Of a DNA stretch of 64,000 bases, positions 1 to 64,000 are shown piece by piece. The position numbers and the translations under genes are program-made. This DNA comes from Xiphias gladius (lineage: Eukaryota; Chordata; Actinopteri; Istiophoriformes; Xiphiidae). The notes under the pieces were generated by a model. It was not told where the DNA came from and made no database searches. It saw only the letters and a list, made by a program, of their open reading frames with translations. Every line of letters begins with the position of its first letter. Position 1 is the first letter of the stretch. The stretch covers positions 12,905,213 to 12,969,212 of the forward strand of contig NC_053408.1 in the NCBI RefSeq assembly GCF_016859285.1, given 5' to 3'.

Positions 1-55
1 TCGCAAAAAAGAGGAGAAGCATGTCATCTATAGTGAAAGCCAAAAACTGGAGTAC

Positions 56-1541
56 CTCCATTGGATATCTGTGCTCATCAATCATGTGCTCCGAGCCTGG
101 ATGATGTTCTGTATCACCCCAGTGAAAGTGAAACTGGATTGTAGAATAAATTCCATTAAGTCCACCTCCGCTCACTTCAACTTCATTTTCCTTCAAAATG
201 CATTTCACTACGCATTGGAAAGATGGAGAAGCATGTTTATGCAGTTACAGTCAGTACAGTTAGTATACATAAGTTTGATTAATCAAATGAATTGCTTTGT
301 GCCTTTTCTAGACTTCTGTCACAAATACCCATATTGTATATAGTACACAGTCAATTCAAAGGCAAGGACAAAAGGACAATTGGTGCCTCTGTTTCTGTAC
401 CTGTATGTCCATTGTTTGTGATGGACTTGATGACATGTTGAGAGGAGAAGTTGACGAGGGTAAAGTTAAGCAGGGTAGGGTCCGTCTGAACATGACTGGT
501 GACTATATTAATAGGAGACTGTCTTTTTCCTCCACAGAAAGAACCAGGGAGGTCTTCCCAGTGGGTTGGGGAGTGGTCTATGAAAGATAGAGGAGCTCTT
601 AATGCTGAGGACCAGTGGAAACTAATGATGGTTTGATCCAAATCATTGAGCGAGTCAGAAATGTCCTTACTTACCGCAGCCAGTATAGCACCATTCACTT
701 CCAGCAGCTGAAACAGAAATATAGCCAACATACAATAAATATTGCAGGAGCCAAGTGATACAAAAAGTGGCGTTACATAATGAAAAAAGGGAAATACAGC
801 CTGGCCGGTGGAATATTTTCCACCAAACAGGGGTTTCCCCCTCTGAACTCTTTATATGGCTTCGTAACAGTCTAAGGTCCAAAGAAGTAAAATTATCTAT
901 TTGACATATCATAATAAGCTTTCTTTGATGAAGAAAATCTTTGTTCTTTTCCTTCTTCATTATTCATGTCATGACCCCTCAGATTTACTTTGTGATCTTT
1001 TAGAGGGGCCTGACCTCTAGGTTGGGAACCACTGAACTGACTGACTCCATCTACAAGAGTAAAAAAAAAAAAAAAAATCTAATCATTTAATACAAAAATA
1101 ATATGTGTCAGTCTGCCATATTTCTGCAGGAGAAGTACTTTACTTTTCTTACTTTGTGTACCTAATACTTCTGAAGTATTTTGACTTTATTGCAATGCTA
1201 CTTTAGTCATGGATCTGAGTACTTTCTGCACCACTCTCTAATAAATACCAAGGTCAGGAAACTTTGGCAGGGGTCAGGCAGTGGAAAGCTTTGTCTGTGC
1301 GCTTTTTTTTTTTTTTTTGTTTGTTTTAAAACAACATGCACCTTCAAATAAATCCTAAATAAACTGCATCTTGCAGGAAACATGGTTATAGATAAAAATT
1401 ATAGCTATGATACCTCAGGAAGCAGAAGTAGATAGAGCTCATTAACAAATATTTCTTGTAAGTGGAAATTGATGTATTCTACTCACCATATTTTACCAAA
1501 GCTCCCAAACTCAGGCACAGCAGCAGGGAGGCGTGATACAT
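56..1541 (-). CDS. CA4-like carbonic anhydrase, 5' part only
   Basis: Alpha-carbonic anhydrases hydrate CO2 with a zinc held by three histidines; the CA4/CA15 branch is secreted or GPI-anchored at the cell surface. Four coding exons are visible: 1487-1541, 675-707, 401-577 and 56-207. All junction phases agree. The first exon gives a signal peptide starting [13 protein letters not shown]. The second gives SEWCYTGC, the WCY signature of the CA4/CA15 branch. The third carries [10 protein letters not shown] and ends NNGHT. The fourth carries QFHFHWG (two zinc ligands) and [13 protein letters not shown], followed by a donor at 54-55. The exon with the third zinc histidine and the C-terminus lie beyond the left edge, so a GPI signal cannot be judged. 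The acceptor at 577/578 was chosen to give WCYTGCDHSPTHW; an alternative site 19 bases upstream would add a few residues. The family is secure, the exact paralogue is not. Confidence 0.85.
1129..1239. repeat. dispersed fish repeat fragment
   Basis: The stretch resembles a very common teleost intron repeat: GAAGTACTTTACTTTTC, then TAATACTTCTGAAGTATTTTGAC, ending GGATCTGAGTACTTTCTGCACCACTC. It lies in the first intron of the carbonic anhydrase gene. The nearby GGTTGGGAACCACTG at about 1020-1034 is another often-repeated vertebrate motif. Assignment is from memory of the pattern only. Confidence 0.45.
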
Positions 1542-4500
1542 CTTCAGGAGGAAAAGGATATGATTACTGATCACGTCCACCTTCTTCACACAAGCATGGT
1601 GTGGGAAGTGTAACGGTCCACAAACTGAAATCCAATTTAACTACTGAAATAAAAAAAAGAAACCATGGTCCTTTAAGAGCATTAGAAATGGAGCGATGAT
1701 TTGTGATCCTGATTGGTTTCAAATTTTGTTAATTTTGCATGTAATGTGGAAGTGATTAATCTCAGATGACTTGATCAAATTACTGTATTCAGATGAAAAA
1801 GAATAAAATTTGGTAGAAGAATGCTATCTGACAAGTCATGTTTTAAAGGTTTGACAAATCGTCCTACCTTACAGTTCAGGTCTCAAGTCGTTCAGGCCAA
1901 AAAAAGAAAAAGAAAAATAAAAAATAAAAAAATAAAAAGGTATACCAGTATGAGGTGTCACCTTAAATACATCCAAATACATCCATCAATGAGGAGAAGG
2001 TGAACAAGTGTCCCAGACTTTTTCAAGTCAGTGATATAGAGTAGGAGGGACGTGCAATGGGAGGGTGCTCGCTATGTATACAACATTAAAAAGACACGTA
2101 ACATGACCACAGGCCTCTTTTTCAGGACATTGCGATCAAAATACAGGTGCTTAAAGCCACCTGATCTGGTAAAATCTAGGGGTTTATTCAACTAAACGAC
2201 TCCCACTCCATGACACAGCATCTAGGTTTCCATACGTGCTCACTCAGTATAAAAGTCACATAGTTCACCTGAGTTTAACCTTTTCCCTTAAAGCTAAATA
2301 AAGCTTTGTTATCAGTTCAAAGCATGATTCTAATAAACTGTTAACACTTTTCTTTTTGCCAACAACTCCAACTTCTCCTGTGAAGACATTTTACATCATT
2401 ACAACCACGTTTTATTATATTGTCATCCATTACCCCACAATTACCCACAAGGAGTTATAGTCCTTACACATGCTAAGTAGGAGGGTTGAAGTTAACTGTC
2501 ACCAATATATTTACTTATATTTACTTGTTTAATTTATTCACCACAAATTAGTCTAACTACTAGACAGCTGTCTCATTTAACAACTACACCATAACCCCCC
2601 CCCTCATGTTAGACATTAAACTGCTCATCTGCAGGCTCCAGGAGACATTCTGGAAAACCAAAATACAGGAGGAACTGAAACGTACTTGAACACAGAAGAA
2701 GGAATTGGTATTTTAGATGTCCTTACTTGTGGTCCTCAGCAACAATACGTACAACACAAATGCATTTAAAAAAAAAGCACAATCCAGATGAAAGGATATA
2801 CATGCCACAGCAATTTGCTCCAATGGCATTACATCTCTTAAGCACAGGACACAGCTAGACTGATCTTTTAATTTATAGTTGGTTCTGCAAACCGTTACCC
2901 GAGAAGCTTTACACATTGGATTATGTCAAAGCTTCAAGCTTGCTCAAGTTATTATGGGAATGTGGACTATAAACACAGTAATGTGAGATACAGTCCTTTG
3001 TGCTGAGACAGTGCCATTTGTATCACTATAAAAATGCTCAACTTGTGAGATCTTTCAAAGGCAATAGGAGCCCTGGGTGAGACAGCTGAGACGTTATTTG
3101 ATCATGTGTAGTTTGCAAACCTTTTCAGTCTGTTCAGACAAATTGCTCTGGGAAATTCTTCACTCTTCCGTAAAAAAAATGAACGCAGCATTTTAAATAT
3201 TTATTATATTTATACAAACCGGTGTAATGTTAGAGCCAGATTTTTGAAAAGAACTCTACAACAGTTTGGGAAATGCGCTAAATAAGACTGATACCGCTCA
3301 TATATGTCTTGGTTAGCTTAGCACAAAGACGGGAAACAGCTAGCCCGGCTCTGTCCGGCCGTACCGACAGATGCACGTTTACAATAAAAACACCAACACC
3401 TAAGGGTAAGACAATCACTCTATTGACAGAGAGCAAAATGCCCTTGTTCTTGGTAATGTTTATTTGTAACTGGTCCTGTTTTTACATACACAATCACCTC
3501 TCTAAATGAGCTCACAACACAACGTGTTTCCAGACACAATGCCACACCTCATTACGCCAAGCCCTATCCATGTTTGTTTCTCATAAAACCCTCCTTTTCC
3601 AAAACAACAACAAGGTCAAGCACTTTATGGTATGTGAACTGACAAGTGGGAATGACTGTATGATTGTTTTACATAAAGAATCAGTGGTGTATGAATCAAT
3701 AGGGTAATTCACAGGAGACGTTTAAAAGAGAACAGTCAAAAATCGACCTACCCTTGTGTTTAGTCACCTAGTATGCTTAAAATATCACAATATATAAAAA
3801 TGCATAAATAGCATAAACATTTTTTTTTTTTTTTTAAAGCCATGAAACTATAATTATTATTATTATTGAAATGAAATCCAGAGCTACAATTTGCAGTAGT
3901 AGGCCAAGAGGCCCTGGGCTAAAATTGGGCCACAGTTCTTACTTTCAACTGTTCCAAAAGTTCACAAGGGTAACTATGAGAGGAATCTCACCTAATTGCC
4001 TAGAAAAAAAAATAAATTATAGTAAACCTTGTTGCTACACTTAAATTTAACAGGCTATACCAATATTTTCCAATCAAACGGTCAAATCCACCCTGGCTCT
4101 AACTCTGACGGTGTTGATTAATTTCTCATTCACTGAGAAATAAACAAGAACCCCCCTTCGACACAGGACAGGACCTCACCTGGAAACCTCTGAGCAGAAA
4201 CAGCTTCCAGTCAGCTGGAGAACCCGGGGAGAGCTCACTCAAATCACTTCTCCTTACATGAGCCGCAGCTGGACTAGGTTTGTTAATCGGCGTGTGATTG
4301 GCTGAACGATTGACTTCATCATTTTCCTCCAGGTTGTGGTGGTCACAAATCTTTTAAGCAGCGCTTCAGGAATACAAGTGTCCACTGAACTGTGCGTGTG
4401 GCTATATTCAAAATATGTATATCCCATAAGCTGAAACAAAATACGTAACTTTATACACAGAGTTGTTTCTCTACACTGTTGAGAAGTTGTAGTTATAGTG

Positions 4501-4734
4501 GAGTTTTTTTATAGGCCTTTTTAACCAAGTTATTGACACGTTGTTATTTGGATAAACTGCAAACACTACAAATACTTTAGAAGTCAGTCAACAATGTGAA
4601 ATAGAAAGTTAAGATCAACTTAAAGTGCACATAGCATAATCAGCTAATTGGAAGCAAAATCTGTGACAGATATAACCTGTGCATGTGATGTACATATTTG
4701 CTACATTAAACAAAGTTTCATAGATAAGGAGAAA
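1542..4734. other. intergenic stretch, no gene seen
   Basis: Between the carbonic anhydrase start and the inferred hrc poly(A) signal only short unsupported reading frames occur on either strand, without splice context or recognisable families. The stretch is AT-rich, with A and T runs (for example 3820-3836). About 3290-3430 holds a fragment of the GCTTAGC foldback repeat family. Confidence 0.6.
3290..3430. repeat. GCTTAGC-family foldback repeat, fragment
   Basis: GGTTAGCTTAGCACAAAGAC, followed by GGGAAACAGCTAGCCCGGC, matches the core of the longer copies at 9034 and 39428. Only one arm is recognisable here. Confidence 0.5.
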
Positions 4735-4740
4735 TTTATT
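4735..4740 (-). terminator. hrc: candidate poly(A) signal of hrc
   Basis: AATAAA on the minus strand, the first good match downstream of the hrc stop codon. It implies a 3' UTR of roughly 0.55 kb. Confidence 0.4.
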
Positions 4741-5283
4741 GTCTGGTGAGAATCGGTACAAGTGCACAGCAAAAACGTGTAAAATTGTAACGTAACATGT
4801 TGTAAACTCAAAGGACTTATTCTGAGAAATTTTATATTCACATGTTACATGAGTGGCAATAGAATTCATTTCCGTCTCTCTGCTGCATTGATACCAAGGC
4901 CTGCCACAAAGACAGGCCCATTAACAGTTTTACTTAGTTAAAACTGTTTTACAATGATGCTCCTACAAAAAAAAACAAATCATAGCCTTAGCAATATATT
5001 ATCAGCCATTTTGCATTGAAAATATACAATATTCACGTCATTAAATAAAGGAAAAGAAAATAAATTCTATGAACTGACTATTTCAGCTGTTAGTACAAGG
5101 GTAATTCAAAAGTCTAAATATGAGTTAACACATAAATAGATCTTTGTTTTTCTGTCAGCTGTCAGATTCGTGACATGCTCTTGTGGGAGACCCCATGAAC
5201 TGTAGCTGGTGAGGTACCTGCAGCAGGACAGCTCCAGTCCTGAGCCTGAGCGCAGCGGTACCTCACGTGACCACAGGACGGCG

Positions 5284-7316
5284 TCAAAGGGCAACGTCGC
5301 CGAGGTGCTCAGAGTAGTGAGGCGACGGTCCTGCAAAGCAAAGGCGCCGGGTGTGAGCAAACAGAACACTGCTGGACTATGTGCGGAGCTGCTATCGTGT
5401 CATCAAATGGATCAGTGTGTTGGGAGAGGTGTGAAACCTTACTGAAAGAGGGACCCAGTTAGCTCATCAACTAGGCCACCTGAAAAAACAAAAACAAGCA
5501 ATACATACAAAAATGAAGACTTGCCAAACAAACAGACAACGGGACATGCGCGGTACGCCTAAGTACTGCCAATATTTACCTGGTGTGCAAATTGTGTCAC
5601 AGAGTATGGGGCAAATGTAGCAGGATGAGCAACCCTGGAAGACAAGGAGGATTAACACGGGGAGGCTCTTGTCACAATGAAAATGCCGGGGCTTGTATTT
5701 GGACAGAGAAGGTGCTTACTTGGCAATGCTGACAGTGATCTGACTCGTCTCCCTCCTCACATGGGCAATTGTCACAGTTATTAGAGCAGTGCTAACAGGA
5801 GAAACAGACACACAATGGGCTTTTTGTTTTTATTGACTCATGCACTACCAATGTGATTTAGTGCAAAGTTGACTGGATAAGAGGGGTGCGCCATTAAAGT
5901 CTTGTACTAGCACCGCATCATTTTACCTCACAGATGGAGCAAACACTACACAAAGAGCCAGAGCGGAATTGCAGACCGTCAGTGTCGGCCTCCTCTTCAC
6001 TTGTGTCGTCAGATTCATGCTCATCTATGTAAAGTCAGCAGAGTCAAAGAGAAATTAGTCTTATGCATCAGCCAGTGTCATCTTATTGCAGATGTAACGT
6101 ATCAGTGTGTGAATATATCGGCCGATAAGTAAAAGAAAACTGCAGTACAAAAATGCCAAACTCGCCTCTTGGAGAAGACCAAACTATCCTCCCCACCACA
6201 GATGAATAATAACCCAATATTGCGAGCTGGTTTTGTGCAGATGTATCACACAATGGCTGCATTGTAGAGGATAAAGAGGAGATGAACACAAACACCACTT
6301 GCGACATATAAACTGTTACCGTCGGAACCAGTGGTCAACAAGTGTTTTTCTGAACTTGCACAGTTTCACGGTACCTGTTTTGTCCCAAAATAGCCACATT
6401 GGCTCAACAAAAGGCATGAATGGTTTAGATCCTACCGGGTGCCAGCTACTGCACAGATAAGCCAGTCTATTTTAGGACTGATATGTGTGACAGTGTTCCT
6501 ACAGTAGCTGCAGCTAGAGAGCTAAGATTCGCTTAAAGGGCCCAAGAAAAATAACAGTTTGTCATGTTTTATACCAAATTACTGCATAGTTTCATTTTAT
6601 TTTCATAAACCATCAATACATTGAAAATATATTTAAAAACTCAATACGTTAAAAAAAGTTGACATACCGTCATCTTCCTCTGATCCAGCTGCATCCTCTT
6701 CCTCAGAGTCATCCTCAGCATTATCATCCTCATCCTCCTCTTCCTCAGCTTCATCAGCTGCCTCTCCTGCAGCTACCTCCTCTTCCTCTTCCTCCTCGCT
6801 TTCAGCTGCGGCCTCCGCATCCTCATCAGCATCCTCGTCGTCTTCCTCCTCCTCCTCCTCATCTTCCTCTGCTTCTGCCTCATCAGCTTCCTCTTCTTCG
6901 GCATCATCCTCCTCTTCCTCTTCTTCCTCCTCCTCCTCATCAGCCTCTTCCTCTCCATCTTCCTCAGCCTCCTCTTCTTCTTCATCCTCCTCAGCAGCCT
7001 CCTCCTCCTCCACAGCTTCTTCCTCCTCCTCTTCCTCCCCACCTTCCTCCTCCACCTCATGTTCATCAGTCTCATCCTCCTCATCTGATTCTTCTTCACC
7101 CTCCTCTTCTGCTACCTGTTCCTCTTCCTCGCCAGCGGCATCTTCATCCTCAGTAGTTTTGCCCTCTTCTGCCACGACCTCCTCATCGTTTCTGGCATGG
7201 AGGTCTGCCTCTGCTTCAGCCACGTCCTGGGCACTAACTGCCCCAGAAAGCGGTACCTGGGATGGGCATAGAAGCACCAGCAGGAGCCCCACTACCCAGC
7301 CTTTCACAGGTGCCAT
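5284..7316 (-). CDS. hrc: sarcoplasmic reticulum histidine-rich Ca-binding protein (HRC)
   Basis: HRC is a luminal sarcoplasmic reticulum protein that buffers calcium and contacts triadin and the SERCA pump. Five exons join in phase: 6668-7316, 5927-6024, 5720-5791, 5580-5634 and 5284-5330, giving about 306 residues (human HRC is about 700). The start at 7316 was preferred over an in-frame upstream ATG because MAPVKGWVVGLLLVLLC forms a clean signal peptide. Residues of about 30-215 are almost pure Glu/Asp with a few Ala, Ser and Gly. Exons 2-4 encode a cysteine-rich tail (CSVCSICEHCSNNCDNCPCE, then HCQHCQGCSSCYICPILCD, then TICTPG) that matches the C-terminal Cys-rich block of mammalian HRC closely. 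The histidine repeats that named the mammalian protein are absent. The last exon (ending YSEHLGDVAL) is supported only by phase and acceptor. trpm4 lies next upstream, as in mammals. Confidence 0.85.
6680..7170. repeat. GAG/GAA/GAT triplet-rich coding repeat in hrc
   Basis: About 490 bp of nearly pure (TCC/TTC/ATC)n on the plus strand encodes the Glu/Asp tract of hrc on the minus strand. Open frames in other phases here (for example a proline/leucine/histidine-rich frame at 6659-7156 on the plus strand) are by-products of the triplet composition. Confidence 0.85.
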
Positions 7317-9419
7317 CTTGGAAGACTGACACAGCTCCTCTAAGCTATAAAACCACACTGGAAGAATGTCGCTACCCTGTTTTTTTCCCACCAAAAACTG
7401 AAACAATCGATGGGTTTTCAACACTTAAAAACCATAAAATCCACAGAAAATGTATTAGAGCTGCAGATGATTCAGAGATATTATTCAGGTCTTTGCTCCA
7501 GGCTGCAGAGAGAAGGGAGAGGAGGGCCGTGTTCACAAGACTGACAGAGCAGTGTGTCAGCCTTGTGCTAAGAACACACTGGAAACACAACTGGGTGCTT
7601 GGTGTAGTTGTGTGGCTGCATGTGCATGAGTGACAGAGGCACATGTCTGGGAAAAATCCTCCCGATGCCCTTAACACAGTGTGTTGGAGAGGTGGGCGTG
7701 TACATATGGCAGTTGGGGGGTTTTTGGACTGCAGGAGGGTGGGGGGTGGGAGTTCAAAGAACATATGAAAATGAGAGGGAGAGGGAAGATTAATTGCTGA
7801 CATTAAATAATTCAAACTGAAGATTAAGTTTTCCTTTAATACATTCATTGTAGTCCCTGTGCTAAATTTGAGCCACTCTTTGTATACATTCATAGGTTCA
7901 TACATACTCATACTGAATATGTCCGAACTTGTATGTGTATGAATGTTCATGTCTTTTATTTATCGTTATTATTATTTTTTTTTATTAATTTATGTATTTT
8001 CCTCTAATTTCATGTAAGAGTGACACATGAAATTTTCCCATGTCGGTAGGTCCCCCAGCGTGGAAATGAGCCAACAAAAACTTGAGTATAAAGTTTTTTT
8101 AAGTAAAGTATGAAATAAAAAAATTGCAATATGAAGCAATGCAATGCTCCCTTAAATTACAGTTTATAAAACGGCCACACCCTTGAAGCAACACCTCTCA
8201 GACACATGCTCAATGAAGCAAAGGTAATATTTCCTTGCCAGTCCCAAAGCAGGGAACATGTCAGAATGATGCATGGAACGGATGGAAACAGAGACGATGG
8301 TAGTCCGCACATGTGCAGACATGGGCAGCTGACATTCCAAAGAAATTGTTTAAATTTGAACATTTTCCCTCCAGAGTTTTGATTAAGACAGGCAGAAAGG
8401 AGATTTAGATTCAGCAGCATTGCATGCGTTGTGTGAAATGAGGAGCATGTACATTACAATGACAGAGACACAGAGACATGGGGGGGTGATACGCACATGC
8501 TCACTTGCATGGGTACATACTTGCACATGAAACCGTCATGCAACAAGAGGGCAAGAAGGCCGAAAGTGATGACACCACCGCTCTCAGTGAGAGCTGCTGG
8601 CACGACTGACAGGTGGCCCAGCTGGCTATTTACAGTAAAGGCTCCTTCAATAGCCCTTCTCCACTATGTGACCTTCAATAGAGCTCTGGCAGACTGAAAC
8701 TAAGCACCTTTCACACTATCCTTATCTCCCCCTCTTTAAAGTATATCTAACTACCACGCTTCCATGTTTTAGTCCCACTCTTCCTTGCAGATTTTCTTAA
8801 ATTTACATCATTTGCTCCCATGTTTTGTTCAGGGTTTGGTTTCTTTGTGTAACTCTTACCTTACTTTGGCCTTGTTCACACACATTTCATCCCCATAAAG
8901 TCATTACACCATGCTTTATTACCCTCTGGCATCTTTTTTTTAATCCAGGGGTTGTTACTCTTGACACCATAGCTTTATTTATCATTTCTTTCCACGTCTG
9001 CAATGTTAAAAGAGAATCCTCATTATTTATCATTAAAGGGATAGTTCGACTTCGATTTTAAGATAAACACTTATTTGCTCTCTTGCCTAGACTTAGATGA
9101 GAAATCTATGGTAAATGTTTAGCTGGAGCCAACAGTCAGTTAGCTTAGCTTAGCTCTAAGACTGGAAACAGGGGAAAACAGCTAGCCTATCCTAAAGCTC
9201 ACTATTTAATATGTTATATCTCATGCTATGCTAGCTGTTGCCCTGTTTTTAGTCCCCGTGCTAAGCTAAGCTAACTCTCTGTTGGTTCATAAAAGTGGTA
9301 TTGATGCTTTCACCTAACTCTGGGCAAGGGGTGAACATGTGTATTTCCCCAAATAAACAAACTAGCGTTATTCCTGTAACAGGAACAGTAAGAATTCATT
9401 CATTATACTGTAAATACAA
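7317..9419. other. hrc upstream region to trpm4 3' end
   Basis: This is about 2.1 kb of noncoding DNA between the hrc start codon and the inferred poly(A) signal of trpm4. It should contain the hrc promoter, but I could not place a convincing minus-strand TATA box or transcription start. AT-rich DNA at 7940-8000 and a foldback repeat at 9034-9345 are the visible features. Confidence 0.5.
9034..9345. repeat. GCTTAGC-family foldback repeat (MITE-like)
   Basis: It starts AAAGGGATAGTTCGAC. The left arm TTAGCTTAGCTTAGCTCTAA with GGAAACAGGGG near 9130-9170 is answered by an inverted right arm, GTGCTAAGCTAAGCTAAC, near 9258-9275. The structure matches the more complete copy at 39428-39809; here the right terminus looks decayed. 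Confidence 0.6.
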
Positions 9420-9425
9420 TTTATT
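9420..9425 (-). terminator. trpm4: candidate poly(A) signal of trpm4
   Basis: AATAAA on the minus strand, about 450 bp downstream of the trpm4 stop codon at 9874-9876. Confidence 0.45.
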
Positions 9426-9873
9426 GAAAAGAAAATACTCTAGTAACACAAACACATGATTTAACATTTAAGATTGTTAAAAGCAACTGTTTAGCGAGAA
9501 AGTAATTGAACACAAAAGCATTACAATCTGAAACTAATGTAACTCCAGTAAATAATATAGTTTCAATATTACAATAAAAACTTTAAAAAAAAATTCCAGC
9601 TGTCAGCTTAAAACAACAGCAATAAAGACATAATACATAAAATATATCATCCCACATCATAAATACATGCACTTGTCTTTGGCATTAGAATAAAATAAAC
9701 TGCACAAATAGCATATATTGCAATTACTCAGTACTGTAACGAGAAGTGTCAAGTCAAGAATCACTGAAAATCTTCAGTAAATGAGTCCAGTGATAGACAC
9801 TGATGGAAAACAGCAAGACTGTATGGTCTGTGGCATGAGAGCAGCTAAAGCAAAAGCACTTCATTCTTGTAAC

Positions 9874-12800
9874 TTACTGAACCCTAGCAAGTGAAAGCAG
9901 CACCGGGGCTAAATCAGGTGGAACTGGAAGAAGAAGGGAACACATCTGTTGAGAAGAAGACGTACAATAAGGTAAGTGAGGGGACAAGTTCAGTATGAAT
10001 GGCGTGAAGCAATCAGACTTGTGACATTCCAACATGCAGACTGTTTTTCAGTTGGGTGAGGATACATATATGTTTCTCTTTGGAAGTACCTACCTTTTAA
10101 TGTAGGTGGAGGCCGCGGAGGTTTGAACGTGCTGCCTTGTGCCAAAGTATCCACAATCCAGCTGAGAGCGTTTGAGCAATACTCCATCTGAAAAGAAGGA
10201 AAAAAAATTATCAAAAATTACTGTATATTAGAAAACGGTAATCACCACGTCTCTAATCTGCCCATTAAATATGAGGCCACCACAAGTAGCAGGTTAGTTT
10301 AGCTTAGCATGAAGGCTGGAACCAGAGGGAAAAACAGCCAGCCTTGCTACTCAAAAGGTCACAAATTAACATGTTCTATCCTGTTTTGCAGGCTGTCCTC
10401 ATGTGTAGACGATGTAGACTCATATTTACCGCACAGAAACGAGAGTGGTATCCATCTTCATCTAACTCTTTGCGAGAAAGTGAAAAATCTCAAACTATTC
10501 CTTTAAGAAATATGTATGATTTTCCATACCTTAAGACATTATCACAACACGATGTTCTAGTTGTCATGATGTAGATAGATAGATGGGCAACATTTTCTGT
10601 ATTTGACCATTATACAGAGTAGGTTTATTGAGCAAACATGATCTTTTATAACCACACATGTATAGAGAAGACACACATTTCTTTATTTATTACCTCATTC
10701 TCCAGAGCCCTCAGCCTGTGGTCAAAGTCTCTGGTTTCAGTCAAATGTTTAAGGACACCATCCACTCTATTAAAGGAAAAAAAAAAAAGGGGGGGGGGGG
10801 GTTCAACTCAGTATTGTGGAGCCAAAAAATAAGAATTTTGCTGCTAACATGTAGGAAGGTGTGCTTACTTGACAGACATCCGCTTGAGCCTCTCGGAGTC
10901 ACTGTTTTTCTGGATCTTTGTCTGAGCCGTCAGGAAGTCCTCCTTCTGAATGGTTTCCCATGTCATTAGCCTGTTAGCTGCTTTCCCTCTTAACTGCAAT
11001 ACTGATGGAAAAGGCAAATGTTTTCATCAGTATCATTCAACTCAGTCCCAATGATTCCTGAACCAAGCCACGGCTGAGCTGAAGGCAATGTGGAAGTAAA
11101 TAAGGGCTGTTACAGTAGATGCTGACATTACAGGAAAAAGGCAGCTTCAAATCAAAATATCACATTGTTAAAGGCCAACTAATAGACAATTGAGGCATTT
11201 AAAGTATGCAAACAGTTTTGGTTTCAATCCGCATTTAGTCTGTGTTAGGCAATAACTGTATTGCCTTAATTAATCACACTTATGACTCCTGTTCAAATAC
11301 TTGCCAAAATGGTGGATCTTGATCGAGGGCACCTTGCGGATGGTCCTCTTGATAAAGAGATTGAGGTGAGAGAGGATGATGAAAGGAGGTGCCAGGGAAG
11401 GACGGGAGTGGTACTGAACTATCAGGTTGTAGCGCTGGAACTTCCAGTAGATGTCGCTGTTTGCCTGCACTTCAGAGAAGGTGTAGCTGCGTGGACACAA
11501 ACGGAGTAAAGAGTGTTGTGTAGAGAATGGCATGTCAATGTAAGGACAGACACTGATTGACAGACACCACTCTCCTTGGACCTTACCTAAACATGGCGAT
11601 GAGCAGGTTGATGAGTAGGATGTTGGTGACCAGCAGGTAGACGACCAGCAGTATTACCACCAGCCAGTTACTATACAGAGTTCTGCACGGCTCTGCACCG
11701 TCCTGAATCAACGTCACGTTGTCTGTGCAGGCCATGTCCCATTCCTTCCCCACTGGGATAGACAGAAAAATGTAGAGAAGATTAAAATATTTCATGTATT
11801 TTCAGATCATTTTAGTGAATTCTAATTGCTGTGGAGATGCAGTGGTTGTGAAGAAACCTCTAATGCAAGCTGCAGAAAAATACAGTATCCGTACACTGGT
11901 TTGAAACCATAACAACATTTTTTTCCTCTCTTTGCACCATGCACACACAAACACTTATACCATCTATCTCCTCTACAGGGATCTGTCCAAAGATGTGCAA
12001 ATAAGGCCTGTAGAAAACCCGGCGGAAGATTCGATCTAGGCGAGGGTCGTAGGAATAAAGCAAAGCCTGGTTGGCTACTCCGTATGCCATGAGCCACACC
12101 CCCAGGAAGAAGAGGAAAAAGAAAACATCCTTCATCTGTACAGGAGAAATCAATTGCCTTGCTGTTGTTACCATGCCAATATCATACTTTATAATGTTGG
12201 TAAAATGTCAGTTTATGGGCATCTTTAGATATTTCTCACCATCTTGCCAACAATGATGATTTTCGGTCCCAGCTGTTTGTGAATGGCAAAGATGTGAATG
12301 AGGCGGAGGGTGAAGACCATGTAGTCCACACAGAGGACATCTCGGCCAAATCCATACGACCAGTGGAACATCCTAAAATACAAACAGAATGAAACAAATA
12401 AACTGTGGTAACAGCAGCACCCAGTGGCCAGCTTGTAAAATAACGGCACTACCAAAAGTTAGGGGTGTGTGCACACTTTGAATTTACAGGACTTAGGACA
12501 GGAATTTATGAGATGATTTGAGGGACATGGATACGCATCTCTGAAACATATTCATGTATTATTAAGTGGTTTTGACGGATTTGTGCCAAATACTGAAGAG
12601 TTTTCAGCCTCTTCATGCTCCGATAATTTGTGCAATCAACTCAAAAAACCAGGAACATAGAACTTCAGTAGACTGAACTTTGTATATTGTCGCCATGTTA
12701 TCATGTGCCTCAGGTGACAAAGCATAGCTTTGTTTTAAGCAGCCACAAGCCAAACCCACTGAAAAACAAGCTCCTTGAAACACACATTTTTGGCATAATC

Positions 12801-15800
12801 CAGTAACAATAATGATAATAATATACACGTTCTGTGTGCAATCATACCTGCAGATTAGTCCTATGATGAACAGCGTGATGGCAGTGAGGTCACACTTGTT
12901 CCATACATCCTGAATGTACACTCGGACCCGTTGACGCCAAGTCATCGTCCCCAAAAAGAAAGTCTTGGAGAAGAAAACACCAAAACTTAATAGATCAGTT
13001 TTACTTAAAACTTTGCTAGATATTGCAGAGTTGTTTCATCAGCACTGTATCTTATGTAAAGCACATACTGCATAAGCCCTTTGATGATACCTAGATAGAA
13101 ACAGGGTGAAATCCTTTAAGCATAACAGTTTACAAAATGTTTTTATGTATAGTTTTTGGTGTGTCCAAATACATAATAATTGCTTTTGTATTACTTCATT
13201 TAATTGTTCTGTTTGACAGATCAGGCACTCTGCTTTGGTTTCTGTCTGTACTTTAGGAATTACTAAAATAGTCAATTAGATGCGTTAAACATCAAGTATG
13301 ACATCAAGATATCTCTCTGCACTCACCTCCCGGATCTCCTCACACACAATGGTGAATACCCAGAAGTACAGCACATACTCAGTAATGGCCGGACCAGAAG
13401 GTGGAGGGGGCTTGAAGTCCACCAACAACACATAGGCAAAAAGCAGGAGGAAGAGGAAGTACATCAGGACGTTGCCCAAAAATGCGGTGACGGGAGCAAA
13501 CCAGAACTGGCGCCATCTTGACACTATAAATGGACGCTTTGGTGGTCTGCGAGTGAGGGGTATGCCTGTAAGGAAGGTCATCGGACATGGATTAGTAGTT
13601 GATCACTGTCACAGCTGCCTAAAATAATTATTTCCAGAATCAGTCTTTCCTCTCGTCTGTTGTGCGAGTGACAACACTTTTCCAGAGGTACTGCGTTTAA
13701 AGAGGACTCACCTTTGATGGTTGCTGTCCTGGGAGAGTTTGCGTCTTGTGCGTCAGCTTCACTGGTACAACAACAACACAATTTTAATGAATCGGCACAC
13801 TACAGCAAGTACAAAGCAGTGGGTCCTGTTTAAAACCTGCAAAACCTGTGCACCTCATTCACTTGCATTAACATGATAAAAAAGAAAAAAAACGTAGTAA
13901 AAAGCAGAATCTTGCCACTTGACAAAACTGATGCTTTATAGAATACCACTGATTAATGTGTATAGGAGTATTACATGTGCTTGATGTCAGAGAAAGAGAA
14001 GACGGTGGTGCCATAGAGGCTGTCGTTGTCTCGGCCCGGACCGTCCTCGTTAGGCTTCCCCTCCTCCTCGTGCTGCTGGTCCTCTTGTTTCCTGTGATTT
14101 GGAGTATGTTACAAAATTTTCAACATACATAAAACAGAGATACCACTACCCGTACACAAAGTGTGAATTTGTGTTGGAAATCAAATTAAGGACAGCTCTG
14201 GAATCTCAATCTTCTGGATGCGAATAACAAAGAAGTTATAATAACCGGGTTGTCAAAAAAAACAACAATTATTGTGGAATATGTGGATTTTACCTGAAGG
14301 AGATTAAGTTGGTGTAGCAGAGGATGGGGCAGAAGAAGGTGAGCATGAGCTTCCACACCTCCGTGTTCCTCTTCATGTCACCCCACCAGATCTGGGACAA
14401 CAGAGACTGGAGGAAGAGAGACCACTTATGTTATCTGAAACTATGGTAACACTGTAACTCAGCTTCTCTTCAGAAGTTATGGCAGATTTTAATATGAGGG
14501 CGGGCAGTGGGTATGATTTATTTGATTCTCTACAAAGATGCAAATTGAATTAAGTTTGGCATACACACATCAACAACGTACAGTTCTGAACATTTAAAAC
14601 AGACTAAGCATGAATAGAACTGCTTGAACTGCCACGATCAAGCAGTGACTTGGTTGTCTTTCAGTTACACGTGTGAAAAACGGCGACACACCTGTACTCC
14701 GTCATTACTGAAGAAAAGTCGTGCGTCAGCGCTCATGCCCATCTGGAGGCAGGTTGTACCACTCCAAACCGGAGACTTCCTAATCAGCAGGGTGAACGAG
14801 CGACTCTCATTGCTCCGATAGCAAGAGCTGAAGATGTCTGAGAAGTGGGAAAAACGTGCAGACAGAGTTTGGTTAGATGGTTACCATTTAGAAACCATAA
14901 CTGAAAGTGACTTAAAAAAAAAAAAAGAAGAAAAAAAAGACACTAGCATGAAAGTGAAGCTTATTCTGAAAATCAATTAGTAATCATACATTGGTCATAC
15001 ACGCATCACTTCCCTTGATGCAAAATTTAAACCTCTAAAATATCTACGCATTACCATTAGCAAAATAAAGACTTTAATAAAAAGCAAAGAGCTAAATCAC
15101 TCATGTTGCATTATTTACTGATATGGAGTGGCCAAGTAACACTGAGTAGAACTATGAGGATGTGAAATTTAATGTGCATATTTTTCTTCATTTGTTCTTG
15201 TTTAAAGGAACATTAGTGAATGACACATTCACGGTCCTACCATGTGCCAGGTTCTCGAAATTCTGGGCCAGCTCTTTCAGGGAGAGTTTGGTCTCAGTCT
15301 CAATCTCCAGCTTGGACAGTTCTCTCAGGATCTTACAGGCGCTCAGAGCACTCAGCACTGACTCCCCTGCCTGGGAGAAACAGTGAGGGATATCAGAGAA
15401 ACTCCCTTTTAAAAAGGCACAGATATGATCTATGGTATTTTGTAATTAAGGCAGATGGAGAGGACGGTCATAAATAATTTTCAATCTGTCAGTTAGTTGG
15501 TTGCTAAGAGCGTCTTAGCACCACCCAGTCAGCAGAGGGTTGTCAGTTATGAGCTCTTTTCATACAAAATGAACATCATCAGGGCAAATGTGCGCTTTCT
15601 GCGAGTTGCAGAAGTTTTACCATCTCCCAGAAGAAAGTGGCCATCTTGCTGCGGTTCTGCAGGACGGCCCAGATGAAGAGCGAGGCCCAGGGGAAAAGGC
15701 AGCGTCTCTCCCGATACAAGCAGTCTCCGCGCAGCAGCTTACTGGCACGCTGGGATGAAGGAAGAATAATTAACCAAGGGGGTATTCCGGTTGAAGGTGA

Positions 15801-18800
15801 GAAAGCAACAGTGACGGTTGGCATGTCATTCACTCTTCTCTTCCAAAACCGTACAACAATAGTTTATTAGCTCTGATATCAACTTAGTGGCCACTTTATT
15901 ATTAGGTGCACAGCTCAGCCAAAAAATCTATGTTTACAAATAATAATGTTTAGTTTTTGTTGACACTGTCAGAAAAGTTGCTAATTCAACTGTAAGTTCA
16001 TCATTACAAAGGTGATAGCTAGTGGTGGTGTTGAACTGGACGGCATTATATTGAAGAGCGTTTCCATTTATATACACCAGGGGGACAGAATATTAGAATA
16101 ACTCGTCTCTGACAGTGTGAAACAAAAACTGAGCATTATTAGCTTTTTAAAGGTAGATTTTATGGCTGAGTTGCTGTATCGGATTCGATTAGATTTTTTA
16201 GGTGTAACTAATAAAGTGGCCATTGACTGTATGTCTACATATGCATAGGTTCTGGTTACCCTAAGAGCCCTCCTCTTGGATGTAATCTCTTCTAAGTCCA
16301 AAGCGTCATAGTAGAATGGCTGGCAAACATCACCCATTAACAGTTCCAGGACCCTTGACACCTGAGGAAAAAGGGTGTAGAGCAGCAAACACAACTGTGA
16401 GAGTGAATACAACTTTTTCTTACATCATTTCTACATTTGATTTCAGCAAAAATACAAGCATTTAAAAAAAACAAAAGCACCTCAAAAAGGCTAATCTCCT
16501 TCACTGGCCCGCTCTGTATCTTCTCTGCTGCCACTTTGGAAGGAGAGTCGTTCTGGTTAGACAGTGTAGTTCCAAGCCGCTCCATGAGGTGGCGCTGTAG
16601 CAGCTGGTAAAGGAGTGTCCCATCAGCCACCGAGCGGTAGAGGCTTTCCAACCTGCCATAAGTCAGGTAGTCCAGGATGTTGAGGCCATTCTCGGTGAAT
16701 AGACGCACAAACTGAGGCTTATCATTGATCAGGGCGTCTGTCATTGAGTCTTCCAAGTCTTCATACTATTAGATTGGATGAAGGTGATTGTTTAATAAGC
16801 AGGTTTCAGTACAAGGTCAATACTTCAAGGTTCATACTTCAAGAAGATATTTTCACTTATTTTATATCAACGATGCCTAGCAGTACTTAATTTGATACAA
16901 TACACTACACTACTAATGCCTCTGCTTTAGAGTGGTGGTATTTCTCTGAATGTAACGTCTGGATCTGATGTGTTATCTTTTTTCCTCTCACCCTCCAGTG
17001 GATGTCTCCATTGAAGAGTTCGCTCTTGGCAATGTCGACCCTGTTCCATGTGACCGCTAGCTTCAGCTCTTCATTGTAAGGGCTGGCATCGGCTGACACA
17101 CGGTGCTTACTAGCTGAAAAGCGCACAAACATCAAAATAAAGACACGTTGCCATGTAACACATTCGAAATCTTCTTAATATGAATTAGTTGTGTGTACCT
17201 CCCACTAAAGCTTTGAGCAGGACTGTATCAAATTCATTTGGGCCCTCCTGCTCTCCATGGTAGATCGTGATCAAATCTCTGTTCTGGTAGATACTAAGAG
17301 CCTGGAGACCCAGAATAAGAGCCAGAAAAAAAAAAATTAAATTTTGAATAAATGAGCACAATACTTGTGATGACGGGTTGTTAGCAAACCCATGACACCA
17401 CAAAGTGCGTGGACTTCCCATGCTGAATGAGTAAGACATCAGACATTTAAAGATTTCATTAGGACATTTGAACCTAAGGACCAATGATACTAATTAGAAA
17501 GGAATAAGATTAACATAAGAGTGTGACACTAATCATTTCCTAGTTCAACACATAGCCAAAGACAAGACAATTGGATTTTATGCAATGATTACATTACTTT
17601 TTCAATAAAGATTAGGACACTGATGAGTCAATAAACACGTCTCTGAGGCAGCATGTGAAAATGGTGTTAGATAAACAACACATCTTTGTAGAGCTGATGG
17701 GCTCAGTGGCAGTAAAAACAGTGACATTTGCTCCTGAATGGACCCCTCTTTTCATAACAGAGACATCACAGGATTGAAAACACAGCTTCAACTAATAAAG
17801 TTAATAATATATATTCTAGATTTAGTTAAGCTGATGCAAGAATTAAAAAGAGTCAATAATCCCGTCAATGCCTGCTGATTATCAACTGCCATTTAAAACA
17901 GAGAGCTCAATGAGGATACTGAGCAAAGGCCCTCGCTGCTTTTTACATGCATTGCATTCTGGAAATTTCCAGAAGTCAGAGTTCTAGTGCACTAGAGGGG
18001 TTTTGACTACACGTGTCATCGCACAAAGTGCGACTGAATGTTGTTGGCTATATACACTATACAGCCACTTCATTTCCAGACTTTTGCAATACAAAAATAA
18101 CCCTATAATGCCACATCAAAACTGAAAGTGACTTCCAAACAACAGCTTGTGAGTGAGTTAAATGTGGGAGGGTAAGAACAAATGAATAACAGCCAGCAGT
18201 TTCAGGCGTCTGGGATGGACTGAAACCTGAAGTTTTAGAAAGAGCCGTAAGTCTACAGGGCAAAATGCTGATAATGTAGCTGGCTTCAGCTAATGGAATC
18301 TTTACCTTGTGGCATTTAATTTAAAAAAAAAAAACAGATGAAGGGATCAGCAAGAACATTTGCAAACCTCCGAGACCATGAATATCACTGTAAAAATTTT
18401 GTGTAAACCGAGCCAGTAGTTGTCCACAACAAAACACACCAGCTGCTGAATACACAAGGATAAAGAAATCCCTCGGGCCTTCCTCTTCTTGTTCCGCATG
18501 TCAGTAACTACATGATGATAATGATGCACGGCTCTGTCCACAGCTCTTACTCGTTCAACTAGTTTATCCGTCTCCGCTTCAGAAGAGAAGTACTTTTTAA
18601 CCCGTTCTGCCACTCTGTCTTTCAGATCTACACTGGGACCCGCCTCGCCATCGACCTCGCTGGAAGACTGTACCACCTGGGTTGACGACAGGTTCTCCAA
18701 GACGTCACTCAGGAAGTCAGCTATGCCTCCCGAGCCAGCCAGCACCAGCCAGGGCATGGAGTTTTTCAGAGAAAGATCCACTCTCTGGTAGATATTAGGA

Positions 18801-21800
18801 AAAGAGAGAGGGACATTTCTTCAAGGAATACAAGGACATAATTTTTAAAAAAAAGTACATTTTATTAAAAGTAGCTTAATAACTTCTTTGATCATAAAGA
18901 GCACTGACTGTACCTCCAGCATGCTTGCCTCCCCAGATATCAACATACAAAGGACAGGGATGTCAATGCTGCCGCTGCCTACAAAAGTACAAACATTTTT
19001 GATATATTCACTCAGTGCATCTGTAAATTGTTTGCTCATACTGACTTCACTTCAATGCAGACACTAGGATCACATTTGCGAACTTAGTATAATCAAACTG
19101 CATGTTTTTCTTCTAACACAAGAGCTGAGAGATCGCACAGACACAGAAGGAGCAGCCTGTTCGCTTCTTGACAAATCTCTGCTTGATTCTACATGTTGAA
19201 GAGCCGTGTCTCAAATTCCTGCAGTGGCATGCAACGGCCTTCATCCCGTGGATACCAAAGGATAATCTTATCCTCACATGCCTTAATGAAGGATCACCAC
19301 AAGAGGGCCAAATACCTTGAAATCAGGGTTGAATGTGAATGAGCATGCTCATGGTTGGGAAAGCGCATCTCTCATTTAGCAACAGAAAGAGGCTGAAGAT
19401 CGGCTATTTAACGTAGGCACAATCAGTTTTTCGGTTGGCTTAACTTGAATGGTTGAATACAAAATCATTCCAGATTACACGTTCTCATTCTTCATTCAGG
19501 CATACTGGTTTCCAATATCCTGTTCTACCAACTATTCCAGTGAATGAACAACAATACAACTGAAGCAACAATTTTAAAGCCTGATTTATTTAGTCACAAG
19601 TGCCATACTTTTTAGCTCTGCCACAACGGGCAATCAGTTTTCTTATTATGATTCTATATGTGATCCAGTAAATGATATTTTATAATTCAAATCATTTCTC
19701 ACCCCAGATGCCTGTGCGCTGGTGGGAGATGTAGTCCTCCAGTTTGGCCCTGAACCCCGTATCCCCTCCTCTGCGTCCCACACTCCCATCATCTACCAGC
19801 AGAAAGGCCTGGTAGTTGTTGTCAAGGCAGCAGGAGTCCCGGGATGTATTCTGGACGTAGTACTTAGCAGGAAAGCTGCCCTGCAAAAGAGGAAGAATCC
19901 CAAGTAGATTATTACCTTCTACTTAAGTTAAAGGCTCCAGTGCATTTGGAAACATGCATTTGGTGGATACTCCTTGTGTGTTTTAATAGGACATGAACCC
20001 AGTGCAAGAGCACAGCAATTCAATAAGGCCACCAGGTTGTACCTTACTTTATAAACTTAAAGATAAAGTAAAAAATGATTAAAGTACAAATAACCCATAT
20101 ATACCAATATAAATAATGTAAATCACAAAGTATTACTGTAATTGAGAGGTGAAAAAGACATATAAAAATGCTAAAATTTTAAAGCAAACAGTGTTGTGTG
20201 TGACAAGTGAAGAAGATATTCTTTAGAGGGTGAAGAAATTTGTCAAAACCTGAGGGTTGACCAGCTGCTGTCGGTTGTGCACCAGCCCCCACGGAGCGAT
20301 CCCCAGCGCCACCACCTTGCTGAGGGAGACCGACGAGGCTGCGGTGGCGTGATCCCTCACTGCCTCTCCAACACATCTCCCTACACCTTCACGCAAGCCT
20401 GCCGTCAGGATCCACGCTCCTGGCAAGTGGAAAAATTAAACAGTGAATTAGAGAAGAAACGAGAAAATTGCTCGGTTGTGGGTTTACTTTGTAGGAGAGA
20501 GAAAGGGAGGAATGTAATGACATTTTTTGCCCTATTAACAGCTGAAATTTGACTACGCCTGAACAATGTCTACGATTTCATTCCATAACAACTTTTGTTC
20601 ATATTTCACCAAGTCTTCGAACTCACACTATTGTATTTTTTGTATGTGTGACAACAGCTTTAGCATTTCTGCAGTACAAAAGCAAATATGTTCCCTCACT
20701 ACTCTATTGTATCCTCTACCTTATCCAAAAAAACATGTTTGTACTTAGGACATGTAGCGCCCTGTGTCCATGTTTACACCTTATGTGGTTTCATGTGTAC
20801 GCCTGAATGTTTTTGCCAGCGTGTTTTTGTATTTGCTTTGATCTGGAGCCTCCGAGAGAAAAGCTAGTTAAAGTGACCTCAGATGACGGGAGATCAGTAT
20901 CACCTTGTGCCACCTGCACTTGGCACAGTAGTCAGGAAGAAATAGCCATTGTAGTTCCAAATTAGGATCGGACCCCAGAGAGTTATGAAGTTAAATGGTA
21001 CCTTGGTAACGCTGGCTTGTTTATGCTAAAGTCACCTTGAGTAAGTGTTCCAAGAAAGTGTAGATTCATTATTTGACATCATCGGTCAGTTCCTGAGAAA
21101 TGATTATGAAATGATTCAAAACTGAGAAATATGTCACACTTTAGGCTGTAATCTAAATTGCACAAGTATCAGGGTTAGCTGGCACTTTTCATTTCAAAAT
21201 GTACAAGAGGTAGACAAAATAATATAATCACTTCAAGGAAAGGTCCTAAAGTAACTTAATCTGTTCTAAATATAATCATACTAACAAATACTGCTAATAC
21301 AGTAGGAGTGTCATATTAACATCTGTGCCCAAATTAAAAGGTAGCTACATCAGTCAAACAGTTACTTCATATGTTGAAAGGGAACAGCTTTTAAAATCAT
21401 GACAACATATGGTGAACATGGACAAACTGCTTCACAAGTTGCAGCTAACTGATATTATCAAGATACTGTAAACGGTGTTTATGGGTTTGTCAGTACTCTT
21501 AACTGGCTTGCAACCTAATATCCACCTTTGTAGCAGTGTTTAAAGTGGTGATTTAGTTACTTCAATGTCACAGTTTGCTTTCATGATGTGTTTACCTGTG
21601 CTTTGTGAGGCTTTCACCAGTCCCTGCCTGAGGACCTCCCGCACCCAGGTCTTCACCTTTGTCCTTCCTTCTCCACCCACTACAGAAACAACCAGATTGG
21701 GAGCAGGCAGGCCCCAATGGGCTGTCACCAGGGTGTAGACCATAGACGGGGGCGTGTCCCATGACAGACGCAGGAACTGAGACACCCAAGGGAAACAAAA

Positions 21801-22680
21801 TTTAGATTTGATCGATTGTACAATAACAAACATGTTTAGAAAGTAGGAAAGTGAGCCAAAAGACAATCTAAGACTTCAAAAATAAGGAATCGTGATCATT
21901 TTAGTACGATAATACATCAAGTCATACTACAAGTGTCTCCAATTGGTTATGATAAACTTAAGATGGACAGTAAAAATATGTGATCTCACTCTGTGTATTG
22001 TGTCTACTCAAGTGCAGCAGCAGGTTAAAGGTCAGGAAAAGCAGACGTGCTGACTATCACAGCATTTGAATCATTATTTGGATCACCTTTAGATGCATTT
22101 GTCTTTAAAACACTAGCATAGCACTGCAGATTCGATCATAAACTCCAAGACAATAGGAATAAAGCATTTAATGAACCATTCAGAAAACATTTATCAGGTT
22201 GACAGAAAAGCACCCACGTAGCTATGCCTCTTGCTGGCTCCTGCAAACTGCAGCTCTCCAAAGGCATCGGTTGGGTACTCAGAGGAGTGCTGGGCGCTGT
22301 CCCAGTGGTTGACCATCGCCGTGCTGAAATAGTCGCCGAGAGCCACAGAGGCATGGGTGTCTCTCGCACCCCCACACTGGCAAAGCGCGCCATTACTGAG
22401 AGAGGTGAGAGGATAATGCATCCATGTGAAAACATGATCATCTTATGAGGCATCATCACAGTCATTAGAGAGATATTATAATCACAAATAAATGTGCTCC
22501 ATAGAGTTCACAGTACCTGAAAGAATCCTCTACAAAGGTGGTGCACACTCTTTTCTTGATGATTTTTGGGATCCAACTCTGAAAACATTTTCAGCAGGTT
22601 AATACACTGAATCTATGTACAGCCTTTTTCAATTTTAGTACGTTTAATTCTTACCCTACCCTCGTATGCCTGGAAGTCAT
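9874..22680 (-). CDS. trpm4: TRPM4 Ca-activated monovalent cation channel
   Basis: TRPM4 passes Na and K, not Ca, when cytosolic Ca rises, and depolarises the plasma membrane. I join 28 coding exons (5' to 3'): 22660-22680, 22517-22578, 22218-22395, 21596-21776, 20250-20419, 19703-19880, 18914-18978, 18551-18784, 17199-17301, 16992-17113, 16481-16765, 16260-16361, 15621-15749, 15241-15370, 14692-14837, 14294-14406, 13975-14091, 13712-13761, 13327-13565, 12848-12963, 12240-12372, 11961-12135, 11587-11752, 11305-11486, 10869-11001, 10694-10766, 10094-10187, 9874-9923. All phases agree; the product is about 1248 residues, against 1214 in human. Landmarks: SWIPKIIKK at 8, LCQCGG and WDSAQH in the TRPM homology region, S1 near 816-845, [12 protein letters not shown] (end of S4/linker), pore FGQIP at 1007-1011, an NVT glycosylation sequon and two cysteines in the pore loop, S6 ending INLLIAMF near 1071, and a predicted coiled coil near 1180-1205. 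The 7-residue first exon is the weakest part. Confidence 0.95.
10270..10506. repeat. GCTTAGC-family foldback repeat, truncated
   Basis: GGTTAGTTTAGCTTAGCATG, followed by a GGCTGGAACC-type segment, lies in a trpm4 intron and ends AAACTATTCCTTTA, the inverted terminus of this family. The left end is lost or diverged. Confidence 0.55.
15886..16227. repeat. palindromic MITE-like element in trpm4 intron
   Basis: The left end AGTGGCCACTTTATTATTAG, then GTGCAC, is repeated in inverted form at the right end, GTGTAACTAATAAAGTGGCC. About 340 bp lies between the termini and no coding potential is seen. This terminal sequence is frequent in teleost introns. The element sits between two trpm4 exons and touches neither. 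Confidence 0.6.
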
Positions 22681-22815
22681 GTGGCTGGAGGCTGAAGGAA
22701 ACTCTGTTTAAATGAAAAATGTTGACTTTGACTCCGTGAAATACCTGACGACAGGCTGGTGAGATATGTTGTGCCTAAACACCCGACTGTGACTTCTGAC
22801 ATGGTGCTGTAGAGG

Positions 22816-22875
<60 letters not shown>

Positions 22876-24858
22876 ATATGTGTGGTGGGCACGTAAGTAT
22901 CTTTAGCTCGTTCAGTAAATTCTGCATGAAAACTGCAAAACTACTGGGCAAAACAAAGGGGGCCCCGCTGGACTCTTTTTAACGGCCTGACTTTTAAATT
23001 AAACTTTAGAGTTTACTCATCTTCAAAGAGTTTCTTTTCATTTCAAACGAATTAACTCCCAATCCCCCGCTGAATCAATAGCTTTGTCCTCATGTGAACA
23101 CGTCTTTCTCAGAGGATATTTTGACAGGTAGGAATCAGGAAAACCACACGTGTAGCCGCGAACGGGACGGCTCCGCTCCATTTAGCTGTGCCAGCGGTCC
23201 TGTCTGTGAGCCAGCTGGCACAACACCAGAGCCCCAGGACCGAAGCGACTAAACGGAACGCAGCCACTTTCCAATGCCATTACCTGTGCCTGTTATGCAG
23301 CCTTTACGTCTTATTTTGTTTTTATCCTTTGGATGCTGGTCTCGCGATATTAACGGTGATTCGTTACAGCTTTAACTTAAAGTGCAAACTTCTATGTGTC
23401 ATGGAGTGGTGAACGTAACCTTAGCTAGCTGGTGAAAAGCTGAGAAGTGCATACGATAGTTTATAGTGGACGGGTTCTCGTTTGTTTTACGTTAAAGTAA
23501 ACGTTGACCGGCTAACTGTTCGTGTTGTAAAGTTGTGAAACTCTTCCAATGTGTTTTCTCCGCAACGGCGCCAACGTTAGCTTAGCTTCCGCGGTTTTTG
23601 TCGAGTAACATAATTAGATACCGGGTCAACAAACGCGAGCAGAAACTAGCTGGCCTGTGCTACAAACTGCCAGTATGTTTACACAGACACACACACACAC
23701 GCTGTTAAAGTGACACTGGTTGGCCGAGACCAGAATAACCTAGCTTGTGAGTATTATATCACTGCGCGACCATTTGAGACGCTCTGTCCGAAGCGTGCTG
23801 TTTTTTCCGCCGTCACCGTGACTCAGGGCCACAGGGAGTAACTTCCAGCCACTGTCTTCACTACGCCCTCCAGTTTGAAAATTGATTCATCTTCTTACAC
23901 TCTTCGCAACAGTAGTCTTTCGCCAAAAGCCGCATGGCATCACGACAGCCACCGAATGATTTTAAAGAAATCCTACCAACCTGGTCCTTCTCAGATTTAC
24001 TGATTTTGTCTCCGCCGCCTCCTCCTTCTCCTTGTGTGTCTCTCATGTTTTTGTTTTTTGTTTTCCTTTGTTGTTCGACTAAGTGGGAGATAGGGGTGAT
24101 GGTGGGGGGGGTACTTCAGGATTTATTTTGGGCCATTCTCCAGTGTACAGGCTAATGTACTGGACTGCCGAAGGTGAATATGCCCGAATCTATATACATG
24201 CCATTTCCAAGTGTCTCTCAGCAGCCAGAGAGAGGAAACCGGGCGCGGGGTAAACAACACAAAGGTAAGGGTGTGGTCTCACAAGAGGCAGGTAACTTCT
24301 AGATGCCCCCCCTCCAAACTTAGAAAATAGGTGGGGCCAATCAAAACCACAGACATTTACTACCCAGTGTGAGAGCGGGGCCATTGCTGATTATAATCCT
24401 ATTAAAACATGAGTCGTCGTCGCCAACACCCCCCCCCCCCCCCCCATGATTGATATCAGATGACATAGCGACCTACACCCTCGAGGGCAATGAAATTGAA
24501 AACGATTTTGTTTTTTTTGTTTTTTTAAGCCTGCAGGAACATTTTCAGCATCAAATTTCAGTCAGAATATTTGCCCATTCAGGTGCAATAAAACTTCAGG
24601 GGGAGGGACCACTTTCCTAAAAACATACTGTGCAGGGCCACAGTTTATAATATGTGATCCCAAAGGCAATTTCGAGTGTGAAATTTTTGTTTTTGGGCCC
24701 TTCTTTTCCTTTTAATGCGTTAATGATCCATCAGAGGTGCCCGACTAAGCAGCATTCAACCTGTAGGTGTCAATTTTGCATTTTTCCTCAAGGCCCCCAG
24801 AGCAGGTTAATCCATGTATGCGTAAACTATAACTCCAAATGCTTGTTTATATTAAATA
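22681..24858. other. trpm4 5' region, noncoding
   Basis: This stretch lies between the trpm4 start codon and the adm5 poly(A) signal. A possible acceptor just upstream of the trpm4 ATG (TTTCATTTAAACAG, near 22708-22721 on the minus strand) suggests an upstream noncoding exon, and a minus-strand donor at about 23281-23282 (CACAG|GTAATG) is a candidate partner. 23140-23850 is CpG-richer than its surroundings, as expected for a promoter. A CA/TG microsatellite lies at 22818-22874 and a C run at about 24429-24446. Confidence 0.45.
22818..22874. repeat. (TG)n microsatellite
   Basis: About 57 bp of uninterrupted TG on the plus strand (CA on the trpm4 sense strand), in the trpm4 5' region. Confidence 0.97.
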
Positions 24859-24864
24859 TTTATT
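24859..24864 (-). terminator. adm5: candidate poly(A) signal of adm5
   Basis: AATAAA on the minus strand, about 230 bp beyond the adm5 stop codon. A similar hexamer close by cannot be excluded. Confidence 0.45.
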
Positions 24865-25090
24865 GTACAATACATTTAAATATAGAAGAATTTATACTTT
24901 AAAAATTAATATGAATATGCATTTCACACAGCATTCAAACATCCACATTCTATGTGCTTAAAGAGCATAAATCAATAATAAGTACCAGTCAGTCAGAACA
25001 TATACAGAGATATTGGGTTGTAAATAGATGGACCCTATGTTGAGAACTCTCCACCTCCATAGACCACAACTGTGGTCATTCCTCTTGAAC

Positions 25091-25949
25091 CTATCTGCCG
25101 TATCCCTGCGGGTCACTGGCCTTTTTCGACTTATCGTTTCCACTTGTTTTGCTGAAGTTGAATAAAGTGTTGGCCAGGATGTGAAGCTGGCATGTCCCTA
25201 GCTGGCAACCACGCGGAAGTGCACGTCGTGGACGTAACATCACTGCCATGCTGTCAGCGATAAAGTGGAGAAGAAACAAGGATAAAAGTCAAACTTGGGC
25301 TCTCAAAACATTACATAAATATTTATGTAATAAATAATTTCCAGTTTTCAGTAGAAGTTAAATTTCACCTAGAGTTTTTACTCTGCATTAATCCTGCATT
25401 AGTAGCCAACTACAGACAGTTTCCTAGGATATACAGTACAGTTGAATACATAACACTAGCGGGCTAGTGTTTTCAACCATCCAAGTGTTTATTAAGTTTA
25501 TTATTTACAGCCACTCACGGTATGTTTTGAATTTCTATGCTCATTCGTACTTGTGTTTCAGTGCATCCAGGTCTAGATGTTTCTCCTCTGAATGATAAGG
25601 GATGATCTTCAGTGCTGGAGCATGCTCCTCCTGTGTGTCCTCTGACCTTTTCACCCCTAAAGCCTGAACAGTGTCCCCTGAGAGGACAGTGTCTGCGTCT
25701 GACCTGTGGATCCAACAGAGTGAGTCATTGATTAATATGCATTTTATGAACCAAAAAACTCTGATTTACAATAATGTAAGATATAGATAAACGGATATGT
25801 AAGGAAACTTTTTTTCATTGTGGTTACTGTCAGTACTTCTTTTGCATCATCAGCTGTATACTGATGTTTTTCACTCGCCTGTGAGTTGGTCTAAGTGGTG
25901 AGGCAACAGTCAAAGTCACAGTCAGCAGCAGCAGAACAGTTATCTCCAT
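25091..25949 (-). CDS. adm5: adrenomedullin-family peptide precursor (ADM5-like)
   Basis: Adrenomedullins are secreted, C-terminally amidated peptides that act on calcitonin-receptor-like receptor/RAMP complexes, largely on vessels. Three coding exons join in phase: 25879-25949, 25551-25703 and 25091-25250, giving 127 residues. Exon 1 is a signal peptide (MEITVLLLLTVTLTVASP). Exon 2 is a propeptide with a dibasic VKRSED. Exon 3 has a furin-like LRPRR, then ALPRGCQLGTCQLHILANT, with the six-residue disulphide ring C-QLGT-C typical of the family, and ends DPQGYGR directly before the stop. Cleavage and amidation would give a C-terminal tyrosine amide. The family is clear. ADM5 rather than ADM or ADM2 is inferred from linkage to irf3 and prr12, since human ADM5 lies in that block. 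The first intron needs a GC donor (CACAG|GCGAGT); all other reading choices break the frame into the hormone exon. Confidence 0.85.
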
Positions 25950-26156
25950 ACCGCACTGGCCTGTGGCAGAAAAAACAATTAGGGATGTTGAGGAAAAAAT
26001 ATCCTGACCAGACTTACTCCTAACAAATGGTCTTTAGAACTCAGTATTAACCTTAGTAACACAGAGAAATAAGCATCGTTGACCAAAAAAGTCAATAAAC
26101 ATGTCAATTATGACCTCTTCATGAGAGCATAAACACAAAAAAAGAATGAAACTTAC

Positions 26157-26250
26157 CACCAAGAAAATATAAAAACCTGCTGTGGCTTTTTGAGTAAACC
26201 ATCAATCCAGTCGTTCGATTGTAGTTTCTTGTTGATTGTTGGAGTCCCAA
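26157..26250 (-). other. adm5: inferred adm5 noncoding first exon
   Basis: A minus-strand donor (TTGGTG|GTAAGT) ends a short exon here, and the acceptor before the adm5 ATG (TTCTGCCACAG at about 25967-25977) is ready to receive it. The 5' limit is set by the TATA-like box at 26278. Confidence 0.5.
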
Positions 26251-26277
26251 GTATGTCACCCCCCTCCACCTCTGGCC

Positions 26278-26284
26278 CTTTATA
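26278..26284 (-). promoter_or_regulatory. adm5: TATA box candidate for adm5
   Basis: TATAAAG on the minus strand lies about 30 bp before the inferred start of the noncoding first exon. A TATA promoter would suit an inducible hormone gene. Confidence 0.5.
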
Positions 26285-29200
26285 GTGTGATTGCAGGGTG
26301 TGGGGGTGTGTCTGTAACATAGTCATTACACAGCCGTCTCCCACGCTTGTAATTATTGAGTTATGTTGGCAGTTTTATTCTCTATTTACTAGAGCAGTGA
26401 TACTAACAAAAACAAGCCTTACACAACAGCGTCCAAACACAACATTGTACTTATACTTGAAGTGACCTTGTACTTGAGTGATGTTTACATTGATTCTTAT
26501 GTTCAGTCTTTGCTGCAACCCCGTCACCCCCCACCCCCCAATCTACATCCTCCTCCATCCCTCTACTCTCTCACTCCACTTGCTGCTGAGCAATTGTTCC
26601 AGAAATCATTCTTTCATTTCCATCACCTGCAGGAAGCCCACAGAGCCCAAAATAACCCCAATTCTCCTCCAGGCTTTTCTTATCACCCCCTTGTTTCCTG
26701 TGCCTTTTTCCCTTGAGTCACTTCTACCGTCTAGGTGTTTATTCCTGAAATGTCCTTCAACACCCCCCCCCCACAGTGTTTCGAAAACAACTGCTTGATC
26801 TTACCCCTTTCCTCAAAGACAATATTTTTTGATAACATTATAGCATTTAGAATGCTTTTGTGGCATTATTAGCCCACCAAAAAAAGTTCATAGGAATAAG
26901 AAACTTTTCAGGATTGGCACTTAGCCACATTCTAACATCTCTCTAGTAAATTATCCCATAGTTCTTAATCTTTTAATAATACACTAAATCCATTTGTCCA
27001 GTGTCACATTTAGCAACCTCCACACTCTGTTTCTCCCAGCTTTTCCCCTTCTCTCTAAATCACAACTTCCCCTTCTTGGCTCTATTGTGTACCTTTCCTG
27101 TGACTACCATCTGGGCAGTTTGTGTTGTCAGTGTAGTGCACTGAGTCATCGCTGGCGCGCGTGCACAGAAGAGAATTAGCGGTCAGATGATGAGGCAGTC
27201 TTATGATTTCCCATGATTAAGAACTAATTACACCGATGTTATTTTTCTGGAGTATTTCCCCTGGGAATGTTACAACTAGTATGATGAAGGGGATTACGTG
27301 CCAAAAAGCGCAGCCTCGTGGCTGACCAGTTCCTCTACACCTGCTGCTGCTTGGCTTTGATGAAAATTGATCATTTTTGACAAAATCATAAGCAGGAAAA
27401 CCGTTTAAACCTAGTAAATGCATTCTACATCAGAGAACAAAGTTTGATGCTAATGCTGTTGTGTAAGTATAAGTATTACAGTCTTCACACAGTAACTTAC
27501 AATTCTATGGCCTCATTCAGAAATTTTGGTTAAGCTCAGTGAAACAATTTTTGAAATAGTTTTTTCATTCCCAGTAGAGTATCAGAATCTGCACCTTCAC
27601 CTGCAGTGCAATTTAGATATAATTATGAATCCATAGAGAGAATATGAGTAATTACTTTTATTTGTTATATAATTAAAGTTCCCCACCAGACATGTCTTGA
27701 GACATAGGAATATACTCCGCTTTGAATAAGGACTTGAATAATGAATTTCTTCAAATTACATCTACAGCTTTTTCCTCATTGAAAAAAATGCAAATACTTT
27801 TAATTTACCAAGTTGGCAACATTTTACTTTAAGTTAAGGGGGATGCTGTTTAGCATTCAGAAGCAGTACATAAACACATTTAATTAATGGTTTATAACAC
27901 ATTATATTGCAGTTATAAGTAGATGTAAGTGTTTATTATTGTATTTGTCAGCAACAATAACTCCTCCACCCATAATTGGAGGCCGGTGCACAAACAGATC
28001 ATGAGTGAAAAATCTAATAAAACAGTTTTAATAATATAAAAATATGTCTTCATAGGAGAAGTTATAATTGTGACAAATACTGTACTTTAGTCAGTAGTCC
28101 AAATGTCCTTATAGCTGTGTACAACTACATTCCAGTGTGTTAACTATTTATTAAATGTTTATAAAGTGCTTATAAATGTATACTAGAGGGTGTTAAAGTA
28201 AAGTCTTACCCAAACTACTGGACACATGTCTCCATACACATACACTGAAAAGTAATTTCTTGCTGCATGTGCACTTGAGGTTTCAAGTTTCCACATCACA
28301 CTTGTGTAAGTTGCATATTGGCCAGTTTTGCTCTAACATTCAAGTGAAGTAACAATAAGAAAAACACAATTTGAGTGGAGGGGGATTTTAAGAAGATATC
28401 AAATACATAGAAAATTACTATAATTACTACTTATCACTATATTAGTTAATAGTAACAGTACATTGACATAGTGTAAAAACAATATAAATCCACATTTAGG
28501 TAGAAAGAAAGAAAATGGAAAATATTTAAATATATACATTAATTACTGATTAATTTAATAGACTCCCTAATATAAAATAGCCATACTATCCTCCGGGACT
28601 CATCTATGGGGAAAAAATACAACTCACACAAATATACACCCTCACAAAAACATAAAGATCCATACTCGGTCCAAAACAGCTTCCCATTAAGGTGGATTGA
28701 CCCTTGAAAGCTTACAGGGGTCAGTTGAGTTTAGGCGTGCAGTTTTTTGTTTCCTAGGTGTTATGATAGCTAGTCATGATGTTAGTCTGTGTAAGGATGA
28801 TTAAAGCGGATAGTCCTTGATTTCATACATCAGTGACAATGGTTGTTTGTAAAGGTCACTGACGGTCATCAACCCCTTGTAGTTCTGACTTGCTGATATC
28901 CGATATCTCAAGCGTCTAATTTCCATCAAGGAGTATGCGTTTACTTCCAGGAGAGCACTTTGTCAGGACTCCTCTGACTATTCTCCTGCTATCACTGACG
29001 TAGAGCGCATCCTGTTGTTGTAAGACTGCCGCTACCAGCCGGCCACTTCAGCCTCTCTGCCCTGTTTCCTCTGCCCACTGGGCACAAGAGTGAGCATCCT
29101 GCCAGGAAAGCCTGTATTTCATTCACATATCATCTTCTCACAGTTTTCATCTTTCAGGCCACTCAAGACACTTGGCTACGACTGCATTAAACGTCTCTTT

Positions 29201-29950
29201 CAGCTTCCCAGTGAACTGAGTAGTAGGTTAGCTATGATGAAAACAAAAACAGCTTATTTACTGGAATAAAAATCAGGATTTCGGCAATATGTTTGTCATC
29301 CCGTAGCACAGATTGATTTCCGTTGCAGCTGCTCTGGTGTAGATCAGCACTATCTGTGGCTTATAGCTAGAGTACAATGGTAAACAGTGTTTAACAGAAA
29401 TATTTTATAATGCACAGTTACACCCATACACACATGTATTGTATATTGAGATAAATAACTTCTTCAGAGTGAATTGACTCAGCCATAAAAATAGCGCCAT
29501 CTTGTGGGAGTAGACACAAACATGATTGTAACAACCTGTGCAGAAAATTGAATTTACTGTTCATTCTCATTTTTGAATGATTTTGCCAAAATAAATACAG
29601 ATGTTTTAAGATGTATACTATCAGGGGAAAATAGTGATGTTATCTTTGGTGACTCTGCAAACACATTTCTCAGCAATGTTTTTCAAGTCGAGCATAATCA
29701 TCAGTAGTGGTTATGCAACAGCTAGAGAAGCATGATAAAAACCAAATCTTGATGGTTGTTTTAGTGTTTCCTGAGCCATTAACAGATTTGAGTAAAATAG
29801 TGTGACAGAGAAAGAGAGAGAGAGGGCTGTGCAGCACAATTCTGGAATAACCTTTTAAAGGTTAGAGGGTCAACACTGAGAGATATAAGCTTAGAGTCCA
29901 TTAGTGGATTATAAGCATAAACTCTCCATGGCTACTGCATCTCTCTTGGA
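26285..29950. other. intergenic region between adm5 and the Ric-8 gene
   Basis: About 3.7 kb separates two divergently transcribed genes. I see no exon with splice context. 26500-26790 is C-rich, 27780-28560 is AT-rich, and 27805-28215 looks like an old inverted-repeat element. Confidence 0.5.
27805..28215. repeat. AT-rich inverted-repeat element (MITE-like)
   Basis: The left end CAACATTTTACTTTAAGTTA has an imperfect inverted partner, GTTAAAGTAAAGTCTTACCC, at the right end. Internal matches (ATTAATGGTTTATAACAC against TTTATTAAATGTTTATAAAG) fit a decayed foldback. Such elements are common in teleost intergenic DNA. Confidence 0.45.
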
Positions 29951-29956
29951 TTAAAG

Positions 29957-29958
<2 letters not shown>

Positions 29959-29998
<40 letters not shown>
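29959..29998. repeat. (AG)n microsatellite
   Basis: About 40 bp of uninterrupted AG, roughly 200 bp upstream of the inferred end of the Ric-8 noncoding first exon. Confidence 0.97.
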
Positions 29999-29999
<1 letters not shown>

Positions 30000-30000
<1 letters not shown>

Positions 30001-30209
30001 AGGCTGAGTGCATGAGGTTGACTGGAAAGCAAGTGAACGGAGCAAATTCAAAGGCAGAACACGGCAATCTGCGCATACGTGGACTGAGAAACACTGTGAA
30101 ACAAGCTGAAGTAGAGTTGGAACGGTTACAGCACTTTGGGTTGGCAGACTTAAGGTGATCTTGGCACACCTACAGTACATCACCTGGCTGATAAAGTGAA
30201 GTGCCCAAG
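30000..30209 (+). other. inferred noncoding first exon of the Ric-8 gene
   Basis: GTGCCCAAG|GTAAGTTT is a strong donor at 30209/30210. The next acceptor on this strand in a sensible place is TGTGTACAG at 30710, six bases before the Ric-8 ATG. The 5' limit is a guess; no TATA box was identified. Confidence 0.4.
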
Positions 30210-30630
30210 GTAAGTTTAGATAAATATATGTTGTGAATGTGAACTCTTGTTATCTCTGTGTATTTCCATCTCTTTTTATAGATAAAGAATGCATTCCTGT
30301 ATGGATAATTGTCATGTAAAAGGTAAAGATTCAGCTTTCATTAGCCAGGGAACATTTAGCGGTGATCAAACTGTCAAACTGAAGCTGTCGTGATGATATG
30401 ATGCTATGATGTGTATTAGTATTTTACTGAATGGCTATCTTTTCTGCTCTTTAATTTCACATTTACTTGGTATTTTTTCCAGTTTACAAGTGAATTACAG
30501 ACAAAATATACTGCAGATGATATTTTTTTTGTCACTATGTGTCTAATAATGCATAACCTCTGTCACCGCCATCCTCATCATTGTTGTGTAACTTTAATTT
30601 TGTTATGGGCTGAATGATTACTCTATTCCC

Positions 30631-30633
<3 letters not shown>

Positions 30634-30694
<61 letters not shown>
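30634..30694. repeat. (TG)n microsatellite abutting a 3' splice site
   Basis: About 61 bp of uninterrupted TG on the coding strand ends 16 bases before the acceptor (TGTACAG at 30704-30710) of the exon that holds the Ric-8 start codon. Confidence 0.97.
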
Positions 30695-30698
<4 letters not shown>

Positions 30699-30716
30699 TA
30701 TTTGTGTACAGGAAGC

Positions 30717-33700
30717 ATGGACGTGAATGTGGAGGGGATTATCCAGTGCATCAAGCAGGGGGATGAGAACGGTGTTCAGACACAGCTGCAGGAGTTCAAC
30801 AAAGAGGTAACGCCACACAAAAGCTCACAAATTCTTATGTCTGGACGATACACTGCTGTTTGTAACAGTTGCAGACCATTGTTGTCATCATTTCTCTCCC
30901 CACAGTATGCTCAGTGCTTCTTCTTTGATGCAGAGGAGAGGGACCGAAGGAAAGTAAGTCGGCTTATGTTGCTGCACCCGTTAACTGAGAGAAAATATAC
31001 CCTCCCGTCCCTGTCCTCCCAGTGTTCCTTAAACCTCACCTTTTGTTACTCCCTCACCCCACTCCTCCATGTCATCCACCCCTCCCTAACCCCACTCTAC
31101 AGTCTGTCTGTGATTAGTAATTCTGCTGTATCAGTTGTATCCCTGATCCTCTCTCCTTGCATGCTTAGGCAGATTGAGCCCAGGCAGAGCGATTGAATAA
31201 CCATGCCATATATACTGCATGTTAATCTATTCAACACGTTCAGCTCTATCATTTGCAGTCAGCTGCTGCAGGTAATGTGCTTCATTGTGCTGGTGTTTTG
31301 GAAAAATACAAAAATAATAAAGTCTCGCAATCTATGTATCTATTTTCATTAAATTAAATTCATTTAAAATTTTTATTTGATTTAATTGAAATTATTTTAT
31401 TATAATTTTTAATGTAATTCATATTTTAATTTGATTTATTTCAATTATTTGTATTTTTATTTAAAATAATCAAATGGAATAATTTGATTTGATTTCATAT
31501 TTAATTTAAAAATAAGTAACTGAACTAGATTTTTAATTAATTTTATTTAACATTAATTTGAAATTTGTATATTTTTTATTTATTTTTTTATTTTTTTATT
31601 TTCTACATTTTGTAATCTTATCTTATCCAATCAAGCTCTTTTCACACTTAGACATATTGATGGCTATTTTATTTCACATTCAGTGACACAGACCGCTCAG
31701 CTGTCAACCAGTCACTGTAGACATAGTGAGTAAATTAATGCAGAAGCTTAGGAGTTCTCTCAGTCCCTCAGTAAAAGTAGCTCTCAGCCGATTTGTGAAT
31801 AGCTCTTAAGAGGAATCACTTGATAGGGACTTTTAGGAGGATTCCTAGTGGTAAGACACGTTGCGAATATGGCCCCTGATTCAGAGCTGTGCTGTTTATC
31901 TCTGCCTTACGAATATGTACTGATATTATTTTCTCTCCGTTCTGCTGCATTGCTCACTGAAATCGGACCGTCCACCTCCTAAAGCAAAGAAAACTAGAAG
32001 AGGTACAGTGCTGCCTGCTTAGGAATAATGTTCAAGTATTGCTTTTGGATGCACCTTGAGAGCACGCTAAACTAATTCATAAACTGTAATAAAGTGTGAA
32101 ACATTTGATCTTATTTATTCTATGCACTGCTGCACCAGTTCAGGAAGAATAAAGTGAGGGAGTACACTGATTCTGACTCCGACTGTGATGAGTACGACCA
32201 GGAGGATCGAGGCCTCGTCCTCAGACGGGTAACTGACACTTTCCCTTTCTGCTTTCCCAGAGGTGTTGTCAGTTGTTCCTTTGAAGAATGCTGTTTAACT
32301 AGAGGTCTACTTCTCTGTTCCTGTCCTCAGAATTTAGCTGTTGTCCTTGTGAGGTTTATAAGAACAGGAGTTAAATGTCGTCTGTTAAGAGTATCTCTGC
32401 GCACCCTGAGGATCCTTTCCAGGGACAAAAAGGTCCTGGGCCCCTTGGTGACTGACAGCGCTCTGGTGACACTGGCCAAACTAGCCGGGCTGACCACAAG
32501 AGATGACAGCGATGAAGCCAGTGACCCTGACTCTGATTTCTATGATAACATCATTGCTTCTCTCGCTGAGGCCAAGGTTTTGCAGTGCCATGCTGATGAG
32601 GATGAAGGTGACGCAGAAGCCAGTAAGCAAAATGAAGAGTGCTCTGCCTTTGATGAAGAAACCGAGAGTGACATCAGCAATGCCAACAGCGGAGATCTGG
32701 ACAGCATCAGCTGGTTTGGGAGCCACAGGACCAGCATCAACGAAATGCACAGAGGCGGCATCCATCACAAGGTGCTGGAGCGAGGGAGGAGGGACCGCAG
32801 AGAGAGCAAGATGGAGGGAGAGGAGGAGGAGGAGGACGGGGAGTCAGGAGAGGAGGCAAAGAGAAAAGAGGCCATGAAGGTGTTGTGTAATGTGGTATAC
32901 AACAGCACTTGGGCACAGGAGAGGTTCAGCGCTCTCAGGTGAGCTTACTCACAGGACGCAGGACAAACACACAGACACACAAAACTATCCAGTCCAAAAT
33001 ACTGTTAAACACAGGTGTTGGCTTTGCATTTCTGGTTTGCTGTTTGTGCAGCAGGCAACATTAAGTGTCTTATAGCTGCAATACAGTTAAGTAGCAGAAA
33101 ATAATTTTAATCAAGCCCTGTTATTCATCTGTGGTAAACACCAAACTTTGATGTCAACCCCTGTGAATCGGAGAAAACACTTCTTTGTAAGCTCAGTACC
33201 AGCTTTCTACAGTCACAAAGGGAGAAACTCATTGTAGAAAAAAAGCAGTGACTTGTCCCAGTGTTCACAAACTATCTGGCAACCTGGCTAATTGAATACA
33301 CGTGCATCCACACGTGATTCGAAAGCGACGAGTACATGCCCATTCTCTGAGGGCTGTTGAAGGTCATTATGAGAAATGCAAATCCCAAACCGAGATGGAG
33401 ATTGACAGTGCAGACTGAGACAAATGTGTGCATAGCTAACCTCAGAGACAATGTTATTCTCATTTGTCATAACCTTCATTTGGCTTTTGTGCAAATCAAC
33501 ATATTTCCGAACAGCTAACCTCTCATTTTTTCCCATCAGGCTCATGTGTGGTCTCATAGAGCGCCTGTCCTCCAGTGTCAGCTGCTCATCGTCCTCCAGT
33601 GTTCAGTTCTATGAACTACGCCTCATGTTCCTCATTACTGCACTACGGCCAGAGCTCAGCACTCAGCTTCAACAGGTAGCATAACCACACCTACTACAAA

Positions 33701-36700
33701 GTTACTGTATTAAATATGCAGTCCAATATATATTGTGGTTGTCAGAATATGCGGTAGATCATTCTGATGTAACAATTCCCTGAGCTCCTTTTATTTATCA
33801 CGCCACTGTCAAGTTTATTCTGATATTCTTCTGAACGGACCAAGATTCTTCTACTTGGCCTCCTTTCCGCTCTCACCCTCATTATTATACTCTTCCAGGA
33901 GGGCGGGGTGTCCATCCTCACAGCAGCCCTGGAGAGCTGCCTGGAGGTTCAGTGGAAGGACCAGTATGAGTGTGTGCTGGACCCAGCAGCTCCACCAATC
34001 TCCCTGGAAGCCTCTCAGCGTATCATAGAGATACTGAAAATCCTCTTTAACATCACCTATAGCACCCACAGGCAGGAGCCAAGTGAGGTCAGTGAATATG
34101 AGGGGTATAATAAACCTGTCGGCCTTCAGGTGTATTAGAGATAGCTAAGAGGAAAGTCTACACAAAGTTGGAACATCTCACATATTAGAAACTTATTTTG
34201 TTTATTGTTTGTCATTGATCTTAAATTGTTTGGCCTAAACAATACAGCTGAGATAACATTGTTATCAGTCACATCTGCCACCTATCCTCAACCTCTCCCC
34301 TCCTTCAGGATGATGCAGCTCTTTACCGACACCTGGTGGCAAGCCTGCGTCCCTGCCTGCTGAGGAAGTGCGCGCTGTCGGACGACACCGATGAACTGCA
34401 GGGGTGAGCATGAACCAAAGTGAAGCTGGACAGAAAGAAATTTGCAGTGACAATCATCATTAATAACAATGATGCAGGTGCATTAAAAGTGGCTGGTGTG
34501 ATACCAGCACACCCCTTTATATAAATTCATCCATTTTTTCTCATTCTATATCTCAGTTGAACTTTATTTCAGTTCAAATGAACTGATCACAGCTTTACTA
34601 TTAGTATTTGTTAGTATTTTTACCACTTACTGTAGTTTTTTGTTTACCAGTATATAATGACCCATCATGCCAAACTGAACCAAGTACTTTGTCTCTGTGC
34701 TGTTTACCGTGTCTTACTCTCTGTTCCTGTAATCGCCTCTCAATGCCACAGTCACACAGTCAACCTGTTGTCAGCGCTGCCTCTCCAGTGTCTCGATGTG
34801 CTGCTGATGGTGCCTCTAGAGCCCCACTCGGAGCAGTGCCAGGGGGTCAACATGGACTGTGTACACACCCTGCTGACGTTCATGGAGAGACGCCTGGAGT
34901 TGGTAGGGGCAAAAGTAGTATGGAGAGAAGGGCTGAGATGTTTGGAGCAACCCTTTCAAATTCATTTGTGGTTTTTGAAGAGTTTGCTCCTAAAAAAGCT
35001 GACATTTTTGAGCTTTGAAGATAGGCCATTTGCTAATACTGAAATAACCTGAGGCCGTCGTCCTTGTTTGTTTGATTCTCAGGGTGATAAGATCAAAGAG
35101 AAACTGACACCAATCCTCAATCTGCTGACAGAGAGCTGCAGGGCCCACAGAGAAACACGCTGCTACATCAGGAAACATGTAATAACCCCCCTGAAAACAT
35201 TACTCCTTCAAGAAAGCTTATTTCACATTTTGCCTCTCACAATATTTTGATTAAATTTGAAGCCAGTATTTTTTAAAATACTATAGACAACTGAAATTAT
35301 AATTTATCCCCATCATTAGATCCTGCCTCCTCTGACAGATGTGTCACACAGGCCGGAGGAAGGCTCCACAGTGAAGAGTCGCCTGATCCGTCTCATGACT
35401 CATCTGGATACGGATGTCAAACACTGTGCTGCTGACCTCATCTTTGTCCTCTGCAAGGAAAATGGTGATGCCAAACATTATCACTCTTTCTGGATTAATG
35501 GCGAGAGATTAAATTACAAAATCTAGTCATAAAAATAAAACACTTTATGTTGAGATTATCAGATGAGATCAAGACAGCAGATATTCTTGGCTTTTTTTGT
35601 GATCTGATTTAAAAAAAAAATAAGGATACTGATGCAAGAATCAAGACAATTTTACTACTCTAAACCTCAGCATTGTTTTTTTATATTGTTATCATCCCCT
35701 TAAATGTCCTTTAAAATAACTTGAAAGATTTGCCTCTTGTTAAGCGAAATCACACATAAATGTTATATCTACAATTTGCGGCAGTTCACTGAATCTATGC
35801 AATATTTTTTTAAAACATTCATACCTAAATGGCTGCCATTAAAAAGGAATATAAATATTCTTGTTTATGATTTTCTGTACATTTCTGGAAATTCAGCCGT
35901 ATTCAGAAACTTTGGGCACTTTACTAGAGTTTGAAAAATAAATTTTAGTGGTTTTGAGCAATGCTTGTCTGCAAAGCATTCATTTGTAATCAGTGACCAG
36001 CTTGTGTGAGTGTAGTGTTGAAAATGTTGATTAGCTTTTCTATTTTTCAGCCCTTCTTTCCTGTATATAGCTTACACACCTAAATAAGAAATAACATGAA
36101 AATTAAATGATTTTCATCAACATTCATTTTTGTTTATCCAATACTTTGACTCCACCATCATCCCCTATCCCCCTCACTTCTTCTTCCAGTGAGGCGTTTT
36201 GTCAAGTACACAGGTTATGGTAACGCAGCGGGCTTGCTGGCAACCAGGGGTTTGCTGGGCGGCCATGGGTCCAGGACCTCCAGCTCTGACGCCCAGTACT
36301 CCAGCGACTCTGACTCTGACACTGAGGAGTACCGGCAGGTCAAAGATCGCATCAACCCGGTGACGGGGCGGGTGGAGGCAGAGCAGTCAGACCCCATGGA
36401 GGGCATGACAGAGGAGGAGAAGGAGGAGGAGGCCAAGAGGCTGATCATGCTCTTTAACAAGCTGTCTAGGTCAGTGAAATGACCATGACTTGTAGAGACA
36501 CGATATCAAAATTCTTTGGCTACTGGTATTAAAGTTGAGTCTTTAACCTGTGACAAAACAAATCCCGCTCAATTGGTCTGAAAATGAATTGGTATTGACT
36601 CTCAGCACTTTAAAACCAGAAACATTAGTTTTGCCCAAAACTTTTTACTTCCAAACTTCATTTAAATAAAGCAGGGTTAAGGTATTTAATTACCTGTTGC

Positions 36701-37248
36701 TGAAAATATTACATAAGAAAGAGGCAGCAGTATCTGTTACATCTCATTTATCAAAGTATTATAACACCTAAAAGACTACTATAGGACTTCATTCTTTATT
36801 GCACATACATTATATATCCTATTCATTTATTTCATTTATGGAAGCTTTTTTGATAGAGGTGACACTATCAGAAAGAAATATATTTTTTTTTACCCAGATT
36901 TGTATAAATCTTAACAATGGCAAAAGGTCGAAATAATAATAAAATCAAATAAAATTCCAAGAATAAGAACCAAAAGATAAAGGAACCTCTTCGCCAAGTG
37001 TCCAGTGAAGACTGAGCGTAAGCAAAGAATAAATGAGTACAACAAGGACTATGTTAGTACTGATGATTAAATTGTTGATTTTTTTAACACCTCGTTTGTT
37101 TTGCAGAGAAAACATTATCCAGCCGGTGGGAGTGGATTCAGAGGGGAGGCTGGTCCCAATGTTCGGACTAAGTGAAACTGCTCTCACTGAGGAGGGGGGG
37201 TCTGAATCGGAGAATGACGGAGAAGCAGAGGAAGGAGAGAAGAACTGA
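30717..37248 (+). CDS. Ric-8/synembryn family G-alpha chaperone and GEF
   Basis: Ric-8 proteins fold nascent G-alpha subunits and act as non-receptor exchange factors in the cytosol. Thirteen exons join in phase: 30717-30806, 30906-30953, 31985-32002, 32139-32228, 32331-32938, 33540-33675, 33899-34087, 34309-34403, 34752-34902, 35083-35178, 35320-35464, 36190-36469, 37107-37248; 695 residues, against about 530 for human RIC8A. Family marks: [68 protein letters not shown], and a C-terminal [11 protein letters not shown] that matches the CK2-phosphorylated segment of RIC8A. The C-terminus ([18 protein letters not shown]) is RIC8A-like, while some central segments ([15 protein letters not shown]) look closer to RIC8B. 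Exons 3 and 4 and residues of about 137-260 (exon 5) are extra and strongly acidic. Exon 3 (18 nt) is the least certain. I give no symbol because RIC8A ortholog versus separate ohnologue is unresolved. Confidence 0.9.
31330..31615. repeat. AT-rich low-complexity tract
   Basis: Nearly 290 bp of TTTAATT/AATTAAA-type sequence lies in intron 2 of the Ric-8 gene. No coding or RNA feature is seen. Confidence 0.8.
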
Positions 37249-37552
37249 AACATGTCAAATCTATTCATTCGATTTATTCATTTATTTTTGTAAATATTTA
37301 ATTTTCTTAAGTTTGGCATTGCAAAAATATTTGTTGTAAATATACAGACAACATAAAAGCAAAGTGATGTAGTTCTCCTCCACACCCAGCCAACCATTAA
37401 GAGTAATTTCTTGTCCTTTGGATTCATGATAATAAGATAGAGCAGTAATAAGGGCAGATGGTTTGAGTTAAGAATGAAATTCTGTATTGACAGTAGATCC
37501 TGAGAAGGAACTGATTTCATGCTAATAACATGATAATATCCTAAAATACTTT

Positions 37553-37558
37553 AATAAA
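37553..37558 (+). terminator. poly(A) signal of the Ric-8 gene
   Basis: AATAAA about 305 bp after the stop codon, followed within 30 bp by a GT-rich element (TTGTTTGTTGTGATATTGTG). Confidence 0.65.
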
Positions 37559-38100
37559 GTCTTGAGATCTTATTGTTTGTTGTGATATTGTGTGTTACAT
37601 ATTTCACTCTACAGTTTCATTTAGTCTTCCCTAGAACGTTGCTTCTGACTAAACTCCAAATAGGCCACATCTGGTACACGCAGTCAGGTTAGCTGTGACC
37701 CTTAAATAAGGGAAAATGAAATAAACATCTGCACAGCCTATTTACTTTTCTCTGTACAGTCACTGATGTATTTTGGCACAAAACTGTTCAGGTGTATATT
37801 GAGCATATTGTGCTATAAATTTCATGTGACACATCAATAACAGATGCTCTGATTACATCTGTCTTATTGAGTCAACTTGAACTTTATACTCCAGTCTGTA
37901 ACCTTAACTGTGACCTTAACTATTCAAGGCTTTACTTTTTTCTGCACGTCTGTGGTTTAGGCATTGTTACATTATATTCATTTTACTTTTGAATGTCTTT
38001 CAAGCACATTTTTATGTTTAAACATGGCACAAGTTGCAGCTTAAATATATTTGCAGTACCAGCAAGTTGCACCAGCACTGATGCAATTTTTAATACCCTT

Positions 38101-38106
38101 TATTAT
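38101..38106 (-). terminator. irf3: candidate poly(A) signal of irf3
   Basis: AATAAA on the minus strand, about 150 bp beyond the irf3 stop codon. With the signal at 37553 it puts the two convergent 3' ends about 0.5 kb apart; 37600-38100 between them shows nothing else. Confidence 0.45.
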
Positions 38107-38257
38107 TATTAACTGATATGTTCTATTGGGTTTAAAGTCAGGAACTAAAATGTTCATAAAACATGTAAAAATCATTATTTCTGAGATGTGCATGTCAAGG
38201 TTAAGGATTCTAAAAAGAGGGGTAAACAATGACTTTCTTCAGGCACAGCAAAGCGCA

Positions 38258-41200
38258 TCAGCACATCTCCATCATCTCATCGAGGGACATCTGCAGCTCT
38301 ACAGACTGCAGGGAGGAGGCACCGCCTCCGACAGCCAAATTCTTCAGCAACTCCATTGAAGTCAGCACCACCTGAGAAAAAAAAAAAAAAACAGAACAGA
38401 AATCAGTTGCCATGGCAAGAATGACAAGAGCGAGACGTCAAATTTGAAGCTTGACACGAGCCATAAAAGTTGAGAAAGCTTGAGCAATGGGACGCGTCAA
38501 GCTGGTTTCTTATACTTTTTGTATAAGCTTTTGGTTTCTCAGCATGTGCTCCTCTGTAGAGGTTCCGGGGCAGAAAATGCTTTTCCACCTGAGGGATCAG
38601 CTGTCACCACCGGTATTCAGGCTTTGTTCCCTCTGTGCTGTTAAACAATACTGGGACAAATTTGCCTCTTGAAAAATGCTGCTGACTACAGCTCCCTTGC
38701 GTGGGCAATTTTGGGGGTTTGAACACTCATGAAATTTGATAGTTGTATGTGCAGCAAAAAAAAGAATACTGAAATACTGCTTTAAGGTCTGTGAGAGCAC
38801 AATACTGAGCGTTTTAATAATTGAAGAGTTCTCTCACCTCCACTGTGACGAGTTTCTTCTCCCAAGGCCTGTCGTCTGGCCACTTCTCTCCGAGGCAGAA
38901 GAACAGGGAGCAGGGAGGGCAGGCCCTCCCCTCAGTGAAGTCCTTTATTCCTGGAGGGATTGGAAAAATCAATCACTATGTCAAGCCAACATGTAAAGTA
39001 CTGCACATTAATACGCTAACAAAAAGCTACATCATTTTTCCTTTCACCCACCTTGCAAAAAGTCCCTGAACATGTAAAGTGGTTCAGGCTGCAGTTTAGA
39101 AACCTCTTGGGGCTGTATGCTACGATCAAACTTAGAGAAGCTCCAAAATGCTTTGATTTCACCCCGTCGCTGGCCGTAGACCACGTGGCCTGACACCCCT
39201 ACGTCCAGACCATCGCCCAGCTTGTCCAGGATGCGTTGGGTCAGTTTGGCTTGAGTTTGATCCAGCATGGCTCCAGGACTTGGCAGAAAGACCAAGGACA
39301 GGCCTGATTCGTAGTCCAAAACTGTCCCGATGAGTTCAGGGCTGATGTAAAAACAATATTTATTCATTTGATTGTTGAGATTAACTGAATAGCAGGTTGT
39401 ATGACTGGCAGTGCCCTGAGAACATTAAAGGAATAGTTTGACATTCTGGGAAATATGCTTTTTCGCTTTGATGCCACATGTTAGATGAGAAGATTGATAC
39501 TACTCTCATATCTGTACAGTAAATATGAAGCTACAGGCAGGACGTGGCATTAGCTTAGCTTAGCATAAAGACTGGAAACAGGGGGAAACAACTAGCCTGG
39601 TCCTTTTCAAACTTCCGTTTTTAGACACATTAAACAAACGAGATAAAACATGTTAATAACTGAGCTTTAGTGCTTCCAGTCTTCATGCTAAGCTAAGATA
39701 ATTGGCTGCTGGCTTTAGCTACATATTTACCATACAAGTATGAGAGTGGCTTCAATCTTCTCATTTGTCACTCTCAGCAAGACATTTCCCAAAATATCCA
39801 ACTATCCCTCTAACTATGACAGTCAATCTGAAGCTAAATTGGGGCTATTCAACATTTGCCAGACCTGTTTCCTTTGATGAAAACTTTATTTTGATGTTAC
39901 CTGTAGACCAAGCGGACCCCAGCTTCATTCTCAACCAGCTGCTCGGACACCTTCACCCCTCTGTAGTACACTGATATCCTGAACTGAGTCTCTAAGGTGT
40001 CAGAAAGAGGAGAAGTGTGTGAGAAACGGTGTTTCACAGCTCCACTCTTTACTGTATTTCTGTTTTTAAAAAAATGCAACACCAGGCAAAAATGTGAAAC
40101 CACACCAGGCTATGTGGTTTTTAAATGATGTTCTGAAAGATATTCCTTTTTAATATTTTAGGAGGATATGTTTGAATGACTGCGTAAATTCCACATCTCA
40201 TTTCTACAGTACCATCCCTCAACTTACTGAAATTATTTCTATCGCTGGTTTTGTTCATGGTACTTAGGAACTTCTCCGCCAGCTGCCCACCACAGGCCCC
40301 TCCCACAGCTCCCCCCATTGGATGCGCTGGTTGCTCAGGCAACCCAGTTTCACCGCCTGCACTCTCAAACGTTACTGGATACTGCTGTTGCCCAGGCAAC
40401 GCGTATCCACCAATCACAACCGGATTCTGCAGCTGCTGTTGCTCAGGAGGTGGCTCAAAGCCTGTGGTGCCCTCTGTGGAAAAGTTGGAGAAAATAAATA
40501 ACTGTTCCTAAGAAAGTACCTCGGTTACTCTTTGTTTTCTGCTCATGCTGCAGCATTGAGGAGGAAATGATCAGCAGAGCTGATAAGTCTACCTGTTTCA
40601 GGGCCAATGTGCAGTTCCTTTAGACACTCTTGGAGAATATCTTGGTTGACAGTGGATTCTACTTCAGAAATATTCAGACAGTGATTGCACATTTCTAAAT
40701 ATAATTTAATGACCATTTATAATACCCTGAAGTAAATTTCCCCTCTAAGATACACAATTGATGCCAGGCGAAAAATAAATAGTACGAGAGTGGCTCCGTT
40801 ACCTGAAAATAAAGTTTCTTCTGGAAGGTAGAGACAGTCATCAAAGCATGAGACAACCTGGCTCTAAGATATCACAGATACACATCTGAATGAGTTCACA
40901 TGTAGTTAGATAATTACACAGCATTCACGTAGCACTTACATTTCACTTCCCGTGTTCCCACAAGTCAACCCCACAAACACAGCCACTTACTTCTTGTGTA
41001 GGAAGGCCACAATCCTCAAATATATCGGGGTCCTCTTGGTCCTGGGATCCAGCAGAGGAGTTAGCTTTGAGAGTGAAAGCAAAGAACTCTGCTTACTATC
41101 TTTTCATTATTCATTCTCCTCAGAAACACCTCTTTAATCTCATGATCCCATTTATTAATGCTCTGCATTTGTGTTTTACCTCGACAAATCTCAACCAGAG

Positions 41201-42297
41201 AAACATAAACGCAGACAGAAATGAGGTGATCAGATGTGTACTGTATCTCAAATTCAAACATAACCCACATGAGAGCAGAAATTAGCAGCGTTAGTAGGTG
41301 GTGAACTTACTGCATTACCCGATTTTTGTATTTATCCAATTTGCAACGCACAACAATGTAGTAATATGAAGAATCAACTGATGCCTTGTTAATTGTATTA
41401 TGTACGTTAATAAAAACGTGCATCAAAGCAGCACGACCGCTCTTCCTGGGATTATAGTTAAGATACACAAGCTGAATAATTTTGCATGAATAAACCTGCA
41501 AGAGAAATGGAAATGTGTTTTTGGATTTTGCATGGGAGAAAGCAATCTTTTTTGTATTATATCTATGCATTTTTAATGCCTGTTGCCTCTGAATGCATGT
41601 CACATAAACATTTAATTCAGTTATTTTGTTAGTAGGTCATTTTAGCACAGTGCGTCAGAGGAAAGATTCCTTGTTTAACTTGCCTGTTATCCACTACAAT
41701 AAAGGACAAAATGATGATTGTCTATGGATGCCTTGGTGGATCCTCACCTCCTGATGCCGAATCGTCCGGCCAGTGGAACACTTTATGGGGGTTAGCGGCA
41801 TCGTTCTTGTTGTCATCAACCATTTTGAAGCCTTTGGCTCGGAGGGCGCTGCGGAAGTTCCTCTTCCAGACTGAGGGGTCTCCCTGAGCCCGGCCATTGC
41901 CGCTCACCTCTGCCCAGGCCTACAGGGAAGAAAGAGGTTGAAGACAGGAGGAATTACACTATGCGAACAGACAAAGGTTGAATACATGATGGACTCTCAC
42001 TGTTGCTGCATATCATGCCATAAATAGAAGGGATACGTTCTGTCAAATTCATGTATAGGATTACTTTCTATCAGTCTGCCACTGATGTCTTTTTATGTTA
42101 TGATATTCATGATGGCTCCGCATGAGCGCTACCTTAAAGATGAGAACGTCAGTGCTGGAGGAGTCCTGTCTTAAAGCGTGTTTCCATGGGATGGAGAACT
42201 CTGTTCGTTCCGCGTTTGTCCACTGGACACCAGGATACCGGCCACTGTCAATCTGGGTCCGCAGCCACGGGATGAGCAGGGGTTTAAAATGAGACAT
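38258..42297 (-). CDS. irf3: interferon regulatory factor 3
   Basis: IRF3 is held in the cytosol until TBK1 phosphorylates it downstream of nucleic-acid sensors; it then dimerises and drives type I interferon genes. Ten coding exons join in phase: 42133-42297, 41748-41919, 40991-41064, 40803-40863, 40593-40661, 40228-40473, 39901-39991, 39052-39341, 38838-38950, 38258-38371; 464 residues. The first two exons are the DNA-binding domain with the tryptophan series W11, W26, W38, W57, W73, and the IRF3-like KMVDDNKNDAANPHKVF. Residues of about 115-262 are a Pro/Gln/Gly-rich linker. Residues of about 262-426 are the IRF association domain (FRISVYYRGVKVSEQLVEN; FWSFSKFDRS; FFCLGEKWPDDRPWEKK). The tail has a short serine cluster ending SLDEMMEMC. 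IRF3 rather than IRF7 follows from the DNA-binding domain and from prr12 next door. The ATG lies three bases inside its exon, so an upstream noncoding exon is needed. Confidence 0.93.
39428..39809. repeat. GCTTAGC-family foldback repeat, near-complete
   Basis: The termini are AAGGAATAGTTTGACATTCT (with GGGAAATATGC) and the inverted ATTTCCCAAAATATCCAACT (with ATCCCT). Inside, TTAGCTTAGCTTAGCATAAA and CATGCTAAGCTAAG form second inverted arms. It has no coding capacity. It sits in the irf3 intron between the exons at 39901-39991 and 39052-39341 and is the best reference copy of this family in the window. Confidence 0.75.
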
Positions 42298-42656
42298 TTC
42301 TGCAGGAGCAAGAAAAACTGTCATGCCAGCTGTGTGGTCAAGGCTTACATGATTCTCAGTTCATGTTCAATAGAGAGAATTTGATACATTCAGTTGTGGC
42401 CACAATTTAAGGATTAGTTTTATAATAATGGAATAATATTATCTATTAAATTCAAAACCCAAGTGCCCATCCAGATCAACATGTTAGTCTTGTAGGCACC
42501 ATTATCTTGAGTAACTTGCACTGAATGCAACAGTGAAAACCAGAGAAATTTCAAGGACCGCATAATGTTGGTGGAAGAATTATTCATATGCTTTATTCAA
42601 ATAAAAATAGCTAAGCCAGGCTGGCTGTTTAATCACCTTAGTTATACATATGTATG

Positions 42657-44237
42657 TACAATCCTTGTTGAAGGTATTGGCACCCCTGAATTTTAATTAC
42701 AGAATTTGGAATATCTACAGAAACAAATGCAAACTAATCAATTATGTATAATCAGGACATTTCAATAAAATGTCTAAAGTTACTGAACAACAAAAAATGC
42801 TTTCATATAGTGAAATAAAAAAATACAGACAAAAAATGTACGCTTGACAAAATTATTGGCCCCTTGTGATGAATTTAAATAAGTAGTTCCTCAAACTAAA
42901 TAAAAAACAAATAAGACTCTATGCTTAATTTTCAGGATTCACATGACCTGAATTAACCAATGAATGATGGTTTTACTGCATAAAAAGGGGCTAATTGTTT
43001 CCAGTTTCTTTTTCACAATGACAAAGACAAGAGAGCTGTCAGAGAGCATGAAATGCTATTATCAAAAAATATAACAACTCCAAAGGCAACAGGGAAATCG
43101 CCAAAGATCCCGAAATCCCCGTTTCAGCAGTTTATAATGTTATCAAGAAGTTTCACAGTCGAAAAAGTGTTAAGAAGCTTCCAAGACGTGGCGCGAAGAC
43201 GTAACTCAATGAGAGAAGTCTGCGAAGGTTGATGAGAATTGTGAAAAAAAAAACACCACGCAAGACATCTAAAGAGCTTCAGGCTGACCTGGAGTAATCT
43301 TGAGCGGTCGTTTCAGCCCCTTACCAGACGCCGCACACTAAACCTAGTAGGGCTCCATGGGCGAAGGCCAAGGAGGACACCACTATTGAAAGAGAGGCAC
43401 AAAAAGGCAAGACTACTGTTTGCAAAAACGTTCATGGATAAGCCACAGTCTTTCTGGGATGATGTTCTATGGACAAATGAAACCAAATAAGAGCTCCTTG
43501 GGAATTCAGTGCATCAGTTTGTTCATTGCTGATGAAAAAAAGCCCATAAGGAAAAGAAAACTCTACCGACTGTAAAAAATGGTGCAGGTTCTATCATGCT
43601 GTTGTGGAGCTGGTTTGCTGCCTCTGGTACCGGAGGCATTGAATGTATCAAAGGACTGATGAAATCAGAAGACTACCAAGGTAATTTTGAGCGAAATGTG
43701 TCACCCAGTGTCAGAAAACTAGGTCTGAAGCGAAGGTCGCGGGTCTTTCAGCAGGACATCCAGCAGCACAAAAGAATGGTCGAAAAGGAAAAGATGAAAC
43801 GCTTCAAACTCTCCGGCAATGAGTCCTGACCTAAATCCATTTGAAAACCTCTGGAGAGAGCTGAAATCTGCCATTGAAGAAGGGCTGCATACTTAAAGAG
43901 CTTGAACACATAGCAGTGGAAGAGTGGCAGAAACTACCAGCAGACAGGTGCATGAAGCTTCTAAATAGCTACAAGAAACATCTAGAGGCTGCCATGGTTG
44001 CCAAAGGTTCTGCATCCAAATATTAGTGAATCGTGGCAATAGTTGTGTCTGAAGTACATTTTTTGTTTCTATTATTTCACTATTATGCAAGTTTGTTGTT
44101 TTTTTTTATCTTCTTTTGTTCAGTAACTTTGGATATTTTATTAAAACAAAATTGGTTAATTTGCATATCATTTCTGAATATATTATAAATTCCGCACTTA
44201 AAATTCAGGGGTCCCAATAATTACAACCAGGACTGTA
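42657..44237 (+). mobile_element. Tc1/mariner-type DNA transposon, decayed
   Basis: Inverted termini are flanked by TA: TACAATCCTTGTTGAAGGTA at the left and, read on the minus strand, TACAGTCCTGGTTGTAATTA at the right, both continuing into ...CACCCCTGAATTTTAA-like or GACCCCTGAATTTTAA sequence. The length of about 1.58 kb is normal for Tc1-like elements, and the interior carries a broken transposase. The element lies in the inferred first intron of irf3. Confidence 0.9.
43018..44026 (+). pseudogene. Tc1-like transposase pseudogene
   Basis: Transposase-like peptides appear in order but in different frames with stops between them: a start near 43018 (MTKTRELSESMK), an N-terminal helix-turn-helix region, QSFWDDVLWTNETK, DLNPFENLWRELKSAIEEG (the DDE-domain end) and a tail EEWQKLPADRC ending at 44024-44026. 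Several stops (for example near 43201 and 43296) and frameshifts rule out activity. An open stretch at 43596-43829 is part of this pseudogene, not a separate gene. Confidence 0.88.
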
Positions 44238-44417
44238 AATCTCTTATTTGATCTATTTAATGTATTTATATTAATTATTTGAAGTTTCAGGTCCAGCTAA
44301 AAAGACACATTTCGCCTGTAGGGGGCGCCGTTTGCTATTTTTTTCAACCCGATTCATAAAGAAAAAATGTAATCAATCAGTATTAATATATTATTATTAT
44401 AGTATTTTATAAATATA

Positions 44418-44458
<41 letters not shown>
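44418..44458. repeat. (TA)n microsatellite
   Basis: About 40 bp of alternating TA, in the inferred first intron of irf3, about 180 bp beyond the Tc1 element. Confidence 0.95.
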
Positions 44459-44461
<3 letters not shown>

Positions 44462-45018
44462 GGGGAGTAAATGAAGTAAACAGCTACTTAAGCTTTACAG
44501 TTTTGAATGAACTGTTCATATGAGAAAGTGTAGAAAAATTAGGCAAAGATCCCAACTTATTAGAATTCGGAATTACTCTTTCTGTCTTTTCAAACTCCCA
44601 CTAAATGATCGAAGGTTTGAGGAAAAAATAAGCAACAGACAGCATCCAGCTTTTTGCACTGCTATGGTGCAGCTGGAGAAATCGGATTGTATTTACAATG
44701 CCTGAATGGCAAGAAAGAGGAAGCAGGCGAAGGCAAGACTAGGTGTTCGGCACTCCATATCCAAGATCCTCCAATATGAGTTAATATATAGACATAGTGC
44801 CTTCAAAATTTTTCTTAAAGTTCCTTTGATTGCAGTAAAAAGTGTTCAAGCATAAAAAGTAAGAGTGCTCGTTCTGAAGAGCCGCCCCTACACACACCCA
44901 CCCGCCCCTTGCAGGGTCCAGTATTAATATTAGTGTACAGTTATGGTTTAAGGTTTGGTCTTAACCGAAAAAATGTTTCAGCAGCACCGACCGCTCTAGG
45001 AAATGACTCCTACTGTAC

Positions 45019-45235
45019 CTGTGGAGACGTGGTTTCAGCCGGCGCAGGTGAGCGTTGAGTTCAAGTGCAGTCGTTCTCGGAGGGGGGGGGTCGGACGCCG
45101 GGAGGGTGATGCGGGCCAGCGGCAGCAGGCGTGAGCTACGGGCGCCGCAGCCGTGCGGCAGAGAGCGTCGTTCGGGCGTCCGCGGCTGGCCGCTTAAATA
45201 CCGTCCAGGGTCTCGCCCGCTCTCGGAGTCCTTCT
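45019..45235 (-). other. irf3: inferred irf3 noncoding first exon and CpG-rich promoter
   Basis: A minus-strand donor (CTCCACAG|GTACAG at 45017/45019) closes a GC-rich, CpG-rich block that extends to about 45330. The irf3 start codon lies three bases inside an exon with a good acceptor (TTGCTCCTGCAG), so a spliced leader is required and this is the best candidate. The exact transcription start is unknown. Confidence 0.5.
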
Positions 45236-45255
45236 CGGGAAACTCCGAGTCGTAG

Positions 45256-45267
45256 GTTTCGTTTTCC
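45256..45267 (-). promoter_or_regulatory. irf3: ISRE in the irf3 promoter
   Basis: GGAAAACGAAAC on the minus strand fits the ISRE/IRF-element consensus GAAANNGAAAC exactly. It lies just upstream of the inferred irf3 first exon, which suggests induction by interferon or by IRFs. Confidence 0.6.
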
Positions 45268-45272
45268 AGATG

Positions 45273-45280
45273 TGACGTCA
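45273..45280. promoter_or_regulatory. irf3: palindromic CRE (ATF/CREB site)
   Basis: TGACGTCA is a perfect cAMP-response element, five bases from the ISRE on the distal side relative to irf3. Confidence 0.6.
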
Positions 45281-45842
45281 GCTCGGTTTTTACACCAGCC
45301 GGCCCGCTAGGTGGGGTTCAGAGACGCACGCGCCTATAGGGCTATACTTGTGGGGACCCCCCGTTGACCTCATGCATTCCCTGGCCCGTGGATCCGGACG
45401 CTTCATTACCCGGAAGTGAATCATCCCGCTCAAACATGTCTTAAGACAACAAACAACACTCTGCTTGGAGTATTAGTATGTGCCTGATATGGGTTTGTCT
45501 ACAGTAAAAAAAAAAAAAAATAATAATAATAATTTAGCTAAGGATGTAAATCAGAGATAAATCATACTGGTGGGTGCAGGTCTTACACTCCTTCAGCAGA
45601 TCTGTCCCCTGTGTATAGAAGGTCCCACATCCCAGTCAAGGAACGAAACGCGAAACGCGTTTGTGTGAAGGGGGGGGGGGGACTTTAATTCTAACCTCAA
45701 CGCATACCTTAACCCCCCCCCCAAAAAAACCCCTTCTGAATAAGTCAAGACCAACCAAGAGGTCCTCACCAAGATGGATTTAGAAGTACGCACACACAAA
45801 CACAGAGGGAGGGAAATTAAACGCCATTTGTTCTTTGCAGAT

Positions 45843-45848
45843 TTTATT
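45843..45848 (-). terminator. prr12: distal candidate poly(A) signal of prr12
   Basis: AATAAA on the minus strand about 1.25 kb beyond the prr12 stop. A nearer AATAAA at about 46462-46467 is an alternative, so the 3' UTR could have two lengths. Confidence 0.4.
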
Positions 45849-47097
45849 TGTTTCTCAAATACAGGAGAGTTAATGTACAGAAGGACAAAGAATTTCATCA
45901 AGAACTGTACAATATTTACACACCTTTTTTTCCTTTTTTTATGGAAAATTAGATTGTTTTCAAAATAAGTCATAGTATGCACAAACATCAAAATGATAAA
46001 AATGAAATGACTATTTCCTCTTTAAATATTACTTATTTATACTCCTTCTTCCCAAATGGGAAATGGATAGTTTACTTTTTTCTTTGCACCTGCATGACTG
46101 ATGATTGAACTGAAGCACAACAATGTTAAGTTTCAAATAGATTTTCCCATTCTCTTCTTTTTTCTCTCTTTTCCTTCCTTTTTTTTTTTTTGTTATTTTA
46201 CACCCACTGTATTTGATACAATATTTCTGTCTCAACGTCTGTTCTTTTGTATAGAGGGGAAGACGACTTGGATATGTGGGTTACGATTGTATACTGAACC
46301 TGTGGAAAATAAAAAGGTATTTAAAATGTTAGGGCAGCAACCCAGCGCTTGTGAGAGTTTAAGTTAAAAACCTCCTCATATAAATAATAAAAATGTGTTT
46401 ATATATTATCACACAGCTGACGGGTGCTGCCCTTCACATAGCACAGGATGAGAGTGAGAGCGTTTATTAACACATTTCATGTTTCTAATCCGTGGATGAG
46501 TCCATGTTTACACTGCTCACGGCACACTCTACACGCAGTTTAAAAAGCATTCTCACCCTCTTCCACTCTTTTCAAAAGCCAACAGCTGATGTTAGTCTCT
46601 TCAAAAAATAATTTATGTAAAAACTAAGCGGTAATAGTTTCTCTTTGAACTATTGTCTTTATGACACACAGTTAACAAGATGTCAGTGGCTCCTCCGTTG
46701 ACTTGGCATTACGGCTCCTCCTTGTCCTTCCACCTCGCGTCTCTTCCTTTTCACCAAAGCTCAATTCCCTCTTGACCCACCAGTGACCCCTGATCCGGTG
46801 TGGTCCGCCTTCTCATAAAGTAAGACATTTCTTAAAGTCATTGATCAACAACAAGAAAAAGAACAGAGGCCAGTGTCTGAGGTCACGTGAACAGACCCCC
46901 TTATGTTCATCAAGGGCCTTGAAAATTCATCCTCAGATATTAGAGATTTGAACAAGGTCGGGGGGGGGGGGGCTGTACAGTAAGATCCATCTCTTTCCGT
47001 TTTTGTATTTTCTTCTTGCTTTTTTTTTTCCTTTTTTTTTTTTTTTTTTTTAAATCATCTTGATTTAATTGATTCTCTCTCTATTTCTGCAGTTGGC

Positions 47098-61991
<14,894 letters not shown>

Positions 61992-62840
61992 TTATGTGTT
62001 GTATAATGTGTGCGATGAGGACGAAAGCAACGAGAACGTCGCAGAGCAGATCACGGAAAAAAAATCCAGTCTTTCCGTTTCTCGGTTTCAGGCTATTTTT
62101 CCCGGTTTCATAAGCAAGTCCTCAGGAGTGGAAAACAGCATATTGAAAGAGAAATGGAGGGGAGGAGGAGAAAGCTGGATGAAAAAAGAGGGGGGTCTAC
62201 GGGGTTATAATCCAACCACCTCCAAAAAAGCCAGTCTTTCTCCTTTTCCTACGCTTTTCACATTTATCATTTCCACGAATGGAGATTTTGTCCAAAATCA
62301 GTCTCGGTCATGATGAAGATGCGGCAGATTTGGCCGGTGATGGACGAATTGCTGATAAACATTTGATTTGAATGCGTCCTTTTTCACCGACTCTCCTCCC
62401 CCTTTCTTTGGGCTAGTTTTTGCTACGGTGCTAGCACTATAAAGGATTGCAATCGTCAGGCCACGTTGGTAGCAACCATTCCCCACAGACGAGCAAAGAA
62501 ATCCCCAATTTCAAAATCGTTTCTTTTTTTTTTTTTTCTTTGCATGCAAATGGTTCCCACCCCCCTCCGGAGCAGAGCTGTGGGCTAGCAGCAGAAGCTA
62601 GCTGTCATTAACGACGCATCAAAATAAAACAGGGCTGCTTTAATTTCCCCAAATGCTCGCTCCTCGTATTTCTGCTTTCTTTGGTCGTTCAAGTAAAAGC
62701 GACGACGAGTTTGCCCGCGCCGGGAAAAAATATAACCAGAGTACGAAAAATCTTAAAAAACGAACGAGGAAGTGTAAAGAAAGCAGGCCGCGTTTTAATA
62801 TTTTTTTTACTCATTTTCCTCCGGAGACGCCATTTTTGAA
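61992..62840 (-). other. prr12: prr12 5' leader and promoter region
   Basis: The prr12 ATG at 61989-61991 opens the first visible coding exon. No acceptor was noted close upstream, so the leader probably runs unspliced into the CpG-rich block at about 62640-62940. A poly(T) run lies at 62520-62540. A plus-strand open frame at 62653-62892 has no family resemblance and is ignored. Confidence 0.45.
62826..62836 (-). promoter_or_regulatory. prr12: YY1-type site near the prr12 start
   Basis: AAAATGGCGTC on the minus strand fits the YY1 core (AANATGGCG), often found just downstream of TATA-less CpG promoters. It suggests the transcription start lies near 62840-62900. Confidence 0.4.
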
Positions 62841-62939
62841 GGCGGCTGGCCGCTGTCCGTCCTCCCTCTCCCCCTCTCTATCTCGCCGCTGAGACTCATT
62901 CAGTGTCTGCGGTGACCTCCATTCACCGGCCCCTCAGTC

Positions 62940-64000
62940 TTCCAGCAAGCCCTGCATGCTTTTCCACGTTTTCATCTAATTGTTAGGCTAATTATTACTT
63001 TAGACTACATTTTCCACGAAGAGAAAATATTCAGCCGTTTGTCTTAAACGCCGCGATTGGCTGGGACGCATTCGAGTGCAGAATATTTCCAGTAATAACC
63101 GGGTTCATATAGGCCTTCCGCAGTCACTTTGCAAATTCACATCCAAATTGTGCAGCCTGTTTGAGAGACAGTCACATTTCCTGCCTCCAGTCAGATGCTC
63201 AGTTAATTAAATAGGGCTGCAGTTTGTCTATGATCAGTGGCATGCAAATACGGGGTATTTTTTTTTTATATTTGCCACAGTTCTTAAAGATACCAAGACT
63301 TGTTTAGGCCTTTTCCCCTCCTAATTCTCATAATTTGGAGAACCTGTCTGTCAGACCCCATGTGCATTTAATTTGTACGCCAGCAGATGGCACTCTGGGT
63401 TATATGGTCATTATAAAGGAGGAGGGATGACTGGGAGCTGAAGCTGGGAGATGCTTTGCTCTTGTTCATATTTCACATTTTTGGTGTTAGACTGTAGATC
63501 TGATCAGGGTTTTCTGAGACGCTGTAATTGGCGTAACCATCGTATTAACCGTAGTCATTATCTCCGTCAGGTAAGATAAGGTAATAGAAGGGCCGAAATA
63601 GGTTAACAGGCATTGGCTAGTTAGTGTTGCTGAATGTAAATGCGTTCCCTTTTGTTTACAGGTAATAATAATGCACACATTCTAGAGGCTCGTTTGTCCA
63701 GGATTCATTATTGTGTGTATACGAGTATTTGCTGCTCTCTAGTGGTAGGCTTCAAATGTGCAACCACAACCCTGTAAACACTTGACAGCAGCAGTTGCTG
63801 CAACATTTTATTAATTTGAATTGTGTACTTTTTGAGGCACTGTGTCATATGTGCAAAACATGGGATACAAAGTGTCTAAATATAAAATGCACAGGGGACA
63901 CATCTTGTACCTCTTTATTGTGCTGATTAAAAAATTCAAAAACACTTGATTTTTGCATCTCTACATCACTCACTTATTTTCCCTGTGCCATAATGAATGA
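62940..64000. other. upstream of prr12, nothing recognised
   Basis: About 1 kb at the right edge. Short open frames only, no splice context, no repeat that I can name. Confidence 0.5.

Follow-up and report, generated by a model that had tools for sequence, protein, structure and literature searches.

Two Ric-8 proteins are recognised in vertebrates, and Galpha subunits depend on these chaperones; mammals have two known Ric-8 genes.

The history of the chromosomal blocks considered in this study is drawn from sections of PMC3554528, PMC3759438 and PMC6925180. In the sections of PMC3554528 used here, the Pax6.1, Pax6.2 and Pax6.3 loci are traced to the 1R/2R genome duplications. Furthermore, the corresponding sections of PMC3554528 and PMC3759438 report that Pax6.2 has been kept in fish and lost in birds and mammals, and that it is present in shark, frog, lizard and coelacanth. 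A published presence in these four lineages was not found in the same sections for a Ric-8 gene of the type described below. In PMC3554528, a gene named 'Ric8a' appears in the legends to Figures 6 and S4 together with Trpm4, Irf3, Prr12, Ca4, Mapk7, Prss22 and Mmp25.

The window (the whole stretch of 64,000 nucleotides of Xiphias gladius DNA analysed here) contains a Ric-8 gene that is intact and distinct from the ric8a and ric8b genes of the same genome. We propose the name ric8c for this gene, which quite probably represents a third vertebrate Ric-8 that is absent from mammals and constitutes the 1R/2R partner of ric8a in a 19q13.33-type block.

Gene structure and family membership

The window Ric-8 gene is complete and extends on the + strand from an ATG at 30717 to a stop codon ending at 37248. 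It comprises 12 exons encoding 689 aa, and all 11 introns have GT-AG borders. Five matches to the Pfam Ric8 profile (PF10165) were identified in the gene, all above the cut-off (best E 6.9e-35). Among PDB chains, which we take to be mammalian, the protein matches both Ric-8A (E 3.5e-122) and Ric-8B (E 1e-106).

Exon 1 (30717..30806) contains the start codon and is followed by a GT donor, and exon 2 (30906..30953; 48 nt) shares its length and phase with ric8a and ric8b. Exon 3 (32139..32228) is an acidic in-frame cassette of 30 aa, which is absent from the ric8a and ric8b models of the same genome and from the PDB chains. Exon 4 (32331..32938) encodes ARM repeats and an acidic insert of ~110 aa. 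Exons 5 (33540..33675), 6 (33899..34087), 7 (34309..34403), 8 (34752..34902), 9 (35083..35178) and 10 (35320..35464) follow on the same strand. Exon 11 (36190..36469) encodes the GYGNAAGL helix, an acidic connector with a casein kinase 2 site, a reverse turn and the switch-II helix; this stretch is interrupted by an intron in both ric8a and ric8b and is fused into a single exon in the window gene. Exon 12 (37107..37248) contains the stop codon. In a single scan of viral contigs with exon 11 as query, 26 stretches fit a pattern, with no relative among them, and a single scan of prokaryote genome contigs with ric8b as query yielded 96 stretches, likewise with no relative among them.

Relationship to ric8a and ric8b

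A Ric8 search of the same genome returned 14 matches, all within four loci. The ric8a gene (C8:1383888-1402298, ~1.39 Mb) encodes a protein identical to rat RIC8A at 303 of 521 positions (58%), and ric8b, located on the same contig at ~13.80 Mb, is identical to mammalian RIC8B at 298 of 501 (59.5%). The window protein shares 233/520 residues with rat RIC8A (44.8%), 261/573 with fish ric8a, 236/538 with fish ric8b and 208/504 with mammalian RIC8B. Against the Ric-8A chain 6vu8, the C8 ric8a scores 618 bits vs 412 bits for the window protein. As its identity to either type is 41-46% and a better ric8a is located on C8, the window protein is not a plain ric8a. Thus the search for additional Ric-8 genes, which the earlier note had proposed, revealed a separate RIC8A-type gene, and the window gene is neither the only RIC8A-type gene of this genome nor a simple RIC8A orthologue.

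At 28 sites diagnostic for the A and B types, the window protein is A-type at 14, B-type at three and neither at 11. Eight intron positions are common to the window gene, ric8a and ric8b; none of the mid-gene introns is common to the window gene and fish ric8a. The protein had been described as a mixture of a RIC8A-like C-terminus and a RIC8B-like centre. The former is borne out by rat residues 452-491, where 26 of 39 positions agree with rat A, 18 of 39 with mammalian B and 22 of 39 with fish B. The latter is weak, since residues 190-240 show 19/50 identities to rat A, 20/57 to fish A, 21/56 to mammalian B and 23/54 to fish B.

Another part of the genome, on contig C3, contains a broken ric8 copy beside a second prr12 gene, an arrangement that would be predicted for a sister block from the teleost duplication. 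Among the matches listed, the C3 block also includes an exon of bcl2l12-like type. Its ric8 copy carries exon 3 (5766909-5766998) and a long exon 4 like those of the window gene. The two insertions previously regarded as unique to the window gene, an exon 3 of 30 aa and a stretch of ~110 aa within exon 4, therefore both have diverged counterparts. Between the window and C3 copies of exon 3, pS is 0.73 and pN 0.25, and silent change is saturated in four of the six exons compared and amounts to 0.8-1.0 in the other two. Because exon 3 and the long exon 4 recur in the broken copy of the C3 sister block, the window gene was in the block before the block doubled, and its lineage predates the duplication that gave rise to the blocks on C9 (the contig of the window gene) and C3. 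The silent distance, together with the sections of PMC3554528 used here, suggests that this doubling was the teleost duplication (3R).

Ric-8 trees were calculated without an outgroup from an alignment of 509 columns, after removal of those in which two or more rows other than C3 had a gap or X. The window gene is on a long branch. In the second tree, which included the C3 copy, it was grouped with this copy with support of 100/100. Placement of the window gene inside RIC8B was rejected in both trees (AU p < 1e-4). A position outside all RIC8A had AU p of 0.69 in the first tree and 0.46-0.52 in the second, compared with 0.41 and 0.60-0.66 for a position as sister of fish ric8a. As sister of fish ric8a alone, the gene had a dlnL of 0 to 1.1, and a position as sister of mammalian RIC8A had AU p of 0.10-0.17. 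The three placements around RIC8A in these unrooted trees are within 2.4 lnL, with none rejected by the AU test. Site patterns, compared as a test for a fish-only origin, do not discriminate: among 467 columns the window protein agrees with fish and not mammalian A at 38 and with mammalian and not fish A at 32.

Genomic context

The 3' neighbour of the Ric-8 gene is a partly modelled irf3 (38823..41919, - strand; PF10401) in convergent orientation, the DNA-binding exon of which scores 38.5 bits to IRF3 vs 23.2 to IRF7. An exon of a presumably bcl2l12-like gene (47101..47271, - strand), with a copy on C3, and the exons of prr12 (48881..59050, - strand) follow. Copies of the latter lie on C3 between 5738305 and 5747686, among the matches listed. 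A PF13926 (PRR12/QSER1) profile search gave no match anywhere, and the protein query substituted for it identified a more distant prr12 relative on C1, where a qser1-type gene is located. The PRR12 and QSER1 names of the window, C3 and C1 genes are provisional and follow the earlier note and sections of PMC3554528. The TRPM gene of the window block belongs to the TRPM4/5 group, with TRPM5 outscoring TRPM4 in all three exons compared. Of the proposed 19q13.33 neighbours, irf3 is thus confirmed, prr12 is supported by its C3 copy and C1 relative, and the trpm4 label is doubtful; TRPM5 is a human 11p gene.

In a Pax6 homeodomain search, 150 of 248 candidates were scored. At least six of 139 matches are Pax6-type, defined by an identity of at least 90% (the remaining 133 show 65% or less), and these are distributed over three loci on C9, C8 and C1. 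The C9 gene lies 65 kb from the window Ric-8 gene, the C8 gene 0.28 Mb from ric8a and the C1 gene 0.1 Mb from the qser1-type gene. Comparison of synteny within this genome thus places a Pax6-type gene near each A-type Ric-8 locus, less than 0.3 Mb away in both cases, as expected of paralogous blocks; links through further relatives extend to a shared contig or to C1 only. A comparison of open frames in 110 kb around ric8a with the window (E 1e-4), listed in full with 12 rows, yielded nothing in common except Ric-8 pieces.

A search with PF10401 (IRF) gave 17 matches in the same genome, of which the window gene and a locus at C8:12.13 Mb were examined further. The latter, which is placed to the IRF3/7 group only, is probably irf7. 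As a link to ric8a it is weak, being 10.7 Mb distant and assigned at group level on a contig that also carries ric8b.

A Tcp11 search produced 16 matches at three loci (C2, C8 and C21), the gene identities of which were not separated.

Origin of the window gene

The proposal of a second RIC8A-type copy in a 19q-type block, kept in fish and lost in mammals, gains support from the other ric8a on C8, the sister copy on C3 and the Pax6-type genes near both loci. The 1R/2R genome doublings would have left ric8c in the 19q13.33-type block as the partner of ric8a. Subsequently, ric8c would have been kept in the ray-finned line and doubled again at the teleost duplication, after which the window copy would have remained intact and the C3 copy entered decay. 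We infer that the split from ric8a dates to 1R/2R, and the gene would accordingly occur outside X. gladius and have been lost in mammals. The TRPM5-like TRPM gene and the lack of any other shared neighbour in 110 kb around ric8a count against a 1R/2R origin. Alternatively, a copy of ric8a could have entered the 19q-type block in the stem of the ray-finned fishes, later than 2R and before the block doubled, in which case the gene would be fish-only and mammals would never have had it. A position of the window and C3 genes as the sister group of fish ric8a is permitted by the trees (AU 0.60-0.66 in the second, 0.41 in the first). However, the eight shared intron positions point to copying at the DNA level, and the mid-gene introns shared with fish ric8a amount to none. 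In addition, this copy would have had to land at random in the vicinity of irf3 and prr12 as well as of a Pax6-type gene, relatives of which are on C8 (with ric8a) and C1, and we consider such an insertion unlikely.

The simpler alternative offered in the earlier note, that the gene is fish ric8a itself, either moved into the block or ancestral to it, agrees with the A-side placement in trees and at diagnostic sites and with the name 'Ric8a' in the figure legends of PMC3554528. It is refuted for this genome by the better orthologue on C8 (58% vs 45% identity to rat RIC8A, 618 vs 412 bits) and retains next to no credibility. A further reading, that the gene is one of the two 3R copies of ric8a and evolves fast, would suit the long branch and the several placements around RIC8A that the trees allow. 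This reading is rejected as the C3 sister block, a duplicate of the block as a whole, already supplies a partner that carries the cassette exon too; a third ric8a copy would be required from a single doubling, which makes it very improbable.

Predicted function and significance

The published Galpha-contact, exchange and phospho-clamp residues of rat Ric-8A (listed in sections of PMC7044438 and PMC6625990) provide a functional comparison. The window protein is identical at 16 of 19 of these residues and keeps R71, R75, N123, F162, F169, A173, H273, R345, L383, Y412, A415, A416, L418, S435, E478 and L482. The differences comprise the conservative replacements F163Y and T440S and the non-conservative K349C. 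Since 16 of 19 are identical, the window protein is likely to be a working Galpha chaperone. Judged from the kept residues, the ARM-repeat groove would hold the Galpha C-terminal helix as in RIC8A, the GYGNAAGL helix would be set against the Galpha sheet and the last helix would brace switch II, with the outcome that Galpha could be folded or recharged with nucleotide.

S440 may still act as a casein kinase 2 acceptor. K349, which holds the phosphorylated connector, is replaced by C, and as K349A reduces exchange activity (according to the section of PMC7044438 used here), K349C could by analogy mean a weaker protein. In combination with the additional acidic segments in exon 3 and the exon 4 loop, the three replacements suggest altered regulation. 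More speculatively, and on present evidence rather doubtfully, jawed vertebrates might have begun with three or more Ric-8 chaperones, the third of which would survive in fish, active on Galpha and with a rewired phospho-clamp (K349 contact lost, acidic casein-kinase-type exon 3 and exon 4 loop in the N-terminal half), serving a Galpha class or tissue that is left to RIC8A in mammals.

If true, a third fish Ric-8 would alter the reading of ric8 mutants in fish models, as a spare gene would be present that is possibly labelled ric8a. The window gene also offers a naturally occurring variant with which the importance of individual parts of the casein-kinase clamp can be probed, and an extra gene pair for the paralogous blocks beside Pax6 and Pax6.2. 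The evolutionary event itself is ordinary in kind, a genome-doubling duplicate that one lineage retains and another loses.

Comparison with known systems

RIC8A is the nearest family member of the window protein, from which the gene differs by the extra 30-aa exon 3, the ~110-aa loop, the fused exon 11 and other mid-gene introns. RIC8B belongs to the same family, and eight introns of the window gene are at fish ric8b positions; the protein, however, is 41-44% identical to this type, and grouping within B is rejected by the tree. The 'Ric8a' of the PMC3554528 legends is probably an orthologue of the window gene, because the genes listed with it are those that accompany this block in acanthopterygian fishes; it is named in the legends, whereas the gene is absent from the discussion in section 12 of that paper. 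Pax6.2 (Pax10) encodes an unrelated protein and resides in the same chromosomal block, and we read both genes as having the same history, that of a 1R/2R duplicate kept in fish and lost in birds and mammals.

Ric-8 genes in the Xiphias gladius genome

The window Ric-8 gene (30717-37248, forward strand) is complete, with 12 exons and 11 introns (all GT-AG), and encodes a protein of 689 aa, which in a PDB search matched Ric-8A (6vu8, a chain we take to be rat Ric-8A; E 3.5e-122, 412 bits) and Ric-8B (8el7; E 1e-106, 361 bits). A scan of this genome (690.8 Mb in 1298 contigs; the window is C9:12905213-12969212) with the Pfam Ric8 model found 14 matches, at four loci in all: five in the window gene, four each at ~1.39 and ~13.80 Mb of contig C8, and one at ~5.79 Mb of contig C3. 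The C8 loci were modelled as ric8a (C8:1383888-1402298; 14 exons, 587 aa), which scores 618 bits to 6vu8 versus 466 to Ric-8B and is identical to rat RIC8A at 303 of 521 positions, and ric8b (C8:13802778-13813438; 10 exons, 540 aa), with 614 bits to Ric-8B versus 506 to 6vu8 and 298/501 identities to mammalian RIC8B. As both were found, the window gene is additional to the ordinary pair. The earlier note had regarded it as a possible RIC8A ohnologue lost in mammals, a reading that presupposes another RIC8A-type gene in the same genome, and ric8a is that gene.

The window protein is identical to rat RIC8A at 233/520 positions, to mammalian RIC8B at 208/504, to fish ric8a at 261/573 and to fish ric8b at 236/538. 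We file the gene as a further Ric-8 family member, neither RIC8A nor RIC8B by orthology; in the open-licence literature, judged by title and start of abstract, no paper on a third Ric-8 in fish was found. All three fish proteins carry acidic-rich inserts at one loop (~rat residues 106-115; window 32480-32875, C8:1391996-1392345 and C8:13803656-13803724), and on the observation of these three proteins the loop appears to tolerate or favour such inserts.

Phylogeny and intron positions

Trees were built from small samples without an outgroup, comprising six sequences and then seven with the C3 copy, a broken relative of the window gene with which it formed one clade (100/100). Pairing the window gene, or in the larger tree its clade with the C3 copy, with fish ric8b or mammalian RIC8B was rejected (AU < 1e-4; one model for six sequences, three for seven). 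Three placements around A lie within 2.4 lnL and the AU test rejects none: outside A (0.69 with six sequences, 0.46-0.52 with seven), with fish A (0.41 and 0.60-0.66) and with mammalian A (0.10 and 0.12-0.17). Of the 28 diagnostic sites (rat A equal to fish A and different from both B), 14 carry the A state in the window gene, three the B state and 11 neither. The tree puts the window gene on the A side, as an old lineage, but gives no date for the split.

Eight intron positions are common to all three fish genes and a ninth, common to ric8a and ric8b, is missing from the window gene, which has three introns of its own, one of them creating a cassette exon (exon 3) at the place of old intron 2; fish ric8a has four of its own. 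The mixture of shared and private introns therefore indicates long separate histories of DNA-level copies and speaks against a retrocopy origin of the window gene. Mid-gene (ric8a C8:1391837-1393664; window 32331-34087; ric8b C8:13803491-13804120), fish ric8a has four introns, the window gene two different ones, with none common to both, and ric8b none; intron turnover is strong within this one short stretch of the family.

Predicted function

We compared 19 rat Ric-8A residues involved in Galpha contact, exchange and the hold on the phosphorylated connector, taken from PMC7044438 and PMC6625990; all 19 rat letters are as printed there, confirming the numbering. Of these residues 16 are unchanged in the window protein, where F163 has become Y, T440 S and K349 C; the GYGNAAGL helix is identical and S435 is kept in the acidic connector. 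The C3 copy, besides its breaks, has R75, L418 and L482 replaced. From these residues the likeliest prediction is that the window protein works as Ric-8A does, as an active chaperone and exchange factor. Because K349A lowers basal and phosphorylation-stimulated exchange (PMC7044438), K349C may make the protein less active or alter how its activity is controlled; that casein kinase 2 controls it differently is a guess.

A duplicated block on contig C3

Open frames of the window were compared with 110 kb around the C3 Ric8 match. Among the matches listed, prr12 exons have second copies at C3:5738305-5747686, followed at C3:5752634-5759850 by two further window matches, one of them presumably bcl2l12 by motif, and then by the Ric-8 relative. 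A spliced search spread the latter over ~5764.6-5789.4 kb; exons 1-8 (some of them in part) and 11-12 are represented there, and no equivalent of exons 9-10 was found. Long exon 4 is present, as is the 90-nt cassette exon, reading FRNNQVRDYAPDSESDIDSDDDEPDLLLRQ; an in-frame stop and frame breaks lie near the end. Exons 11 and 12 have counterparts that adjoin directly (C3 ~5789.2 kb), the last intron having seemingly been lost precisely.

The C3 copy is identical to the window protein at 268 of 520 positions and to the other five sequences at 33-43%. Silent change between the two is saturated in four of six exons compared and 0.8-1.0 in the others; in the cassette exon pS is 0.73 versus a pN of 0.25, and this exon has therefore long been held as protein. 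A block-level duplication at such distances fits the teleost genome duplication, to which PMC3554528 traces the two copies of this locus. On these comparisons the block already contained the Ric-8 gene, special exons included, before it doubled. Among the matches listed, window ~42.9-44.1 kb is also repeated on C3 at 5735.4-5736.4 and 5813.0-5814.0 kb, by motif presumably a Tc1-type transposon remnant.

Synteny and origin

The next gene after the window Ric-8 gene is irf3, in line with its membership of the block in the earlier note. prr12 occurs on C9 and C3, with a more distant relative at C1:16.415 Mb (11 matches, protein query), read as qser1. A Pax6 homeodomain query (150 of 248 candidates scored) gave at least 139 matches; among the candidates scored, identity is 90% or more for six, which fall into three loci, and at most 65% for the others. 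The window gene has one of these loci at a distance of 65 kb (C9:12870246-12870551), ric8a another at 0.28 Mb (C8:1683303-1684530) and the qser1-type gene the third at 0.1 Mb (C1:16314598-16314872); by our own arithmetic (three loci in 691 Mb) the chance of such proximity is ~1 in 1700 for the window gene and ~1 in 400 for ric8a. An IRF3/7-group gene at C8 12.13 Mb, 10.7 Mb from ric8a (bit scores of 65 against an IRF7/IRF3 fusion chain, 36.4 against IRF3 and 35.4 against IRF7), is probably irf7, because irf3 lies in the window; ric8b is also on C8, so that sharing this contig means little. Open frames of the window and of 110 kb around ric8a had nothing in common but Ric-8 pieces at E 1e-4 (12 rows).

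In human, RIC8A, IRF7, PAX6, QSER1 and TRPM5 lie on 11p, and IRF3, PRR12 and TRPM4 at 19q13.33. Taken together, the synteny and the published block history have the form expected of a 1R/2R duplicate of ric8a in the 19q-type block. Two results tell against this reading: the 110 kb around ric8a show no further shared neighbour, and the TRPM gene of the window is closer to TRPM5 than to TRPM4. Loss of the window gene in mammals would follow from the human gene set and the parallel with Pax6.2.

At window 6636-7424 (reverse strand) a signal-peptide-like start precedes a long Glu/Asp-rich stretch with no Pfam match, possibly hrc, a TRPM4 neighbour in human. The TRPM4/5-type gene (window 11863-16765, reverse strand, by exon matches) had been labelled trpm4, a name its exons do not favour: all three tested match TRPM5 better than TRPM4 (99.8 versus 84.8, 94.1 versus 79.4 and 61.4 versus 33.4 bits).

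According to PMC3554528, Pax6.2b of acanthopterygian fishes adjoins Mapk7, Prss22 and Mmp25, with Trpm4, Irf3 and Prr12 at the same locus; "Ric8a" and "Ca4" are named in the legends of Figures 6 and S4, the paper's model traces Pax6.1, 6.2 and 6.3 to 1R/2R, and neither birds nor mammals yielded Pax6.2. Two further papers place Pax6.2 also in coelacanth and painted turtle (PMC3759438) and restate the 2R origin (PMC6925180). The window TRPM4/5-type gene is closer to TRPM5, whereas PMC3554528 names Trpm4 at this locus; either mammalian TRPM4 changed fast or the window gene is not trpm4, and it may be yet another ohnologue. A carbonic anhydrase exon (window 354-851, reverse strand; PF00194) fits the Ca4 of the PMC3554528 legend, although in the PDB it matches CA6 and CA7.
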